Assembly (NCBI GenBank): GCA_020072645.1
Contig: JAIQGK010000004.1
Span: 86,117 to 150,116 of the forward strand
Direction of reading: 5' to 3'
Length of the DNA: 64,000 nucleotides
Source: Terriglobia bacterium
GTDB lineage: Bacteria; Acidobacteriota; Terriglobia; Terriglobales; Acidobacteriaceae
Positions within the stretch are counted from its first letter, which is position 1, and every line of letters begins with the position of its first letter. The notes beneath the pieces were generated by a model. That model did no database searches, was not told the DNA's origin, and was given only the letters and a program-made list of their open reading frames with translations. Shown piece by piece: positions 1-64,000 of the stretch. The translations under genes were made by a program, and so were the position numbers.

Positions 1-24
1 AAGGATACGAAGAACGTGAAGAAA

Positions 25-61
25 GATCGGGTGATCCAGTGATCGCCGAGATCGGGTGATC
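25..61. repeat. Short repeat GATCGGGTGATC, two copies
   Basis: The 12-mer GATCGGGTGATC occurs at 25-36 and 50-61, and an 11-base version lies at 53288-53298 in another intergenic gap. It appears to be a small dispersed intergenic repeat. No gene is visible in the first 198 bases. Confidence 0.4.
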
Positions 62-198
62 GGAAAAGCGACAGCTGCTACGGAGTCACGGAGAACGGCG
101 GATAAAGATCAATTTTGGCAGTTCTGGCAAATTGCCGGTCCCCGTCACCCGCTGCATCGGAGCTTCGTGCCCTTTGTGGTTAAAAAGCGTGTTGAAGT

Positions 199-1035
199 TT
201 ACTGATACGTAATCTTCATTTGGTCGATGAAGACACTGTAAGCGGCGGCGGTGCTGTTGCTATCGAGTTGAACGGCGTTCGTGAACTGGTTATTTACGGC
301 CCCTGAGAAAAATGCGTTGTGCGTGATGTTCACGGGCATGCGCACGCCATCAACGGTAAGCGCGTCATGCAGTACGGTGTGGGCGACCGTGTCATTGTGG
401 TATTCGGCAATAATGTGGTGCCAGGTTCCCGGAGTGAATGGCGTAAAGGCAAGGCCGGTTGCGTCCCAGCGTTTCAGGCCGTAGTCGAAAATACGCCACT
501 GGCTGCCAGGATAAAGCGCCTGCCAGCTGAAGTTATAGACCCATCCGTTAAGGATTTGCTGGCATTCAAACTCAATTGCCTGCGGCAGAGTTTCAGAGCC
601 CGTGGGGATATAGAGGTCAAACTCGTATGTGAGAGCGCCAATCTGCGTAGTAACCGGTGTGTGCTTCTGATAGAAGTATCCGTTGGTAAAGGGAACGGAT
701 GCCGCAATGCTGAACTGAGTGGACGAGCCATCTTCACTGGGCGTGGCGATGCCGAGCGTATCAGAGTACGCGGCAGTCGCGCCGGTAGCTCCGGTATTGC
801 CGCAGTTGCCGCAGGTCAGCCAGGGCGACTCTTCCACCCGATTGATTACCGTGGCAGAGCTGGTTGGCGTTGGCGTGGGTGAAGGCGCCGTGCCGGGTGT
901 TGGAGTCGGTGATGCATTGGGCGCTGGCGCAGAACTGGCGGAGGTGGAAGATGAAGCGTTTCCGCCGCATGAGGCAAGCAAAAAAGACAGTGCGAGAATC
1001 GCCGAGCAAGTTTGAGCAGCCTGCCAAAGCCTCAT
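199..1035 (-). CDS. Predicted lipoprotein of unknown function
   Basis: This is a 278-aa exported protein. The N-terminus has a positive start, a hydrophobic stretch and a lipobox (LASC, Cys23), so it is probably lipidated after Sec export. A linker rich in Ser, Ala, Pro and Thr (residues 24-60, with PTPTP runs) follows, then a globular C-terminal part rich in aromatic residues and Gly. That part could be a beta-sandwich of the concanavalin/laminin-G type, but I cannot identify the family. The ATG is preceded by AAGGGG at good spacing. The gene stands alone and diverges from the ABC transporter operon. Overlapping plus-strand ORFs in the same span lack export signals and look like shadows. Confidence 0.75.
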   Translation of the reverse strand: MRLWQAAQTCSAILALSFLLASCGGNASSSTSASSAPAPNASPTPTPGTAPSPTPTPTSSATVINRVEESPWLTCGNCGNTGATGATAAYSDTLGIATPSEDGSSTQFSIAASVPFTNGYFYQKHTPVTTQIGALTYEFDLYIPTGSETLPQAIEFECQQILNGWVYNFSWQALYPGSQWRIFDYGLKRWDATGLAFTPFTPGTWHHIIAEYHNDTVAHTVLHDALTVDGVRMPVNITHNAFFSGAVNNQFTNAVQLDSNSTAAAYSVFIDQMKITYQ

Positions 1036-1100
1036 AGGGACCCCTTGCTGAAACTGTTTTTGTTAAGCGTTGGCAGGACTGTAATCCCTGGGGCGCGGTT

Positions 1101-1418
1101 TTGGATTACGTAGAAAGCCTGAGATTAGGAGATTAAGGCGTAACGGGAGGTCATGTTCGCAACCGTAAAGGGCACATGACCCCTGCTGGAAAAGAGCCTT
1201 TGCATGAAAAATGACTTTTCCAGAACCAACGTAACTTGTTTACTATCAAGCTGGTTAGCAGAATGTTAGGGGGTAAGTGGGATTTCCGTGAGGCTCTTTA
1301 GTTTTGAGATTGGCTGGCCTGAAGTTTCGGTTCTGTGCGCAGAACCATTCTCAGATTTGGATTACGGTAAGTTCCTGACGCGGGGCTTTATAGGTGACGG
1401 GGCGTATTCGTAATCCAA
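1101..1418. promoter_or_regulatory. Repeated and inverted TTGGATTACG sites upstream of the ABC operon
   Basis: The 444-base gap 1036-1479 contains no gene. It holds the 10-mer TTGGATTACG at 1101-1110 and 1357-1366, and its reverse complement CGTAATCCAA at 1409-1418. A separate palindrome with arms GGTTCTG/CAGAACC lies at 1329-1346. This arrangement just upstream of the transporter start suggests binding sites for a regulator, but none is identified. Confidence 0.35.
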
Positions 1419-1479
1419 GCCCGATGCGTCATAATGTTGCACAAAGCTCCACCCACAAAATAGGGAGCACACTCAGACA

Positions 1480-3126
1480 TTGTCTTCCGGCGACCTGGGC
1501 TTGCCAAAACCCGAGCCATTGCTGCGCGTATCCGCTTTGAGCGTTGACTATGACGCTGCCGGCGGAAACGTCGTCCATGCCTTGCGCAATCTCGATCTTG
1601 AGATTGCCAACGGAGAGAGCGTTGGCGTGCTGGGCGAGTCAGGCTCCGGCAAAAGCTCACTGGCTCTGGCGCTGCTGCGGCTGCTTCCAAAAAACGCGCG
1701 TGTGGTTTCAGGAAGCATTGATTATCGCGGCCAAAATGTAGCGAAACTCTCTCCCGCAGATTTAAGAGCGATGCGCGGCGCTGAAGTTGCGCTGATTTCG
1801 CAGGAGCCTGCGCTGGCGCTGAATCCGGTTTTGTCATTGGGGCAGCAGCTTGCCGACGTGTTGCGGGCGCATGCAAAACTTACGCGCCGGGAAGTAATCG
1901 CGCGCTGCACTGAGATGTTAGGCCAGGTTGGGTTTGACGATCCTGAGCGTATTTTGCGCGCTTATCCGCACGAACTGAGCGGAGGACAGCGGCAGCGTGT
2001 GGCCATTGCCCAGGCTCTCATATGCCGGCCTAAACTCCTGATTGCCGATGAGCCCTTAAGCGCGCTGGATGCGGCCACGCAGGCAGACATTCTTGAACTA
2101 CTGCAGCGATTGAAGCGCGATCTTGGTCTGGCCGTGCTGTTTATCACGCACAACGCCGGAGCGCTGGAAGCTCTGGCGGACAACATCGTGGTTATGCGTG
2201 AAGGAGAAGCAGTCGCGCGTGGCACGATGGACAAGTTAAAAGCGAGTACGGATGACTATGTGCAGGGCATTCTGTTTCCAGAGAAAAGTCTGGCAGCGCA
2301 CGCGGTTTCATCGATAGTGAGCGGATCGCCGCTGCTGGAAGTTCGAGGGCTGAGCAAGAGATTTGTACAGAAGCGCATACTGTCGCGCAAAGAGTTTGTC
2401 GTGCAGTCGCTGGAGGGCATCGATCTTTCCTTATCCGCCGGCTCGACCGTGGCCGTGCTCGGGCGGTCCGGGTCAGGAAAGTCGACTCTGGCGCGCTGCG
2501 TCGCCGGCTTTGAGACGCCCGATGCAGGCGAGATGTTGCTGGATGGAAATCCTATCGCCACAGGCGAAAAGGATAAACGTGGTGCGCGAACACCGGTACA
2601 GATGATCTTTCAGGATGCCGCCACATCGCTCAACCCCAGATTCACGGCGCGGCAGATTGTGGCGGAGCCGCTGGAGATCGCGCGCTGGAAGACCGACGCA
2701 GATCGCACGTCTCGCGCTATGAAGTTGATGGAAGAGGTTGGCCTTGATCCTGATTGGGCTGCGCGTCTTGCCGGCGAGTTCAGCGGCGGACAACGCCAAC
2801 GGCTGGCTCTGGCACGCGCACTGGCAGCCGAGCCCAGGCTGCTCGTCATGGACGAAGCGCTCTCCGGCCTGGACATGCCCCTCCAAGCGCAGATGGTGCG
2901 CCTGCTGATGGATTTGCAGTCGCGGCACGGACTCACTTATCTCTACATCTCCCACGACCTCAACTTCATTTCGCTTTTCGCGCACGAAGTTGTAGTGATG
3001 GATGCCGGACGAATCGTGGAGCGAACAACGCCGGCGAAGCTGGGCGAAAGTACGCATCCAGCCACGCGTGAGTTAGTGGAAGCCAGCGAGCGGCTGCACG
3101 CGCCGGGAGTGGAGGCCGCAGTATGA
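1480..3126 (+). CDS. Oligopeptide/dipeptide ABC transporter, fused ATP-binding protein (DppD-DppF type)
   Basis: This 548-aa cytoplasmic protein carries two complete ABC ATPase domains. They would energise import of peptides, or possibly nickel or opines, through the two permeases encoded downstream. Domain 1 has Walker A GESGSGKSS (about 52-60), signature LSGGQRQR (166-173) and Walker B LLIADEP. Domain 2 has Walker A GRSGSGKST (328-336), signature FSGGQRQR (434-441) and LLVMDEA. In most bacteria these are separate DppD and DppF subunits, although fused forms are known. The start is TTG behind TAGGGAG. The stop overlaps the next start by four bases (ATGA), which implies translational coupling. 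Confidence 0.93.
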   Translation: MSSGDLGLPKPEPLLRVSALSVDYDAAGGNVVHALRNLDLEIANGESVGVLGESGSGKSSLALALLRLLPKNARVVSGSIDYRGQNVAKLSPADLRAMRGAEVALISQEPALALNPVLSLGQQLADVLRAHAKLTRREVIARCTEMLGQVGFDDPERILRAYPHELSGGQRQRVAIAQALICRPKLLIADEPLSALDAATQADILELLQRLKRDLGLAVLFITHNAGALEALADNIVVMREGEAVARGTMDKLKASTDDYVQGILFPEKSLAAHAVSSIVSGSPLLEVRGLSKRFVQKRILSRKEFVVQSLEGIDLSLSAGSTVAVLGRSGSGKSTLARCVAGFETPDAGEMLLDGNPIATGEKDKRGARTPVQMIFQDAATSLNPRFTARQIVAEPLEIARWKTDADRTSRAMKLMEEVGLDPDWAARLAGEFSGGQRQRLALARALAAEPRLLVMDEALSGLDMPLQAQMVRLLMDLQSRHGLTYLYISHDLNFISLFAHEVVVMDAGRIVERTTPAKLGESTHPATRELVEASERLHAPGVEAAV

Positions 3127-4091
3127 TCCGCTACTTTGTTCGGCGCGCGGGACACGGTTTGCTGATGTTGTTTGGCGTTTCCATTCTCCTGTTTCTTCTG
3201 TTTCAGGCCGCTCCCGGGGATTTCCTGAGCGAGATGAAGATGAACTCGCAGATATCGCCGGAAACGATCACCTTGCTGCGCGCTCAATACGGTCTGGACC
3301 AACCTCTGCCGGTGCGTTACTGGCAGTGGCTCAAGTCTTCCGCCAAGGGCGATTTTGGCTACTCATTTGCGTATAACGCTCCAGCATCCACGCTGCTTTG
3401 GCCGCGAGCGCGCAATACGCTGCTGCTCAGCGTTCCGGCCCTGTTGATTTCCTGGCTCATCGCGGTGCCGCTCGGTGTGCTTGCCGCGGGATGGAGAGGA
3501 CGATGGGCGGACCGTCTCTTTTCCGGGGGAACTTCTGCGCTGCTCGCGCTGCCTGACGTGCTTATCGCGCTGGTGGCGTTGCTGGTTGCTTTAAAGACTG
3601 GAGTGTTTCCTGTAGGAGGCATGACGTCAATTAATGCGCAAGACCAGGGTATGTGGGCATGGTTGCGCGATCTGGGCTGGCACATGGTTTTGCCCGTGGC
3701 GGCGCTGGTGGTGGGATCATTGACGATCATTCTGCGCCACGTGCGCGCCAGTGTAATCGAGGTGCTGGAATCTTCTTATATGCGCGCCGCTGAAGGCCAT
3801 GGGCTGCCACGCTTCAAACTGCTTTTTGGCTACGCGTTGCCGGCGGCAGCCAACCCGCTCATATCGCTTTTTGGCCTTTCCGTGGCCTTGCTGCTGAGCG
3901 TCTCGCTTCTAATCGAGGTGGTGATGAGCTGGCCTGGTATTGGCCCGCTGCTGCTGGAAGCCATCATGTCACGCGATCTTTTTCTAGTGATTGGCGCGGT
4001 GATGCTTTCCACGGTGTTCTTGATCGCAGGCAATCTAGTGGGCGATGTGCTGCTCTATGCCTTTGATCCGCGAATCAGGAGGCAGGGATGA
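3123..4091 (+). CDS. Peptide ABC transporter permease (DppB family)
   Basis: The product is a 322-aa inner-membrane protein with about six hydrophobic helices. The first follows the short basic N-terminus (MIRYFVRRAGHG), and a periplasmic segment with the family's LRAQYGLDQPLPVRYWQW region comes next. The cytoplasmic loop RAAEGHGLPRFKLLFGYALP matches the EAA motif that contacts the ATPase. The length is typical for DppB/OppB. The gene overlaps the ATPase gene by four bases and is followed by the DppC-type permease. The substrate cannot be read from the sequence. Confidence 0.93.
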   Translation: MIRYFVRRAGHGLLMLFGVSILLFLLFQAAPGDFLSEMKMNSQISPETITLLRAQYGLDQPLPVRYWQWLKSSAKGDFGYSFAYNAPASTLLWPRARNTLLLSVPALLISWLIAVPLGVLAAGWRGRWADRLFSGGTSALLALPDVLIALVALLVALKTGVFPVGGMTSINAQDQGMWAWLRDLGWHMVLPVAALVVGSLTIILRHVRASVIEVLESSYMRAAEGHGLPRFKLLFGYALPAAANPLISLFGLSVALLLSVSLLIEVVMSWPGIGPLLLEAIMSRDLFLVIGAVMLSTVFLIAGNLVGDVLLYAFDPRIRRQG

Positions 4092-4162
4092 AGTTTTTTG
4101 TGCAATCCCGAGCGCAGCGAGGGAACCCTATCGCTAAAAGGACCTTTGAGGTTCAGCTATGA
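4088..4162 (+). CDS. Possible 24-codon ORF linking the two permease genes
   Basis: An ATG overlapping the dppB-like stop opens a 24-codon frame that ends in TGA, overlapping the ATG of the next permease. Both junctions are of the ATGA kind, so translation could be passed along without a gap. The encoded peptide has no recognisable features. The DNA contains GAGCGCAGCGAG, which reads like a short dispersed intergenic repeat, so the frame may be fortuitous. Confidence 0.22.
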   Translation: MKFFVQSRAQRGNPIAKRTFEVQL

Positions 4163-5238
4163 ACCGACAGAGTAGTCTTAACCATAGTGATTCTCCGCTC
4201 CGCTCGGGATTTCACACAAAGTTCCGCATCACATGGGCGATCTGGTTCTTATTGATCATTCATGTGGTGGTCGTGCTTGCCGGGTTTGTTGCCCCTTACA
4301 GTTTTGAAACGCAAGAGCGCGAACATCCTTACGCTCCGCCCACACGCCTGCATTTTGTGGACTGCACGGGAAGGTTTCACGTTCGGCCATTCGTTTATGT
4401 CACCAAAGCGGCGGAGAACGCTCTAGATGAATATCAGCAGGATTGTTCGCAGCCGGCAGGTATCGAATTCTTTCCTAAAGGAGACAGATACAGCATCCTC
4501 GGGATGTTCTCTTCCACTCGACACCTGTTCGGCGTTCCGGCTCCCGCCAACCTTTTTCTGATGGGAACAGACGGCTATGGCCGCGACCAGTTTTCACGGT
4601 TGCTGTATGGCGGACAGGTTTCACTGTTTGCCGGCTTTGTGGCCGCGGCGTTTTCCGCGATCACCGGCCTTTTGCTGGGTGGGATCGCCGGAATGTACGG
4701 CGGCCGCCTGGATGATGCGGCCATGCGTTTTGCCGAAGTCTTTATCACCATCCCCTGGTTTTACCTGCTGATTGCCGTGCGGGCGTTTCTGCCATTGCAG
4801 ATCAGCCCGGTGGTGGCGTTCCTGCTTGTTGTTTCGGTGATTGGGATAGTCGGCTGGAGTCGTCCTGCGCGCCTGGTTCGCGGCGTGATACTGAGCGCGC
4901 GCGAGCGTAACTTTGTTCTGGCTGCCAAGGGCTTTGGAGCATCCAACACCTATCTTCTTAGAAAACACCTGATACCGCTGACGTTTAGCGTGCTGCTCAC
5001 GCAGATGGCTGTGTTGATTCCGCAGTTCATTCTGGCGGAGGTGATTCTGTCATTTCTAGGGCTGGGAATCGGCGAGCCATTTCCCAGTTGGGGCAATATG
5101 CTGGCGCAGGCGCAGCAATATCATGTGCTGGTGTCTTACTGGTGGATGCTCTTGCCGGGGCTGGCGCCGGTCCCGGTATTTCTGGCGTATCACTCATTGG
5201 CAGAGACGCTGCAGGAGCGGATAAAATCAAATATTTAG
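4159..5238 (+). CDS. Peptide ABC transporter permease (DppC family)
   Basis: This is a 359-aa inner-membrane permease. After a cytoplasmic N-terminus and a first helix (about residues 28-50) comes an unusually long periplasmic segment (about 50-135) containing two Cys residues. The conserved LMGTDGYGRDQFSRLLYG motif of DppC/OppC permeases follows, then a five-helix core with the EAA loop VLAAKGFGASNTYLLRKHLIP. It should pair with the upstream DppB-type permease. Two start regions are possible; the ATG at 4159 gives the expected DppC N-terminus. Confidence 0.92.
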   Translation: MNRQSSLNHSDSPLRSGFHTKFRITWAIWFLLIIHVVVVLAGFVAPYSFETQEREHPYAPPTRLHFVDCTGRFHVRPFVYVTKAAENALDEYQQDCSQPAGIEFFPKGDRYSILGMFSSTRHLFGVPAPANLFLMGTDGYGRDQFSRLLYGGQVSLFAGFVAAAFSAITGLLLGGIAGMYGGRLDDAAMRFAEVFITIPWFYLLIAVRAFLPLQISPVVAFLLVVSVIGIVGWSRPARLVRGVILSARERNFVLAAKGFGASNTYLLRKHLIPLTFSVLLTQMAVLIPQFILAEVILSFLGLGIGEPFPSWGNMLAQAQQYHVLVSYWWMLLPGLAPVPVFLAYHSLAETLQERIKSNI

Positions 5239-5261
5239 TCCAGAAGAGAAAGCGGGTTTTT

Positions 5262-7010
5262 TTGAGGTTACAAGGCGCTACGCTGTTCATTGCTGCCGCG
5301 TTGCTGCCGGTTTTCGCGACTGCGCAGACCGCCACACAAGAGGACCTCTTTCGTACCACGTCCGAAGCCGGCATTCGCGGCGGGAATCTTGTCATCGCCC
5401 AGCGTTCTGAACCGCGGACCCTCAATCCAGTCGTTGCCATTGACCAGAATGCTCTCGGGATCAATGCGCGCCTCCAGGCCGATCTTATTCATATCAACCG
5501 GGCCACACAGAAAACCGAGCCTGCGCTAGCCAAGTCCTGGACAGTTTCAAAAGATGGCACAGTATTCATCTTGAAGCTGCGCCGCGGCATCCGGTTTTCT
5601 GACGGCCAGCCTTTTGACGCAGACGACGTGCTCTTCTCCTTTCAGATGTATCTGGACGAGAAAGTGCATTCGTCGCAGCGCGACTTGCTGATTATTTCCG
5701 GCAAGCCGACGAAGGTGGAAAAACTTGATGCATACACAGTCAGGTTTACCTTCCCCTCGCCTTACTCAGCGGCGGAGAGGGTATTCGATGGACTTGCCAT
5801 TCTGCCACGCCACCTGCTGGAGAAGGACTATCAGGCAGGAAAGATCGGACAGGACTGGACGCTTAATACGCCGCCTGCGCAGATCGCTGGGTTGGGAGCT
5901 TTCAGGCTGAAGCAGGTAGTTCCAGGCGACCGCATCGTTCTGGAGCGCAATCCTTATTATTGGAAAGTCGATGCCAAGGGGCAGAGGCTGCCATATCTCG
6001 ACGAGCTGACCTTCGTGGTGGTGCCCACGCAGGACGCGCAGGTGATCCGCTTTCAGGCAGGCGATTCGCAAATCATCAGTAGCTTGAGCGCGGACAACTA
6101 CGCCACTCTGGAAGCCGAGGAGAAAACAAGGCACTTCAAGATGTACGATGCGGGCCCCGGGCTTGAATACAACTTCCTGATGTTTAACCTGAACAGCGAT
6201 ACGGAAGGACGTCTTCCGGAGGTGGCGCGCAAACAAAAGTGGTTCCGTGACGTGCGCTTTCGCCAGGCCGTTTCCGCGGCCATTGACCGGGCCAGCATAG
6301 TCCGGCTGGTATATCGCAACCGGGCGGCAGCCCTTGCGACCCATGTCAGTCCCGGCAATAAAGCCTGGTTTGACTCGTCCATAGCGGTTCCAGCGCGCTC
6401 CGTGCCGCATGCGCGTGACTTACTAAAGGCAGCCGGGTTCTCCTGGAAGGGCGACAACACCCTTATCGATTCAACCGGACAGCCTGTGGAGTTCACGATT
6501 CTGGTGGGCTCCAGCAACACGCAACGCGGACAGATAGCAACTCTGGTGCAGAATGATTTGAAGGCAGTAGGGATCTCCGCACATGTCGTGCCAATGGAAA
6601 TCCGTTCGGCCACAGATCGCGTGCTGAACACGCACGACTATGACGCCATCGTAATGGGTTTGGTCAGCGGCGATGCCGATCCAACGCCGGACATGAATGT
6701 CCTGGTTTCCAGCGGACAGACTCACTTGTGGCACCTGGGCGAGAAAGATCCAGCCACGCCATGGGAAGCGGAACTGGACCAATTAATGCAAAAGCAGCTT
6801 GTCACCCTGAATTACCAGCAGCGCAAAAAAATCTATGATCGAGTACAGGAGGTGCTGGCACAGCAACTTCCTATGGTGTATCTGGCCAGCCCCAATATTC
6901 TGGTTGGGGCGCAGGAAAACCTAGGTAATTTCCATCCAGCCATCATTGAACAGTATACTTTTTGGAACGCAGAAGAACTTTTTTGGCACCCCCCCGCCGG
7001 AAAGAAGTAA
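5262..7010 (+). CDS. Extracellular peptide-binding protein of ABC transporter (SBP family 5)
   Basis: This is the periplasmic solute receptor of the transporter, 582 aa from the TTG at 5262. That start, preceded by a GAGAAAG stretch, gives a clean signal peptide (RLQGATLFIAAALLPVFATAQ). The open frame extends upstream into the permease gene, but that part is a shadow. Family 5 features include RSEPRTLNPVVAID, LAKSWTVSKDGTVFILKLRRGIRFSDG (hallmark region) and the late RQAVSAAIDR motif. No lipobox Cys is present, so it is probably soluble in the periplasm. It lies 23 bases after the permease and 25 bases before the sigma-factor gene, suggesting one long transcript that joins peptide uptake to the protease locus. 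Confidence 0.9.
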   Translation: MRLQGATLFIAAALLPVFATAQTATQEDLFRTTSEAGIRGGNLVIAQRSEPRTLNPVVAIDQNALGINARLQADLIHINRATQKTEPALAKSWTVSKDGTVFILKLRRGIRFSDGQPFDADDVLFSFQMYLDEKVHSSQRDLLIISGKPTKVEKLDAYTVRFTFPSPYSAAERVFDGLAILPRHLLEKDYQAGKIGQDWTLNTPPAQIAGLGAFRLKQVVPGDRIVLERNPYYWKVDAKGQRLPYLDELTFVVVPTQDAQVIRFQAGDSQIISSLSADNYATLEAEEKTRHFKMYDAGPGLEYNFLMFNLNSDTEGRLPEVARKQKWFRDVRFRQAVSAAIDRASIVRLVYRNRAAALATHVSPGNKAWFDSSIAVPARSVPHARDLLKAAGFSWKGDNTLIDSTGQPVEFTILVGSSNTQRGQIATLVQNDLKAVGISAHVVPMEIRSATDRVLNTHDYDAIVMGLVSGDADPTPDMNVLVSSGQTHLWHLGEKDPATPWEAELDQLMQKQLVTLNYQQRKKIYDRVQEVLAQQLPMVYLASPNILVGAQENLGNFHPAIIEQYTFWNAEELFWHPPAGKK

Positions 7011-7035
7011 CCCGGAAGCAACGCCGGAAAATTTG

Positions 7036-7632
7036 ATGGAAGAAAACACCAAAGAACTAACTTTGCCCACAATCCGGGACGCTGGGACCGCTGAAGATGA
7101 GCGGCTGGTGCAGGAGTGTCTGAGCGGCGATGAAAAGGCCTGGAACACGCTGATCGATAAATACAAGCGCCTGATTTACTCCGTACCCGTGAAGTACGGC
7201 TTCAGCCCGGATGATGCGGGTGATATTTTCCAGAATGTCTGTATCGATCTTTTTACCAATCTTTCCAAGGTGAGGAAGATTGAATCATTGCGCTCGTGGC
7301 TGATTACGGTGGCCACACATAAATGCTTCCATTGGAAGAAGCAGCAGCGCGGAGAGGTTGAGCTGGATGCAATGGAGCAGGAATTGGCGGAGGAAATTGC
7401 GGCCGCTCCCATGGTACTTCAGGAGGTGCAGGAGGAACAGGCGGTGCGCGACGCCATCCTGCGGCTTACCCCGCGTTGCGCAGAACTGGTGAAGATGTTG
7501 TTCTATGAGCAGCCGCCGGTGCCATACAACGAGGTGGCCCAGAAGCTTGGATTGGCGACCGGATCAATAGGCTTTATCAGGGGCCGTTGTCTCAACAGGC
7601 TGCAAAAAATCCTGTCTGAGCTGGGCTTCTAG
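7036..7632 (+). CDS. ECF-type RNA polymerase sigma factor
   Basis: From the ATG at 7036 this encodes 198 aa. Sigma region 2 covers about residues 17-95 (LVQECLSGDEKAWNTLIDKY, DIFQNVCIDLF, SWLITVATHKCFHWKKQQ), and a C-terminal region 4 helix-turn-helix covers about 130-195 (LTPRCAELVKMLFYEQPPVPYNEVA). The frame is open further upstream into the binding-protein gene, but that extension has no sigma features. The stop TAG is immediately followed by the ATG of the CHAT gene. By context it may be controlled by the zinc-finger protein at 10658 or by proteolysis; neither is shown. Confidence 0.88.
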   Translation: MEENTKELTLPTIRDAGTAEDERLVQECLSGDEKAWNTLIDKYKRLIYSVPVKYGFSPDDAGDIFQNVCIDLFTNLSKVRKIESLRSWLITVATHKCFHWKKQQRGEVELDAMEQELAEEIAAAPMVLQEVQEEQAVRDAILRLTPRCAELVKMLFYEQPPVPYNEVAQKLGLATGSIGFIRGRCLNRLQKILSELGF

Positions 7633-10509
7633 ATGGTCGCACAGGAACAGAATTTCGGGCTGGAGCAATGGGTGACAGAGCTGGCCGCCATTGCCGACGA
7701 GGAGCAGCGTCGCGCTTTTCTGGCTGCGCGTCCGCAAACCCGCAGCACAGCAGCCGTGGATTCTCTTTACAAGGCCGTGGTCACTTTTGCGCGGGTTGAC
7801 CTGCAAAAAGCTGACAGAGTGGCCCAGGCCGGTTCGTGGATAGCGGCACAGATTAATGATCCCTGCTCAACTGCGCAAAGCGCCCGCGCCGTGGGCCACG
7901 TTCTATACCTGACTGGAAAATATCAGCAGGCCATCCTGGAGTATGAAAAAGCGCTGGCTATCTTTGAGAGGCTTGGACGTGACCTTGATTATGCCCGCAC
8001 CATTAGCGGCGCGTTGCAAAGCCTGATTTATGACGGCCAATATGAAAGGGCGTTTCGCCTGGGGGAGCGGGCCCGGTCAATTTTTCACGCACATAAAGAC
8101 CGGCTCCGGCTGGCAAGACTGGATAGCAATATTGCCAATATTTATTACCGGCAGGATAGATTCCAGGAAGCGGTTGACCTCTATGAAGGGGCGTATAACG
8201 AATTTCTTCAATGCGGCGAACCCCTGGACATCGCCGCCGTACTGCGGAACCTGGCTGTCTGCTACATCAGTCTGAATGATTTTCCCCGCGCCGAGGAGAC
8301 CTATCGCCTGGCGCGCCAGCACTGCATGGAGCAGGGCTTCTCTCTTCTGGTGGCTGAAGCCGATTACAACGTTGCCTACCTGCATTATCTGCGGGGTGAA
8401 TATCTCCGCGCCATAGAACTCTATGACCAAACGCGCAAGCTCTGCGCCGAACTGGGTGATGGCTATCACCAGGCACTTTGCGACCTGGACGAATCGGAAA
8501 TTTATCTCGAATTAAACCTGACGGAAGGCGGTACCGAGCTGGCGCTCGACGCTTTTGCGGCCTTCACCGAGCTAGGCATGACGTACGAGGCCGGCAAGGC
8601 CGCTACCTTTTCCGCCATCGCCATCAGTCAGCAGGGAAGGTACAAGCAGGCAATTGAATCTTTCGATCTTGCGCGCGACCTTTTCGTGAAGGAAGGGAAT
8701 CCGCTCTGGCCGCCGCTGATTGATCTGTACAAAGCGCTGGTTTTTTACCAGGCCGGAGAGAATGATCGGGCGGAAGATCTTGCGGTAAGGGCCCTCGCGT
8801 ACTTTGGCAACTCGGTGTTGCCGTCAAAGGCGGCATTATGCGAATTGCTGCTGGCCGCGCTGGAACTGCGCTGTTCAGACACGGAAGAGGCCCGTCGTTA
8901 CTGCAGCGCTGCGCTTTCCCGGCTTACGCATCTGGATTCGCCCGCCACCTACCAGGCCTACTTCATGCTGGGCCAGGCCGAGGAAGCCAGCGGGAACACC
9001 GAACTAGCTCGCCAGGCGTATGAGCAGGCCTTCAAGAAGTTGGAAGACCTGCGCAGCAACCTGGGCAAGGAAGAGTTGAAGATTGCATTTCTCAAGAACA
9101 AGCTGACGGTTTATGAAGGTCTGGTGGTCACGTCGCTGGCCGTGAGCTTTGGCGTGCGGGCGCAGAAAGAGGCGTTTGGCTATATTGAGCAGGCCAAGTC
9201 GCGCAGTCTGGCCGACCTGATTGCTTTTCGCACAGCATCAATTTCAACTTCCTCCCGAGGGCCGCAGGAGCTTTCGCCCGCCATGGGAGAGTTCCGCGAC
9301 TTGCGCCAGAAGCTGAACTGGACATATCACCAGATCGAGATTGAAGAATTGAATCCAGGCGGCACCTCAAACGAGCGCATTCAGCAATTACGGCAGCTAA
9401 GCCGTACATATGAAGACGCGCTGGTGAAGGCATTTTCACAGGTGCAGAGTGTGAACCGGGAATTTGCCAGCCTGCAAAGCGCCAAAACGGTTTCCGTGGA
9501 AGAACTGCAAGAGATTTTGCCGGAGAATACGCTGCTGCTGGAGTACTACACGGCGCGAAATCGCTTTTATGTGTGCCTGGTTTCGCGAAAACAATTCAAG
9601 ATTGTGGCCTTGAGTGATGTAAACGGCGTTCGGGAAAAGCTCCGTCTTTTGCAGCTCCAGTTGGCCAAGTTTCGCCTGGGACCCGACTATATCCAGCCTC
9701 TGGAAAAGGCGCTTCTGGGAGCCACACAGGCACATCTGGAGGAGCTTTACGCTCTCTTGATCGCCCCGATCCGCGACCAGCTTAACGCTGAGCACCTGAT
9801 TGTCGTCCCGCATGCATTTCTGCATTACCTGCCGTTCCATGCGCTATCTGACGGAGAACACTACCTTATCGACCATTTCTCCGTTTCCTATGCTCCCAGC
9901 AGCAGCATCTTCGCTGTATGCCAGAAAAAGCCGTCTCGAACAGATGGTGGCGATACGCTGATATTGGCCGTTCCGGACGCCCGCGCGCCATACATTGAAG
10001 AAGAAGCTCATTTCGTGGCGTCTGCCATGGGCAATGTACGGCTTTTTCTGGGAGAACAAGCCACTGAGGAACAGCTGCGCCTGCATGGGCCAGGCAGCCG
10101 GTTTATTCACATTGCCACGCACGGTTACTTTCGACAGGATAACCCGATGTTTTCTTCGATCCGTCTCGGCAATTCACTGCTAAGCTTGTTTGATTTGTAT
10201 CAGTTACATTTTGATGCCGAGCTGGTTACCTTGAGCGGATGTGGCACCGGAATGAATGTGGTGATCGGCGGTGACGAGCTGATTGGGTTGGTTCGAGGCC
10301 TACTGTACGCAGGAGCGCAGACCCTGATGGTGAGCTTGTGGGAGGTCCATGACCAGAGTACGGCGGAATTCATGCGGGACTTCTACCAGGGATACAGCAG
10401 TTCGGCCAATAAAGCGAATGCATTACGAAATGCGGTGCTTAAGTTGAAGCAAAGACATCCACATCCGTACTATTGGGCGGCATTTGCCCTGGTGGGAAAA
10501 TTCGCATGA
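7633..10509 (+). CDS. TPR-CHAT protein, predicted caspase-like protease
   Basis: This 958-aa protein has no signal peptide and is probably cytoplasmic. Residues about 70-480 form a long array of tetratricopeptide helices (for example AVGHVLYLTGKYQQAILEYE and AVCYISLNDFPRAEETYRLA). A helical connector follows, then a C-terminal CHAT domain of about 300 residues. The predicted catalytic dyad is visible: His830 in IHIATHGYF and Cys870 in VTLSGCGTG, with the later GLVRGLLYAGAQTLMVSLWEV segment typical of CHAT. CHAT proteins are clan CD proteases related to caspases and separase. Known TPR-CHAT proteins are allosterically switched proteases, as in the type III-E CRISPR complex; no CRISPR genes are present here. 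The gene abuts the sigma gene with no spacer, so the two should be co-translated. Confidence 0.88.
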   Translation: MVAQEQNFGLEQWVTELAAIADEEQRRAFLAARPQTRSTAAVDSLYKAVVTFARVDLQKADRVAQAGSWIAAQINDPCSTAQSARAVGHVLYLTGKYQQAILEYEKALAIFERLGRDLDYARTISGALQSLIYDGQYERAFRLGERARSIFHAHKDRLRLARLDSNIANIYYRQDRFQEAVDLYEGAYNEFLQCGEPLDIAAVLRNLAVCYISLNDFPRAEETYRLARQHCMEQGFSLLVAEADYNVAYLHYLRGEYLRAIELYDQTRKLCAELGDGYHQALCDLDESEIYLELNLTEGGTELALDAFAAFTELGMTYEAGKAATFSAIAISQQGRYKQAIESFDLARDLFVKEGNPLWPPLIDLYKALVFYQAGENDRAEDLAVRALAYFGNSVLPSKAALCELLLAALELRCSDTEEARRYCSAALSRLTHLDSPATYQAYFMLGQAEEASGNTELARQAYEQAFKKLEDLRSNLGKEELKIAFLKNKLTVYEGLVVTSLAVSFGVRAQKEAFGYIEQAKSRSLADLIAFRTASISTSSRGPQELSPAMGEFRDLRQKLNWTYHQIEIEELNPGGTSNERIQQLRQLSRTYEDALVKAFSQVQSVNREFASLQSAKTVSVEELQEILPENTLLLEYYTARNRFYVCLVSRKQFKIVALSDVNGVREKLRLLQLQLAKFRLGPDYIQPLEKALLGATQAHLEELYALLIAPIRDQLNAEHLIVVPHAFLHYLPFHALSDGEHYLIDHFSVSYAPSSSIFAVCQKKPSRTDGGDTLILAVPDARAPYIEEEAHFVASAMGNVRLFLGEQATEEQLRLHGPGSRFIHIATHGYFRQDNPMFSSIRLGNSLLSLFDLYQLHFDAELVTLSGCGTGMNVVIGGDELIGLVRGLLYAGAQTLMVSLWEVHDQSTAEFMRDFYQGYSSSANKANALRNAVLKLKQRHPHPYYWAAFALVGKFA

Positions 10510-10657
10510 GAGAGAAAAATCGCACTCTGGGTATATTTTTCGCCCCATGCCCCACTCTTATGCTTAGAAGCAGGCTCATCCGTCGACTGCTAAAAAGGGG
10601 AACATGGACCCGGAAGCCGTGTTCCCCCTTGATACCCAGACGGGGAAAAGTCACCTT

Positions 10658-11293
10658 ATGACTGAAGCTGTTCGCCATTTCGATATCACTGAGTGGGCTG
10701 ATTACGTCAGGAGCACGGTCTCCAGCGATCAGCACAAGCTGATGCAGGCCCATTTGCAGGGTGGCTGCTCCAAGTGCGAGCGAATCAAGGTTTTGTTGTC
10801 AAAGTTCGCTGCGGTATGTTCGCGCGAAGCGTCGTATCAGATTCCGCGGGCTGCGGAACTGCAGGTGAAGGCAATGATCGGCCTGGCCAAAGCGCCGCGC
10901 CGCTCTGCCCTGCAACGTTTGTGGGCGACCCTGGTTTATGACAGCGTGAATGATCCGCAACCAGTGGGCGTACGCGGGACCCACCAGATTAATCGCCAGG
11001 TGCTTTTCCATGCCGGCGACTACTCCGTCGATCTTCGATTTGAGCACGAAAAAGGATCTGCCAGCATGGTGTTGGTCGGCCAGATTGCCAACCAGAAAAC
11101 ACCAGACGAGCTGCTGGCCAACCTCCCCGTAATTCTTGTAGCAGGAAACCGCGAAGTCACCCGTTCGATCAGCAATACTTTCGGTGAATTCCAGCTTGAG
11201 TATGTTCCGGAAAGCGATCTTCGCTTGCTGGTGCCGCTCGAGTCCAGGGGCCAGGAACTGGAAGTACAGTTAGGCAAGACGCCCCAACTGTAG
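10658..11293 (+). CDS. Putative zinc-binding anti-sigma-like protein with C-terminal beta domain
   Basis: From the ATG at 10658 (preceded by ACGGGGAAAAG) this is 211 aa. An in-frame ATG at 10604 has poorer spacing. The N-terminal 40 residues end in His32, Cys37 and Cys40 (HLQGGCSKC), the His-x4-Cys-x2-Cys pattern of zinc-containing anti-sigma factors. The C-terminal half (about 105-205) is rich in beta strands, with VDLRFEHEKGSASMVLVGQI and FGEFQLEYV resembling carboxypeptidase-regulatory Ig-like folds. There is no membrane helix, so unlike most anti-sigma factors it is probably soluble. It lies between the CHAT gene and the subtilases and is a candidate partner of the sigma factor. Confidence 0.65.
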   Translation: MTEAVRHFDITEWADYVRSTVSSDQHKLMQAHLQGGCSKCERIKVLLSKFAAVCSREASYQIPRAAELQVKAMIGLAKAPRRSALQRLWATLVYDSVNDPQPVGVRGTHQINRQVLFHAGDYSVDLRFEHEKGSASMVLVGQIANQKTPDELLANLPVILVAGNREVTRSISNTFGEFQLEYVPESDLRLLVPLESRGQELEVQLGKTPQL

Positions 11294-11337
11294 GGAAATC
11301 CGCTTCAAAACATTGCATTGGATCTGGGACAACGACA

Positions 11338-12723
11338 ATGAGGAAATTTCTTCAACTTTTACTGGTGTGTCTGGCGCTTGGTCTGCCGCTCACGGCGCAG
11401 ACAAGCTACATTCTCACGGCGTCCCCCAGCAATGTGCAGAGCGTAGTGAACCAGCACGGCCTCACGGTGGTGAAAGAGCTTTATGACGGCACGAATTGCG
11501 TGATGCTGGTGACCTCGGTATCCGCCGATGTTGCCGGCACTGAAACTGAAGTCGAATCGGATGTGATGGTAGTTGGTTTTGAGCCGGAGCAGCGCGCGGT
11601 ATTGCCGGAGTTGACAGGTCTTACGCAGCCCACGTTGACTCAATCCACGACCAGCATTCTTGATACGCTGCCAGGACGCACTTTGGTCCCCTTCTTCGGT
11701 AGCGTCGTGCCAAGCAATTACAGCACCCAGACCGCAACCAATATCATTCGCCTGGGCGATGCCCGTACAGCCACAAAGCTGACCGGCTCAGGCACCGTGG
11801 CGATTATTGATACAGGCGCTGACCTGACACATCCTGCTCTATCCGGCGCGCTGGTTACGGGCTATGACTTTACCCGTGATACTTTGGGCGCCTCTGAGCT
11901 GGCAGATCTTAATCCCACAGTAGCCGCCCAGTTGCAGCAATCCACCACCAGCATCCTGGATGCGCAGAACCTCCTGGTACTTAATTCGGCGACGGCGATC
12001 CTGAACCAATCCACAACTTCGATTCTCGATCAGTCAACGACTTCGATTCTGGATAGTTCGCTGGCTGAGTTCGGCCATGGCACAATGACGGCCGGAATCG
12101 TTCACCTGGTAGCGCCAACGGCAAAGATTATGCCGCTGAAAGCTTTTCGCGCCGATGGCTCTTCAAACCTCTCAGATATCATCCGAGCCATCTACTACGC
12201 AGCTGACAATGGTGCCAATGTAGTGAGCATGAGCTTCAGCATGTCGCAGTCTTCACCCGGCTTGCAGGCTGCGATCCAGTACGCGCTGGGCAAAAACGTA
12301 ACGATGATTGCTTCGTCCGGCAATGACGGCCTGAAAACCCTGGTTTATCCCGCCAGCTACGGCGGAGTGCAGGGAATCGGTTCCAGCACCAGCACTGATC
12401 TTAGAAGCGCGTTCTCCAACTATGGTTCCGGCGTGGTCACCTTTGCCGCTCCAGGAGAAGGCGTCATCACCACGTATCCAGGCGGCAACTATGCTGCAGG
12501 ATGGGGCACATCCTTTAGCACACCGATGGTAGCCGGTGCTGCTGCACTGGTACTGCAAGCACGTCCGGCGAGCAAGCCCGGCGATATTACCAATGCACTC
12601 TCCAAGACCAAGCAGATTAGTGACATGGGATATGGCCGTATCGATCTCTATCAGTCACTCATGAACGTGGTCAGCAGCAGCGGAACGAGCTCGACGACGA
12701 CCACAAGCACCAGCGGCAAGTAA
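11338..12723 (+). CDS. Exported subtilisin-like serine protease (S8) with four QSTTSILD motifs
   Basis: This 461-aa protein starts with a signal peptide (to about residue 20), then an inhibitor-I9-like prodomain (about 22-85) and an S8 catalytic domain. The triad is Asp158 (AIIDTGAD), His247 (FGHGTMTAG) and Ser392 (GTSFSTPMVAG), all intact, with oxyanion Asn in SSGNDG. The octapeptide QSTTSILD occurs at 102-109, 201-208, 224-231 and 232-239. The first copy is near the prodomain-catalytic boundary and the others are in a loop between Asp and His. The C-terminus is a short Ser/Thr tail. It lies 44 bases after the zinc-finger gene and probably belongs to the same unit. Confidence 0.9.
   Translation: MRKFLQLLLVCLALGLPLTAQTSYILTASPSNVQSVVNQHGLTVVKELYDGTNCVMLVTSVSADVAGTETEVESDVMVVGFEPEQRAVLPELTGLTQPTLTQSTTSILDTLPGRTLVPFFGSVVPSNYSTQTATNIIRLGDARTATKLTGSGTVAIIDTGADLTHPALSGALVTGYDFTRDTLGASELADLNPTVAAQLQQSTTSILDAQNLLVLNSATAILNQSTTSILDQSTTSILDSSLAEFGHGTMTAGIVHLVAPTAKIMPLKAFRADGSSNLSDIIRAIYYAADNGANVVSMSFSMSQSSPGLQAAIQYALGKNVTMIASSGNDGLKTLVYPASYGGVQGIGSSTSTDLRSAFSNYGSGVVTFAAPGEGVITTYPGGNYAAGWGTSFSTPMVAGAAALVLQARPASKPGDITNALSKTKQISDMGYGRIDLYQSLMNVVSSSGTSSTTTTSTSGK
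11641..12054 (+). repeat. Four coding copies of the QSTTSILD octapeptide
   Basis: Copies lie at 11641-11664, 11938-11961, 12007-12030 and 12031-12054, the last two in tandem. Their 24-base DNA units differ at several synonymous positions (serine as TCC, TCA, AGC or TCG; leucine as CTT, CTG or CTC) while the peptide is identical. This argues for selection on the protein rather than a recent DNA duplication. Confidence 0.92.
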
Positions 12724-13214
12724 AAGAGCTTATAGCCCCCCAAAACATCTCCCTCAAAGGCCTCAAAATTTATTAATAAGTCTAAGGATTGGGCCCGTTT
12801 TCAGGCCTTATTTCAGAGTTTATTAGGAACAGCTAATCTACAAGATTTAGACTTAGGGCGATCCTAATCATTTTGTCAATTGTGAAATAAGTATTTTGGA
12901 ATCAGCATCTTGATTCATTCTTAAGCTGCAGCCTGTGGCATCTTTAATTTCGTCATAAATTCGCTTCTGGATCACGCCTTTTGTATTCGTAAAAAAAATC
13001 CTTTACACCCCAGGCAAATACTGTCGCTATACTCCCCTCAGGTCGACGGAATCGACAAAAAGCGATCTCGGCGTGACGCGCGGAAACAGGCCGGTTTTGG
13101 GCGTCGTGCCCCGGTGCTACCGTATTTTTGAGCGTAGACAAAGTGAACGGTTGTGACCGCCGTCACGGAGCGATACGACTCAGCATGGCAAACTACCAAG
13201 GGAAGATTTGCGAT
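12724..13214. other. AT-rich gap between the two subtilase genes
   Basis: This 491-base interval is clearly richer in A and T than its neighbours, especially 12745-13010, and contains no convincing gene. A TTTACA at 13002-13007 and a TATACT at 13028-13033 resemble promoter boxes but are 20 bases apart, which is too long for a strong sigma-70 site. The second subtilase probably has its own promoter here. Confidence 0.4.
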
Positions 13215-14675
13215 ATGAGAGACGGAATAGCGGAACAGACAGCAGCACGAAAGAATCTGCTTCTAAAGCCGTTAAATAGAGAGCTGGCTTTTTTTGATGC
13301 GTCAGAGGATGGAAGATCCTTCCGAAGCAAGTCGCGTCCTTCTCTGAGCAGCAGATTCAATGTGCTGGCAAAAATTTGTGTCGGCCTGTGTCTTTTGATG
13401 GGCCTGTCGCTCTGGGGACAGGACAACTTCGTCCTGGTAACCTCGCCTGACAAAGTGCAGGACGTTTGCGGACGACACGGTCTCACGCAACTGACACAAG
13501 GCTCGTCCCACGGCGTTTTTCTGGTTTCAACTTCTTCTGTGGATCCAAGTATTTCTACTGACAGTGCAGTGCAAAGTTTTGAGCATAATCATGCTCTTGG
13601 CTTGCCTGAGCTTTCCGGGGCCACAAGCGCCAGCCTGACCCAATCCACCACATCGATTCTGGATGGCCTGCCGGATCGCACCGTGGTCAACTATTTCGGA
13701 TCGCAGGTGGCCAGCAATTATGTAACTCAGCCGGCTACCAATATCATCCGCCAGCATGATCTGCAGACTTCTTCCGGCTTTACCGGCACTGGGATTACGG
13801 TTGCCGTTATTGATACAGGAGTTGATACATCGCACCCGGCGCTGCAAAATGTTCTAGCTCCTGGATTCAATTTCATCGCCAACGTCAATGATCCTTCAGA
13901 ATTGGTCGATTTGAGCCCGGCGATGGCTGCCGCGCTGGCGCAGTCCACCACCAGCATTCTCGATGGCCAGAACCTGGTGGAGATGAACGCTTCCACGGTA
14001 GCAATCCTCAGCCAATCAACCACCAGCATTTTGGATGGACCTCCCGGCGAGTTCGGTCACGGAACCATGACGGCAGGCCTGGTCCACCTGGTGGCTCCCG
14101 GCGCGTACATCATGTCATTGAAGGCTTTTGCCGGCGACGGAAGCTCCGATCTCTTTAACATCGTTCGCGCAATTTATTACGCTGCGGACAACGGCGCGAA
14201 CGTTATCAGCATGAGTTTTGAAATTGCACAGGGTTCACCGGCTCTGCAAAACGCCATCCAATATGCGCTCAGCAAAAACGTGGTGGTAGTGGCGGCTTCA
14301 GGGAATGACGGCGGACAGATTCTGGTTTTCCCATCGGCTTATAACAGCGTGATCGGAGTCGGCTCGACAAATAACTCTGACACGAAGAGCAGCTTCACCA
14401 ATTTTGGCACCAATTCAGTATTCATCGCGGCCCCCGGCGAAGGCGTAATCACTACGTATCCGGGCGGAAACTATGCGGCGGGCTGGGGAACGTCATTCAG
14501 CACTCCGCTGGTTGCCGGAGAAGCAGCGCTCGTTTTGCAGGCGCGGCCCACGTATAAACCGGGCGATGTGGCGAATGCAATTTCCCGGGCGTTTGCCGTG
14601 CAGCAGATGGGGCATGGACGCGTCGATCTTTGTCTTGCGTTGTCCAGCATCGGCGTTGGCAGCTTTTGTAAGTAA
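13215..14675 (+). CDS. Second exported subtilisin-like protease (S8) with three QSTTSILD motifs
   Basis: This is a paralogue of the preceding protease. The ATG at 13215 is chosen because AAGGGAAG lies just upstream; the frame is open from a TTG at 13128 without a ribosome site. The 486-aa product has an unusually long N-terminus (about 48 residues) before the hydrophobic export segment FNVLAKICVGLCLLMGLSLW. A short prodomain and the catalytic domain follow, with Asp200, His282 and Ser427 all present. QSTTSILD is at 143-150, 243-250 and 267-274. As in its paralogue, the last copy ends eight residues before the catalytic His. A terminator follows at 14755. Confidence 0.88.
   Translation: MRDGIAEQTAARKNLLLKPLNRELAFFDASEDGRSFRSKSRPSLSSRFNVLAKICVGLCLLMGLSLWGQDNFVLVTSPDKVQDVCGRHGLTQLTQGSSHGVFLVSTSSVDPSISTDSAVQSFEHNHALGLPELSGATSASLTQSTTSILDGLPDRTVVNYFGSQVASNYVTQPATNIIRQHDLQTSSGFTGTGITVAVIDTGVDTSHPALQNVLAPGFNFIANVNDPSELVDLSPAMAAALAQSTTSILDGQNLVEMNASTVAILSQSTTSILDGPPGEFGHGTMTAGLVHLVAPGAYIMSLKAFAGDGSSDLFNIVRAIYYAADNGANVISMSFEIAQGSPALQNAIQYALSKNVVVVAASGNDGGQILVFPSAYNSVIGVGSTNNSDTKSSFTNFGTNSVFIAAPGEGVITTYPGGNYAAGWGTSFSTPLVAGEAALVLQARPTYKPGDVANAISRAFAVQQMGHGRVDLCLALSSIGVGSFCK
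13641..14036 (+). repeat. Three coding copies of the QSTTSILD octapeptide
   Basis: Copies are at 13641-13664, 13941-13964 and 14013-14036. Codon choice differs among them and from the four copies in the neighbouring gene, but all seven peptides are identical. In this gene every copy is followed by Gly. Confidence 0.92.
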
Positions 14676-14754
14676 ACTCTGAAAAGAGACGCGGAAACAC
14701 TCCAGTGACTCCGCGGTAAAAGAAGAAAGCCACGACCGGATAGCCTTTCCTTCA

Positions 14755-14780
14755 AGCCCTGTCACATGGCAGGGCTTTTT
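14755..14780 (+). terminator. Rho-independent terminator after the second subtilase
   Basis: Stem AGCCCTG (14755-14761) pairs with CAGGGCT (14770-14776) around an 8-base loop and runs into TTTTT. It marks the end of the plus-strand protease unit and lies in the convergent gap with the M28 peptidase gene. Confidence 0.8.
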
Positions 14781-14784
14781 GTTC

Positions 14785-16473
14785 TCAATAAAGTCCCGGG
14801 GACATGGGCGCATAACGGCGGAAGAAGCTGTTCTGCTTCCATTGCGGGCGGTTTGCGCTCTCAGCAAGACGTATCATCAGCCCGAGGGTAACGTCTTCAT
14901 ATTTGCCGGCTGCCGCCAGATCTACTGGCTGGTCCAGATCGTCAGAAGGGGCATGGTAGCGCTGAGTTAGCCAGTCCTTAAAAATTGCCTGTTGTGGCGA
15001 CCCTGGCTCAAATCCCACCTTCATGGCCAGTGCCGGCACACCATGCCGGATAAAATTGTACTGGTCACTGCGGATAAACGAATTGCGTTGCGGTTCAGGA
15101 TCGGGCTGCACCTGTACGCCTAACGGTTGAGCGACTTCGCGCACCATGTCACCCAGGTCGGATTCGGCCAGTCCATATACCGTCAAGACTTTTAACGGCA
15201 CAATGGGAAGAAACATGTCGATGTTGATGTTGGCAATCATCGATCCCGGCTTAACCGTAGGATGTGTGGTGAAATAGCGCGAACCGAGCAGGCCTTTCTC
15301 TTCGCCGGTGACAAACAAAAAAAGCAGAGACCGCTTCAGTTTCTTTGGCGATTTTTTCAAGGATGCGATCAGATCAAGCAGCACCGCGCTGCCGGAAGCA
15401 TTATCCATGGCGCCGTTATAAATCCGGTCGCCGTTGATGGGTTCACCCACTCCCAGATGATCAAGATGCGCTGAGAGCACCACGTATTCATTTTTAAATT
15501 TTGGATCGCTGCCGGGAAGTTCCGCTACCAGGTTGGCCGACTCCACCATCTTCTTATTGACTGAAGCCTTTGCACGAATGGTTGGAACAAGAGGGAAGCG
15601 CGGCAGAGGCTTGCGGTCCTTCACCAGATCAATCAGTTCCTGCAACGTGTGTCCGGAGCCTTCAAAGAGCTTTTGGGCTTTTTCCGGATTGAAAATGACT
15701 GCCAGCTTCTCTCCGGATGTCTCGTCAAACTCAGCACCTTTTAAGGCCATGTTGGGATGGGCGCGGTTGGCCGACATACGCGACCAGGGAATATCCATGG
15801 CTGCAGGATTCAGAATAGTAATCACGCCCACGGCCCCGGCTTTGCGCAGCGCCTTCCAGCGCTCTCCAGCCGACTGATAGTGCGAAGCCAGAGCGCCCGG
15901 AATCTCCGCCGGAGCGCCCGGGAAAATTACGACCACCTTGTCTCTCAGGTCCAGACCGGTAAGATCGTCATGACCCAACTCCGGTATGGTGAGTCCATAG
16001 CCGGCAAAGACCAGCGGCGCATCCACGGCGGGCGCAAGATCAACACGCGTGCTGAAGATAGCGTCGTCTCCCAGCGTAAGCGGTTCCACCTGCTCATTGT
16101 GTATTAGAGCCAGACTGGAATCCTGCTCCACAATCTGTCTCGACTCAAAGCGGACCGGCTGGTAATACGACCGTGAGCCCACAGGCTCCAGTCCAGCGCT
16201 TTTTAGCTGTTCAACAACGTATTCCTGCGCCTTACGCAAGCCGGGACTTCCGGTTTCGCGGCCTTCCATATCGTCGGAGGCCAAAACTTTCACATAGTTC
16301 CACCATGAAGCGCCGTTGAAATCTGGGGCCTTTGCGGCCGCCATGCCCTTGTCGGCTGTTGCCTTTTTGTTTTCCGGCTTCGTGGAAGACGGTGGCTGGG
16401 CTTGCGCGGTAAAAGCAGCACTCGTGAAAAATATGGCAGTAAGCAGCAGGAATGCGTTTCGCATGACGGCCAA
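14785..16473 (-). CDS. Exported M28-family aminopeptidase with PA domain
   Basis: This 562-aa protein has a signal peptide (FLLLTAIFFTSAAFTAQAQ), a protease-associated (PA) insert around residues 120-260, and an M28 zinc peptidase domain in the C-terminal half. Metal-binding segments are recognisable: LSAHLDHLG (His and Asp), AMDNASGSAVLLDL (Asp) and VTGEEKGLLGSRYF (catalytic Glu-Glu), with later ligands in NINIDM and near the C-terminus. It should remove N-terminal residues from peptides in the periplasm or outside the cell. A TTG start and an ATG three codons later are both possible behind GGAGGAG. It converges on the subtilase locus, and its activity would fit peptide scavenging. Confidence 0.88.
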   Translation of the reverse strand: MAVMRNAFLLLTAIFFTSAAFTAQAQPPSSTKPENKKATADKGMAAAKAPDFNGASWWNYVKVLASDDMEGRETGSPGLRKAQEYVVEQLKSAGLEPVGSRSYYQPVRFESRQIVEQDSSLALIHNEQVEPLTLGDDAIFSTRVDLAPAVDAPLVFAGYGLTIPELGHDDLTGLDLRDKVVVIFPGAPAEIPGALASHYQSAGERWKALRKAGAVGVITILNPAAMDIPWSRMSANRAHPNMALKGAEFDETSGEKLAVIFNPEKAQKLFEGSGHTLQELIDLVKDRKPLPRFPLVPTIRAKASVNKKMVESANLVAELPGSDPKFKNEYVVLSAHLDHLGVGEPINGDRIYNGAMDNASGSAVLLDLIASLKKSPKKLKRSLLFLFVTGEEKGLLGSRYFTTHPTVKPGSMIANINIDMFLPIVPLKVLTVYGLAESDLGDMVREVAQPLGVQVQPDPEPQRNSFIRSDQYNFIRHGVPALAMKVGFEPGSPQQAIFKDWLTQRYHAPSDDLDQPVDLAAAGKYEDVTLGLMIRLAESANRPQWKQNSFFRRYAPMSPGLY

Positions 16474-16686
16474 TAGCTCCTCCCCGGGGCATTCTTGGAA
16501 TGTGCAAGGATATCATCGCGCCATGCCGCAGGGCGTTTCCATCAGTATTCCAATCGGAGAAGTCGGTCAAGAAAGGCAGTGAGGGATTGAACAGAATTTG
16601 GCACGCGCGATTTTTTCAGTCTGGCGCGGCTTCGCATTTATCATGTGCGAAATCAGTAAAAGCCGACGCAGCAAGGGAAGGATCAC

Positions 16687-17061
16687 TTGATAACAGGGAT
16701 TTTATTTGTATCTATTGTGACGCTGGCTGCGTTGGGTGTACCGATTGCGCGCAAGTTTCTTCGCGGTCTCATGGTGGGCTCAGATCTTTATGTGGTGCTG
16801 GAAATCGATGGCCAGACGTTGGTTTACAAAAACCCTTACCGGTACCTGACGTCGCCAGAAGATAAGCCGCTGGATGTCGTGCCTGGCGAAATATTTGAGT
16901 CCGATAAGTTCGAGACCTATTACAACGTCTGCTGGTTTGACGGACAGGGTTCGCTGAGACGCTGCGAACATTCGTACCACCGCACAGAGGAGAACGCGAC
17001 GTACTGCAAGTACGCCGGCTTAGAGCACACGATGATCGGCCAGGTACTGGAGCAACGCTAA
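16687..17061 (+). CDS. Small membrane-anchored protein of unknown function
   Basis: This encodes 124 aa. The TTG start is supported by an excellent upstream AAGGGAAGGA. Residues 1-20 form one transmembrane helix (GILFVSIVTLAALGVPIA), followed by a soluble domain with three Cys residues (YYNVCWFD, LRRCEHSYH and ATYCKYAG). I do not recognise the family. The gene is short but has coding character and stands between a divergent peptidase gene and a convergent outer-membrane-like gene. Confidence 0.6.
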   Translation: MITGILFVSIVTLAALGVPIARKFLRGLMVGSDLYVVLEIDGQTLVYKNPYRYLTSPEDKPLDVVPGEIFESDKFETYYNVCWFDGQGSLRRCEHSYHRTEENATYCKYAGLEHTMIGQVLEQR

Positions 17062-17114
17062 AGTTGCCGCTTCAGCTGCGGGAAAGTGGCAGTCCGGCCT
17101 TGCAGAACATTTGC

Positions 17115-17142
17115 CACTGATCAACGCGGATGAGCGCGGATC
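17115..17142. repeat. Dispersed repeat of the TGATGAGCGC type, copy 1
   Basis: This stretch contains GGATGAGCGCGGATC and is closely related to the element at 23962-23992, which contains TGATGAGCGCAGATC. Both are intergenic and lie just after gene ends. They look like members of a short interspersed repeat family. Confidence 0.45.
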
Positions 17143-17197
17143 GGGAGGAGCAAACTAAACTGCTCGTCAGCGGCTTTGGTGTTCTCCCGTGCTTCTT

Positions 17198-17872
17198 TCA
17201 AAACCGGTAATGTATGCCCGTGCTGAATTGGAAATGCTGCGTGACACCCGGGGAACGCTCGATGATGGGCGGGAGACTCGGTGTGCCTACGCCAATGAAG
17301 GTGAATGTTGGACCTTTATCTTGAAACAGGAGCATATCGCCAAGGTCCCAGCGGAAGGCCCAATGGCGCGCGGGATAGTATTCCGCGACGCCGCCAAGGT
17401 CGAGCGCGCGTTGCGTGAGCCGGCCAACACGGAAAGAAGAAATGCTACTGACACTGCCGATCCCGTTCGGTGCTGGGGTAAGAATGACGGTTTCTCCGCG
17501 AAAGGCATTGCCAAAAGTCATGAACCCGGGGCGCGCCTTGCCGAAGAAACCGAATCGCTGTGTGCGCATGCCTGCCTTGGCTCCGAAAAAGCCGGTCGCG
17601 GCACTTTTGCCCCGCGTGCTGTTGGGAAACCAGCTCCCTGCGCCATCCAGGGCAAAGTGGCGTCCGAAGTTGACGTCGCCTTCCAGTGCGGAGCCAAGGG
17701 CCGCAATTCCCGGCATATGCAGGGTGCTGAAGGCGGCGCCGGCTTCAAAGCGTCCGGGGGAATCCTGCGCGGCAGCAAGAGCGAAAAGGAACAGGACGGA
17801 ACTTGTGACGAGTATGGAAGTTGTTGAGGTTAGTAAACGAATCAGTGAACTACGAAAGCGGGTAGAGTGCAT
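17198..17872 (-). CDS. Putative outer-membrane beta-barrel protein
   Basis: This is a 224-aa exported protein. The N-terminus has a basic region and a hydrophobic signal ending near ALAAAQ. The remainder is rich in Gly and alternating hydrophobic residues (FEAGAAFSTL, NFGRHFALDGAGSWF, FFGKARPGFMTFG), and the C-terminal residues are HYRF. A terminal Phe preceded by alternating aromatics is the usual outer-membrane barrel signature. The conserved FFGAKAGMRTQRFGFFGKARPG region resembles small porin-like proteins of Acidobacteria. Two long plus-strand frames overlap it but lack export signals. Confidence 0.7.
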   Translation of the reverse strand: MHSTRFRSSLIRLLTSTTSILVTSSVLFLFALAAAQDSPGRFEAGAAFSTLHMPGIAALGSALEGDVNFGRHFALDGAGSWFPNSTRGKSAATGFFGAKAGMRTQRFGFFGKARPGFMTFGNAFRGETVILTPAPNGIGSVSSISSFRVGRLTQRALDLGGVAEYYPARHWAFRWDLGDMLLFQDKGPTFTFIGVGTPSLPPIIERSPGVTQHFQFSTGIHYRF

Positions 17873-18080
17873 GGCAGCGTTCTCCTAATGCGTAGCTAGA
17901 CTGCTCCATCGGGTAAAGATCGGTGCTAGAGAAGGAAACTTGCAGGAAAAATAAAGGCCATGTGGCGGCGATCCGGCCTAAATCCACCGCCTTTAGTGGT
18001 TGAAAACCACCATCGGGGGCGTCTACTTATCTTAACCTCCGCTAAAGAGCACTGAATCAGGCAGATACCTCTCCATCCGA

Positions 18081-18097
18081 TTGGCACGGAACATGCA
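18081..18097 (+). promoter_or_regulatory. Sigma-54 promoter (-24/-12)
   Basis: TTGGCACGGAACATGCA matches the sigma-54 consensus YTGGCACGNNNNTTGCW except for one base in the -12 box, with exact GG-N10-GC spacing (GG 18083-18084, GC 18095-18096). It lies about 120 bases before the FecR gene and should need an enhancer-binding activator, none of which is visible in the window. Confidence 0.75.
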
Positions 18098-18146
18098 ATC
18101 ACCTTGTCAACGGTTGAATCAGTAGCTTTACAAGAGGGAAGTAAAA

Positions 18147-18174
18147 GGCGCGCCGAGCTGATCCCCGGCGCGCC
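18147..18174 (+). promoter_or_regulatory. Strong GC hairpin in the leader of the FecR gene
   Basis: Arms GGCGCGCCG (18147-18155) and CGGCGCGCC (18166-18174) form a 9-bp GC-only stem with a 10-base loop, between the sigma-54 promoter and the ribosome binding site. There is no U-tract, so it is more likely an RNA-stability or translation element than a terminator. Confidence 0.5.
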
Positions 18175-18216
18175 GCTTAAAAAAGAGGTTAGCGCATTCG
18201 AGATTAAAGAGGACCC

Positions 18217-20772
18217 ATGAAAACGGTGACCAGGTTAGCAATCATATTATTTGCGGTGACAGGATTAGCGCTGGGTGCGTGGGCGCAGGACCAGGGTTAC
18301 GATAACGGGTCGAATGGCAATGCAGCGTCCACCAATGACGGACAGGAACCAGCGCTGGCGCAGAATTATCCGCAAGGACCGAATGGCGAGGCGGCGCCAC
18401 GGAGTGAAGGGCCCGCGCCTGTAGTGGCCAGAATCAGTTTTATCCATGGCGATGTTTCAACGCAGCGCGGCGATAGCGGAGATTGGGGCAGCACGTCGAT
18501 CAACGCGCCTGTGGTGCGCGGTGACCAGGTGGCTACCGGCGAGAATGCGCGCACAGAAGTTCAGCTTGACTATGCCAATATCCTGCGGCTGGCGGCGCAT
18601 AGCCAGGCCAAGATTGCTGACCTGACGCCCCGGCGCATTCAAGTGCAAGTCGGGCAGGGATATGCAAGTTACACGATGCTGAAGGGCAGTGAGGCGGACG
18701 TGGAAATCGATTCGCCCAATGTGGCGGTGCGTCCGCTGCGGCCGGGGCGCTACCGCGTGCAGGTGGTTTCAGACTCGCAGACAGATGTGATCGTGCGCGA
18801 GGGCGAAGCGGAAATTACCACGCCGCAGGGCAGCACCCGGGTGAGGGAAGGCGAGATTATCACCATCCGCGGGACGGACCAGCCGGAATATAAAGTCAGC
18901 AGCGCGCCAGAGAAAGATGATTGGGACCGCTGGAATAGTGATCGCGACCACATCGTGCGGGACTCAGAGAGCGTCGGCCATACCAACCGCTATTACACCG
19001 GCGTGAATGATCTGGATGAACACGGCAGATGGATTTACGTTCCGGGATATGGCAACGTTTGGCAACCTTATCAGGAAGCAACATGGGCCCCGTATCAAAC
19101 GGGAAGATGGGTCTGGGAGCCCTATTACGGCTGGACCTGGGTGTCTTATGAGCCGTGGGGATGGGCACCATATCACTATGGGCGGTGGTTTTATTACGGG
19201 AATAATTGGTGCTGGTGGCCTGGGCCTCTTTATGTCGGCTACCGGCCGCTGTGGTCTCCGGCATTCGTCTTCTTTGTCGGCTTCGGACATCATTCCGGCT
19301 TCGGCTTTGGCTCAATCGGATGGTTCCCCGTAGGCCCTCATGATCCGTTTTATCCGTGGTACGGACGCGGCTTCAATCGCGTAAACGTAGTCAACATTAC
19401 CGTGATCAATAACTTCCACGGCCATGGCGGCTATATTGCTCCGCTCGCCGTGCGCGGACGTCAGCCCTATTACTCAAACGCGCGTCTGGCGTTGACCAAC
19501 CCGCGTGTGCGCGGCTCGATCACCAGTGTGTCAGCCGAAAACTTTGGTCGCGGCGGCCATGAAGGCTGGCGTCACGGCGTGGAAGAGCGTGAGCTGCGCG
19601 AATCCCGTGTGATGACGGCGAACCTGCCGGTTGTTCCTTCGCGGGAAAGCCTGCATGCCGGTAACGGCAATGCTGGCGCGCCCGCGGGCATACAGACGCG
19701 CAACAGCGATCGCTTCTTTACCAAACACGCGCCTCCTGCGGCAAGGCAGGAATCATTCCATGACCAGATGCAGCGCGTGCAGCGTGTTGTGGGGCCGGAA
19801 GCTGCCGGTGCTTCCCATGGCAGCTCCAGCGGCGCGACAAACGGCGCTCAGAACACCAGCGCTGGGCAGCACTCGTTCAATGAGAGAGGCCGCATTGAGT
19901 CAGGCATGAACAACGCGCATGCGCCGAACGGCGGATCTACCGCTGCTGGTTCGCCAGGCAACACGGCGCAGGACCATTCCCGCGGCGATCATAGCGGCTG
20001 GAACAAGTTTGGTTCCCCCGCCACTCATTCTGGTGGCGACGTGGGAAACGGTCGCTCTGAATCGTCGGGAAATCCGAGAAACTCCTCCGGCGGAGTGAGC
20101 GATCATCAAGTGAATGGTCGCCAGATCAACGACCGCCAGATCAACGACCGCCAGATCAACGACCATCAAATAAACGACCGTCAAATGAGAGATCATCAGA
20201 TTAATTCCGGGATGTCGCAATCTTCTGATCGCAACGCGGGACAGACTTCGCATACGCCGGAAAGCGGTGGCTGGCAGAAATTTCCGTCCAGCGCCGACCG
20301 CAGTTCGGGCCCAGGTCGCGGTCCAGGCCAGGACCACAGTCCAGCCATTGATCACGGTTCAGGCCCTGGTATTTCCGCTGCAGACCGCGTTGATCATACG
20401 GCGCAGGGCAACTCTGGCGGCAACAGCCGGCCTCCGCTCGATCTGCATCGGCCCATCGTTACGCCCAGAGAACAGCCGGGCAATTCATCGCCCGCGCAAC
20501 GGGGGAGCGAGCCCAGATACAATCCGCCGGCCCAACACAATGAGCCTCGCTACAATCCGCCTGCGCCACGCAGTGAATCTCGTGGCTCATACTCAGGAGC
20601 GGGCTCGGGATCGCACAACAGTGGCGGTGGCTCATACTCACGCAACAGCAGCGGTGGATACTCATCGCACAGCAGCGGCGGCGGATCATCATCCCATGGC
20701 GGCGGTGGAGGTTCGTCGCATGGTGGCGGAGGCGGCCATAGCGATTCGAAATCGTCTTCCGGCCATCGCTAA
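18217..20772 (+). CDS. Exported FecR-domain protein with Trp/Tyr-rich block and low-complexity tail
   Basis: This 851-aa protein starts with a signal peptide (to about residue 24). A FecR-like beta domain follows at about 70-235 (FIHGDVSTQRG, VVRGDQVATGENARTEVQL, PLRPGRYRVQVVSD, EGEAEITTPQGSTRVREGE). A compact Trp/Tyr/Pro block at about 265-390 (for example VWQPYQEATWAPYQTGRWVW) resembles DUF6600. The last 350 residues are disordered, rich in Gly, Ser, His and Asn, with tandem QINDR repeats and a Ser/Gly/His tail. Known FecR proteins sense signals in the periplasm, but no cognate sigma factor is adjacent. It is expressed from a probable sigma-54 promoter. The role may be envelope or matrix structure; this is inference. 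Confidence 0.82.
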   Translation: MKTVTRLAIILFAVTGLALGAWAQDQGYDNGSNGNAASTNDGQEPALAQNYPQGPNGEAAPRSEGPAPVVARISFIHGDVSTQRGDSGDWGSTSINAPVVRGDQVATGENARTEVQLDYANILRLAAHSQAKIADLTPRRIQVQVGQGYASYTMLKGSEADVEIDSPNVAVRPLRPGRYRVQVVSDSQTDVIVREGEAEITTPQGSTRVREGEIITIRGTDQPEYKVSSAPEKDDWDRWNSDRDHIVRDSESVGHTNRYYTGVNDLDEHGRWIYVPGYGNVWQPYQEATWAPYQTGRWVWEPYYGWTWVSYEPWGWAPYHYGRWFYYGNNWCWWPGPLYVGYRPLWSPAFVFFVGFGHHSGFGFGSIGWFPVGPHDPFYPWYGRGFNRVNVVNITVINNFHGHGGYIAPLAVRGRQPYYSNARLALTNPRVRGSITSVSAENFGRGGHEGWRHGVEERELRESRVMTANLPVVPSRESLHAGNGNAGAPAGIQTRNSDRFFTKHAPPAARQESFHDQMQRVQRVVGPEAAGASHGSSSGATNGAQNTSAGQHSFNERGRIESGMNNAHAPNGGSTAAGSPGNTAQDHSRGDHSGWNKFGSPATHSGGDVGNGRSESSGNPRNSSGGVSDHQVNGRQINDRQINDRQINDHQINDRQMRDHQINSGMSQSSDRNAGQTSHTPESGGWQKFPSSADRSSGPGRGPGQDHSPAIDHGSGPGISAADRVDHTAQGNSGGNSRPPLDLHRPIVTPREQPGNSSPAQRGSEPRYNPPAQHNEPRYNPPAPRSESRGSYSGAGSGSHNSGGGSYSRNSSGGYSSHSSGGGSSSHGGGGGSSHGGGGGHSDSKSSSGHR
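20104..20200 (+). repeat. 15-base tandem repeat encoding QINDR units
   Basis: About six 15-base units of the form CGCCAGATCAACGAC, some decayed, encode the series QINDR/QINDH within the FecR protein's disordered tail. The first units are nearly identical at the DNA level, so this is a recent and probably length-variable repeat. Confidence 0.75.
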
Positions 20773-20801
20773 GCGGCGGAAAGTTTGGTCGAAGAAAACA
20801 G

Positions 20802-20829
20802 AGAGCGACGGACAACCAACCGTCGCTCT
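20802..20829. terminator. Bidirectional hairpin between convergent genes
   Basis: AGAGCGACGG (20802-20811) pairs perfectly with CCGTCGCTCT (20820-20829) around an 8-base loop, between the convergent FecR and nucleotidyltransferase-like genes. There is no long T-tract on either side, so efficiency is uncertain. Confidence 0.6.
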
Positions 20830-20863
20830 TCTCTGCGTTTAGAGATAAAACGTGAACCCGCTG

Positions 20864-21949
20864 CTACCAGACGCCTTTATCGCTGCCGGTAATTTTGAAC
20901 GCTACAGCCGCTGCGGAAGCTAGCGGCGGCAAAAGGCTCAGGCGAAATGTGGCCGGAACATTGCCGCTGAAAGCCGCCTGGGTAATTTGTTTTGTGTAAA
21001 GCCGCGCTCCGTACGGCATGATGGGCACGCGCAAGAAGCGGGCGCGGGTGTAAATCTTGTCGCCATTTATGGTGGCGGCGGTAATCACTTCAGCCGGCAA
21101 CTCCAGCGGCGTGCCGCGATAGCGCTGCACGTAGTCGGAAACAATCTTCAGGAAGCTGGCAACGCCCGGCCAGATGCCCGCCACAGTCGCAGCATTGCGC
21201 AGTTCGCGGAAATCGACTTTGCCAGATTCAATAATGGCCGTCGCGTTCAGAATGTCACAAACCCTGAAGTAAAAGTGCCGATACATGCGCTGCAACGTGG
21301 CCGCAAAGATCCGCTCTTCCGGCGCGGGAACATAAAACGCGTTTCCGTTCAGCCGTATCGTTACCCGACGGTCAATGCATCGCTTGGCCAATCCAATGTG
21401 TTCGCCGGTCTGGCCCAGGCGGCCAACATGCGTTTCAATCGACTCAGGCAATCCAGGAATGGAAAAGTTCCATTTGCATGCCAGCCGGTCGCCCCAGCTG
21501 CGCGCTTCCACCTTGCCCCCAAAACGCCTGGTGAACACATTCACAATTTTTGCCTTTGATCCGGTTGAAACCAGGTCAAGGTCGTTACCCAGATCAGGCC
21601 AGTGGTCCAGCGTCTTCATTACCACCGTGGGGCAGCCTTCTTCTTCCAGCGCATTACATACCGCTTCCAGATGGTTCAACGCATTGGAGATACGTGCGCG
21701 CTCTTTTGCCAGCGTTTCTACCGCCCAGGCTTGGATGTCGGCATTTCCGCGATTACCGGCTACGCGGTTCAATACCTCAAACGCTCGGATCACCACGTGG
21801 TTGGAATCCGCCAGCTCCACAAAATCCTGCCTCTGGCCCGGCGTAAGCGAGCTAAGCATGGGAATAAGGTCAGAGGCGGAAGCGGGCCGCAAAGTTAATT
21901 TTAAGAATGCATCAATATATTGGCTTTCGTTCTTGATTGCTGTGGCCAT
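20864..21949 (-). CDS. Nucleotidyltransferase-like protein
   Basis: This is a 361-aa protein without signal peptide or membrane segments. The central region VVMKTLDHWPDLGNDLDLV has the Lys, Gly and paired Asp pattern of the uncharacterised nucleotidyltransferase family PF14907. Flanking helical segments and an ICDILNATAIIESG-like region fit that fold. Such proteins are often found with polysaccharide or peptide-carrier gene sets, but none is adjacent here and the substrate is unknown. Short helices at 10-90 (LTPGQRQDFVELADSNHVVI) precede the catalytic core. Confidence 0.6.
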   Translation of the reverse strand: MATAIKNESQYIDAFLKLTLRPASASDLIPMLSSLTPGQRQDFVELADSNHVVIRAFEVLNRVAGNRGNADIQAWAVETLAKERARISNALNHLEAVCNALEEEGCPTVVMKTLDHWPDLGNDLDLVSTGSKAKIVNVFTRRFGGKVEARSWGDRLACKWNFSIPGLPESIETHVGRLGQTGEHIGLAKRCIDRRVTIRLNGNAFYVPAPEERIFAATLQRMYRHFYFRVCDILNATAIIESGKVDFRELRNAATVAGIWPGVASFLKIVSDYVQRYRGTPLELPAEVITAATINGDKIYTRARFLRVPIMPYGARLYTKQITQAAFSGNVPATFRLSLLPPLASAAAVAFKITGSDKGVW

Positions 21950-22085
21950 GGAACCGGGGACTCCTGGGATGATTGCTTAAAAGCTGGTTTGCTCAAAAGT
22001 TGGGCGTTTCAAAAACTGGTTTACTCGAAGATTAGGATGTGGGCTGCTGCTTTCAGGTTGTCGGCGCGTTCAGCAACCTGTTTTT

Positions 22086-22233
22086 ACCGCAAAGGGCGCT
22101 AAGAGCGCAAAGGGGAGTTGAGCAATTTGTTTGTCGTCTGAAAAGGCCGTTCGTTCTTGTTCTGGAAATTGGCGTGCTTCAGACACTTAAAACTTGTTTC
22201 CTTTCTTTGCGTCCTTCGCGCCCTTTGCGGTGA
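22086..22233. repeat. Inverted-repeat element of the CCGCAAAGGGCGC type
   Basis: A unit beginning ACCGCAAAGGGCGCTAAG (22086-22113) faces an inverted relative ending CGCCCTTTGCGGTGAA (22205-22233), enclosing about 90 bases without a gene. The layout resembles a small non-coding mobile element and parallels the one inside eutB. It occupies most of the 370-base gap 21950-22319. Confidence 0.6.
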
Positions 22234-22319
22234 AATCGGGTTGGCTGACTGCTGATTGCTGAGTTGCTTCCTTATATAATCGCCAGTCACGCAAAGCTAT
22301 ACACGCCCAGGAGTTCCGA

Positions 22320-23954
22320 TTGGCATTTGACGACTTAAGACAATGGATTGCCGCGCTCGACAAGGCCGGCGAACTGAAGAGAATACGCACGGAAGTCGAT
22401 CCCATCCTGGAGATCACTGAGATTGCCGACCGCGTGTCTAAAGGCGCGGTCAAAAAGTATGGCCGCCCCGGCGGCCCGGCGTTGCTGTTTGAAAACGTGA
22501 AAGGCGCTAACGGCGTTCCCGTACTCATCAACCAGTTTGGCTCAGAGCGGCGCATGCAGATGGCGCTGGGGGTGGACAGCCTGGACGAAATCGCCGAGCG
22601 CATCCGCCAGCTGCTCAATATGAAGTCGCCAGAAGGCTTTCTGGAAAAGCTGAAGATGCTGCCCATGCTCGCCGATATGGGCAAGTTCTTTCCCAAGATA
22701 GTGCCCACAGGGCCCTGCAAAGAGGTCATTAAGAAAGAGAATTTTTCTTTGCTCGATTTTCCTGTCCTGCAATGCTGGCCTCAGGATGGCGGCCGCTTCA
22801 TCACGTTGCCCTGCGTCATCACCCGCGATCCCAAAACAGGGAAGCGCAACACCGGCATGTACCGCATCCAGATTTATGATGCCACCACCGCTGGCATGCA
22901 CTGGCAACGGCAGAAAGTCGCTGCTGAGCATTACCGCGATCTGTTGCGCCAGGGACAATCACAATTAAATAAAGACCATGGAGCGCAGGCGCCCTCGCCT
23001 GCGAGCAAAGCTCATGTGGCACAGGCACTCTTGCCTGTGCAGCAGCGCCGCGCTGGAGTAGATATCATGGCACGCTCCGGCGGTGGGTCAATGCTTGCCG
23101 CTGGTGATCGTCCCAGCGGGACCATGGAAGTCGCAGTAGCCATTGGGACCGAACCCGCGTTAACTTTTTCCGCCATTGTTCCTGCGCCCCCGGAGATTGA
23201 AGAATTCATCATCGCTGGATTCCTGCGTCAAAAGCCGGTCGAGCTGGTGAAGTGCGAAACCGTTGACCTGGAAGTTCCAGCTTCGGCGGAAATTGTTCTT
23301 GAAGGTTACGTCAAGCTTGACGAGTTGCGCACAGAAGGCCCGTTCGGCGACCACACCGGATTCTACTCACTGGAAGATGAGTACCCGGTCTTCCACGTCA
23401 CCTGTATCACGCACCGCAAGAACCCTATTTACGCCACCACCATCGTGGGCAAGCCGCCCATGGAAGACGCATGGATGGGCAAAGCCGTGGAGCGCATCTT
23501 CCTTCCGCTGATGCGTCTCACGCTGCCGGAAATCGTGGACGTGAATCTGCCAGTTGAAGGCGTATTTCACAACCTGATGATCGTTTCCATCCGCAAGTCG
23601 TATCCAGGACACGCGCGTAAAGTCATGAGCGGCATCTGGGCGCTGGGCCAGGCCATGTTTACCAAGTGCATTGTCGTAGTCGATGAAGACGTGAATGTGC
23701 AGGATATCGGCGAAGTGGTGTTGAAGGTTTTCAACAATATCGATCCTGAGCGCGATATCCAGTTCACACTCGGCCCTGTGGACTCGCTCGACCATGCTTC
23801 TCGCCTGCCGAATTTCGGGTCCAAAATGGGTATCGACGCTACGCGCAAATGGCCGACTGAAGGCTTCACACGCCCATGGCCAGATGAAATCCTGATGGAT
23901 GAGAAGACTAAAGCGCAGGTGGATAAGAAGTGGAAAGACTTGGGGATCGAGTAA
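22320..23954 (+). CDS. ubiD: UbiD family decarboxylase
   Basis: This 544-aa enzyme should use prenylated FMN to decarboxylate aromatic or alpha,beta-unsaturated acids (the ubiquinone/menaquinone branch or aromatic degradation). Family features are plain: MAFDDLRQWIAALDKAGELK at the N-terminus, VAVAIGTEPALTFSAIVPAP in the middle, EGPFGDHTGFYSLEDEYPVF with the catalytic Glu region, and NVQDIGEVVLKVFNNIDP late. Start TTG lies behind CAGGAG. Residues about 222-241 derive from a REP-like double hairpin (22984-23040) inserted in frame where UbiD proteins normally have a short surface linker. No UbiX gene is visible nearby, although one is needed to make the cofactor. Confidence 0.93.
   Translation: MAFDDLRQWIAALDKAGELKRIRTEVDPILEITEIADRVSKGAVKKYGRPGGPALLFENVKGANGVPVLINQFGSERRMQMALGVDSLDEIAERIRQLLNMKSPEGFLEKLKMLPMLADMGKFFPKIVPTGPCKEVIKKENFSLLDFPVLQCWPQDGGRFITLPCVITRDPKTGKRNTGMYRIQIYDATTAGMHWQRQKVAAEHYRDLLRQGQSQLNKDHGAQAPSPASKAHVAQALLPVQQRRAGVDIMARSGGGSMLAAGDRPSGTMEVAVAIGTEPALTFSAIVPAPPEIEEFIIAGFLRQKPVELVKCETVDLEVPASAEIVLEGYVKLDELRTEGPFGDHTGFYSLEDEYPVFHVTCITHRKNPIYATTIVGKPPMEDAWMGKAVERIFLPLMRLTLPEIVDVNLPVEGVFHNLMIVSIRKSYPGHARKVMSGIWALGQAMFTKCIVVVDEDVNVQDIGEVVLKVFNNIDPERDIQFTLGPVDSLDHASRLPNFGSKMGIDATRKWPTEGFTRPWPDEILMDEKTKAQVDKKWKDLGIE
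22984..23040 (+). repeat. REP-like double hairpin inserted in ubiD
   Basis: Two related perfect hairpins follow one another: CGCAGGCG/CGCCTGCG (22984-22991 and 22996-23003) and GCACAGGC/GCCTGTGC (23019-23026 and 23033-23040). They share the CAGGC...GCCTG core. The reading frame of ubiD stays open through both. Confidence 0.75.
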
Positions 23955-23961
23955 TCCCATT

Positions 23962-23992
23962 CGCCGCAGATTTGCGCTGATGAGCGCAGATC
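23962..23992. repeat. Dispersed repeat of the TGATGAGCGC type, copy 2
   Basis: This 31-base stretch directly after the ubiD stop contains GCGCTGATGAGCGC, a small hairpin, followed by AGATC. It matches the copy at 17115-17142. It lies beside the transposase gene, whose family is known to act on such repeats. Confidence 0.5.
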
Positions 23993-24038
23993 AAGCAAAT
24001 TGGGCGCGTTGATTCGCGGCAAAAAGTTTCTGATCTTC

Positions 24039-24482
24039 TCATCCAAAAACATCTTGCGGATCGTAAGGAATCCCATTCTCTTTCAAAAACGTGAGGAATT
24101 CTTCTTCATAAGTCGTCGTTGCATGATATTGCTCCTGATGTTGGATGTACTTCACCACACTTCCAACGTGGGCTTTGCTGATGCTGCATGCGCCGTAGCC
24201 TTCCTGCCAGGAAAAATTGTCTACTTGGCGATTCATCCACTCAGATGATTCCACCTGTATTTTGAGCACCATTTCCTCCATGGAAAGCGTGGGCGGAGGC
24301 TCAACCAGAAGATGGACATGGTTTGTTGTGCCTCCAATCGCATGCACGCCTATCTTGTCCTGCTTGCATATGCTTTCCATGTGAGTCCATAAGCGTTCTT
24401 TCATATCATTGGGGATCGTCGGGTGACGACCCTTGGTGCTGAACAAAACATGATTAAAGACTTCATGGCGGATACGCGGCAA
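24039..24482 (-). CDS. IS200-like (REP-associated) tyrosine transposase
   Basis: This 147-aa protein is full length for the Y1 transposase family. It has the HUH metal-binding motif in TTNHVHLLVEP, the conserved FSWQEGYGACSIS segment, and a candidate catalytic Tyr in VVKYIQHQEQYH. These enzymes cut single-stranded DNA at hairpins. The single-gene form without TnpB and without clear terminal repeats resembles the domesticated REP-associated class, although a simple IS200 copy is possible. The gene is poorer in GC than its neighbours, consistent with transfer. The gap after it to the antitoxin (24483-24643) carries only the promoter and operator of the next operon. Confidence 0.82.
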   Translation of the reverse strand: MPRIRHEVFNHVLFSTKGRHPTIPNDMKERLWTHMESICKQDKIGVHAIGGTTNHVHLLVEPPPTLSMEEMVLKIQVESSEWMNRQVDNFSWQEGYGACSISKAHVGSVVKYIQHQEQYHATTTYEEEFLTFLKENGIPYDPQDVFG

Positions 24483-24620
24483 AGATCCCCCTTAAGCACT
24501 TATGCAGATCGGGCCCCGTCATTCTATCTATACTTGGCGTTCTCTCGTTTGAAAAAGGATTATGGTCGTACAGGCATGGACGAACTGTTGATGTGGATTG
24601 GCAGTCTTTTATGATATGCT

Positions 24621-24639
24621 TGACTAGTCAGACTGGTCA
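24621..24639 (+). promoter_or_regulatory. Operator of the toxin-antitoxin operon
   Basis: The perfect palindrome TGACTAGTCA (24621-24630) is followed directly by the related GACTGGTCA (24631-24639), a few bases before the antitoxin ATG. This is the expected place for autoregulation by a Phd-type antitoxin or antitoxin-toxin complex. Confidence 0.55.
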
Positions 24640-24643
24640 GAAT

Positions 24644-24940
24644 ATGAAAAAGAAACAGAAATCCCGAGCCATTTCTATGGGTGATAGAAACTGGCAACTG
24701 CAGACAGCCAAGGCCCGGTTCAGCGAGCTTTTCCGAAAAGCGCGGGCGGAGGGCCCGCAATGGGTTACCAGGCAGGGCAAAGATGCGGTTGTAGTTGTGG
24801 CAGCTGAAGAATTTCAACGCCTGAGATCTCGGTCCAGACAGCCAGAAAGCCTGGTCGAGTTTTTTGCTAAGTCCCCTCTGGCAGGGGCAAATCTGGAGCT
24901 TGATCGGCCGCGCGATTATGGCAGGGAAATCAACCTGTGA
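24644..24940 (+). CDS. Phd/YefM-type antitoxin
   Basis: From the ATG at 24644 this is 98 aa; a longer frame from 24593 would run through the operator and is rejected. The N-terminal DNA-binding part NWQLQTAKARFSELFRKA and the motif QGKDAVVVVAAEEFQRL are typical of Phd/YefM antitoxins. The C-terminal 30 residues should bind and block the toxin. It overlaps the PIN toxin gene by four bases (GTGA). It probably represses its own promoter through the palindrome at 24621. Confidence 0.85.
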   Translation: MKKKQKSRAISMGDRNWQLQTAKARFSELFRKARAEGPQWVTRQGKDAVVVVAAEEFQRLRSRSRQPESLVEFFAKSPLAGANLELDRPRDYGREINL

Positions 24941-25362
24941 GCGGGTATCTTCTTGACACGAATGTAATTTCCGAGCTGACCAAGGTCCGGCCAGAAGCAA
25001 AGGTTATTTCATGGATACAGGCTTCGAGCGAGGAATTGCTCCATTTAAGCGTGCTGACCATCGGAGAAATCCGCAAAGGCATTGACTCACTTCCGCGCAG
25101 CAACAAACGTGCTCTGCTTGAAAGTTGGCTGGCCAATGATCTGGTATTGCGTTTTGCAGGACGGATTCTTGATGTGAGTCTGGATATTGCCGAACGTTGG
25201 GGGCTGATCTCAGCTCAAGCCAAGACAGCCGGAGCGCCGCTTGCGGTCGTCGATGGCTTAATGGCTGCAACAGCGCTGCACTACAACCTGACTCTTGTTA
25301 CTCGGAACACAAAGGATGTCCAGGTTGCCGGAATCAATACATTGAATCCCTGGCAACTGTAA
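24937..25362 (+). CDS. PIN-domain toxin (VapC/FitB type)
   Basis: This 141-aa predicted ribonuclease starts with GTG overlapping the antitoxin stop. The PIN acidic residues are visible: Asp7 in YLLDTNVISEL, Glu in LTIGEIRKGI, Asp in LAVVDGLMAATA and the C-terminal TRNTKDV. VapC toxins usually cleave tRNA or rRNA with magnesium. Here the partner is of the Phd family rather than a classical AbrB-type VapB, a common mixed pairing. Confidence 0.88.
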   Translation: MSGYLLDTNVISELTKVRPEAKVISWIQASSEELLHLSVLTIGEIRKGIDSLPRSNKRALLESWLANDLVLRFAGRILDVSLDIAERWGLISAQAKTAGAPLAVVDGLMAATALHYNLTLVTRNTKDVQVAGINTLNPWQL

Positions 25363-25380
25363 TCTATAAAGGCGTGGCCT

Positions 25381-25863
25381 ATGAACCCTTTTCCTCCCAT
25401 CGCCTCTGACCTTGGCCGCACAGTGGCCCAGGCCAAACCGCTGCTGCTGAAACTTGATAACGCCGATACATCCACTCGTCCTGCTGAAGGGAAGTGGGCC
25501 AAAAAAGAGATCCTCGGCCATTTGCTGGATTCCGCGTCCAACAACCATCAGCGTTTCGTCCGCGCCGCTCAGCAAGGCGGCCTTACGTTCCCCGGTTACG
25601 ATCAAAACGCGCTGGTGGACTTGCAGAATTTTGCCGAGGTCGACTGGAACTTCCTGGTCGATTTCTGGGCCGCATACAATCGTTTTCTTGCCCATGTGAT
25701 TGGCCAGCTTTCGGAAGAAGCCGCAACGGTAACATGCAACATCGGCAACAACTCGCCGGCCACACTGGGCTGGATCGCCGAAGACTACGTCGCGCACTTG
25801 AAGCACCACTTGAACCAGATACTGGGTCCGACGTTTGAGACCAAGTGGCAGATGCATCCTTGA
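25381..25863 (+). CDS. DinB superfamily protein
   Basis: This 160-aa protein matches the DinB four-helix fold: WAKKEILGHLLDSASNNHQRF carries the first conserved His, and AEDYVAHLKHHLNQIL near the C-terminus carries the other metal-binding His residues. Family members are putative metal-dependent enzymes, often thiol transferases such as bacillithiol transferases. The specific substrate here is unknown. It is 18 bases after the toxin gene but probably functionally unrelated. Confidence 0.82.
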   Translation: MNPFPPIASDLGRTVAQAKPLLLKLDNADTSTRPAEGKWAKKEILGHLLDSASNNHQRFVRAAQQGGLTFPGYDQNALVDLQNFAEVDWNFLVDFWAAYNRFLAHVIGQLSEEAATVTCNIGNNSPATLGWIAEDYVAHLKHHLNQILGPTFETKWQMHP

Positions 25864-26062
25864 TCCGGGATAGAGTTGACATCCGGTAACATCACGCTCA
25901 GCTAGCGCGGGCTTGGCTGCTTGCTGCTCTTAATCGGCTCCAATGAAGACGGCGGGCGATCCGTGGCGATTGCGCCACAATTTAAAGAGCCGCACCGTAG
26001 GTCCGGTAGCTTGCCGGAGCCACGGGCGGCTCAACTTTTAGCTGATTCAATACCGTACCTGC

Positions 26063-26566
26063 TTAGGCAGCTTTCCGCTCCGCCAGTTTGGTCTCGATCA
26101 GGTTTCTGACTAAACGTCTCGTGCGCTCCACGAAAGCAACGTAATCGGCCAGGACGCTCTCCAGCAGTACACCTACTGCAAAGTGGCCTGTCACGTCAGC
26201 AGCCGTGGTAAGGGCCACAAGCTCACCGATGCGCAGGTGAACAAGATGGCTGATTTTCGAAAGGATGAACAGGTGCTTCGCCACGGGGGACTGCATTTCG
26301 GACAGTTCCTCGAGGAAATTCTCAACAAACGTCTCCTGCAGACGCCCGCTGAGTTTCATCGGCTGCTCGCCGATCAGTTTAAAGCACTGGTCCAGCGATG
26401 CGAGCATGTTGCCTGACACGAAGACCCTTGCTTCCAGGGCTTCTTTTACGTCCGTATCCTGCACCAGCGGAATGATCTCATTGAAAAATTTGATCGAGCG
26501 CTCGGTGCTGCGGCGCACGTCGCTGAGCAGCATGACAAAGACTTCCTTTGGATTCTTGAATGGCAT
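26063..26566 (-). CDS. Ferritin-like protein, YciF/DUF892-like
   Basis: From the ATG at 26566 (preceded by AAGGAG) this is 167 aa; the frame is open further upstream but without family features. The sequence is almost entirely helical, with four long helices containing spaced Glu and His residues (RRSTERSIKFFNEIIP, EARVFVSGNMLASLDQCF, EELSEMQSPVAKHLFILSKIS, ESVLADYVAFVERTRRLV). This resembles YciE/YciF ferritin-like stress proteins, though the metal ligands are not fully clear. It stands alone, with a palindromic operator-like site in its upstream gap. Confidence 0.55.
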   Translation of the reverse strand: MPFKNPKEVFVMLLSDVRRSTERSIKFFNEIIPLVQDTDVKEALEARVFVSGNMLASLDQCFKLIGEQPMKLSGRLQETFVENFLEELSEMQSPVAKHLFILSKISHLVHLRIGELVALTTAADVTGHFAVGVLLESVLADYVAFVERTRRLVRNLIETKLAERKAA

Positions 26567-26731
26567 GGTTCTACTCCTTATTTTTTTATTTTTTATCTCA
26601 ATCGTTGGCGATGCGATTGCGGTCGCACCGAATGGAGTCGACTCATTTTGCGTTCGTTTACATTTTGCGGCGAACGCCCTGCCGGTGTACTGCCGGCAAG
26701 TCCACATTAAAGACCGCGTACGTCACACGGA

Positions 26732-26749
26732 ACTGTCAATATTGACAGT
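26732..26749. promoter_or_regulatory. Perfect 18-bp palindrome in the divergent gap
   Basis: ACTGTCAATATTGACAGT is a perfect inverted repeat in the 446-base gap between the divergent ferritin-like gene and the exported-protein gene at 27013. A partial half site TTTTGACAGTTT lies near 26865. It looks like the binding site of a dimeric regulator of unknown identity. The gap holds no other gene. Confidence 0.55.
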
Positions 26750-27012
26750 CGAAAGTTTTGCAAGGTGTGATCGTCCATGCGCAGTCTCAAGAGTGATGTT
26801 TCATGGATAGACACCGACCCCCCGCTCTCTGCAAGTCAATCAGGAAATGCTGATCTCTATGACTTTTGACAGTTTCAGAGAACGCTCTCACCTTCTACCT
26901 TGGAAGTGACGGAAGCTGAAGGCCGCGTGCGTTTGCCCCGTCAAGAAGAAAATCAACCTTGCCGCGGATAAAGCCAAGAGCATGAGACAGGGTGATTAGG
27001 AAGGAAGAAATA

Positions 27013-27576
27013 ATGAGGCACTCTATTCAGCAATTTTTTATGGTTTCCGCCGCGCTTGTATTTTTCCTCGTGTTCATAAGCTCGCCTGGACAGGCGCAGC
27101 GCGAACAATTTCAGGCACAGGCATTCGGAGAAGGACAGCAAATGGGACAGACTTTTGGCGTGACGATCACGATCAATGAGCTTTCCACACCTGAAGACCA
27201 AAAGGTCCTGATAGACGCATTCGCATCGCACGGAATGAACGGTCTTACTAATGCAATCAGCAAAATGTCTTCCAAGGGTCGGATCCGCATGACCGGGACA
27301 TTGGGCTATGACGTCAACTATATTCGGATCTTTCAGACGCCGACCGGACGCAAGATTCGCCTGGTCACTGACCGGCCCATCACGTTTGGCGAAGCCTGGG
27401 GTGATCGCCGCTCAGAGGACTATAGTCTGTCCGCAATCGAGCTTGATCTCGGCGCTAATGGCAAGGGTACAGGTACATTGCTTCCAGCGTGCCAGTTTAA
27501 GATCAACAAACAGAATGAGCTTGAAATTGAGGCGCTCCGGAATCCGTGGCGGCTCAGTGATGTGTTTAAGTGGTAG
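27013..27576 (+). CDS. Exported protein of unknown function
   Basis: The ATG at 27013 follows AAGGAAG; a GTG seven codons upstream is possible. The 187-aa product has a signal peptide (FFMVSAALVFFLVFISSPGQAQ) and a soluble domain with VTITINELSTPEDQKVLIDAF and ISKMSSKGRIRMTGTLGYDVNYI. The pattern suggests a small beta-rich periplasmic domain. I do not recognise the family. The protein ends in Trp but is too short and charged to be a barrel. Confidence 0.7.
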   Translation: MRHSIQQFFMVSAALVFFLVFISSPGQAQREQFQAQAFGEGQQMGQTFGVTITINELSTPEDQKVLIDAFASHGMNGLTNAISKMSSKGRIRMTGTLGYDVNYIRIFQTPTGRKIRLVTDRPITFGEAWGDRRSEDYSLSAIELDLGANGKGTGTLLPACQFKINKQNELEIEALRNPWRLSDVFKW

Positions 27577-27868
27577 TGAGAACGCATTGAATGTCAGCCG
27601 GCAGGGGCCATATCCGCAAAGGGGACAAGACGAGCAGGCAATCTGTTGGGGCGTTGGCTCTGGTTGCTTTGTTTGTTTCTGTTTGCGTTTGTTGCTTTGC
27701 ACCGCAACAGGTCACCGTGGATTCCCTGCCGGGCACTGACTTGGCCAGCTTCAAGGCATAACCCGGATTTCTACTGCCCCTGTCAAATATGTCAGTTCCG
27801 CTCCTGGCGTATCGTCAGTACCCTTAGTCGTTGATTAAGGGGCCCGGCAAAATCAAAGGGGGCGTCTC

Positions 27869-28843
27869 TTGAAACCGCGCTGGCTTTTCTTGAACCTGCT
27901 CATCTGGTCGCTTGGCGTCGCGGCGACCGGGCAGAGCTCAGGTATTCCGGGGGGCGATCCCACAGTGACTGCCCCGGAATGGACATTGTATGTGCCTGGC
28001 GATGTGCCTCAGCCCAATCGACAGCCATTCTTGCTGGTTTCAAATCCAGAAGGCGGGAGCTCCTTACTGGCGTTAGCCGGAGCAGGGAATCTGAACGTCT
28101 CGTCCGTCCCACCTTCGCCAATAATGGCAGTTGCCAGTGCAATCGAGACGCCGTGCGACAGGCCGGCTGAACTGTTCGACGCAAGCGAATATGACGGCCC
28201 GCTCAAGAGAATTGCCGCGTGGTTTGCGCGCAACCCGGAGATGACGACTGTTCCGGCCCGGCGAAAGAAAGGGCAGAAGATCTGCGGTCTGAATGCCGGT
28301 CAGAAGTTTGATATGTTCGTGGAGACCAGCATCGACCCCGTGACCTTTATAGGAGCGGCGGCCAGCGCAGGATTCTCGCAATGGCAAAATGACGATAGCA
28401 AATGGGGCCAGGGAGCGGTGGCCTATGGCAGGCGTTATGGCGCGGCCTTGATAGATACGGAGGCGTCCAACTTTTTTGGTCAATTCTTCTATCCGGTCAT
28501 CTTCCGGCAAGATCCGCGTTACTATCGCAAAGGAAATGGATCCACGCGGGGACGCATGTGGTATGCCGTATCCCATACTGTCATAGCGCGGAGCGATTCC
28601 GGCAACAAGATGCCGAATTATTCATTGTGGGCCACAACCGCCAGCACCGTGGCCCTTTCCAACCTGTATCATCCGGGAAATGATCAGGGATTTCCGCCGG
28701 CAGCAACGCGTGTGGGCATTAGCATCGCCGGCAGCATGGGCTATGATCTGCTGCGTGAGTTCTGGCCTGAAGTGGTGCGCAAACTAAGACTGCCATTCCG
28801 CGAGCGCAGTGTGATTTCAGCAGCGCCGGACGCAAAACCTTAG
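27869..28843 (+). CDS. Exported protein of unknown function
   Basis: This encodes 324 aa from a TTG behind AAAGGGGG, with a signal peptide ending near VAATGQ. A poorly structured Pro/Gly-rich region covers 25-90. The remainder (FDMFVETSIDPVTFIGAAASAGFSQW, WGQGAVAYGRRYGAALID, FFYPVIFRQDPRYYRKG) is the conserved part, with many aromatics and small residues, possibly membrane associated. No named family is recognised. The 292-base gap before it holds nothing evident. Confidence 0.68.
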   Translation: MKPRWLFLNLLIWSLGVAATGQSSGIPGGDPTVTAPEWTLYVPGDVPQPNRQPFLLVSNPEGGSSLLALAGAGNLNVSSVPPSPIMAVASAIETPCDRPAELFDASEYDGPLKRIAAWFARNPEMTTVPARRKKGQKICGLNAGQKFDMFVETSIDPVTFIGAAASAGFSQWQNDDSKWGQGAVAYGRRYGAALIDTEASNFFGQFFYPVIFRQDPRYYRKGNGSTRGRMWYAVSHTVIARSDSGNKMPNYSLWATTASTVALSNLYHPGNDQGFPPAATRVGISIAGSMGYDLLREFWPEVVRKLRLPFRERSVISAAPDAKP

Positions 28844-29310
28844 CAGGGCAAACGAACCGGACTAAGATCGAACTCCGCCGGTGGATTTCCAAGCATCGCA
28901 TTAATTCACAATCTTCCAATCAGTGCCATGAGCATTCGCACTGCTCCTTTTCTCAGACGAGGCGCAAGCAAAAACGTGTAATGACCAAAGACACACTTTC
29001 ACAGATCAGAGTATGCCTGCGCAGAAGCAGTTCCGCCTGGCGAACGCGCGCAGGAAGCAATAGGGTGCGGGTCGCCGCCGAATGAAGCAAGAAGAACTCA
29101 GAATGTTCTTGCTTCTCCCTGTATAGATTGACAGTTATCCCGCATGGAAAGGCCACCTAGACTGCCATTAGGTAGTCCTCAGGTGTGTTTATTGGAGGGG
29201 CAAGGGCGTTTGAGCAAATTTGGTGAGCTACGTCACAGCCGGAAAGTCTCTGGTAGATGAGAATGAGTTTATAAGGAGCAAGTACTTTGTTTGGATGAGG
29301 TTACAAGAAT
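28844..29310. other. Gap without a recognised gene
   Basis: This 467-base interval before the pyruvate-kinase-like gene has stop codons in all frames at short intervals. GATTGACAG near 29127 is a weak -35-like candidate. I see no clear terminator, repeat or RNA gene. It probably contains the promoter of the following two-gene operon. Confidence 0.3.
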
Positions 29311-31353
29311 ATGGGCAGCCGGTCTACTTTACGGGTGTGGAACAAGACTGAAGTCAGGGACGCCATGGAGGCCTTGGCCGATCTCCGTGCAGATATGGTT
29401 CGGCTGGAAAGCCGTTTCTCGCGGGTCATCCGGGAGCTGCGTTCCGATCAGCGAAGCAGCGCTACAAACCTGGTCCACTACCTTGCCCTGCGCGGGCACG
29501 ACTTGCGCAAATTGCAAAAGAGGCTGGCTGAGATTGGCGTTTCATCGCTTGGCCGCTCTGAAGGACATATTCTGGATGACGTAGATCGTGTGCTGGAAAT
29601 TCTTCGCCGCCTCCACCATGCCGCACCCGGCGCTCCAAGCTACCGAAAATCGGGAGAGAAGTGCACGCCGGTGCTGAAAGCGCGTACAGAAGCACTGTTG
29701 GGGCCAACACCAGTGGGGCGGAATGTCAGGATTTTGGTGACCGCGCCGTCTGAAGCCGCGACAAACTATGAACTGATCCATCGATTGTTGCAAAACGGCA
29801 TGAATTGCCTGCGAATCAATTGTGCTTATGACACTCCTGAAGCGTGGGGCCGCATGATCGCCAATTTGCATCAGGCGCAGGAGGAATTGGACAAGCCATG
29901 CAATCTGCTGATGGATATTGCAGGCCCTAAATTGCGTATTGGACCCATAGAGCCAGGGCCGCGCGTGATGAAGGTGCGCCCACGGCGCGACGTGTTCGGC
30001 CGAATCGAGAGCCCCGCCCGCTTGTGGCTAACTCCAAATGAGAATCGAGCGCGGCCGCCGGCAGGCGCCGACGGCTGCCTTAATCTCGACCCGAACTGGC
30101 TTGCATCCTGCGCACCCGGCGATTCTATTCATTTCAAAGATGCCAGAGGCTCGGGCCGCACGATGAGCATTGTGGCCGCTGAAGGCGCCAACCGTTGGGC
30201 GGAGCTGAGCAAGACCGCTTACATCACGCCAGAGACTGATCTGCATCTGCAGCGTCGTGGTGAAGGGCATCTGCACGATGCCAACGTGGACCATGTCCCC
30301 GCAACCCGGCCGCTGGATATTCCAGCACACGTACAATGCCTGGTTCTACGCGTGGGTGACACATTGATTTTGACGAGGACTTTTGCTCCTGGCCATCCGG
30401 CAATCTACGATGAGCAAGGGCGCTTACTCTCTCCCGCCACAGTTTCCCTGACCTTACCGGAAATATTCGACCAGGTAAAACCGGGCGAGCCGATCTGGTT
30501 CGACGATGGAAAAATCGGCGGCGCCATACGGACCGTCGATTTCGACGCCATCTCGGTTGAAATCACGCATGCTTCTCCAGAGGGCAGCAAACTTGAAGCG
30601 GACAAAGGCATCAATGCGCCGGAAAGCGAGTTGCGCCTGCCTCCGCTCACCAGCAATGATCAGCGCGCGCTGGAGTTTATAGCGAAACATGCCGATATGG
30701 TCGGATATTCCTTTGTGCGCGATGCCCACGGAATCCGCGAATTGCAGCGCCGGCTCGCCGATCTTGGCGGTGAACATGTGGGCATTATTTTGAAAATCGA
30801 GACCAGAAAAGCCTTTGAATCGCTGCCGGACCTTTTGTTGGCCGCGATGCACGGCGCTTCAGTGGGCGTGATGATTGCGCGGGGCGATCTCGCGATAGAG
30901 TGCGGCTTTGAGCGCCTTGCCGAGGTGCAGGAAGAGATCCTGTGGTTTGCCGAAGCCGCGCACGTTCCGGTGATCTGGGCCACACAGGTGCTGGAACGGC
31001 TGGCCAAAGATGGCATTCCTTCCCGCGCGGAGATAACCGATGCAGCCATGGCAAGCCGCGCAGAATGCGTGATGCTGAATAAAGGACCCTATATTGTGGA
31101 CGCGTTGCGCAGCCTGGATGACATACTCCGCCGGATGGAGACGCATCAAGCCAAAAAAAGTTCCATGATGCGAAGCCTCAAGATAGCTTCCAACTATCGC
31201 GCAATGCCGCATGCATCAATTTCGGTCATCAATGTGCCTGCGACCAGGACAAAGAAACCTCGGTCTCTTAACAAAGTACGGACCGCGCGTGCGGCCAAAA
31301 GGGACATAAAGACGCCCTCTATTCATAAAAAAGGAGGCTCCGAGGCCGCTTGA
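29311..31353 (+). CDS. Divergent pyruvate-kinase-like protein with N-terminal helical extension
   Basis: This 680-aa protein has a charged helical extension (about 1-115), then a pyruvate kinase TIM-barrel. Recognisable parts are MNCLRINCAYDTPEAWGRMI, LLMDIAGPKLRIG (about 201), IILKIETRKAFESL with the catalytic Lys, MIARGDLAIECGFERLAEVQ (about 521) and VPVIWATQVLERLAKDGIPS. Changes are notable: the usual RLNFSHG is RINCAYD and the usual MLSGETA is MLNKGPY. There is no C-terminal allosteric domain; a basic tail follows instead. It may be a phosphoryl transferase with altered substrate rather than a glycolytic enzyme. It overlaps the CHAD gene. Confidence 0.8.
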   Translation: MGSRSTLRVWNKTEVRDAMEALADLRADMVRLESRFSRVIRELRSDQRSSATNLVHYLALRGHDLRKLQKRLAEIGVSSLGRSEGHILDDVDRVLEILRRLHHAAPGAPSYRKSGEKCTPVLKARTEALLGPTPVGRNVRILVTAPSEAATNYELIHRLLQNGMNCLRINCAYDTPEAWGRMIANLHQAQEELDKPCNLLMDIAGPKLRIGPIEPGPRVMKVRPRRDVFGRIESPARLWLTPNENRARPPAGADGCLNLDPNWLASCAPGDSIHFKDARGSGRTMSIVAAEGANRWAELSKTAYITPETDLHLQRRGEGHLHDANVDHVPATRPLDIPAHVQCLVLRVGDTLILTRTFAPGHPAIYDEQGRLLSPATVSLTLPEIFDQVKPGEPIWFDDGKIGGAIRTVDFDAISVEITHASPEGSKLEADKGINAPESELRLPPLTSNDQRALEFIAKHADMVGYSFVRDAHGIRELQRRLADLGGEHVGIILKIETRKAFESLPDLLLAAMHGASVGVMIARGDLAIECGFERLAEVQEEILWFAEAAHVPVIWATQVLERLAKDGIPSRAEITDAAMASRAECVMLNKGPYIVDALRSLDDILRRMETHQAKKSSMMRSLKIASNYRAMPHASISVINVPATRTKKPRSLNKVRTARAAKRDIKTPSIHKKGGSEAA

Positions 31354-32423
31354 GCAATGGAGTTTTAACCATGATCAATTCCATCATCAATATCGACAAC
31401 AATAAGCAGTTCGCCGTTCCTCTGCCAAAGGTGCGACCCAATGAGCCGGCGCAGGACCACGTTGAAACCCAGCCATCCTGGGCGTGGGCAAAAGTCCGTA
31501 AAATCGCATTGCGGCAAATGGACAAATTCATCGACCTGCTTCCACCGGTGCTGCGCCATGAAGATCTCACGGCTGTGAATGAAATGCGGGTCTCATGCCG
31601 GCGGCTGGAGGAGATATTAGATCTCATTTATGGCAAGCCGCGCCCCGGTCACATTAAGAAGCTACGCCGGCGGCTGCAATTGTGCCGTCGCACACTGGGA
31701 GAGCTGCGCAATTGTGATGCTCTGCTGGACGTGGCGGACAATGCCGTCGCAACCAGGCGGACGGAAGCCGATGCCTGGAAAGCACTGAGCGAGTACCTGA
31801 GGCCCTTGCGCGCGCGGACGGCCGTGGTAACTCTGGAAAAGCTGGGACGCCTGAATTTGGCGACGCCCTATCTACATATCAAGCGCGATTTCGACTTGAG
31901 TAACGAACGGCGAGTCAACCACGGGATCACCAGAGAACGCAGTCAGGCAGAAACGGCGATCGTCTACCAGCGTATCGTAAACTCCCTGGCAAGCCGGTGG
32001 CGGGAATTTGCGGTTGCGGTGGAGAGGTCACACGACGATCCCTGTGAACACGTTATTCACCGCATGCGGATTGCGGCCAAGAGGTTGCGCTATCTGACTG
32101 AGGTAATGGCCAAACTGCATATTGCCGGAAGCACTGAGACCTTGAACTGGCTGAAGTCGTTACAGGGAACCATTGGAGTCTGGCACGACCTTGAGATTAT
32201 GGAGAGAATGCTGCGTGAGATTGTGGCACATCGCAAATCGTTTAAGGTGGAGCATCTGACCGCGGAGCACATCACAAGACTCATCCATCACAACAGCCTG
32301 ACCAAGAAAAAATCGGCGCAGATGTTCTTTCAGATGACGCGCAAATCAGACCATTACCTACAGGTAAAACACTGGGTTTCCCAGGTGCTGGCGGCGCACG
32401 GAGGGAAAAATAATCATCAGTAG
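31350..32423 (+). CDS. CHAD-domain protein (predicted polyphosphate binding)
   Basis: This 357-aa protein starts from a TTG overlapping the previous stop (TTGA), with AAGGAGG 12 bases upstream; an ATG at 31371 is the alternative. Two helical halves carry the conserved His/Arg/Lys pattern: EDLTAVNEMRVSCRRLEEIL with LRRRLQLCRRTLGELRNCD, and EHVIHRMRIAAKRLRYLTEVM with LKSLQGTIGVWHDLEIMERM. CHAD domains bind polyphosphate through these basic residues. There is no fused CYTH triphosphatase. Coupling to a pyruvate-kinase-like protein suggests a shared role in phosphate or polyphosphate metabolism, as inference. Confidence 0.85.
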   Translation: MSNGVLTMINSIINIDNNKQFAVPLPKVRPNEPAQDHVETQPSWAWAKVRKIALRQMDKFIDLLPPVLRHEDLTAVNEMRVSCRRLEEILDLIYGKPRPGHIKKLRRRLQLCRRTLGELRNCDALLDVADNAVATRRTEADAWKALSEYLRPLRARTAVVTLEKLGRLNLATPYLHIKRDFDLSNERRVNHGITRERSQAETAIVYQRIVNSLASRWREFAVAVERSHDDPCEHVIHRMRIAAKRLRYLTEVMAKLHIAGSTETLNWLKSLQGTIGVWHDLEIMERMLREIVAHRKSFKVEHLTAEHITRLIHHNSLTKKKSAQMFFQMTRKSDHYLQVKHWVSQVLAAHGGKNNHQ

Positions 32424-32433
32424 CCTTTCCAGA

Positions 32434-32487
32434 GTTGGCACAGGGCAATCCAAGGCTCCGGGCGGGAGATTGGAACCTTGTGCCAAC
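32434..32487. repeat. Long inverted repeat after the CHAD gene
   Basis: GTTGGCACAGGG (32434-32445) faces CCTTGTGCCAAC (32476-32487), with further pairing inside (CAATC/GATTG). It begins 11 bases after the CHAD stop. It has no T-tract. It may be a transcript-end structure or a small repeat element. Confidence 0.5.
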
Positions 32488-32664
32488 ATGTTATTTAAAA
32501 CCATTCTTCATTCAACTTTTCATGTGCCTCTATTCATAGCTAGGCTATAATTCGGCCTCCACCAGCAACCAGGTTGAATCATCGGCATAGAGTCAAATGC
32601 TGATGCCGATTTGCCTGGAACCCGAGTTAAAGCAATACTGCGCATGCGGTAAGAAAGAGACAGC

Positions 32665-34431
32665 ATGAAGAGCAAACTCATTCGCGGGGCATTGATCGTA
32701 CTAGTCATCGGGGGATACTTCCTCTATCACGAGTGGAGCAAGCTTAGAGTGGTTGTTCCGGAGTACGCAGCTCCGCCGGAGCAAAAGGTCCAACTGGATC
32801 AACACTGGACTGACGAGCAGCGCCACCGCTTTCACTACACTGCGCAAGGAACGCGTCTTTTACCCTACGAATGGTTTATGGCGCTCGAGCAGCCTTGCTT
32901 CTCCATCGCCGAGTGCAAGCCATTTCACGAGAAAACCTATCTTGCGCGCTTTGGATTTCTGGAGGGTGATGAGGACGCTCAACTCAATCCCGATGGCCTG
33001 CCTGTGGGCTTCGCTAAACAAGATGATTTTTATGATCCCGAATCAAAGGGAACATCCAAAGTTGTGGGACTGACATGCGCAGCGTGCCATACGGGAGAGT
33101 TGTATTTCGATAAGTACGCGGTCCGGGTAGAGGGCGCGCCGGCGATGATTGAAGTTTTTCAATTTCAAAAGGCGCTCGGAGTAGCGCTCATTCTGACCGA
33201 CAAGATGCCTTTCCGCTACAAACGCTTTGAGCGGAACGTGCTGGGTCCCACTGCAACCGAGGATGACAAGAAGAAACTAAAAATCGCACTGGATTCATTC
33301 ATCTCAAGGGCGATGTTTGAGAAGAGCGCCACCGACCAGGAAAAAATTTACACGAATCTGGCGGGTTTTGGCCGTACAGATGCCCTTACCCGCATTGGCA
33401 ACCAGGTTTTCGCCGTCGACATGCGAAACAACGCTAACTTTGCGCCGGCGAACGCGCCTGTCCGTTACCCACAGGTCTGGGACGCCTCATGGTTTACCTG
33501 GGTCCAATACAACTCGTCGATTGCTGATCCATTGGTCCGCAACATTGGTGAAGCGCTGGGCGTGAGAGCGTCAGCAAAACTCTACGGCGACGATGCCAAG
33601 GAATTGGGCAACAGCGTCCATATTGAAGGGCTGAAAACAATTGAGGACCTGCTGGCGGGAAGCGAGCCTTATCAAGGTTTGTCATCACCTAAATGGCCCG
33701 CGGTTTTTCCCCCGCTGGCGCAGGACAAAGTAACCAGAGGAGCGGCGCTTTATAAACAACATTGCGAAGGCTGCCACCAACCTCCGCCTGTTGAATTGCA
33801 GGAAGACCTGAAATCAGCCCAGCCAAAGTATTGGTGGAAGAACGCGCAGGGAAAACAATTTTTCAAAGTTAAAGATGTGAAGCAGGAGTATGTGGGGACT
33901 GATCCGCATGAAGCGGTCGATTTCCTGAATCGCACAGCCGACAGCGGTGATCTGGGGAAGGGACGCGTCTCAGCCGAAGAAGGGTTAAAGCTGGTAACGA
34001 TTGGAATGGCTGGGAAGTTTTTTGACAGCAAAGGACTCACTCCCCAGCAACGGATTGAATGGAGTGGATTCCGTGACCCTACCGATCCGGTGATTCGTGC
34101 CGAGGCCATCTACAAGGCCCGTCCGTTGAATGGGATATGGGCTGTAGGTTTATACTTGCATAACGGATCAGTGCCAAGCTTATACGCACTGCTCTCACCG
34201 CAGAGCGAGAGGCCAGACAAATTCTGGCTGGGTAGCAAACAGTATGACCCCGTCAAGGTCGGCTACGATACTTCAGAGTTAAAGGGCGGCTACCTCTTTG
34301 ATACCGCGAATCCGGGCAACAGCAATCACGGTCATGAATTCAAAGACGGTCCCAGAGGGAATGGAGTGATTGGGCCGGCGCTCTCGCCTGACGATCGCTG
34401 GGCGATTATTGAGTACCTGAAATCGCTCTAG
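32665..34431 (+). CDS. RoxA-like dihaem cytochrome c, exported
   Basis: This 588-aa protein begins with an uncleaved or cleavable hydrophobic segment (LIRGALIVLVIGGYFLYH). Two haem-binding motifs are present: CAACH (Cys138, Cys141, His142) and CEGCH (Cys367, Cys370, His371). The C-terminal segment GIWAVGLYLHNGSVPSLYALL is close to the conserved region of RoxA/RoxB rubber oxygenases and related dihaem peroxidase-like cytochromes. Oxidative cleavage of a hydrophobic polymer or peroxide reduction is possible; the substrate cannot be told. It is monocistronic. Confidence 0.82.
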   Translation: MKSKLIRGALIVLVIGGYFLYHEWSKLRVVVPEYAAPPEQKVQLDQHWTDEQRHRFHYTAQGTRLLPYEWFMALEQPCFSIAECKPFHEKTYLARFGFLEGDEDAQLNPDGLPVGFAKQDDFYDPESKGTSKVVGLTCAACHTGELYFDKYAVRVEGAPAMIEVFQFQKALGVALILTDKMPFRYKRFERNVLGPTATEDDKKKLKIALDSFISRAMFEKSATDQEKIYTNLAGFGRTDALTRIGNQVFAVDMRNNANFAPANAPVRYPQVWDASWFTWVQYNSSIADPLVRNIGEALGVRASAKLYGDDAKELGNSVHIEGLKTIEDLLAGSEPYQGLSSPKWPAVFPPLAQDKVTRGAALYKQHCEGCHQPPPVELQEDLKSAQPKYWWKNAQGKQFFKVKDVKQEYVGTDPHEAVDFLNRTADSGDLGKGRVSAEEGLKLVTIGMAGKFFDSKGLTPQQRIEWSGFRDPTDPVIRAEAIYKARPLNGIWAVGLYLHNGSVPSLYALLSPQSERPDKFWLGSKQYDPVKVGYDTSELKGGYLFDTANPGNSNHGHEFKDGPRGNGVIGPALSPDDRWAIIEYLKSL

Positions 34432-34777
34432 CACATTGCGGCTTGTGTCCCGCGCCGCAAGCGCATAAGAACAACTGTTGCCCGGGAACATAGTTGTCCT
34501 GCAACAAAGCAACATGGCGGCTGGAACGCTGCATCCTACTTTTTAATGAAATTGGCAGCAAGGCCTGGCAGTCATTACTCGACCTGAACACTGGGAACTT
34601 GCAGCAAAACATCTTTGGGGCCTGAGCCGCGCCGATCTGGCAGCGTTGGCGGCCTCACCAACAGAGATTTTGCATCCCACAGACGATTTTAGAAAGAGCC
34701 GGCGTTTCGAGCCGGAGCAGCCGCAAAGTCCGGCAGTCCGGGCAAAGGCCGCTTCGCGCTGACCTGCGAAAAGTGCC
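34432..34777. other. Gap without a recognised gene
   Basis: This 346-base interval lies between the cytochrome gene and the convergent small gene. Short imperfect repeats are visible but no terminator with a T-tract, no RNA gene and no convincing coding frame. Confidence 0.3.
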
Positions 34778-35080
34778 TTACGCCACCGTATTCAAAGAGC
34801 AGCAGTGCGAGAGCTTGCTTTCCAGAGGTACCCAGAAGCTCTGCCATTCGCGGCTGCGTTCCGTGGCGACCATCAGCATGAGCGTTCCTTCGTCCTCTGG
34901 AACGTCTTCTACACGGTAAACAATGGGAAAGGCGAATTGATTGATCAGGCCCTCTGGACCGTAATGGACAACCGTGACGGTGTCCTCGCCGGCCAGGAGC
35001 CGATAGGCGGTGTTGGGTCTTGCTTCTGCCTGCAAAACCTCATGCAGCGTGCTCATGCTTACCATGTAACAGAGTTCCAT
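34778..35080 (-). CDS. Small protein of unknown function
   Basis: The ATG at 35080 lies behind a strong AGGAGGAGG and gives 100 aa; a TTG ten codons upstream would overlap this ribosome site. The sequence is soluble and mixed alpha/beta (STLHEVLQAEARPNTAYRLL, TVTVVHYGPEGLINQFAFPI). No family is recognised. A plus-strand frame of similar length covers the same bases but has no ribosome site, so the minus strand is preferred. Confidence 0.5.
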   Translation of the reverse strand: MELCYMVSMSTLHEVLQAEARPNTAYRLLAGEDTVTVVHYGPEGLINQFAFPIVYRVEDVPEDEGTLMLMVATERSREWQSFWVPLESKLSHCCSLNTVA

Positions 35081-35401
35081 ATGGCGGAAATCCTCCTCCT
35101 GGCTGGACAATAGCTGCCCGCCCCCGAAAGCCCATTTGTAAAACCTTCTGCTGCTTAGTGCTCTGAGTGCTTCATCCGTTTCAGAGCAACTTCATCCGTT
35201 ACCCATGGTTTTAAAAGCGCGAGATTACGGTTTCATTGGACTGAAATTAAAAGGTCTAATTTTCTATAAAAGTGGCAATCAGAGAGCACAAGGCGATGAA
35301 ATTTCGTAGATTAGAAAGGGATTGTGAAAGAAAATGTCGGGTTTGAGGCTAACCAATTATGAATAAAGATGATGATCGATGACCGGCGCGAGTGAAAATA
35401 T
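35081..35401. other. Gap without a recognised gene
   Basis: This 321-base interval is somewhat AT-rich around 35225-35400. It should hold the promoter of the small minus-strand gene. I see no repeat or RNA gene. Confidence 0.3.
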
Positions 35402-35992
35402 TTACGACTTTAGGCGCTTCAGAGCAAGCCGCGCCAGCGCTATGGATTTTTGAATCCGCGCGGCCTGTTCACGTACTCCGCCCACGCTGATGCGCAAAAA
35501 AGTGTTGCCTTTTAAAACATAGAGTGCTCCCACCATGGGGCTGCCGACCCAATAAGCCTGGTCTCCCACGCCTTTGGTGGTGCGCGGTTGCGTGGACTCA
35601 GCTTCTGCTTCTTTTGCGCCTTGGCGTCCAGCAGCCGCCTTGTCTTTTTCTTTCTCTTCAGGCTCGGGCTTGCCGGAGTGGAATTGTTTTTGCCAGAACG
35701 CGCGTGGGGAAGTGGTCCCGGAAGTTGCGATGGCTATGCTGACGGACTTGCTGGAAGAGGCGGTGCGAAAGAGGCATTGCGACATGACTAACCCGCCGGC
35801 AGGCTGTGTGCTCGGCTTAGTGTCCTGCACCGCGTCGCCTTGCACGGCCTGAATATCCGCACCGGTCAGGAGTGCGCAGGGATCCGGTCTGGATTGCTTT
35901 GGATCGTTGGGGGATTTTTGCGCGGCCGACATCACTCCGGCGAGCAGCAGGACGCAAGATATGAGTTGAAATACATTCTTCTTCATGGACAT
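35402..35992 (-). CDS. Exported protein of unknown function
   Basis: This 196-aa product has a signal peptide (VFQLISCVLLLAGVMSAAQ). The mature protein begins with DPCALLTGADIQAVQGD, reminiscent of DUF3558-like secreted proteins, and has a second Cys in MSQCLFRTA that could form a disulfide. A charged Glu/Lys-rich loop (about 105-130) precedes the C-terminal GVGDQAYWVGSPMVGALYVL segment. Two start Met codons are close together. The function is unknown. Confidence 0.7.
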   Translation of the reverse strand: MSMKKNVFQLISCVLLLAGVMSAAQKSPNDPKQSRPDPCALLTGADIQAVQGDAVQDTKPSTQPAGGLVMSQCLFRTASSSKSVSIAIATSGTTSPRAFWQKQFHSGKPEPEEKEKDKAAAGRQGAKEAEAESTQPRTTKGVGDQAYWVGSPMVGALYVLKGNTFLRISVGGVREQAARIQKSIALARLALKRLKS

Positions 35993-36080
35993 TTCCAGAC
36001 CCAGAATTTTACCTGTAGCGGAGAAAGAAACAGCCCGCGCAAAAGATATTCTTCCGCGCGGGCCTGGTGGCTACACCATA

Positions 36081-38123
36081 TTAGTGTTGGCGGTTGTCGT
36101 CGCAGTCTGGCCCACCGTGGACGCCGCTTGCGGGATCGCCGAAGCATAGTTTGCCGCCGCCTTCATCGTCACCGCTGCGAATGCCGAACTGCGTGCCATC
36201 GAAAGCAGAGAACAGCCCGCGCCCACCGGTCTGCCGCGCGATTGTCGCCAGCGCGTCTTGAGCCGTCACAGGCCCAGCCGTGGCATTTTGCGAAGGATCG
36301 GTCACGCAGGTTCCGGTGCAGCCATCGGCATAGCCCACGAGCACGCGGCCAAATTTATCCACGGTGATGTCGTTAAAGTCGAGCAGGTTGCGGCACGGAT
36401 TGCTGCCGCCGCCGTTCCAGATGCAGCCGCGCTGTACCGGGTCTGAAGGAGTGGCGTCAGAGGTCGTCCAGGTGAGCCCGCCGTTGTATGTGAATGCAAT
36501 GTAAAGATGCCAGACGCCAAGGAAGTCTGCGGATTGCGTATCGCCAAGGCTGGGTGTGCCGAGAAAAGCAAAAGCTGCGCGATTGTCGTCTCCGGCCACG
36601 ACTTCAGCGAACTCGGCGTTTTGAATGCCGAAGGGAGTTCCAGCGTCCTGAGATTTCGACCAGTGCAGGCCGCGATCATGCGACACGGCAATCTTGGCAT
36701 GGCCGTCAGAGTTCACGTAGCCAAAATAAATCGTATTGTTCTTGCCCGCGGAAACAGAGGGATCGCTGGTGGAACTGGTAGCATCCGGCACGGTGCGCAC
36801 AACCCAGGTCAAACCATTATCAGTGGAAACGGCAACGCCGGCGCGGCTGACGCCTGCTGTGTCCTGGCATTTTTCATTGGGGACGTAGGCTGTGCCGTCT
36901 GGCGATACGCGAACGTGGCCGTGCAGGCCGCCGCAAGTTCCCGGCGCTATGGGCTTGTCCACCCCGTTGACGGTAGTGAATGTGTAGATAGGAACGCCCG
37001 GACCAAATGTGACGCCGCCATCGTCACTGCGTGAGCAGAATGCCGTGGCGATATCCTGCGAGCAGTAATAAATTGCGTGCGGATAAGTATGTACAGCCGG
37101 CGCGGGAGAAGCGTATGGACCTCCGCCAACCGTCTGGTGATCGACGCCCGCTGGCTGCCCTGAACCTTGCGTGGGAAGCCAGTCGTCTCCGTCATCGTCA
37201 GTAAATGAAAGCTCGCTGGTTACGCCGTTGAGCTGCGAAGAGAATGTGCGGTTCGTGCCACCCATGTGGCCATCGTCAGTAAAGAGAATGGGATCAAGGC
37301 TGACACGCGCGAAAGGCGAGCGCTTGTCTTCCCAGGTTGAAGTTGCGGGAGTGACAGTGTCATTAAAGGTGACGCGAAGCGTGTGATTTCCGGCCTCGAT
37401 AAAAGCTTTGCCGGTATTCCAATCAACGCCGATGGAAGGTTCGCCGGCCGCATGCTGGCTGGCATCAGTGGAACCGACGGATGGTGGAATATTTTCCGGA
37501 GCAGCATAGTTGACGAAAGCGGGCGCACCGGGAGCAGGTGGAGGAGGCGGCGCAGTGGTCGGTCGGGGCGCAACCGTCATGCTGACCACAGCGTGCGCAG
37601 AAACAGGAAGCGGCACCGTAGATGCCACGGAACGAATATGCCACAGTCCATCAATTGGATCTGTGAGCGTCAGATCTTCTTCACCGGGGCCAGTGCTGGT
37701 GACGTCAGGCGATCCGGGACCGTGGTCCGCCGCGTTTGGACTGATGGCAAAGACATCAAGATCGCTGGGCGCGGTGCTGTTCCATGTGTACTTAATTGTT
37801 ACTTGAACGGTGTTGGTTTGGTAAAAAGTTGCGGCGGGCGCGGGAAGCGTAATTGTCAAATCGTGGTTGTCGCACACGCCGGGCGGACAAGTGTCCTGAA
37901 TACCCACGTTGGTAACGGTGCCTGCCACGACTGGACCAAAGTCCCAGGAAACCGGTCCTGAAGTGCTGCTGATGGAAGTCACGGTCTGGGCGGAAGCCGG
38001 CTGGGCCAGAATCAAAACCAAAGCAACTGCAAGCAAAGCGAGCCAATGACTGGAGAGGCTCGCCGTCAATCTGTTTTTATTTCCTGATTTTGGGGGTGCT
38101 GAGGGGGAGGGAAGCGTTGACAT
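36081..38123 (-). CDS. Exported BNR-repeat (sialidase-like) protein
   Basis: This 680-aa protein has a signal peptide (LLAVALVLILAQPASAQ), an N-terminal beta-sandwich (about 48-190) that may be a pre-peptidase-type or jelly-roll domain, a Pro-rich linker (about 190-205), then a propeller with Asp-box motifs: STDNGLTW, SHDRGLHW and TYNGGLTW, plus RSDDGGVTF. Asp boxes are structural in sialidases and in many other propellers; I do not see the sialidase Arg triad, so catalysis is doubtful. The ATG has AGGAGA upstream. It is divergent from a TetR gene that may regulate it. Confidence 0.78.
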   Translation of the reverse strand: MSTLPSPSAPPKSGNKNRLTASLSSHWLALLAVALVLILAQPASAQTVTSISSTSGPVSWDFGPVVAGTVTNVGIQDTCPPGVCDNHDLTITLPAPAATFYQTNTVQVTIKYTWNSTAPSDLDVFAISPNAADHGPGSPDVTSTGPGEEDLTLTDPIDGLWHIRSVASTVPLPVSAHAVVSMTVAPRPTTAPPPPPAPGAPAFVNYAAPENIPPSVGSTDASQHAAGEPSIGVDWNTGKAFIEAGNHTLRVTFNDTVTPATSTWEDKRSPFARVSLDPILFTDDGHMGGTNRTFSSQLNGVTSELSFTDDDGDDWLPTQGSGQPAGVDHQTVGGGPYASPAPAVHTYPHAIYYCSQDIATAFCSRSDDGGVTFGPGVPIYTFTTVNGVDKPIAPGTCGGLHGHVRVSPDGTAYVPNEKCQDTAGVSRAGVAVSTDNGLTWVVRTVPDATSSTSDPSVSAGKNNTIYFGYVNSDGHAKIAVSHDRGLHWSKSQDAGTPFGIQNAEFAEVVAGDDNRAAFAFLGTPSLGDTQSADFLGVWHLYIAFTYNGGLTWTTSDATPSDPVQRGCIWNGGGSNPCRNLLDFNDITVDKFGRVLVGYADGCTGTCVTDPSQNATAGPVTAQDALATIARQTGGRGLFSAFDGTQFGIRSGDDEGGGKLCFGDPASGVHGGPDCDDNRQH

Positions 38124-38270
38124 TGGTTTCTCCTGAAGCGTGAATTTCTGGAGCTGGCCGAAACCTACAAAAGTGATGGCAGTAGTAGCACTACCGCTGA
38201 ACTTAAGAAGAAATATTCATGACCGGAGTTGCCAGATAGTTTTCCCAATATTTTCAATGAATTAGAGACA

Positions 38271-38302
38271 TACCACCTTGCGTTGACTTTAGGGTGGTGG
38301 TA
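38271..38302. promoter_or_regulatory. Inverted repeat around a -35-like box before the TetR gene
   Basis: TACCACC (38271-38277) and GGTGGTA (38296-38302) form an inverted repeat surrounding TTGACT (38283-38288). A related GTAGTAGCACTACC lies near 38184, close to the divergent BNR gene. These are plausible TetR binding sites controlling both genes. Confidence 0.4.
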
Positions 38303-38343
38303 CTACTTCATTGTGCGACTCTGCTTCTTCCGAAAGAAGGACT

Positions 38344-38994
38344 ATGGCATCCGTTCCTAACCCGCTGACTTCCAAAGGCCCCGCTGCCGAGCGCATATTG
38401 AAAGCCGCCAAAGCACTATTTGCGGAATCGGGCTTTGAAAACACCAGCACAATTTCAATCGCACGAATGGCGCAAACCAGCGAATCGCAGTTGATTAAGC
38501 ACTTTGGCAGCAAAGAGGGACTGCTCGAGGCGATATTTGAGGACGGGTGGAACCACATCGCCCAGGCTTTTGGCACTCTGGAATACATCCCGGCTCCTAG
38601 TTCCAAATTGCAGGCCCTGGTGGGATTGATTCTCTCCAAGCTGGAAGAAGACGAACAGCTCAAACAATTATTTTTGCTTGAAGGCCGCAGAATCCGCAAA
38701 GAAGGCCACATGGTCCTAATGACCAAGGGCTTCCTGGGGCTGGTGAACACGGCGGACAGATTGCTCAAGGAAATGCGCGACCTGGGACAGCTCCGTTCCG
38801 ATCTGAATATTGAAGGCATGCGCTCCGCGCTGATTGGAATGATGGAAGGACTGTTGCGCGACAGAATGCTCTCCGGCAGAATTCCTTATGCATCGTCCTA
38901 CACAGCGGAGGACATCCGAAAATTATTTCTTCACGTTCTGCATTCGTTCTCTGCCACTCCCGACTATCTCTCAAACCACGCGAAGCCTGCATAG
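38344..38994 (+). CDS. TetR/AcrR family transcriptional regulator
   Basis: From the ATG at 38344 this is 216 aa; a GTG 11 codons upstream is possible. The N-terminal helix-turn-helix is clear: AAERILKAAKALFAESGFEN, then TSTISIARMAQTSESQLIKHFGSKEGLLEAIF. The C-terminal ligand-binding half is helical and not classifiable. The stretch DLNIEGMRSALIGMMEGLLRD fits the dimer interface. It is divergent from the BNR-repeat gene. Confidence 0.88.
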   Translation: MASVPNPLTSKGPAAERILKAAKALFAESGFENTSTISIARMAQTSESQLIKHFGSKEGLLEAIFEDGWNHIAQAFGTLEYIPAPSSKLQALVGLILSKLEEDEQLKQLFLLEGRRIRKEGHMVLMTKGFLGLVNTADRLLKEMRDLGQLRSDLNIEGMRSALIGMMEGLLRDRMLSGRIPYASSYTAEDIRKLFLHVLHSFSATPDYLSNHAKPA

Positions 38995-39306
38995 TGGAGA
39001 TTTTGCAGCTGACCTCTGACGACGTTCGACGATAGCGATCGTTTAATCCCACGCTCCATCCCACACAAAACTTTTTCTTCCAAAAATATTCAAGCAGTCA
39101 ATCGATTTCCATTACGAAAATTCACACATCGTAGATGCTACTGTTCATTTTCGAACGTCGACGATTCATTTCCGCACAGTTGCGTGGGACGAGTGGTTAA
39201 AGAAAACGTAAGGAGTGAGTAAGTGGGATGAGTGAACGCTAACGCGTTGATGCACTTGCAGTCTAAAAAAATATGCTAAGCCAAATTGGTTGGAACTTTT
39301 GATTGT

Positions 39307-39323
39307 TTGGCATCGTCTTTGCA
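39307..39323 (+). promoter_or_regulatory. Sigma-54 promoter (-24/-12)
   Basis: TTGGCATCGTCTTTGCA has GG (39309-39310) and GC (39321-39322) separated by exactly ten bases and a full TTGCA at -12. It lies 270 bases before the small exported protein at 39592, within the 597-base gap 38995-39591, which shows no gene. Confidence 0.65.
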
Positions 39324-39591
39324 AGTGAGAAGAGAAGAACAAGAGCACGACAAGAGTTGAAAATGTAGCACTTAGGTTCACGGGGTTCAGGGAATGTTCG
39401 CGCCCACGGTTTTGGCGGCCCCAGGCGAGAACAGTCCCCGGAAATCGGCACGCATACGCGCGCCTGTTTCTTAACCCACGCCCAAGAATTGTAGGTCATC
39501 AGGCAATGAATTGAAAACTTCATTGCTGATGGAAAAAGGCCGCCCTCAACCGGTTCCCGCCGAACAGCGGGAAAGAATCAAAGGAGCGGTA

Positions 39592-39993
39592 ATGAAGTCC
39601 ACGTTATTTTCCCGGATCATATTCGCAACACTGGCGCTGGCATTGACCACGAGCGCTTTTGCAGCCAGCGATTCCCATAAAAGCAGCTTTGAGATTTCCG
39701 CCGCCACACAGGTGAACGGCACAACTTTGCCCGCGGGCGAATACACCGCCCAGTGGGAAGGCGCCGGGCCAACGGTGCAGGTAAACATTATGCAAGGCAA
39801 AAAAGTAGTGGCCACCGCGCCGGCGCAGGTAATTGCCCTGGACAGCAAAGCCAGCGAGACGCAGGCGGAAGTATCCAACGGAACCAAAGGCGAGCGCGAA
39901 CTGAAGGCGTTGCAATTTGCGGGGAAGAAAGTCTCTCTGCAATTGGGAACGGAATCAGCTACGGCGCAGAGCAAAACAGCTTCAACAAACTGA
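39592..39993 (+). CDS. Small exported protein of unknown function
   Basis: The ATG at 39592 follows AAAGGAG and gives 133 aa; the longer frame from 39511 would place this ribosome site inside the gene. A signal peptide (IIFATLALALTTSAFAA) precedes a beta-rich domain with TTLPAGEYTAQWEGAGPTVQ and MQGKKVVATAPAQVIALDS, ending in a polar tail. The Leu-Pro-Ala-Gly-Glu-Tyr core is familiar from acidobacterial periplasmic proteins of unknown role. It is probably expressed from the sigma-54 site upstream. Confidence 0.72.
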   Translation: MKSTLFSRIIFATLALALTTSAFAASDSHKSSFEISAATQVNGTTLPAGEYTAQWEGAGPTVQVNIMQGKKVVATAPAQVIALDSKASETQAEVSNGTKGERELKALQFAGKKVSLQLGTESATAQSKTASTN

Positions 39994-40142
39994 GAACCGC
40001 CGGAATCAATTTGCTTTTACAGGGAGCAGGCAACTGCTCCCTTGCTTTGCAGTTCAAAGCTAATGAACTGGACCATTCACCGGGTATATAGAGGTTGCGC
40101 AGCGAGCGCGGAGATGGCTGGCGCTTTGCTGCGACGAGACCA

Positions 40143-40158
40143 GGAGTACTAGTACTCC
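40143..40158. promoter_or_regulatory. Perfect 16-bp palindrome before the PA2779-like gene
   Basis: GGAGTACTAGTACTCC is a perfect inverted repeat 71 bases upstream of the ATG at 40229, with a TATACT (40186-40191) between. It could be an operator, or by chance a self-complementary remnant. Confidence 0.4.
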
Positions 40159-40228
40159 GGTAAAAGTGCTCGCAATACGGTCATGTATACTTTCTATCTG
40201 GCCGGAACATTAGTGGAGGAGCTTGACT

Positions 40229-40633
40229 ATGCATTTTGATTTGCGGCAATCCCTGCGGATGGCAATTGCCACCGTTCTGGTTGCACTCTTCATTGTTCCC
40301 ACGGAGGCGCTTGCGCAAAGCCACGTGGTCAGCCCCGCGGACCTGCAAAAGGCAGCAACTGCAGCGTCGCAGGTAAGACAGCACAACCTGGATTCAATTC
40401 AACGCCTGTTGTCAACGCCGACGGCTGAAAAGGCCCTGAAGTCGGCGAAGATGGACACGCAGCAGGTGAAAACCGCGGTCTCAACCCTTAACGATCAGGA
40501 ACTGGCCCAATTGGCGGCGCGGGCCGACAAAGCACAGGCTGACTTTTATGCCGGCGATCTCAGTGAACGCGATTTGATCCTGATTATTCTCGGCATCGCG
40601 GTGCTGGTGCTGATTATCGTAGCTGTCCGCTAG
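40229..40633 (+). CDS. PA2779-like membrane-anchored protein
   Basis: This is 134 aa from the ATG behind GGAGGA. It has a signal peptide (ATVLVALFIVPTEALAQ), a helical middle (LQKAATAASQVRQHNLDSIQ, MDTQQVKTAVSTLNDQELAQLA) and a C-terminal transmembrane helix (LILIILGIAVLVLIIVAV). This matches the PA2779/DUF6627 family layout, which is known to sit beside PA2778 cysteine peptidases, as here. The conserved 'L-x-D-x-E-L-x-x-L' motif is seen as LNDQELAQL. The function is unknown; the pairing suggests a substrate or membrane partner of the peptidase. Confidence 0.75.
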   Translation: MHFDLRQSLRMAIATVLVALFIVPTEALAQSHVVSPADLQKAATAASQVRQHNLDSIQRLLSTPTAEKALKSAKMDTQQVKTAVSTLNDQELAQLAARADKAQADFYAGDLSERDLILIILGIAVLVLIIVAVR

Positions 40634-40643
40634 AAATATCTTC

Positions 40644-41186
40644 ATGGCACGAAATATGCCGCAGAGACTCATTTGTATCCTGTGTCTCTGCGGCTTTGTC
40701 TTTGCCGCAACACACGGCGTGTGGCTGGACGTCCCTTTTATTAAGCAGGAAAAAGATGGTTGCGGCGCAGCCAGCATCGCCATGGTGATGCAGTACTGGC
40801 GCAAGCAACAGGCCAAGGAAATTGACGCTGCCTCTGATGCGGTGGAAATCCAGCGTGCGCTTTATTCCCGCAAAGACCATGGCGTTCGCGCTTCAGACCT
40901 GGAACATTATTTCCAGCAAAACGGCTTCCAGACTTTTGCCTTCGGGGGGAAGTGGGATGATTTGAAACAGCATCTGGAAAAAGGGCGTCCACTGATTGCC
41001 GCACTAAAGCCCTCGTCCTTAGAAAGTTCACTGCACTTTGTGGTGGTGGTCGGCATTGATCCTGCTGAAGGAGTGGTTTATCTGAATGATGCCGCGCAGC
41101 GCAAGCTTCTGAAGCAGGACCGCACGAGTTTTGAAAAGCAGTGGAGCGCCGTGGGCCATTGGACGCTGCTGGCGCTGCCGAAGTGA
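40644..41186 (+). CDS. PA2778-like exported cysteine peptidase (C39-like)
   Basis: This 180-aa product has an N-terminal signal (LICILCLCGFVFAATHG). The papain-like C39 fold is indicated by Cys40 in KDGCGAASIAMVMQYW and His131 in SLHFVVVVGIDPAEGVVYLND, with the Asp/Asn following. It starts 10 bases after the PA2779-like gene and overlaps the TPR gene by four bases (GTGA). It probably cleaves a peptide in the periplasm; the substrate is unknown. C39 domains otherwise process double-Gly leader peptides, but no such precursor is seen. Confidence 0.82.
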   Translation: MARNMPQRLICILCLCGFVFAATHGVWLDVPFIKQEKDGCGAASIAMVMQYWRKQQAKEIDAASDAVEIQRALYSRKDHGVRASDLEHYFQQNGFQTFAFGGKWDDLKQHLEKGRPLIAALKPSSLESSLHFVVVVGIDPAEGVVYLNDAAQRKLLKQDRTSFEKQWSAVGHWTLLALPK

Positions 41187-42874
41187 TAAGTTCACGAAAA
41201 ATTCTTCGCGTTTGCGTGCTGCTGGTGGCAACGCTGGGCTATTTGCACGGCTGGGCGCAGACAAATCCCACGCCCGCAGCCAAACAACTTTTTGAGCAGG
41301 AGAGATGGAGCGATCTGGCGCAGCTATTGCAGCAATCGCCCCGCAACAATGCCGATCTTGATTATTACTATGGTGTCGCGCTGGCGCACCTTGAGCGCTG
41401 GGCGGAAGCGGGCAAAGCACTCTCTGACGGCCAGCGGCTTGCTCCAAACGATAAGCGCTTTCCGATCGAGCTGGCCGGCGTGGCGTTTAAGCAGAAGAAA
41501 TATGGTGAGGCCCGGCATGATCTCCATCGCGCGTTGCGGCTTGATGCGAAGGATGAGTACGCCAATGAATTTCTGGCGACGGTTTATTTCCTTGAAGGCA
41601 ATCTGGAGGCGGCGCTCAAGTATTGGAACCGCATAGGGAAGCCACAGGTCACTGAGGTGCGAAGCGAGCCGGCGTTAAAAGTGCGTCCGGCGCTGCTGGA
41701 CCATGCGTTCGCTTTTGCGCCCGCCAGCACGTTGACGCTGGAGGAATTGCTGGCCAGCAACTTTCGGCTGCGCGGCCTGGAAATTTTTTCCACGTACAAG
41801 CTGAGTCTAGAAGCGCGGCCTGACGGAAAGTTTGACGCAATCCTTCGCGCGCAGGAGCTGAATGGTTTTGGCAACAGCAAGCTTCAGGCGCTGGTCCGCA
41901 TCTTCAGCGGAGCACTTTTTGAAGAGATTACGCCGGAGTATTACAACCTGCATGGCTCGGGCACGAACATTATTTCGCTGGCGCGGTTCGATACCGATAA
42001 GCGTCGCGCGGTGGCTGCGATCAACGGGCCGCTTGGAGGAAGCCCGAAATGGCGCTACCGCTTGGGCGCGGACTTCCGCAATGAAAACTGGACCGTGCAA
42101 ACGTCTTTCACTGGATCAAGCACGTTCCTGGGCGCGACGAACCTTCGGCGGGAAAGCGTGGGCGCGGAGATCACGCGGTTTGTGGGCGCGCGCTGGAGTT
42201 GGACAACCGGCGTGGAGTTTTCACACAGGGATTTCCGCAACGTTGTTCCCGGCGTGGCGTTGACGCCGGAATTGCTGGCCAAGGGCTACCAGATCAAGCA
42301 GAAAGCGCAGTTCACGTATGAGCTATGGCGGTCGCCGGAAAAACGCCTGACCATTTTCAGCAGCGGCAAGTCCCAGGCGGGACGCTTATGGTCGGAACCG
42401 GGGCAGTCTTTTGAAAAATTGCAAGGCGCAGTTGGCATGCACTGGTATCCGCGCGAGCAGGGTGACGATTATGAAATGCAATGGCGCGCGCATGCCGGCA
42501 AGACGTTTGGACAAATACCGTTCGATGAACTATTCCTGCTGGGCGTGGACCGTGACAATGATTTGCCTTTGCGGGCGCACATTGGAACGCGCCATGGGGA
42601 GAAAGGCAGCGCGCCGTTGGGACGGAATTATTTTCTTTCCAACTGGGAAAGCGATAGACACGTGTATTCGAACGGAATTCTGACGGTGAAGCTGGGGCCG
42701 TTTCTGGATACGGGCAAGATACTGGATTCATCGGCAGCACTTGGTCCGCATAAATGGTTGTTTGATCTTGGCCCGCAGGCGAAGCTGAATGTGCTGGGAG
42801 TGGGCGTGGTGTTGCTTTACGGGAAAGACCTGCGCACGGGGAACAACGCGTTTTATACGGATGTAACGTGGTAA
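41183..42874 (+). CDS. TPR protein with C-terminal outer-membrane-like region
   Basis: From the GTG at 41183, coupled to the preceding stop, this is 563 aa. It has a signal peptide (ILRVCVLLVATLGYLHGWAQ), TPR repeats at about 28-150 (AKQLFEQERWSDLAQLLQQS, VALAHLERWAEAGKALSDGQ, FKQKKYGEARHDLHRALRLD), then about 380 residues of Gly/aromatic-rich alternating strands ending in NAFYTDVTW. The ending resembles an outer-membrane barrel with terminal Trp. With the two upstream genes it may form an export or processing unit for a surface molecule. The role is inferred from layout only. Confidence 0.75.
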   Translation: MISSRKILRVCVLLVATLGYLHGWAQTNPTPAAKQLFEQERWSDLAQLLQQSPRNNADLDYYYGVALAHLERWAEAGKALSDGQRLAPNDKRFPIELAGVAFKQKKYGEARHDLHRALRLDAKDEYANEFLATVYFLEGNLEAALKYWNRIGKPQVTEVRSEPALKVRPALLDHAFAFAPASTLTLEELLASNFRLRGLEIFSTYKLSLEARPDGKFDAILRAQELNGFGNSKLQALVRIFSGALFEEITPEYYNLHGSGTNIISLARFDTDKRRAVAAINGPLGGSPKWRYRLGADFRNENWTVQTSFTGSSTFLGATNLRRESVGAEITRFVGARWSWTTGVEFSHRDFRNVVPGVALTPELLAKGYQIKQKAQFTYELWRSPEKRLTIFSSGKSQAGRLWSEPGQSFEKLQGAVGMHWYPREQGDDYEMQWRAHAGKTFGQIPFDELFLLGVDRDNDLPLRAHIGTRHGEKGSAPLGRNYFLSNWESDRHVYSNGILTVKLGPFLDTGKILDSSAALGPHKWLFDLGPQAKLNVLGVGVVLLYGKDLRTGNNAFYTDVTW

Positions 42875-42935
42875 AGCAATCCAACGGCTGGCGGCAGAGT
42901 ACACTTCCGCGAGCGTGAAATCGCTACAATGACGT

Positions 42936-43718
42936 ATGGCTGAAGGAGTTAAAGATTTCTACGATCAGTTGGCCGGCAGCTACCATCTTATCTTTGAAGA
43001 TTGGGAAGTTTCAATCCGTCGCCAAGCCGCAATCCTTGGAGCTATCCTTGAACGCGAGTGCGGCACTCCGGCGAGAGTAAAAGTCCTAGATTGCGCATGC
43101 GGAATTGGAACCCAAGCATTGGGTCTGGCCAAGCTGGGCTTTCAAGTCACCGCCTGCGATCTGAGTCCCTCCGCTGTGGAACGAACCCGCATGGAAGCTG
43201 ACAAAAGAGGACTGAGCGTGCGGACCTTCGCCGCAGACATGCTGAATCTAACGGAAGTCCCGGATGGAGAATTCGACGCGGTTATCTGCATGGACAACGC
43301 CCTTCCGCATCTTGAGAGCGAGCAACAACTATTTCAGGCAGTAACCCAGATGCGGCGAAAATTGCGGCTTGGCGCGCTCTTCATGGCCAGCATAAGGGAT
43401 TATGACAGTCTGGTGCGCGAGAAGCCGATGGTACAAGGACCCAATTTTTATTCTGGCGAAGAAGGCCGACGGATTGTCCATCAAGTATGGGATTGGCTGG
43501 ATGATCGCCGGTACACTTTTCATCTTTATATAACCAGGGAAATCCAAGACGAATGGGAATCCCAGCATTATGTTTCGAACTATCGCTCGATTATGAGGGA
43601 TGAATTGAGCGAAATTCTGGCAAGATCAGGATTCTCTGGGTGCCGCTGGATTCGTGCTGATGAGAGCGGATTTTACCAACCCATCGTACTGGCGAAAGCT
43701 AAGAGCACGACTCTCTAA
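42936..43718 (+). CDS. SAM-dependent methyltransferase
   Basis: This 260-aa class I methyltransferase has motif I VLDCACGIGTQALGLA, an acidic end to strand 2 in VTACDLSPSAVERTRMEA, and motif IV region EFDAVICMDNALPHL. The C-terminal part (RYTFHLYITREIQDEWESQH) resembles glycine/sarcosine N-methyltransferase-like or small-molecule methyltransferases. The exact substrate is unknown. It precedes the epimerase-like gene by 30 bases. Confidence 0.85.
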   Translation: MAEGVKDFYDQLAGSYHLIFEDWEVSIRRQAAILGAILERECGTPARVKVLDCACGIGTQALGLAKLGFQVTACDLSPSAVERTRMEADKRGLSVRTFAADMLNLTEVPDGEFDAVICMDNALPHLESEQQLFQAVTQMRRKLRLGALFMASIRDYDSLVREKPMVQGPNFYSGEEGRRIVHQVWDWLDDRRYTFHLYITREIQDEWESQHYVSNYRSIMRDELSEILARSGFSGCRWIRADESGFYQPIVLAKAKSTTL

Positions 43719-43748
43719 GCCGGTCTGTTTGCCGGTTCCTTTTACAAT

Positions 43749-44756
43749 ATGCCCATGCGTTCACTCATCATCGGCGGCACAAGAAATCTGGGTCCTTCAA
43801 TTGTTCACGCCCTGCTGCAACGCGGGGACGAAGTTGCGGTATTCAATCGCGGGCAAACGCGTGATGACCTGCCGGAAGAAGTTGAGCGGCTGCGCGGCGA
43901 CAGAACGAATCCGGAAGAGCTGAAGCGTGTCTTGACTGGCAGGGAATTCGATTTGGTCATCGATACCACGCTGTACACCGGCGCTGAGGCGGAGGCTGCG
44001 GTCGAATTATTTACGGGCAAAGTTGGGCGGTACATCTTTCTGAGCACGGGGCAGGTTTACCTGGTGCGAGTGGGGGCTGAAAGACCTTATAAGGAGGATG
44101 ATTATGCCGGGCCGGTGATGGCGGAGCCGCCGAATTCGAATATTTCAGAATACGAGAACTGGCGTTATGGTTTCGACAAACGCGCGGCGGAAGATGTATT
44201 CCCGCGCGCATGGAAGGAAGGCAAGTTTCCTTTTACCAGCCTGCGCCTGCCGATGGTGAACAGCGAACGCGACCACTATGACCGAATCTATGGATATTTT
44301 CTCCGCATTCAGGATGAAGGGCCGCTATTGATCCCCGACGAAGACGGAGCGCCGGTGCGGCATGTGTATGGTGAAGACGTGGTGCAGGCGGTTATGCGGC
44401 TGGCGGAAAGCGAAAAAGGCAAAGGGTCCGCATACAACATCGGGCAGGATGAGACTTTGTCTTTGGTTCAGTTCCTGGAATTGCTGGCGGAGACGATGCA
44501 TTGTCCGTTGAAGATTGTGCGCGTGCCACGCGAAGAACTTGACCGCGAAGGCTTGTTGCCGCATTGCTCGCCGTTCAGTGGCAAGTGGATGTCGTCACTG
44601 GACAACGCGCGCAGCAAGGCAGAGTTGGGCATGCAGTACACGCCTGTGGCGGCATACGTGAAAAAGCTGGTCAGTTATTTCCAGGCCGTGCGTCCGCACA
44701 CGGTGGAAGGCTATCAGCAGCGAGCGCGCGAAGTGGAAGTCGGGAAATCGAAATAG
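43749..44756 (+). CDS. NAD-dependent epimerase/dehydratase-like protein
   Basis: This 335-aa short-chain dehydrogenase of the extended type has an N-terminal Rossmann motif IIGGTRNLGPSIV, the segment LVIDTTLYTGAEAEAAVELF, and FLSTGQVY where the catalytic Thr/Ser-Tyr region falls. The canonical YxxxK appears as YGFDKRAAE. Such proteins act on nucleotide sugars, but some are RNA-binding regulators in plastids and cyanobacteria. The second Met (43755) is an alternative start. Function is probably redox on a sugar or similar substrate; this is uncertain. Confidence 0.82.
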   Translation: MPMRSLIIGGTRNLGPSIVHALLQRGDEVAVFNRGQTRDDLPEEVERLRGDRTNPEELKRVLTGREFDLVIDTTLYTGAEAEAAVELFTGKVGRYIFLSTGQVYLVRVGAERPYKEDDYAGPVMAEPPNSNISEYENWRYGFDKRAAEDVFPRAWKEGKFPFTSLRLPMVNSERDHYDRIYGYFLRIQDEGPLLIPDEDGAPVRHVYGEDVVQAVMRLAESEKGKGSAYNIGQDETLSLVQFLELLAETMHCPLKIVRVPREELDREGLLPHCSPFSGKWMSSLDNARSKAELGMQYTPVAAYVKKLVSYFQAVRPHTVEGYQQRAREVEVGKSK

Positions 44757-44994
44757 TCCTTCTCTGCAAATGCCCTGCGTTCGGCAGCGCGGGGTTGTAT
44801 CAGGGACAAGGTTGTGCATTTTAGGTCGCAGGCAATTCAAACGCCATATTCCCAAACTATTCCTTACCCATCGCAAACACAACTTAACGGAATTGAAGAG
44901 AGCTTGTATCGCGGCGAGTGTTTGCATTCCGTAAGGGAAATCTATTTGAACGTTATGCCGGAATTTCTTTGAGACGGTTTTAACGGGAGGGTCC

Positions 44995-45600
44995 ATGAGA
45001 CACATGAAGGCGATGCTGCTGGGCGCAGCGTTAATGGCGGGAACCACGACTCTGGCGGTGGCACAGAGCATGGTCCCGGTGCAATGGGGATGGGGACAGC
45101 GCGACAACGATGACCGGCAGGCGTACAAAGAAGGATTCCGCCGCGGACAGGAAGACGCGCGGCACAATCGTCGCTTTGATCCAGACGACAGCCGGTGGCG
45201 CGAGCGCGACGACCGGCAGGCATACCGCTCAGGATACGAACGCGGCTTCCGGCAATATAGCGGCTACAACAATGGCGGTTGGGGCCGGGACCGCGATGGC
45301 GACGGGGATCGGGATGACCGCGATCGCGGAGTCTATAGCCGCGGCAATGGAGGTTACGGCGGATACGGAGCGAATGCTGCGCAGCAGTATGGCTATCAGG
45401 ATGGAATTAATGATGGCGCGCGCGACCGTCGCAGCGGGCACAGCAATCGTCCGACGCAGGACGGCAACTACAAACATGCCGACCATGGCTACAGCTCAAC
45501 CTACGGTGACAGGAATTACTACAAACAAGCCTATCGCCAAGCTTATGAACGCGGATACCAAGAAGGTTACATTAGCGGCGGCGGCTGGCGCCGGTACTAA
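44995..45600 (+). CDS. Exported repeat protein with Tyr/Gly motifs
   Basis: This 201-aa product has a signal peptide (MLLGAALMAGTTTLAVAQ) and an Arg/Asp/Gly/Tyr-rich mature part. A degenerate repeat of the form (A)Y-x-x-G-(Y/F)-x-x-G occurs at least four times: AYKEGFRRGQEDA, AYRSGYERGF, YGYQDGINDGARD and AYERGYQEGY. Between them lie disordered Gly/Arg/Asp stretches. Such repeats form helical hairpins in some secreted acidobacterial proteins. No function is known. GGGAGGG precedes the ATG, and a strong terminator follows. Confidence 0.7.
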   Translation: MRHMKAMLLGAALMAGTTTLAVAQSMVPVQWGWGQRDNDDRQAYKEGFRRGQEDARHNRRFDPDDSRWRERDDRQAYRSGYERGFRQYSGYNNGGWGRDRDGDGDRDDRDRGVYSRGNGGYGGYGANAAQQYGYQDGINDGARDRRSGHSNRPTQDGNYKHADHGYSSTYGDRNYYKQAYRQAYERGYQEGYISGGGWRRY

Positions 45601-45614
45601 CTCAACGAAATGAA

Positions 45615-45643
45615 AAGCCATGCGGCGGGTCGCATGGCTTTTT
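45615..45643. terminator. Rho-independent terminator, probably bidirectional
   Basis: AAGCCATGCG (45615-45624) pairs with CGCATGGCTT (45631-45640) around a 6-base loop, then TTTTTATTTTTT. An A-run precedes the stem, so it can also serve the convergent minus-strand DUF4097 gene. Confidence 0.88.
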
Positions 45644-45648
45644 ATTTT

Positions 45649-46530
45649 TTACGAAGCTCCAGAAACTTTCTCCAGAGAGACCGATCCTTTTACCGTGCGC
45701 AGACGAAGCCGCGTGCCGCCCTGGTTCACCTTGCCGTGGAAACTTGAATTAAAGCTGCCGGATTGTGACGTCATGGGGAAGTCGGATCGGAAACTGGAGC
45801 GGCGTCCACCGTCATAATCCACGTCCATCCCGGCATTGGCGGGGACGCGCAGCACAATGCTGCCTTTTTCATTTTCCAGCGTAACGGACTCGCCCAGGCT
45901 GCGCGCGTCAACTGTGGCATCGGCTTTGTAGGATTTGATTTCCAGCGGCCCGCGCAGGTTCACGTTGCGCAGCTTCACGGTTTCCTTGTAAGTATCGATC
46001 CGCACCGCGCCGGTGGTGTCGGCAATCTCAATCGGGCTCTTGTAGCTCTTCACGCGAATGTCGCCTTGAATCCCGGACACTTTGATGTCGGGCTTGTAAC
46101 TTTCAAGTTGCACATTAATCTGCCGGGGAACATGAATCTCCAGCTCGACAGCGGCCGTGTAGTCATGGCCCTGCCAGCAGAAAGTGCAAGTCCACTGCGG
46201 ATATTTCACTTCCACGCTCACGCGGTTATTGTCGTTTTTGAAATTGACCTGGACGTTTTCCATCCACCATTTGCGATCAGCGTCATTGCCTTCAAAATGC
46301 TTGTTCACGTCGACTGCGACCTGGTTCGTGTCAGAGCCGGTAACGTGAATTGTTCCTTTGTAGTTGTCAACGGCCAGCGTGCCGCCGGAAGCAATGCTAA
46401 AAGTCTTTTGAAAGTGCGTTGACGGATCAGCACTGGTGCTGGACTGGCTAAGCAAGCTGGGCGTGGCCAAAGCAACAATTCCCACTATCGCAATGAGCCA
46501 GCCGATGGTGCGTTGATTCTGAGGGGTCAT
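45649..46530 (-). CDS. DUF4097-type beta-helix exported protein
   Basis: This 293-aa protein has an N-terminal signal or anchor (TIGWLIAIVGIVALATPSLLS). The mature domain repeats short beta strands of the type GTLAVDNYKGTIHVTGS, DIRVKSYKSPIEIADTTGAV and PLEIKSYKADATVDARS, characteristic of DUF4097 (putative adhesin-like right-handed beta structure). Two Cys (CTFC) lie in a loop at about 113-117. Its role is unknown; such proteins are common near anti-sigma or envelope-stress genes in Acidobacteria. It has no operon partner here. Confidence 0.85.
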   Translation of the reverse strand: MTPQNQRTIGWLIAIVGIVALATPSLLSQSSTSADPSTHFQKTFSIASGGTLAVDNYKGTIHVTGSDTNQVAVDVNKHFEGNDADRKWWMENVQVNFKNDNNRVSVEVKYPQWTCTFCWQGHDYTAAVELEIHVPRQINVQLESYKPDIKVSGIQGDIRVKSYKSPIEIADTTGAVRIDTYKETVKLRNVNLRGPLEIKSYKADATVDARSLGESVTLENEKGSIVLRVPANAGMDVDYDGGRRSSFRSDFPMTSQSGSFNSSFHGKVNQGGTRLRLRTVKGSVSLEKVSGAS

Positions 46531-46644
46531 ATTCGCCTCCTGATGGCAAGACTCTGCCTGCTGTTGAATACGTGCGAGAAGCTCACATGGTTCCGTCAGA
46601 CAAAAAAATAAGCCAAAGGTAATCGATTGAGGCTGTTGCGGAGG

Positions 46645-46677
46645 GAAAAAAGGACGCCGGAACGGAATCCGGCGTCC
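46645..46677 (-). terminator. Rho-independent terminator after the hydrolase
   Basis: On the minus strand, GGACGCCGG and CCGGCGTCC (46652-46660 with 46669-46677) form a 9-bp stem with an 8-base loop, followed by a run of six T residues. It ends the transcript of the dienelactone hydrolase gene. Confidence 0.85.
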
Positions 46678-46686
46678 GCAGTGCTT

Positions 46687-47526
46687 TTACATGGATTTGA
46701 GAAGTGACAGCCAGCGCGCCCAGCCTTCATCGTGTGCCTTTTTGTTGGCGACGGCCATATCGTGCTTCTGTTTTGCCGCAGGATCATTATTCGCAGCCGC
46801 CGCATCATTTGCGGGATCTTCACCGGCGCGCATAAATCCGTGGCCTGCGCCTTCATAGGTTACCGGATCATATTTTTTGCCGGCCTTCTTCATCGCCTCT
46901 GTGGTTGCTGGGACCGTGGCGCCAATGCGCGCATCATTGCCGGCATAGAAGCCATAAACCGGCGCCGTGATGGCGGAAACGTTGTCCGGACCGGGGCCGT
47001 AGAACACAAAGGCCGCGCTGAGGTCCTTGCGATTGGTGGCGAAACGGAAAGACTGTCCGCCGCCCCAGCAGAATCCCGCGACCGCAATCTTGCCGTTGGC
47101 GGCCGGAATCTTCTTGGCGTAGTCGGCCACGGCGTTCAGGTCAGCGGTAATCTGATCAGGGTTCAGCGATGAGATTGCCTTCCCGACTTCCTGGCTGGAA
47201 AACTCGCTGCTGCCGCCGCCCTTTGGCCCCATGCCGGAAAGCAGGTCGGGCGCAATCCCGATGTAGCCGTTGGCCGCCAGATCGTCCGCCACGCTACGCG
47301 CCCAGTCACTAAGGCCAAAGATTTCATGGATCACAATCACCACCGGCGCTTTCGCCTTGGTCTCCGGGTAAACGACGAAAGCCTGCACGGTGCGGTTATC
47401 GTGCTTGATCTGCACCCATTCTCCATGCCGCGAAGATTTTTCCAGTTTTTGTTTGGCCCAGTCCTGGGCAAAGCCCGTGGAAAGGCAGAGCAACAACGCA
47501 ATTGAGACAGCAAGCGATCTTTTCAT
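46687..47526 (-). CDS. Exported dienelactone hydrolase family protein
   Basis: The ATG at 47526 gives 279 aa with a signal peptide (LAVSIALLLCLSTGFAQ). A TTG twelve codons upstream is less likely. The alpha/beta hydrolase core has VVIVIHEIFGLSDWARSVADD, the nucleophile elbow GFCWGGG with Cys as the nucleophile, the acid in GNDARIG and His in GAGHGF. This is the dienelactone hydrolase Cys-Asp-His triad. The enzyme is predicted to be periplasmic, unlike classical cytoplasmic members. Substrates are unknown. It is monocistronic. Confidence 0.88.
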   Translation of the reverse strand: MKRSLAVSIALLLCLSTGFAQDWAKQKLEKSSRHGEWVQIKHDNRTVQAFVVYPETKAKAPVVIVIHEIFGLSDWARSVADDLAANGYIGIAPDLLSGMGPKGGGSSEFSSQEVGKAISSLNPDQITADLNAVADYAKKIPAANGKIAVAGFCWGGGQSFRFATNRKDLSAAFVFYGPGPDNVSAITAPVYGFYAGNDARIGATVPATTEAMKKAGKKYDPVTYEGAGHGFMRAGEDPANDAAAANNDPAAKQKHDMAVANKKAHDEGWARWLSLLKSM

Positions 47527-47717
47527 GCGGAAAAGTTTACTAGGATTGAGAGGGTGGGACAAATGGAAGGGCGTTAGTGGCGGGGAGTTTTTAGATTTGA
47601 ACTGTAGCAGGTAAGGAGAGCCATTTCATGTCTTGCGTCATATCTTGCGGCCAGTTTGTTTTTCGAGAAATCACGGGTCAGAAGGCCAAGCGCAGCAGGC
47701 AGGCCCAGAGCAGGCGG

Positions 47718-48224
47718 TCATCGGCCACCGCGAACCAGAGCCGTCCGACCTGTTTGATGATTCGAAATCAATTGTCGAAGAGAAGAAAAAAGGATGGGGC
47801 CGATTTCCTGTAGCTCTGCCCTGGAAGCACTCGCTTGTTCCTGCATCATCCGTTTCCCCGCAGTCGTCAGGAGCAAAGTGACCACACGCCGGTCAAGCCC
47901 CACACGCTCACGGCGAAGAAAACCGCGCCGCTCACACCGGTCCACTAATCCCACAGTTGTGTTGTGGTTCAATTGCATCCGTTCCGCCAGGGTCTTGATG
48001 GTGGGCATCTGGTGTTCCGGCAGGCCTTCAATGGCAAGCAGCAGTTGATATTGCTGCGGGCTATACCCTCTACCCCTTGCCTTTTCCTCCATGTAGCGCA
48101 GGTATCGGCGTATCTGATAACGAAACTCCGCCAGGGCCTTGTACTCTGTCCGGCTCAGGGTTTTAACCTGATCATTGCCGCGAATGCGATTTTTATTTTG
48201 CATGTGTTGAAAACTTTCTACCAT
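47718..48224 (-). CDS. MarR family transcriptional regulator
   Basis: This 168-aa protein has a winged helix typical of MarR: MPTIKTLAERMQLNHNTTVG as helix-turn-helix and RRGFLRRERVGLDRRVVTLL as the wing. Helices before and after form the dimer interface. It lies divergent from the multicopper oxidase gene, with a clear inverted-repeat operator in the shared gap, so it probably represses the oxidase and itself. The inducing ligand is unknown. An internal Met seven codons in is an alternative start. Confidence 0.9.
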   Translation of the reverse strand: MVESFQHMQNKNRIRGNDQVKTLSRTEYKALAEFRYQIRRYLRYMEEKARGRGYSPQQYQLLLAIEGLPEHQMPTIKTLAERMQLNHNTTVGLVDRCERRGFLRRERVGLDRRVVTLLLTTAGKRMMQEQASASRAELQEIGPILFSSLRQLISNHQTGRTALVRGGR

Positions 48225-48377
48225 ATTTTCCAGAAGTATGTTCAGGGACTGCTTAAGAAACCTAACAATTTTATCCTGTTGGGAATAACCGCCGGGCCGG
48301 TCAATCCAAGGGCAGCAACTTAAGACTTTTTAATGTAATTGACTCTGCGTGCTGCTGGTAGTATGCTGCTCCCAATT

Positions 48378-48433
48378 CAATATCGCATTACGATATTGTT
48401 TTTTTTCTTCATATATATCCTATTGCGATATTG
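48378..48433. promoter_or_regulatory. MarR-type operator
   Basis: CAATATCG (48378-48385) and CGATATTG (48391-48398) form a perfect inverted repeat with a 5-base spacer. Another half site CGATATTG lies at 48426-48433. They stand in the 312-base divergent gap between the MarR and oxidase genes. A T-run after the first site would also let it act as a weak terminator. Confidence 0.7.
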
Positions 48434-48536
48434 TTGAACCATGGCGAAAGCGCGCAACGCAGCAAGCGGGCTTTCCTCAGGGCGGCCCTTGTTCCACCTT
48501 TGGTAATTCATTGAACGACTTTTAGGAGCGCAAACC

Positions 48537-50744
48537 ATGAGTTTTATTTATCTACCTGAAAAAGCGTCTAAAGCGCGTCTGCGAGAAGCAGAAAACGCGC
48601 GCAAAAACCGCGCAGAAATTGTGCGCGCATATTCTCAAGGCAAGGTTTCACGCCGCGATCTCATCAAATGGGGGCTCATCACAACCGGCGGTCTTCTGGC
48701 ACCGATCCACGGACTGAATCCATTCGTGCAAAGCGCTTACGCAGACGGCGGTAGCAGCATACCGACCGGCGCACCGCCAAGCCCGCTCTTCGGCGTTCAG
48801 GCCTTCACGCAACCCATGCCCCGTTTTGACGTGCTGCCGCGCAATCCACTCACATCTCTCAACCCTGCGCCGCAGGCTGAATCCAACCAGACGCAACAAG
48901 CAGTGCCAGATAGTTTGGGCGGCGGCTTCGGCCCGATTGAAGGCCGTCCTCCTGGACCAATCTGGGCCCACCAGCAGTTCACTCAACTTCCGCCTCAAGT
49001 AGCTATTTCCGCCACCATGGAGGGAGCCAAGGTCAACACTGTTTACAATCCCGGCGTTGCTTCGACTTTCAATTCCGGCATCGATCCGACCACTCCGTTC
49101 AATCCACGCTTCCACCCAAATCTGCCGGACCAGGGACCGCTGTCTTTCTGGACTTACAACGGAACTTTTCCTCCCAAGCTTATGCAGGTGCGGTACGGCG
49201 GCGATGCGGTGCTCTTCCGCTTGAGCAACAAACTTCCGCCGGACTTCACCCAGAATGGAGGTTTCGGCCGTATCAGCATTTCCACCCATGAGCATAACGG
49301 CCACCATGGAGCGGAGAATGACGGCTTTACCGGCGCTTATTTCTTTCCCAACCAGTTTTACGACTACCACTATCCAATCGTTCTGGCGGGCCGCAACAGC
49401 GTAAATACCGATGCCACTGATCCTCGCGCCGGCGGTCCTTCTGACAGCGGTGGTATCAATAAGATCCCGGGCGACTGGCACGAGACCATGAGCACGCACT
49501 GGTTCCATGACCACATGTTCAGCTTCACTTCGCAGAACGTGTACAAGGGCATGGCCGGAATGTTCAACATCTACAGCGCGCTTGACCGTGGCAATGAGGA
49601 ACTGAATGACGGCGTAAACCTGCGTTTGCCCAGCGGAACCGCCAAGTCCTGGGGCAATCAGGAGTATGACATCAACCTCATGCTGGCTGATAAGGCATGG
49701 GACCAGGACGGACAGCTCTTCTTCGATATTTTCGACTTTGACGGGTTCCTGGGCGATGCCATGACGGTGAACCTGGTTTATAAGCCGTTCTTCGAAGTAG
49801 AACGGCGCAAGTACCGCTTCCGCATCCTCAACGGCGCTGTTTCCCGCTTCTTCAAAGTGGCGTTGAGCGATGGCTCGCCGATGATCTTCATTGCCAATGA
49901 TGGGAACCTGATGCCGAGTCCTGTAGTCCTCTCTCAGCTCGATGAGCAGGGGATTGCCGAGCGTTATGACATCGTCATCGACTTCTCTCGTTACAACATC
50001 GGCGACAAGGTCTGGATGGTGAACCTGTGCGAGCATCAAAACGGAAAGAAACCCGCAGATGACCTCACGATTGCTCAGGCCCTGTCGGGTCAATCGGCTG
50101 ATCCTTGTGTCGGCAAATTCCTGGAATTCCGCATTGTGCGGAATCCTGCTACGCCTGACGTGAGCCAGGTTCCGGCCACAATGATTCCGAACCCCGATCT
50201 CTCGAACATCCCGGTCACAAGGGAACGTGTTTTCGAGTTCGGCAGCGGTGGAAACCAGACAACCAACGACCCTGTGTCCACGTTCTTTGGCCCCTGGGGC
50301 ATCAAGACTGATAACCAGGGAGCCACGCTGAACGCGGACTATGGACGCATCTCCGCTGCGCCCAAGTTCGGCACGCGCGAGATCTGGACCCTACAGAACG
50401 GAGGTGGTGGTTGGGACCACCCGATCCACATCCATTTTGAAGAAGGCCAGATTCTGGCGCGGAACGGCAGTGCTTCAAACGTGCCCGCATGGGAGAAGGG
50501 CCGAAAGGACGTTTATCGACTGCGCCCGGGCGGCAGTGTCACTTTAACCATGCAGTTCCGCGATTTCGGCGGCATGTTCATGGAGCATTGCCACAACACT
50601 GTTCACGAAGACAATGCCATGCTCTTGCGCTGGGAAATTGATAATGCCGGCGGCGCGTTCCTGAAAGCGCTGCCAACGCCAATTCCCAAGCCGCAAGGAG
50701 TGACGTTTGAAGACCCGGATGACATTCTCCCAACGGCCTTCTAG
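48537..50744 (+). CDS. Tat-exported multicopper oxidase
   Basis: This 735-aa enzyme has a twin-Arg signal (VSRRDLIKWGLITTGGLLAP), meaning it is folded, with copper, before export. All four copper-binding segments are present: HEHNGHHG (from His251), HWFHDHM (from His321), HPIHIHF (from His628) and HCHNTVHEDNAM (from His684). They define a type 1 copper and a trinuclear centre that reduces oxygen to water. The length is larger than bacterial laccases of about 500 aa, with an extended Pro/Gly-rich N-terminal region. TAGGAG lies before the ATG. It is probably repressed by the divergent MarR and co-transcribed with the SCO1-cytochrome fusion. Confidence 0.92.
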   Translation: MSFIYLPEKASKARLREAENARKNRAEIVRAYSQGKVSRRDLIKWGLITTGGLLAPIHGLNPFVQSAYADGGSSIPTGAPPSPLFGVQAFTQPMPRFDVLPRNPLTSLNPAPQAESNQTQQAVPDSLGGGFGPIEGRPPGPIWAHQQFTQLPPQVAISATMEGAKVNTVYNPGVASTFNSGIDPTTPFNPRFHPNLPDQGPLSFWTYNGTFPPKLMQVRYGGDAVLFRLSNKLPPDFTQNGGFGRISISTHEHNGHHGAENDGFTGAYFFPNQFYDYHYPIVLAGRNSVNTDATDPRAGGPSDSGGINKIPGDWHETMSTHWFHDHMFSFTSQNVYKGMAGMFNIYSALDRGNEELNDGVNLRLPSGTAKSWGNQEYDINLMLADKAWDQDGQLFFDIFDFDGFLGDAMTVNLVYKPFFEVERRKYRFRILNGAVSRFFKVALSDGSPMIFIANDGNLMPSPVVLSQLDEQGIAERYDIVIDFSRYNIGDKVWMVNLCEHQNGKKPADDLTIAQALSGQSADPCVGKFLEFRIVRNPATPDVSQVPATMIPNPDLSNIPVTRERVFEFGSGGNQTTNDPVSTFFGPWGIKTDNQGATLNADYGRISAAPKFGTREIWTLQNGGGGWDHPIHIHFEEGQILARNGSASNVPAWEKGRKDVYRLRPGGSVTLTMQFRDFGGMFMEHCHNTVHEDNAMLLRWEIDNAGGAFLKALPTPIPKPQGVTFEDPDDILPTAF

Positions 50745-50844
50745 GGCTGTCTCTTGGAGAAGGTGAGTGAGGGCCGGCGGTGTTTTAATTAGTTCTCCGC
50801 CGACCCTCGCTGAAATGCGATGTCCAAAGGAAAGGAAGTTCATC

Positions 50845-51837
50845 ATGCGACGGATAGGTCCATTAGGTGTTTCGCTGCTTGCTGCATTGTTTTTGCTTGC
50901 TGGCATCTTCGTCTCTCGTGCCGCGGCTGCGAATCGCTGGGGAGCTAACTATTTTCCCAACGTCCCCCTGACCACGCAGGACGGAAATACCGTTCACCTC
51001 TATGACGACTTACTCAAGGGCAAGACCGTTGTTGTAAGCCTGTTTTACAGCGAGTGTCAGGATTCGTGTCCGCTGGAAACAGCGCGTCTGGTGCAGGTGC
51101 AGAAGATGCTGGGCGACCATGTTGGCAAAGATGTGTTTTTCTATTCGATCAGCATTGACCCTGAGCATGACACTCCGGCTGTGCTCAAAGCCTATGCTGA
51201 GAAATTTCACGTTGGGCCTGGCTGGTTGTTTCTCACGGGCAAGAAGGCCGACATTGACCTGGTGGGCAGAAAGCTTGGTCTTGACGCTGACCCAACCCTC
51301 AACCGTGATGGCCATACCGTTGATCTGATGATCGGCAACGAGCCCACAGGACAATGGCTGCGCAACTCCGCCACAGACAATGCCCGTTTTCTTGCCACAA
51401 ATATCTCTACCCTGATCGACGGCTGGAACCGGCACAAGCCTGAAGTTGCCGCCAAAAGCTACGCCCAGGCCCAACCGCTGGCCGTGACCGACAGAGGGCA
51501 ATACCTGTTCGCCACGCGTTGTGCGCCGTGCCATACCATCGGCAATGGAGTGAAGATTGGTCCCGACCTGCAGGGAGTAACCAGCATGCGTGACCGCACA
51601 TGGCTCTTGCGTTTCATCCAAAAGCCAGATGTGATGCTGACGGAAAAAGACCCGCTGGCCACAGCGCTCTTCAAGCAATACAAAGAAATACGAATGCCCA
51701 ATGTCCGCCTGGGACCCGATGATACGGAAGCCCTGGTCAAGTATCTGGAGGGTCAAACCGCGAAGTCAGGTCACGTTGCGTCCACCACAAAGAGCGGGGA
51801 AAACGAGAAGGCTGAAAGAAAAGGCTTGGAAAACTGA
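50845..51837 (+). CDS. SCO1/SenC-cytochrome c fusion protein, exported
   Basis: From the ATG at 50845 (AAAGGAAG upstream) this is 330 aa, with a signal or anchor helix (LGVSLLAALFLLAGIFVSRA). Residues about 35-205 are a SCO1 thioredoxin-like domain with the copper-binding pair Cys71 and Cys75 (SECQDSCPLETARL) and a candidate third ligand His in RDGHTVDL. A class I cytochrome c domain follows with CAPCH (Cys226, Cys229, His230) and the axial Met likely in MPNVRL. It probably delivers copper and electrons to a copper enzyme, plausibly the adjacent multicopper oxidase. The polar tail is disordered. Confidence 0.88.
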   Translation: MRRIGPLGVSLLAALFLLAGIFVSRAAAANRWGANYFPNVPLTTQDGNTVHLYDDLLKGKTVVVSLFYSECQDSCPLETARLVQVQKMLGDHVGKDVFFYSISIDPEHDTPAVLKAYAEKFHVGPGWLFLTGKKADIDLVGRKLGLDADPTLNRDGHTVDLMIGNEPTGQWLRNSATDNARFLATNISTLIDGWNRHKPEVAAKSYAQAQPLAVTDRGQYLFATRCAPCHTIGNGVKIGPDLQGVTSMRDRTWLLRFIQKPDVMLTEKDPLATALFKQYKEIRMPNVRLGPDDTEALVKYLEGQTAKSGHVASTTKSGENEKAERKGLEN

Positions 51838-52063
51838 TCGCCATAAGTTGCGCCCTAACAATTTCTCCTTGGCTGCGCCTGCCCAATTTTAAGTGGAGAG
51901 GGTTTTCCCAAGAAAATTCCTCTCCCGGGCGGGATTCTTCAGGGGCTTGTCCTGTTTCGTAATTGATCCGTCTCGCCAAATGGCGGGCTTGTCGGGGGCC
52001 CCGATTTGCGCCGCGCGGCTTTAGGGATCGCCGACATCGCGCGTGATGGGAAAGGCAGAACAT

Positions 52064-52082
52064 CACCGCGGAGACGCGGAGA
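52064..52082. repeat. Solo repeat of the CACCGCGGAGACGCGGA type
   Basis: CACCGCGGAGACGCGGAGA in the 269-base gap 51838-52106 closely matches one end of the inverted-repeat element inside eutB. It appears to be a single dispersed copy. The rest of the gap holds no gene. Confidence 0.55.
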
Positions 52083-52106
52083 TCATCGAAAGCTGGACGC
52101 TGTCCC

Positions 52107-53234
52107 CTATCCCGCCTGCTGCGCTGCTCTATCAAACGCTGGCTTGGCTGCGGCTAGGAAGTAAAGCACTACCAGGCAGAAGGCGAGCCCGCCAATTACG
52201 CCGATGATTACAAAAGGCATCACGTTAGCGGCAAACGGAAAATCCGTCTGCGCAGATCGCATCCAGGGAAACATGGATTGTTCTAGCTGGATAAACCTTG
52301 CGATGCGGGCACTTCTCCCCGGAGCCAGGTAAAAGACCGCAACGTTCAGGAGACTAAAGATGTAGTAGCCCATGCCCACGAGCCGGCCGGCAGGTTTCAT
52401 TTGCAGAAGAGCGATTCCTACGTAGATATGCACCCCCGCAAACAGCAGGAAGTAGAGTGTGGCCGGCCATCCGGTCAATACGGCAGTGAACACAATGGCA
52501 GGCGCGTGGAGCAGAATGCTAAAAGGAATAAAGAAGCAGCCGACTAAAAATAACCACGCGATGATGGAAATGCTGAGCGGACGCGTTGGGCGTTGTTGGG
52601 CCGTGATGGGCGGAGTGGGAACTGGCGCGACATCCGCCGGATTCGCGACCTCCGTTGAAGTGCTCAGAGAAGGTGGAGGCGGCGTTGCGGAGTGAGGCAT
52701 GTCAATGGCGTACGGCGCAGCTCCCTGTCCTATGGATGGGTAGGGAAATGGCTGCGGCTGGAATTGCGCTTTTACGCTGGCGCGATTGAAAAAGACCATC
52801 CACCAGATGCCGGTGCCGATTTGCGCCAGAGAGAATGCGGCCGTGACCGCTCCAATGATGGTGAACATTTTTGGGTCCACGCCATTGCCGGGAGGCGGTT
52901 TGAGAAAGAAGACCATGGACGTGAGGATTCCAAACGCGCCAAACACGATGAGAAGAATGGAGATCACAATGGTGGAAATACGCGCCCAGTTTTTGAGCTG
53001 TAGCAGGCCGACCGAGGTAATGATTCCCCAGACAGCGGGCAGCGCATAAAAAAGCGGCAGCACGACCCTCATGGCTGTGAAGTACATGCGCGGGAATCGG
53101 GGATCGTTCGAGGGTGGAGTGGCCATAATCATGGCAAACGCCATAAGCGCGGCCAAACCCAGAAACAGAGCAGAGCCAATGATCTGCAAAATGGCGATTA
53201 CGGTGATCCCGGCAGAGCGGTTCTTTTCAGGCAC
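52107..53234 (-). CDS. Polytopic membrane protein of unknown function
   Basis: The GTG at 53234, near AGAGGA, gives 375 aa beginning PEKNRSAGITVIAILQIIGS; the frame is open for 31 more codons upstream. About eight transmembrane helices fall in two halves of four, separated by a Pro/Thr-rich cytoplasmic loop (about 200-245) containing PPPPSL. The two halves are related in layout (RSAGITVIAILQIIGSALFL against RPLSISIIAWLFLVGCFFI), so the gene may derive from an internal duplication. No known transporter motif is visible. Confidence 0.72.
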   Translation of the reverse strand: MPEKNRSAGITVIAILQIIGSALFLGLAALMAFAMIMATPPSNDPRFPRMYFTAMRVVLPLFYALPAVWGIITSVGLLQLKNWARISTIVISILLIVFGAFGILTSMVFFLKPPPGNGVDPKMFTIIGAVTAAFSLAQIGTGIWWMVFFNRASVKAQFQPQPFPYPSIGQGAAPYAIDMPHSATPPPPSLSTSTEVANPADVAPVPTPPITAQQRPTRPLSISIIAWLFLVGCFFIPFSILLHAPAIVFTAVLTGWPATLYFLLFAGVHIYVGIALLQMKPAGRLVGMGYYIFSLLNVAVFYLAPGRSARIARFIQLEQSMFPWMRSAQTDFPFAANVMPFVIIGVIGGLAFCLVVLYFLAAAKPAFDRAAQQAG

Positions 53235-53334
53235 AAGGTCCTCTGTGAGTTGGAAATTGGTAACGATTGTACCCCGAAGGCGCAAAAATCGGGTGATCTG
53301 GCGATTCGCAGATCGGTCGATTCGCAAAAGATTT

Positions 53335-53760
53335 CTAGTGAATGGAGGTCCCAGGTTCGGAGGAAGTTTTAGATGGGCCTGCTTGCTGGCCGCTCAACGA
53401 GGTATTTACGACGTGATCAGGGTTACTGGCAGCATCAAAGATTTGCGTTACCCCGTTGTTAATAGCGGCTTGCAGGGTAAGCACGCTGGTTTCCGGCGTG
53501 AGCACTCCGACAAAAGCCTTGGGGAAAATAAGATGAACGACGCCAGCCAGCGGCCAGCCGTCACCGCCTTCAGCCAGCCGGGAAGAGATCACGGCAACAT
53601 CAAAGAAATGCTGCGTAAGCGCCAGCAGCGCGGTTGGGAGGTCACGGGCCAGAATGGCAACGTATCCTTTGCCGACAAAGGAGCTCTGAAAAGCCGAAAG
53701 CACACTCATGTCCGAATGGACAATCAGCGCTGTCTTCGTCGTTTTAATCGGCTCACTCAT
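53335..53760 (-). CDS. Degenerate single-domain receiver protein
   Basis: This 141-aa protein has a CheY-like receiver fold, but the acidic pair is reduced (LIVHSDMSV) and the phosphorylation site reads VAVISSRLAEGGDGW with Ser in place of Asp. It probably cannot be phosphorylated in the usual way. A Ser/Pro-rich tail (about 118-141) has no known function. It lies 18 bases downstream of the intact receiver at 53779, on the same strand. Confidence 0.65.
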   Translation of the reverse strand: MSEPIKTTKTALIVHSDMSVLSAFQSSFVGKGYVAILARDLPTALLALTQHFFDVAVISSRLAEGGDGWPLAGVVHLIFPKAFVGVLTPETSVLTLQAAINNGVTQIFDAASNPDHVVNTSLSGQQAGPSKTSSEPGTSIH

Positions 53761-53778
53761 TGCTTTTCATTTCCCAAA

Positions 53779-54159
53779 TTACTCTCGGAACGCCATCAAT
53801 CGCCGGACGGCGCGTTTCAGTTCGTCCAGGTCCACCGGCTTGGTCGCCAGATAATCCACTTTCATCTGCAGGGCGGCCGCGGAATTGTCCACGCTGGCGT
53901 ACCCGGTACAGAGCACCACTGCAGGCTTGGGATGCAATTGCAGCGCCGCGCGCGCAACTTCCAGCCCAATGTTTTCTCTCTCCATGTTGAGATCGGTGAT
54001 CACCGCGTCAAATTGGTGCCCGTTCTCCAGAATTCTGAGTGCGCTGGCGCAACTGTTTGCGGTGCGCACAGCGTAGCCATCGCGCTCAAAGACCATCTGC
54101 AACGTGAGCGCCACATTAGTTTCGTCGTCGACTATGAGGAGAGAGGGCTGCCGAGCCAT
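53779..54159 (-). CDS. Single-domain response regulator
   Basis: The ATG at 54159 gives 126 aa covering just a receiver domain. The acidic pair is DDE (11-13), the phospho-acceptor is Asp56 (VITDLNME), the switch Thr is in LCTGYAS, and the Lys is in ATKPVD, so all key residues are present. With no output domain it probably acts by protein contact. It is surrounded by two degenerate relatives. No histidine kinase is visible in the window. Confidence 0.85.
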   Translation of the reverse strand: MARQPSLLIVDDETNVALTLQMVFERDGYAVRTANSCASALRILENGHQFDAVITDLNMERENIGLEVARAALQLHPKPAVVLCTGYASVDNSAAALQMKVDYLATKPVDLDELKRAVRRLMAFRE

Positions 54160-54224
54160 AAAGAGATAAACTTTTGGAATCGTTAAATGTAATTGTACTC
54201 CTCTGGATGCCTGAAATTCCCGAT

Positions 54225-54638
54225 CTATCTCTGCTTGGAAGCCTGCAGCCGATGGCTTCTGCTGGCGCAATTGCGTGCGAGCAGCAGCCGGACGACTTTT
54301 CTGATCTCCTCAACTTCCAGCGGTTTAAAGCCGCAATAATCCACGCGCAGGGCCAGAGCAGCGCGCAAGCGCTCAACGTTGGGATATGAGAGATAAACAA
54401 AAATTGCCGGGTGATAATCCAGAGACTTGGCTTCACGGGCCAGCCGAAGTCCCAGAGCTTCTGCTTCCAGATCGAGCTCTGTAATCAGAATGTCCCAGCT
54501 CTCGTTTTGCAGCAAGGCAGTTGCGGCGGAATAGGAGGTTGCGGTACTTACGGAGTAGCCATCCCGTTCAAGAATCATCTTGAGCGTTACGATCACGCTC
54601 AGCTCGGGATCAACTAGCAGAACAGACGGCATCCGCAC
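54225..54638 (-). CDS. Degenerate receiver with Glu in place of the phospho-acceptor Asp
   Basis: This 137-aa CheY-like protein aligns well with its downstream neighbour (LLVDPELSVIVTLKMILERDGYSV against LIVDDETNVALTLQMVFERD). The acidic pair is DPE, and the acceptor position reads LITELDLE, with Glu54 instead of Asp. The Lys in GFKPLE is present. Glu at this place can mimic the phosphorylated state, so the protein may be constitutively active. It is probably a paralogue that arose by tandem duplication. Confidence 0.78.
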   Translation of the reverse strand: MRMPSVLLVDPELSVIVTLKMILERDGYSVSTATSYSAATALLQNESWDILITELDLEAEALGLRLAREAKSLDYHPAIFVYLSYPNVERLRAALALRVDYCGFKPLEVEEIRKVVRLLLARNCASRSHRLQASKQR

Positions 54639-54960
54639 TCAATGTTACGTGATTTGTGAGCGATATTCACTGACTAGGATGAGTCCGGCAGGTTACGAGT
54701 TGCGTTCCCCTGAAACCCGAAAGTGAATCACCTTCCGTGACGCAGGAGCACTCAATATCCAGCGCTGCAGCTGGCCCAAATCAGCCATTCCGTCTGGCTG
54801 AAAACCACCACCTTGTGATTGCGCGGTCAGGAGAGGCAATAAAATCAGCAGTTAATGCCACCGCCAGTTGGCCCATGAAGTGCATTTATATACTGCCCAA
54901 ATTCATTTAGCTTGATTGTGTTCACGGGTTGGCAAGAACTATTCCTGTTCGGAGGCGAAC
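54639..54960. other. Divergent gap without a recognised gene
   Basis: This 322-base interval separates the receiver cluster from the exported-protein gene. It has no clear repeats, promoters or RNA genes that I can support. Confidence 0.3.
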
Positions 54961-55581
54961 TTGAGAGCATCGCAATGTTCCAGCGGCATTTTTAAAAACA
55001 ATCGTCCTGTCGGTTCGATGAAATTGTTCGTCGCGGCTTTCGCACTTGGCGTGGCGGCGCTTTCCGCCAACGCCCAGCACAAGGTCGCGAGCCCCTATCA
55101 GGGAGAAGGTGACGGTGTCAGCGTCGGCGGTAATTGGGTCGAGTTTCGTTCTGAAGACAAGATGACCGGGCACAGGACGGTCCGCTTTGAACTTCAAGCC
55201 GATAATTACCTGAGCCTCAGCCCTGACTACAAGCCGCGGATTGAAATGGTCTGCACCAATCGCAAGTACGAATACGCCGACTTCAATCCGGGCATGCGTC
55301 TAGGTCCGCCGAACCGTCCCGGCATTTGGGGCCAGCCGCAGATTGAAGTGATGGTCCGCATTGATGACACGCACCACTATCACGGATGGAACTGGATTCG
55401 CGGCCGCTTTCTTTCCATGGACAAAGGCACCACGCGCCAGGTATTGGGCGCTCACATCTTCAAGGTGCAAATTCCTGGACCGCGAGGCCCGGAGATTGCG
55501 GAGTTCTCTCCCGCTGGTCTTGATCTGGCGCGAGTCAGGGAGGATTGTGATCTGAAGCCAAAGAAGCCAAGCAAGGACTGA
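54961..55581 (+). CDS. Exported protein of unknown function
   Basis: TTG at 54961 with GGAGG five bases upstream gives 206 aa; an internal ATG at 55018 lacks a ribosome site but gives a neater signal peptide (KLFVAAFALGVAALSANAQ). The mature region is beta-rich: VEFRSEDKMTGHRTVRFELQ, RIEMVCTNRKYEYADFNPGM and QIEVMVRIDDTHHYHGWNWI, with two Cys. The alternating strand pattern suggests a small periplasmic beta sandwich. No family is recognised. Confidence 0.68.
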   Translation: MRASQCSSGIFKNNRPVGSMKLFVAAFALGVAALSANAQHKVASPYQGEGDGVSVGGNWVEFRSEDKMTGHRTVRFELQADNYLSLSPDYKPRIEMVCTNRKYEYADFNPGMRLGPPNRPGIWGQPQIEVMVRIDDTHHYHGWNWIRGRFLSMDKGTTRQVLGAHIFKVQIPGPRGPEIAEFSPAGLDLARVREDCDLKPKKPSKD

Positions 55582-55641
55582 GCCGCAGCATCACGATTTT
55601 CAGAGAGAAGCGGCTTCAGAAAGAAAGGAGCAGCGTTTTGC

Positions 55642-56010
55642 TCACACGGCGATGCCTGTGCGGCCATTCCCATTCATCAGTCGCTCGATAGCGCGGACGA
55701 GTTCCTCTGGTGAGTCATTCACGTGAATGTGGGAGTCTGGATGCAGGCTGGCCATCACCTGGCCGTCTTCAATCAGGATTACAGGTAAGAGAAAGTCTCC
55801 CTTGATGCAGCGCACAAATTCAGCCCGTTCGATCAGGGTAAAAGCGTGACCAACAATGGCCACGTCGAACCGCTGGTTTCCGCACAGCCGGAAAACATCT
55901 TCCAGGCAGATGGCGGACGTCACGTCAAAGCCCGCCGTGCGAAGAGCTGCGTTTCTGGCGCTCACCAAATCGCCGAGTCCGATTGAGAGAATATTACCCG
56001 ATGTGCTCAT
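55642..56010 (-). CDS. Degenerate receiver-like protein
   Basis: This 122-aa protein has CheY-like spacing of strands and helices (NILSIGLGDLVSARNAALRT, FDVAIVGHAFTLIERAEFVR, LLPVILIEDGQVMASLHPDS). The acidic pair and the phospho-acceptor Asp are missing; the acceptor position is Gly or His in IVGHAF. It may be a non-phosphorylated adaptor. It is similar in form to the protein at 63281. It stands alone. Confidence 0.55.
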   Translation of the reverse strand: MSTSGNILSIGLGDLVSARNAALRTAGFDVTSAICLEDVFRLCGNQRFDVAIVGHAFTLIERAEFVRCIKGDFLLPVILIEDGQVMASLHPDSHIHVNDSPEELVRAIERLMNGNGRTGIAV

Positions 56011-56236
56011 ACCAAATGCCTAAGGCCCCAACATTTGACTCCAAGGTTACTACCGCACGCGATAAATTGTCTGTCCGCTTTGGTACACAAGCATTTTTTG
56101 GGTCATTGCCGGGTCTAAGGCCCAAAAGGCAGCGAAACTGGTAAAACTTGAGGGCAATGAAAAGCTCGCCGTGCAGGCAATTTGCCTTCGGGCGAGCCAC
56201 GGTGTTTTAGATTCCTGTTGAGCGCTGGCGTGGCTG

Positions 56237-56944
56237 CTATGCGGCTACGGCCATCTCTGGTTCTTCAATGTTGATGGTTTTCTCCCTGCCGGCCCGTGGC
56301 AACATAGTCCGCAATTTCATGCGCGCCTTATGGAGTTGCGACTTGCTGTTTCCTATCGAGCAACCCAGCATTTCCGCAATCTCATTGTGCTCATAGCCTT
56401 CCACGTCATGCAGAATGAAAATAATGCGATAACCGGGAGCAAGGCTGGAAATCGCGTTTTCCAGGGTCATGCGGTCAACTGAGCCATGAAGCGAGTCATC
56501 CCGTTTGCCAATGTCTTTTCTGGGACCATCTTCAGACTGCGGATCTAAAGTCTCTTCCAGTGAAACCTCTGGAAGCCCCTTCTTGCGCCAGTGCATCAGG
56601 ATGATATTTACTGAGAGACGGTGCAGCCATGTTGAGAAAGCCGACTCGCCGCGGAACGACGCGATCTTGCGATAGAGCTGAAGGAACGCTTCCTGCGTAA
56701 AGTCTTCCGCCTGGGCGTAATTGTTGGTCATGCGCAGGCACAGTGAAAAGACACGGCGCTTATGATGTGTGTAAAGGGCCTCAAAACAAGCCGCATCGCC
56801 CGCCTGCGCTTTGCGGATGACTTCAGCTTCTGTCATGCCGGCAAACATCACAGCCGTCTTTTTGGGCCTGGTTTCATTCTTTTGAGCAACCAGAGTTGGT
56901 TGAGGCAACGCTTGTCCGGATTTTTTAAGCAACAGTTGGGGCAA
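56237..56944 (-). CDS. ECF-type sigma-70 factor (SigW/RpoE-like)
   Basis: This 235-aa protein starts from a TTG; an ATG at 56848 is also possible and would remove a poorly conserved 32-residue leader. Sigma region 2 is strong: ALYTHHKRRVFSLCLRMTNN, EDFTQEAFLQLYRKIASFRG and STWLHRLSVNIILMHWRKKG. Region 4 is IIFILHDVEGYEHNEIAEML with GCSIGNSKSQLHKARMKLR. A charged linker (about 130-160) separates them. No anti-sigma gene adjoins it, which is unusual for this group. The C-terminal tail EEPEMAVAA is short. Confidence 0.9.
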   Translation of the reverse strand: MPQLLLKKSGQALPQPTLVAQKNETRPKKTAVMFAGMTEAEVIRKAQAGDAACFEALYTHHKRRVFSLCLRMTNNYAQAEDFTQEAFLQLYRKIASFRGESAFSTWLHRLSVNIILMHWRKKGLPEVSLEETLDPQSEDGPRKDIGKRDDSLHGSVDRMTLENAISSLAPGYRIIFILHDVEGYEHNEIAEMLGCSIGNSKSQLHKARMKLRTMLPRAGREKTINIEEPEMAVAA

Positions 56945-57267
56945 TGTGTCTCTTTTCTCGGAACGTTTCTAGCAGCGTAGTTGAGTATGATGCTGGCTAA
57001 GTAGCTGGTGTTGCTTGGGAACACATCGTGGTGGTCAAAGCGCATAAGGCAGCCGATCTTCATTGGCGTTTAGCTAAGCAGCAGCGACTTGCCATTCTTG
57101 GGCAGCATTTGCCTGCTGCTGTTTGGCGCATCATGGCGTATTGGATCAAGCCCAACGAGCCGCTTCCGGGCACGGAGCTTGGGGCTGTATCTGGTCGCGC
57201 GAGTTAACCGCGGTTCAGAATGATCGACGATCAGCCTCATCGGTACAATCCTTATCGAGGAGTCTCC
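56945..57267. other. Divergent gap upstream of the sigma factor
   Basis: This 323-base gap between the ECF factor and the hydrolase gene presumably contains both promoters. I cannot assign boxes with confidence, and no gene or repeat is evident. Confidence 0.3.
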
Positions 57268-58188
57268 ATGAATAATGCTTCGGCCGTCCGCAGTCGTCTG
57301 GCTTTGATCGTTCTGCTATTTGTCGCTTCGCTTTCTTTTGCGCAGGCTGATGCAGCAAGCCCAAACATCGCATCACGCACCGCGAACGTTGACGGCGTGC
57401 AATTTCATTACATGACTGCAGGCAAAGGCCCGGCAGTTGTCCTGATCCATGGCTACGCGGAAACTTCATTGATGTGGAAGCCACTCATTCCGCTGCTGGC
57501 GGCCCGCTTTACCGTGATTGCTCCCGACCTTCCGGGAATCGGTGATTCTTCCATTCCTGCCGGCGGCATGGACATGAAGACCGCGGCCACCCGCGTTCAT
57601 GCGCTGGTCCGTTCGCTTGGCGTGCAACAAGCTGAGATTGTGGGCCACGACATCGGCTTGATGGTGGCGTACGCTTATGCCGCGCAATTTCCTGCCGAAG
57701 TCACCAAGCTGGCGGTGATGGACGCTTTTCTTCCCGGCGTCGCTGGATGGGAAGACGTGTACAACAATCCCGGGATATGGCATTTCCGCTTCAACGGATA
57801 TACACCGGAGCTTCTGGTAAAAGGCCGTGAGCGCACATACTTTGAGCACTACTGGAATGACTTTGCCGCGGACAAAACCCATTCCATCCCTGAAGCGGAG
57901 CGCAGAACTTACACCGCTGCCTATTCCAGACCGGGACGCATGCGCGCAGGATGGGCCTACTTCGTTTCCTTCCCGCAGGCCGCCAAAGATTTTGCCGAAC
58001 TCGCAAAAACCAAATTGCCAATGCCTGTGCTCTCCATCGGCGGCGAGAAGGCCAACGGCGTTATGCTGGGCAATCAGATGAAGCTGGTTTCCAGCGATGC
58101 AACTGTCATCGTCCTGAAAAATACCGGCCACTGGTTGATGGAAGAAAATCCAAAAGAGACGATGGATGCGCTGGTGAAGTTCTTATAA
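57268..58188 (+). CDS. Exported alpha/beta hydrolase, epoxide-hydrolase-like
   Basis: ATG at 57268 behind GAGGAG gives 306 aa, with a signal peptide (LALIVLLFVASLSFAQ). The core has VVLIHGYAETSLMWKPLIPL (oxyanion HG), the nucleophile elbow IVGHDIGLMVAY with Asp, and catalytic His in KNTGHWLMEE. The Asp nucleophile points to epoxide hydrolase or haloalkane/haloacetate dehalogenase, not an esterase. A cap region at about 165-235 has Tyr residues that could assist epoxide opening. A hairpin terminator follows. Confidence 0.88.
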   Translation: MNNASAVRSRLALIVLLFVASLSFAQADAASPNIASRTANVDGVQFHYMTAGKGPAVVLIHGYAETSLMWKPLIPLLAARFTVIAPDLPGIGDSSIPAGGMDMKTAATRVHALVRSLGVQQAEIVGHDIGLMVAYAYAAQFPAEVTKLAVMDAFLPGVAGWEDVYNNPGIWHFRFNGYTPELLVKGRERTYFEHYWNDFAADKTHSIPEAERRTYTAAYSRPGRMRAGWAYFVSFPQAAKDFAELAKTKLPMPVLSIGGEKANGVMLGNQMKLVSSDATVIVLKNTGHWLMEENPKETMDALVKFL

Positions 58189-58223
58189 GACGTTATTATT
58201 TCGCGCTAGTGACTGGAAGAAAG

Positions 58224-58256
58224 ATCAGGGCGCCTTGTTGGACGCCCTGATTTCTT
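58224..58256. terminator. Hairpin terminator between convergent genes
   Basis: ATCAGGGCG (58224-58232) pairs with CGCCCTGAT (58243-58251) around a 10-base loop, followed by TTCTT. It sits between the convergent hydrolase and MerC-like genes and could serve both, though the T-tract is short. Confidence 0.7.
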
Positions 58257-58593
58257 AGTGGAGACGATGGCCTGACAGCAGTCGCTGTATCGGCATTGCG
58301 CGAAAGCTGCTGACCAGCGCTGCAACCAGCGCGGCCACACATATTGCAGCCAGCGTCCATCGCAAGATTGAGGCGGACGCAACAGAAACAGACACTCCCG
58401 TCCCCAGCGCAATGTACGCGGCGAAACACGCAGGACACTTTGGCAGTAACGCCAAAATAAACGTCGGCACTGAAAACTTTGCCAGCGTAAACCCGCGTTG
58501 TTTAGCGGACGACGGATGGGCTTTGCCATCCGCCGCCTTGTTATCGCTATTGCGTGCCGGGCTTATTACGGTTGAGCAGCAAGTGGATTTCAT
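58255..58593 (-). CDS. MerC-like small membrane protein
   Basis: This 112-aa protein has three hydrophobic helices in the second half. The segment LALLPKCPACFAAYIALGTG has the Cys-Pro-x-Cys pair found in MerC-family mercury or metal transporters. A second Cys cluster (STCCSTV) lies at the N-terminus. It overlaps the DUF899 gene by four bases as the last gene of an ArsR-controlled operon. Metal transport is possible but unproven. Confidence 0.65.
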   Translation of the reverse strand: MKSTCCSTVISPARNSDNKAADGKAHPSSAKQRGFTLAKFSVPTFILALLPKCPACFAAYIALGTGVSVSVASASILRWTLAAICVAALVAALVSSFRAMPIQRLLSGHRLH

Positions 58594-59381
58594 TTGTGAC
58601 TCTCATTCCCGCAACAGGATGCAGCTCCTTTCTGCGCCGCCGCCCCTGCCTCAGGATAGCGATCATGATGGCGGACCCACGACATCGTAAAGTCCAGGCC
58701 GTCTTCGTCGCGTCCCTTGGGTGCCATATCAAGGAAGTTGTAGGCTCCGAGCAAAATGTCCAGACCGCGTCCGTAAGTTGAGTATGTGTGAAATAAATTC
58801 CCAGAGGCATTCTTGTAAAACACGCTGACGCCCGGAGCTTCTTCACGGGGGAAGTCCTGAATCTGGTAGTTGTAATACGTCTTGTGCTGCGCGATGTCGT
58901 CCTGGGTGAATGAAACGTTGTAGTCAAAGTTAAAGTCATTCCCAAAAGACGATACCCACTTGAAGCGCCAGCCCATGCGCTTTTTGAAGGCCTCAATCTG
59001 TGCGATGGGCGCTCGTGAAACCGCGACAAAACTTACGTCGCGATTCGCCAGGTGCACCAGGCTGCCTTCAAAGTGGTCGCCCAGGAAGGAGCAGCTCGGG
59101 CAGCCTTCTTCCCATCCCGGACCAAACATAAAATGGTAGATGATCAACTGGCTCTTGCCGCCGAAAAGGTCGGCCAGCGTCTCTTTGCCAGCGGGCCCTT
59201 CGAAAGCATAATTCTTTTCGACCTTCACCCACGGCAGTTCGCGGCGCAGCTGGCTTATCTGGTCGCGCTGCCGGGTAAATTCTTTTTCTTTGCGCAGCAG
59301 CTCCTTGCGGGCCGCGAGCCACTCCGCGCTGGAAACGATCTGGTGGTCTTCAATTGCATTCTTTACTGTCAGTTCTGCCAT
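58590..59381 (-). CDS. DUF899 thioredoxin-like protein
   Basis: The ATG at 59381 behind GGAGA gives 263 aa. The sequence has the family core LLRKEKEFTRQRDQISQLRR, IIYHFMFGPGWEEGCPSCSF, VSFVAVSRAPIAQIEAFKKR and FHTYSTYGRGLDILLGAYNF. A CPSC motif is at the thioredoxin-like active site position. The function is unknown; family members are regularly found with ArsR and SRPBCC genes, as here. There is no signal peptide. Confidence 0.9.
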   Translation of the reverse strand: MAELTVKNAIEDHQIVSSAEWLAARKELLRKEKEFTRQRDQISQLRRELPWVKVEKNYAFEGPAGKETLADLFGGKSQLIIYHFMFGPGWEEGCPSCSFLGDHFEGSLVHLANRDVSFVAVSRAPIAQIEAFKKRMGWRFKWVSSFGNDFNFDYNVSFTQDDIAQHKTYYNYQIQDFPREEAPGVSVFYKNASGNLFHTYSTYGRGLDILLGAYNFLDMAPKGRDEDGLDFTMSWVRHHDRYPEAGAAAQKGAASCCGNESHK

Positions 59382-59450
59382 GATGCTTTCTCCTGAAATA
59401 ATTTTGGTTAAGGGCCGGTGAGGCACGGGCCGCGTTGCAGGTTTGGCGGC

Positions 59451-59834
59451 CTAGTTCTTCTTTTTCTTCTTTGAACTAGTCCCGAGTTCAGTGTTTCCTT
59501 GTTCTGCCAGTTCCTTGATCCCCAGCAGGTGGCTTGACCATACTTCCTGAAAGGGGCTCACCCATCGCTCATAAATCTGGCGGATGGGAAAAACGTTCAG
59601 CGAGTTCACCCGTTGACGGCCCTCTTCCCGCGTGTGGACAAGCTCGGCTTCACGCAGCGCGTCCAGATGTTTCATTACCCCAAAGCGGGTGAGGTGCGGG
59701 AACGCGTCCACAATCTCAGTGGTGGTGAGCGGTCGGTCGCGCAGCAGATCGAGAATCGATCGCCGCGTAGGATCCGCTAATGCCTTCCACACTGGATCAA
59801 GCTTGTCCTGGGGGCCTGGAGCGATTCTGGGCAC
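59451..59834 (-). CDS. ArsR-type winged-helix regulator
   Basis: This 127-aa protein has the ArsR winged helix: WKALADPTRRSILDLLRDRP, LTTTEIVDAFPHLTRFGVMK and HLDALREAELVHTREEGRQR. The metal-binding Cys pair of classical ArsR is absent, so it belongs to the group paired with SRPBCC (AHSA1) proteins. A Lys-rich tail (SSKKKKKN) ends it. It lies five bases downstream of the SRPBCC gene and probably autoregulates through the site at 60305. Confidence 0.9.
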   Translation of the reverse strand: MPRIAPGPQDKLDPVWKALADPTRRSILDLLRDRPLTTTEIVDAFPHLTRFGVMKHLDALREAELVHTREEGRQRVNSLNVFPIRQIYERWVSPFQEVWSSHLLGIKELAEQGNTELGTSSKKKKKN

Positions 59835-59839
59835 GTGGT

Positions 59840-60268
59840 TTACTCAGCGTCCTTTTTTAATTCAGCCAGCATGTGGCCCCAGCCAGTGCTCACGCCCTTG
59901 CGGTGCTCGGGATCGATCATGCCGAGCGCGCGGTGCCGTAGCGTGACCTGGCTGCCGCCCGCGGTTTTATCAACCTTGATTTCAATGTGATTGTTGGCCG
60001 GATATGACATGAACATTGGGCCGCTCAGCTCCAGCAAGCTGGGAGGCTTGATGACCTGGACAAAGCCCCAGAGGTGTCCAATGCCATTGCCTCTGTCGCG
60101 ATACCAGCGTCCGCCGGGCTTGGCTTCTATCTGCAATTCCAGTGATTCCCCATTGGGCCGCGTGTTCTTCTTCCCGAACCGTTCCAGCACCGCGGCAAAT
60201 ACTTTGTCGGGTGCTGCCTTAATGTCAATGCGCTGCTCAACGTCGAGTGTCAAATCTTCTATCTTCAT
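59840..60268 (-). CDS. SRPBCC (AHSA1-type) ligand-binding protein
   Basis: This 142-aa protein has the SRPBCC fold signature: QRIDIKAAPDKVFAAVLERF, LELQIEAKPGGRWYRDRGNG, GHLWGFVQVIKPPSLLELSG and STGWGHMLAELKK. It has a hydrophobic cavity likely to bind a small lipid-like molecule. It is the first gene of a four-gene minus-strand operon (SRPBCC, ArsR, DUF899, MerC-like). A role as a sensor or binding partner for the regulator is plausible. Confidence 0.88.
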   Translation of the reverse strand: MKIEDLTLDVEQRIDIKAAPDKVFAAVLERFGKKNTRPNGESLELQIEAKPGGRWYRDRGNGIGHLWGFVQVIKPPSLLELSGPMFMSYPANNHIEIKVDKTAGGSQVTLRHRALGMIDPEHRKGVSTGWGHMLAELKKDAE

Positions 60269-60304
60269 ACTTCTTATCTCCTCAATATTTATTATGTGAG
60301 TAGA

Positions 60305-60318
60305 TAGTAACGTAACTA
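60305..60318. promoter_or_regulatory. Probable ArsR operator
   Basis: TAGTAACGTAACTA is an imperfect palindrome (outer TAGT and ACTA match) 37 bases upstream of the SRPBCC start. It fits the usual operator pattern of SRPBCC-linked ArsR regulators, but this is unverified. Confidence 0.45.
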
Positions 60319-60406
60319 AAAAGTCACGTCAAGAGCTTGAAGAGTTTATTTTTTGGCTGAAAGGAGCTCAGGATTGATCAGGAATTAGGAAGATGAGCGC
60401 GGCTTC

Positions 60407-60556
60407 ATGAGCAAGAGGTTCATGCGCTTAGGTTATGAACTGGGGTTCACTGAACAAAGCTCGTTGATGTCCTGGTCCTCTAGGAAGCATTTCGGCGCAC
60501 TGTGCCGGACGATGTGTGAGCATGGCGCGAATGAATTCAAATACACTGGGAATCGT
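60407..60556 (+). pseudogene. Possible remnant of an AraC-type regulator, in frame with eutC
   Basis: The 50 codons before the chosen eutC start form an open frame that resembles the end of an AraC helix-turn-helix domain (LGYELGFTEQSSLMSWSSRK, compare AYELGFSEQSSFSRAF). No further AraC sequence is visible, so it would be a decayed fragment. It could instead be a chance likeness or a real N-terminal extension of EutC. Confidence 0.28.
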
Positions 60557-61333
60557 ATGGCCGATGACGACAATTCTGGTCTTAGTGCATGGCCGAATCT
60601 GATTGAGAAGGTCCGCGCACGCACGCCGGCTCGCGTCCTTGCGGGCCGCACGGGAGCGGCGTATCGCACCGCCACGCAGTTACAGTTGCGCCAGGACCAT
60701 GCCGCGGCGCGCGATGCCGTCCGCACAGAATTCGATCTCACGAGAGATCTGGGCGTCGAGTTTGTGGAGCGATGGAAGCTCTTCTGCGTTTCGACCATGG
60801 CGGCTTCTAAGGACGAATATCTGCGGCGACCCGATCTTGGCCGTCGGCTGGATGCAAACGCGCGAAGTCAGTTGGCTGTGCACTGCGCCCTGAATGCCGA
60901 TCTGCAGATAGTGATTGGCGATGGACTTTCCGTAACCGCAGTTTCCAGCCAGGTTCCACCGTTGCTTCCCCTGCTTACTGAAAAGGCGCGATCACGCGGA
61001 TGGATACTGGGCCAGACATTCGCGGTCCAGTATTGCCGCGTCGGAGTGATGAATGATATAGGTGAGTTGCTTCACCCCAAAGTGGTGGTGTTGCTCATCG
61101 GTGAACGGCCCGGTCTGGCGACAGCAGAGAGCCTTTCTGCTTACATGGCATTCCAGCCGCGCGCAGGCCACAACGATTCTAATCGCAACCTGATCTCAAA
61201 CATTCATTCCTGTGGCGTGAGCGGGGAAGCCGCTGCATCGCGGATCATCGACCTGGCAGAACAGATGATGCAACGGCAAACCAGCGGCGTGGAAATCAAG
61301 GAAGAATTGCCGAAAGCGAAATGGCTGAAGTGA
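60557..61333 (+). CDS. eutC: Ethanolamine ammonia-lyase small subunit
   Basis: The ATG at 60557 gives 258 aa, typical of EutC. Family segments are clear: ARTPARVLAGRTGAAYRTAT, LRQDHAAARDAVRTEFDL, LNADLQIVIGDGLSVTAV, CRVGVMNDIGELLHPKVVVL and LIGERPGLATAESLSAYMAF. EutC and EutB together bind adenosylcobalamin and split ethanolamine into acetaldehyde and ammonia. The gene points towards eutB, which lies on the opposite strand, so the subunits cannot share a promoter. No microcompartment, eutA or other eut genes are seen. Confidence 0.9.
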   Translation: MADDDNSGLSAWPNLIEKVRARTPARVLAGRTGAAYRTATQLQLRQDHAAARDAVRTEFDLTRDLGVEFVERWKLFCVSTMAASKDEYLRRPDLGRRLDANARSQLAVHCALNADLQIVIGDGLSVTAVSSQVPPLLPLLTEKARSRGWILGQTFAVQYCRVGVMNDIGELLHPKVVVLLIGERPGLATAESLSAYMAFQPRAGHNDSNRNLISNIHSCGVSGEAAASRIIDLAEQMMQRQTSGVEIKEELPKAKWLK

Positions 61334-61355
61334 GGACATTTGGTAATTTTGTAAT

Positions 61356-61488
61356 TTTGGTAAATGAGTAAATTGAATTTCAACTCGCAAGGGCACTAGG
61401 CAATCAGGATTTTAGGTTTCGACCCTCCGGACCATTTACACTACGAAGCACCGGCCCGCTGCAATAATTCAATTACCCATTTACCAAA
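61356..61488. repeat. Inverted repeat between eutC and eutB
   Basis: TTTGGTAAATGAGTAAATTG (61356-61375, extending to 61379) faces AATTCAATTACCCATTTACC (61466-61485, extending to 61488) with few mismatches, filling the 156-base convergent gap. Further TTTGGTAATTTT copies precede the first arm. It could be a bidirectional transcript end or a small repeat element. Confidence 0.6.
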
Positions 61489-61489
61489 T

Positions 61490-63106
61490 TCATTTCATCG
61501 CCTTCTCCAGTCCCGCTGCGAGCTGCTTCCTTGCGCCTGCCTCAATCCTCGCTGGCTCGCCTCCTTTATATAAGCCCATTTCATGGAGCCATGCCAGGAA
61601 CTCCGGCGCGGGTCGCAGATTGAACAAGCGACGGACGGCCAGCGCGTCATGAAAGCTGGTGGATTGATAATTCAACATCACATCATCGGAGCAGGGAACG
61701 CCCATAAAGTAATTGCAGCCGGCGGCGGTGAGCAGCATGAGCAGGTTGTCGGCTGAGTTCTGGTCGGCTGCGGCGTGATTGGTATAGCAGACATCGCAAC
61801 CCATGGGCAGGCCAAGCAGTTTGCCCATGAAATGGTCTTCCAGTCCGGCACGAACGATCTGTCGCTCGTCATAAAGATATTCCGGCCCAATAAAACCAAC
61901 CACGCAATTGACCAGAAACGGCTCAAAAACGCGGGCCACACCATAGGCGCGCGCTTCCAAGGTAAGCTGATCGACGCCGTGATGTGCGTCAGCAGAAAGC
62001 GCGCTGCCCTGGCCGGTTTCGAAATACATTATGTTCAGTTCTGCGGGGCTTTTCACCGTGGAGCCGCGGAGACGCGGAGGATTTTGGGAAGGGTTTTCGT
62101 TCTTGAAATGAGATCCATCGCCGGTTGAAGCTCTTCTATCGTCGACACCACCCTGCATTGTCGCTGCTTCATCGAGACGCAACGTTTCTACCGCCTGTCG
62201 ACCCTCTTCGTTTTTCTCCGTGTCTCCGTGCCTCCGTGGTGAGACGTTGTGTTTATGACTTTCCAGAACGCGCTCGCGTCCTTCACGCAACATGCTCAGA
62301 GTTATGCCAAAACTTTCATTGGCTTTTTGCGTTCCCGCAACGGACTGGAACAGCAAGTCCAGCGGCGCTCCGCGCTCCATGGCCTTGAGCTGGGTTGAGA
62401 TGTGGGCCAGGCAGCAACTTTGTGTAGGAATGCTGTAAGCATCAATTAGCCGCTGCAGAGCATGCAGAATCGCGCTGACGCTCTCTATTGCATCGGTCGC
62501 GGGATTCACGCCAATCACGGCATCGCCACAGCCATAGAGCAGGCCGTCAAATGCGGAGAGCAGGATTCCCGCCGCATCGTCCGCAGGATGGTTGGGTTGC
62601 AAGCGAATTCCCAGGACGCCGCGCTGGCCCATAGTGTTACGGCATTGGGTGATGACGCGAATTTTGTTCGCAGCCAGCACCAGGTCTTTATTGCTCATCA
62701 GCTTGGTTACGGCGGCGGCAATTTCCGGCGTAATGGCCCAGTGCAATGCCTTGAGCGCAGCTTCGTCGGTTTCGTCGCTCAGGATGAACTCGCGAAATTC
62801 GCCGACCGTCATGCTCTTGATGGTCGAGAAACTCTCATGATCATGGGTTTCCAGAATCAGTCGTGTGACATCATCGTGCTCGGGCGGGATGAGCGGGTTG
62901 GCGAGAATTTCCTGAAGCGGCACATCGGCCAGCGCAAACTTGGCGGCCACGCGCTCCTGTTCAGATTCGGCCGCCAATCCGGCCAATTGGTCGCCGGACT
63001 TTTCCTCATTGGCCTTCGCAAAAAGGTCGGCCAGGCTGCGGAATTGAAAGCTTTTGTGCATTTCCAGGCGATAGTCATTATCCGCCGAAAGGTTAAAGCG
63101 CAGCAA
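61490..63106 (-). CDS. eutB: Ethanolamine ammonia-lyase large subunit with in-frame insertion
   Basis: This 538-aa catalytic subunit runs from a TTG; an ATG at 63061 is also possible. EutB features are clear: LVLAANKIRVITQCRNTMGQ, RGVLGIRLQPNHPADD, NIMYFETGQGSALSADAHHG (with the catalytic Glu), AYGVARVFEPFLVNCVVGFI and PMGCDVCYTNHAAADQNSAD. Family members have about 450-465 residues. The extra length is residues about 289-351, translated from an inverted-repeat element just before the catalytic NIMYFETG strand. Whether the enzyme tolerates this insert is unknown; no stop codon is introduced. It requires adenosylcobalamin and EutC (convergent). Confidence 0.9.
   Translation of the reverse strand: MLRFNLSADNDYRLEMHKSFQFRSLADLFAKANEEKSGDQLAGLAAESEQERVAAKFALADVPLQEILANPLIPPEHDDVTRLILETHDHESFSTIKSMTVGEFREFILSDETDEAALKALHWAITPEIAAAVTKLMSNKDLVLAANKIRVITQCRNTMGQRGVLGIRLQPNHPADDAAGILLSAFDGLLYGCGDAVIGVNPATDAIESVSAILHALQRLIDAYSIPTQSCCLAHISTQLKAMERGAPLDLLFQSVAGTQKANESFGITLSMLREGRERVLESHKHNVSPRRHGDTEKNEEGRQAVETLRLDEAATMQGGVDDRRASTGDGSHFKNENPSQNPPRLRGSTVKSPAELNIMYFETGQGSALSADAHHGVDQLTLEARAYGVARVFEPFLVNCVVGFIGPEYLYDERQIVRAGLEDHFMGKLLGLPMGCDVCYTNHAAADQNSADNLLMLLTAAGCNYFMGVPCSDDVMLNYQSTSFHDALAVRRLFNLRPAPEFLAWLHEMGLYKGGEPARIEAGARKQLAAGLEKAMK
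62054..62241. repeat. Inverted-repeat element inserted in eutB
   Basis: CACCGTGGAGCCGCGGAGAC (start of 62054-62080) faces the inverted relative CTCCGTGCCTCCGTGGTG (end of 62216-62241), enclosing about 135 bases. One arm matches the solo copy at 52064. The element length and frame leave eutB open. Confidence 0.75.
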
Positions 63107-63280
63107 TCGTACCTGAATGAGCTGTTATCGTGTTCAATAGTGCGGCGGTGCCAATTCGGCACAATTGCGTCTCTTCACAAAAATTAAGCCTTTTTTTACT
63201 TGCTTTCGCCCCTCTCAGGGACAATACTCCAGACAAACCTAGAACTAATTAAGGCAAGGGTAGGTCGACGGAACAAAACT

Positions 63281-63634
63281 ATGCGTCCATCAGTCCTTTC
63301 TATTTCCGCAGAGAGGGTGTTGGCCCCCATCCGCAATGCCGTATTGGCGCATGCCGGATACGGGGTGATACCAGTCTCCACGGTCGATGCGGCACTAAAA
63401 ATTCTTCGCATACGCCACGTGTGCGCTATTGTGATTGCCAATTCCGTGCCAGTACTGGAACGCCGCCGCGTCTGCTCAGAAGGGCACAACAAACGCATTC
63501 CTTCCGTGGTGCTTGATCCATACGACCAGAGAGACGAAGACGAATCTGAGCTCCACGTGAACCCGCTTGACGGTCCCGAAGCGTTCCTGGATGCGCTGGC
63601 CTCCCTGATGCAGCGCGACCATCGCCACGCCTGA
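63281..63634 (+). CDS. Degenerate receiver-like protein
   Basis: The ATG at 63281 gives 117 aa. The pattern of strands and helices is CheY-like (VLSISAERVLAPIRNAVLAH, VIPVSTVDAALKILRIRHVC, AIVIANSVPVLERRRVCSEG), but there is no acidic pair and the acceptor position is Asn or Ser. It resembles the degenerate receiver at 55642, sharing the opening 'VLSIS/ILSIG' strand. No partner is adjacent. Confidence 0.6.
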   Translation: MRPSVLSISAERVLAPIRNAVLAHAGYGVIPVSTVDAALKILRIRHVCAIVIANSVPVLERRRVCSEGHNKRIPSVVLDPYDQRDEDESELHVNPLDGPEAFLDALASLMQRDHRHA

Positions 63635-63675
63635 GTTTTTACTCCGATAAACAGACGCTGATAAACTTTTAGCTA

Positions 63676-64000
63676 ATGCCCCGCCGTCCCAGCCCAAGCA
63701 CAACACTCGATTCCTCGACCACTGATCTTATTGCGCTCAATGAAGAAATCATTGCGTGCACACTCTGCCCGCGATTGATTGCGCATTGCCGCAAAGTGGG
63801 CGAGATCAAACGCCGCGCTTACCTTGATTGGGACTACTGGGCCAAACCAGTGCCCGGCTTTGGAGATCCCAACGCGCGCCTGCTGATTCTTGGCCTTGCG
63901 CCCGGGGCCCATGGATCAAACCGCACAGGCCGCCCTTTTACCGGCGATGGTTCCGGCACCTTTATGTATCCCATCCTGCACAAGGCGGGATTTGCCTCCC
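63676..64000 (+). CDS. Uracil-DNA glycosylase, family 4/5 (truncated by window end)
   Basis: The first 108 codons are visible. Cys residues in [20 protein letters not shown] are placed to bind the iron-sulfur cluster of family 4/5 enzymes. [20 protein letters not shown] and [20 protein letters not shown] form the uracil-binding motif region, and [20 protein letters not shown] is also conserved. The [14 protein letters not shown] version and the [12 protein letters not shown] segment favour the UdgB (family 5) type. It removes uracil from DNA in base-excision repair. The C-terminus lies outside the window. Confidence 0.88.

Follow-up and report, generated by a model that had tools for sequence, protein, structure and literature searches.

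In RRNPP/RRNPPA systems (Rap-Phr, PlcR-PapR, NprR, PrgX, AimR), a precursor is exported through Sec, extracellular proteases cut it outside the cell, and the resulting peptide of 5-10 residues sits on the inner, concave side of a TPR superhelix (PMC10075063, PMC11343458, PMC9765709). Five criteria define such systems: a 10-100-aa precursor, Sec export, a 250-500-aa receptor, TPRs that recognise the peptide and directly adjacent genes (PMC10075063). The locus described here belongs to the Acidobacteriota instead of the Bacillota, and its logic resembles RRNPP signalling: TPRs are present, a short peptide appears, from co-variation, to be matched to their superhelix, and an Opp importer is encoded next door. 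Nonetheless, it departs from three of the five criteria. The precursor is a protease of about 460 aa with many exact peptide copies and not a 10-100-aa propeptide, the receptor is a 958-aa TPR-CHAT protein in which no DNA-binding domain was found (against 250-500 aa), and one conserved gene lies between the receptor and precursor genes. Moreover, the partner here is an ECF sigma factor.

Other systems share single traits with this locus. Csx29, the TPR-CHAT protein of Craspase, also fuses TPRs to CHAT, but the match is weak and covers the CHAT part (E 3e-15), and its 56 bits against a curated cut-off of 300 place our protein outside type III-E. The conserved operon here consists of Opp, sigma, CxxC protein and S8, with no CRISPR partner (gRAMP/Cas7-11), and the TPR part seems to match a short peptide of a secreted protease. 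By fold and sequence, the solved relatives closest to the TPR part are the TPR domains of LGN/Pins and of kinesin light chain (TM about 0.56 by query for LGN). These hold extended peptides in their groove, yet they are eukaryotic scaffold or motor adaptors with no CHAT and no private co-varying peptide. The precursors of yeast alpha-factor and of neuropeptides carry several identical copies of one peptide in one secreted protein, with species-specific differences, as the subtilases described below do for theirs; however, those precursors are inert whereas this one is a protease, and here the receptor is cytoplasmic.

Results

The window is the whole stretch of DNA that was analysed, 64,000 nucleotides from a Terriglobia bacterium (Table 1). 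The nearest NCBIfam models of its OppDF-like ATPase are oligopeptide, dipeptide and nickel importers. The stop codon of the ECF sigma gene abuts the start of the TPR-CHAT gene, whose product is a CHAT protease (PF12770) with His830 kept in 104/108 relatives and Cys870 in 106/108. The small CxxC protein, conserved in its position between CHAT and S8, had no Pfam or NCBIfam match, and its assignment to a known anti-sigma family was rejected for want of a family match. The subtilases are S8 peptidases (PF00082) with an Asp-His-Ser triad, and alignment shows the IDTG, HGT and GTSFS motifs. The N-terminus of S8a is hydrophobic (MRKFLQLLLVCLALGLPLTAQ), and its predicted model resembles pro-subtilisin (pro-subtilisin E). 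A known anti-phage defence system was considered and dismissed, as the matches were limited to a generic subtilase model and a weak one to IetS.

Table 1. Coordinates of the genes, octapeptide copies and co-varying codons in the window.
Feature	Position	Strand	Remark
Opp-type ABC ATPase, two fused ATPase domains (OppDF-like)	1480..3126	+	Pfam ABC_tran, two stretches; start tentative
Opp permease (OppB-like)	3123..4091	+	BPD_transp_1 and its N-terminal domain; nearest Opp2B/Opp4B
Opp permease (OppC-like)	4159..5238	+	BPD_transp_1; nearest Opp4C
Peptide-binding protein of the importer, OppA-like, SBP_bac_5	5235..7010	+	PF00496 E 5e-86; start tentative
ECF sigma factor	7021..7632	+	TIGR02937 E 5e-22; start tentative
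TPR-CHAT, 958 aa: TPR superhelix and caspase-like CHAT domain	7633..10509	+	PF12770 E 4e-66, TPR models
TPR repeats 1-6 (CHAT residues 81-281), proposed octapeptide-binding groove	7873..8475	+	co-variation
CHAT Y92 codon	7906-7908	+	co-varies with octapeptide residue 8
CHAT R122 codon	7996-7998	+	co-varies with octapeptide residue 8
CHAT S165 codon	8125-8127	+	co-varies with octapeptide residue 6
CHAT A202 codon	8236-8238	+	co-varies with octapeptide residue 4
CHAT R205 codon	8245-8247	+	co-varies with octapeptide residue 4
CHAT V209 codon	8257-8259	+	co-varies with octapeptide residue 3
CHAT H279 codon	8467-8469	+	co-varies with octapeptide residue 2
Small CxxC protein, 229 aa, H-x4-C-x2-C stretch	10604..11293	+	anti-sigma-like by inspection only
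Secreted subtilase S8a, 461 aa, four octapeptides	11338..12723	+	PF00082 E 1e-37
S8a QSTTSILD copy 1	11641..11664	+	between prodomain and catalytic domain
S8a QSTTSILD copy 2	11938..11961	+	Asp-His insert
S8a QSTTSILD copy 3	12007..12030	+	tandem with copy 4
S8a QSTTSILD copy 4	12031..12054	+	ends 8 residues before catalytic His
Secreted subtilase S8b, three octapeptides	13128..14675 (ORF; likely start 13215)	+	PF00082 E 4e-39
S8b QSTTSILD copy 1	13641..13664	+	
S8b QSTTSILD copy 2	13941..13964	+	
S8b QSTTSILD copy 3	14013..14036	+	ends 8 residues before catalytic His

The preliminary description had reported seven exact copies of the octapeptide QSTTSILD in these neighbouring subtilases, at fixed distances from the catalytic residues. 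All seven are there, four in S8a and three in S8b, each with different DNA, and the spacing is as described, with DSSLAEFGH and DGPPGEFGH leading from the last copy to the His in the two proteins; the S8b residue numbers 143, 243 and 267 presuppose the start at 13215, a tentative start codon. The different synonymous codons were likewise found: some copies use TCN for Ser 5 and others AGC, which shows that they did not arise by recent DNA duplication. When the entire 6.4-Mb genome was searched with a degenerate pattern, no QSTTSILD came up beyond these seven (a control pattern gave 0 matches), and further copies elsewhere as CHAT targets were discarded on this ground. In the predicted model the copies fall in low-confidence loops, and thus the motif does not look like the buried core strand that had been named as a contrary outcome.

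Across the Acidobacteriota, exact octapeptide copies occur in 179/199 related subtilases (561 copies, 2-17 per subtilase), amounting to 62 different octapeptides that are the same within one locus and vary from locus to locus. In the first set of relatives, 262 octamers of the region were exact copies; one mismatch occurred in 11, two in 3 and three in 6, beyond which lay background. Identity between copies is 1.0 within the eight residues, by construction, and drops to 0.31 and 0.22 at the flanking positions; cleavage sites outside the eight residues show no conservation among relatives. Judged by sequence comparison, such exact repetition is far beyond chance. One common octapeptide is found in 10/10 cases in which a CHAT has two S8 genes, unlinked S8 proteins match the octapeptide of a CHAT-linked S8 of the same genome in 15/19, and genomes holding two CHAT systems use two octapeptides. 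Some S8 proteins with large arrays (QSTASVLN, up to 17 copies) had no CHAT detected nearby.

At the DNA level, all octapeptide copies differ in 172/179 proteins. Copies at the same position in different species have 6.0, 5.4 and 4.6 of 8 codons in common, whereas different copies within one genome share 3.86, equal to unrelated copies between species (3.83). By this codon-sharing comparison the copies are held identical by selection and not by gene conversion.

The gene order is conserved as well, running from oligopeptide importer to ECF sigma, TPR-CHAT, small CxxC protein and subtilase(s). The ECF sigma gene lies directly upstream of CHAT in 87/91 loci, and OppA lies directly upstream of sigma/CHAT in 50/61 testable loci, the other 11/61 having no OppA at that place; among S8 loci without CHAT, OppA was found anywhere in 1/27. 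The OppA-CHAT neighbourhood also occurs in Vicinamibacteria and Thermoanaerobaculia loci. By a hydropathy criterion only (a strongly hydrophobic N-terminal stretch), an export signal is present in 169/179 subtilases versus 1/108 TPR-CHAT proteins.

Co-variation ties the octapeptide to the TPR part of TPR-CHAT. The highest co-variation scores in CHAT are z 9.1, 8.8 and 8.3, whereas the maxima in the sigma factor, the CxxC protein, the S8 domain and OppA lie at 4.3-5.1. Octapeptide residue 8 and CHAT residue 122 pair as D with R (81) or K (1), N with R (3) and E with I/V/L (10), with 0 exceptions. Similar rules hold for residue 2 with 279 (S:H 77/78, H:V/L/I 8/8, E:R 4/4, R:Q 4/4, Y:H 3/3), residue 6 with 165 (V:I/L 30/30, I:S/T/A/N 40/43, F:G 7/8) and residue 4 with 202 (V:A/G 33/33, A:V/I 32/35). 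The residue-8 rule was fixed before later loci were analysed and was true in each of the 31 whose residue could be read (taking one Lys as Arg), although these validation loci belong to families that overlap the discovery set and include only two Glu loci, both with Ile at 122. An apparent exception, locus L248, disappeared once each S8 was paired with its nearest upstream CHAT: the CHAT first paired lies downstream, and the upstream one is cut by the contig end. A tree that leaves out the TPR part shows about 20 independent switches in the same direction and almost none in the reverse.

The pairs are also ordered in space. Octapeptide residues 8, 6, 4, 3 and 2 correspond, one after another, to the groove helices of TPR repeats 1-6 (Spearman -0.93, top 8 TPR pairs), which would suit a peptide that runs antiparallel along these repeats. 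The seven key groove residues (Y92-H279) are all in A helices of the AlphaFold2 model (mean pLDDT 92), as are all of the top 12 pairs in residues 77-314 (p 4e-5). Mean-score enrichment at canonical concave TPR positions is weak (p 0.03 over residues 81-280, not significant over wider ranges), and the A-helix test on top pairs is the clearer of the two. In held-out decoding, the TPR pairs reached a mean rank of 0.16, other segments 0.34-0.60, with chance at 0.5. A generic signal from a better TPR distance estimate was rejected, since 0/195 and 0/277 8-column windows of other segments reach the octapeptide value.

Discussion

Since no other tested part shows co-variation with the octapeptide comparable to that of the TPR part, the octapeptide is, on co-variation evidence, almost certainly a ligand of TPR-CHAT. 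The preliminary description had proposed a docking or cleavage site for CHAT, or for self-processing by the subtilase. Docking is supported by the residue-by-residue match to the TPR groove. Against cleavage by CHAT stand the CHAT catalytic domain, which gave no positive co-variation (partial r -0.16 to -0.26 in the larger tests), the export signals that subtilases carry and TPR-CHAT lacks, and the last octapeptide residue (D, E or N), already matched by TPR residue 122. The S8 catalytic domain did not co-vary with the octapeptide either (max z 4.3, partial r about 0, held-out rank 0.43), and a site matched by the S8 or CHAT catalytic domain was rejected accordingly. Self-processing by the subtilase is nonetheless a possible route of peptide release.

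We consider it fairly probable that the octapeptide is a locus-private signal that would be released, re-imported and read by TPR-CHAT, which would thereby control the sigma factor. Release and re-import are probable because the peptide and the groove of its cytoplasmic partner vary together. The subtilase would be exported (through Sec, judging by hydropathy) and would cut the exposed arrays from itself or its twin; the free octapeptide might then enter through the Opp importer that this operon encodes. Indeed, OppA correlates with the octapeptide (partial r 0.32, p 0.012), but held-out decoding (0.60) was no better than chance, leaving OppA unsupported as a specific reader; the import step therefore rests on gene neighbourhood. 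In the TPR groove, residue 8 would lie at Y92/R122, residue 6 at S165, residue 4 at A202/R205, residue 3 at V209 and residue 2 at H279, and binding would switch the CHAT protease. CHAT might target a partner, in the simplest case the small CxxC protein (its role here is a guess), freeing the ECF sigma factor, which would raise operon expression. Each genome, and each system inside a genome, would have its own channel.

An alternative is an intracellular role, in which TPR-CHAT grips the arrays of the new subtilase in the cytoplasm, prior to export, and keeps it inactive, delivers it or cuts it near the arrays, with no free peptide and no import. It extends the docking idea of the earlier reader. 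TPR co-variation fits any octapeptide contact, the CHAT His-Cys pair is kept, and spacerless arrays could bind as part of a longer chain. We nonetheless regard this role as unlikely: export signals sit on the subtilases and not on TPR-CHAT, and it leaves unexplained the conserved importer, the upkeep of so many exact copies and the match of distant S8 proteins without a CHAT, though docking of all of them is possible. More improbable still is recognition of the subtilase by itself, with the octapeptide as its own pseudo-substrate or activation site or as a homotypic stacking motif that assembles subtilases. Copies at the boundary of the prodomain and shortly ahead of the catalytic His, and the octapeptide common to twin subtilases, would agree with it; however, the prodomain-boundary copy is absent from many relatives, the S8 catalytic domain is silent, and the TPR match, which this reading does not predict, makes it unlikely.

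A secreted protease and an Opp importer are a common nutritional pairing, and the locus might be a plain nutrition operon under a regulator, its octads a structural loop. We hold this to be very improbable, as it explains neither the identity within and free variation between loci nor the TPR match. Nearly negligible is an artefact at the DNA level, by which recent duplication, slippage or gene conversion would make the copies identical. Tandem arrays do occur, array L069 has repeated DNA units, and codon identity between copies is slightly above random (3.62 vs 3.10 of 8), yet nearly all proteins have distinct DNA in every copy, and codon sharing refutes the artefact for the window's own genus.

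For Acidobacteriota, one of the phyla most abundant in soil, literature searches returned neither a peptide signalling system nor a paper with the octapeptides; no such system seems to have been described for the phylum. A released and re-imported signal would probably be of a kind not previously described. We incline, with some reserve, to the view that Gram-negative Acidobacteriota have a new class of peptide communication, combining a multi-copy signal in a secreted protease, a dedicated Opp, TPR-CHAT, an ECF sigma factor, a residue code and orthogonal channels, in which the signal-bearing protease may itself release the signal. It would also assign a ligand to a TPR-CHAT protein outside CRISPR. 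Sequence alone yields candidate signal peptides for dozens of species, with the receptor and contact residues, and therefore ligand, receptor, specificity and channel insulation can be tested with synthetic octapeptides. How up to 17 peptide copies change jointly with a receptor groove, and do so without DNA conversion, is an evolutionary puzzle.

Octapeptide repeats and their diversity

The octapeptide QSTTSILD occurs in the whole 6.4-Mb genome only as the seven window copies, which lie in the subtilases S8a and S8b at the positions given in the preliminary description and are encoded by different DNA in every case. Both carriers belong by family assignment to the secreted type of subtilase, and the copies are found where the prodomain meets the catalytic domain and within an insert located between the catalytic Asp and His. 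In the AlphaFold2 model of S8a (mean pLDDT 77.5) these regions are low-confidence internal segments (residues 92-108 and 201-241), outside of which the predicted fold is like that of pro-subtilisin E and other subtilisins.

Homologues were found in 56 of the 100 related genomes searched. The octapeptide is constant inside one locus and variable between genomes (QSTAGILD, QSTSTVLE, QSTAGILE, QSVTPILE, QSTVAFLD, QETTPILD and QSTAAILE are examples), and QSTGAILD reaches 15 copies and QSTASVLN up to 17. Exact repeats are present in 179 of the 199 subtilases of the final set, with 561 copies of 62 different octapeptides counted within the scanned region. Named loci belong to the Acidobacteriaceae, Bryobacterales, Acidiferrales, Vicinamibacteria and Thermoanaerobaculia; subtilases from other phyla retrieved with the same query lacked such arrays. 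The repeat unit is eight residues with largely free flanking positions, and few octamers come close without being identical (262 are exact, 11 have one mismatch and three have two).

Could DNA copying be the source of this identity? The DNA differs in every copy for 172 of the 179 repeat-bearing subtilases, and codon identity between copies (3.62 of 8) is close to that under random synonymous choice (3.10 of 8). Among three species with QSTTSILD, different copies within one genome share 3.86 codons, approximately the level of unrelated copies between species (3.83), and copying was therefore rejected. Same-position copies share 6.0, 5.4 and 4.6 of 8 codons between these species; because this exceeds the within-genome sharing, the copies have had separate histories, with selection keeping the peptide identical, as had been proposed from the window alone.

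Mixed arrays were observed at three loci: QSTVSLLN (six) with QSTVALLN (five) at L063, QSTAAILE (three) with QSTTAILE (two) at L253, and QSTVAVLD (two) with QSSVAVLD at L053. These may be intermediate states of a coordinated octapeptide switch. Exact identity is relaxed at L064 (QSAMDLLD, QSMMDLLE, QSCMDVLD) and L050 (DSTAAVVD with three DSTSAVVD), where the octads at the usual sites are similar, not identical. Five S8 loci from a different family within the order (L065, L066, L069, L070 and L077) carry 3-17 QSTASVLN copies; no CHAT was detected in the available surrounding DNA, where some contigs are short.

Probable recognition by the TPR part of the CHAT protein

A receptor for the octapeptide, were the latter a ligand, would be expected to co-vary with it. 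In partial Mantel tests (30-54 loci) the TPR part of TPR-CHAT correlated with the octapeptide (r 0.35-0.41, p 0.001 or less), and the rest of the CHAT protein, the sigma factor and the S8 domain showed no co-variation. OppA gave 0.32 (p 0.012), and in one test a weak signal came from the CxxC protein's N-terminal part (p 0.015). No 8-column window from other segments equalled the octapeptide's match to the TPR part (0/195, 0/277), and the signal is concentrated mainly at CHAT residues 101-280 (numbered as in the window's protein). For held-out CHATs, TPR pairs learned on the first set ranked the true octapeptide at 0.16 of the list, and other segments at 0.34-0.60. We regard an octapeptide-TPR match as near certain.

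Mutual information, computed on 99 octapeptide/CHAT pairs, placed three position pairs (octapeptide position, then CHAT residue) far above the others: 2/279 (S:H, E:R, R:Q, H:V/L/I), 8/122 and 6/165 (V:I/L, I:S/T/A/N, F:G). Next in rank were 8/92, 3/209, 3/169 and 4/202 (V:A/G, A:V/I). The top scores were 9.1, 8.8 and 8.3, compared with control-family maxima of 4.3-5.1. An octapeptide with a final Asp goes with Arg at residue 122, and one with a final Glu goes with Ile, Val or Leu there. This rule, fixed in writing before the next loci were analysed, was true in all 31 later loci with a readable residue, counting one Lys as Arg (26 D:R, 1 D:K, 2 N:R and 2 E:I, the last being the only Glu loci of this validation set). 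Many loci come from metagenome assemblies and are not independent, which weights and tree-based pairs lessen rather than remove. When the tree was based on CHAT residues 481-958 alone, its supported branches gave independent pairs that agreed in 8 of 8 cases for 4/202 (p 0.008), and in 3 of 3 for 8/122, 4-5 of 5 for 2/279 and about 4 of 4 for 6/165, the last three having too few pairs for significance singly. The pair chemistry, salt bridges and size complementarity, is what contact predicts.

The A helices line the groove of TPR superhelices. An AlphaFold2 model of this TPR region (mean pLDDT 92) places every one of the 12 highest-ranking pairs from residues 77-314 in A helices (p 4e-5), and the top eight TPR pairs are ordered along the superhelix (Spearman -0.93), from octapeptide position 8 at 92/122 through 6 at 165, 4 at 202/205 and 3 at 209 to 2 at 279. 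The closest solved folds are the TPR domains of LGN/Pins, many of them solved with bound partners.

Operon context and a possible signalling cycle

Upstream of both subtilases the window encodes, in order, an oligopeptide-type ABC importer, an ECF sigma factor, TPR-CHAT and the small CxxC protein. The arrangement is conserved among relatives: the ECF sigma gene adjoins CHAT on its upstream side in 87 of 91 loci, and in 50 of 61 OppA comes immediately before (median identity 54%); among S8 loci without CHAT, OppA is present anywhere in only 1/27. The catalytic pair of TPR-CHAT is kept (His in 104/108, Cys in 106/108).

Coordinates of the importer and of other features in the window's genome
Feature	Location	Strand	Remarks
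Complete oligopeptide-type ABC importer	window 1480-7010		upstream of ECF sigma
Exported-looking protein	window 14785-16473	minus	convergent with S8b; M28-type aminopeptidase likeness by eye; may not be part of the operon
851-aa ORF	window 18217-20772		QINDRQ-like hexapeptide repeat run and Gly/Ser/His-rich tail; no relation to octapeptides
More distant S8 match	G000:C20:5959-6480		open frame ~1575 aa; as far as seen unrelated to octapeptide system

The octapeptide-bearing subtilase would be exported, the octapeptide released from it and imported by Opp, and the imported peptide would act through TPR-CHAT on the sigma factor. This cycle explains all parts most simply and is probably correct. 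Its main rival, in which an unexported subtilase docks on TPR-CHAT, seems unlikely to us; a hydrophobic N-terminus is found in 169 of 179 subtilases versus 1 of 108 TPR-CHATs.

The octapeptide system would work as RRNPP signalling does but falls outside that group, departing from three of the five published criteria: those on the size of the precursor, the size of the receptor and the adjacency of their genes (PMC10075063). Rap-Phr systems also have tandem copies of a pheromone, which extracellular proteases cut (PMC11343458), although their precursor is a small propeptide, unlike the proposed subtilase precursor here. A literature search found the searched octapeptides in no paper of the collection covered. 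What would be new is the proposed architecture, in which a protease serves as precursor of many copies, TPR-CHAT reads the peptide and an ECF sigma factor is the partner; that TPRs can read a peptide after import is already known.

Possible channels within genomes

Where at least two S8 genes follow a CHAT, these S8 genes have one common octapeptide in all cases (10/10), and S8 genes elsewhere in a genome carry that of a CHAT-linked S8 there in 15 of 19. Two CHAT systems in a genome have two different octapeptides. The systems L044 and L045, ~10 kb apart on one contig, differ in this way (QSTVAFLD versus QSTVSLLN or QSTVALLN). Genome G090 holds seven S8 loci (L061, L071-L076), several with a CHAT nearby and each with its own octapeptide (SAMASLLD, QSSASFID, PSTVALLD, QSEAGFLD, QSDAGFLD, QSDVAFLD and ESAGGFLD), which may be parallel channels in one genome.
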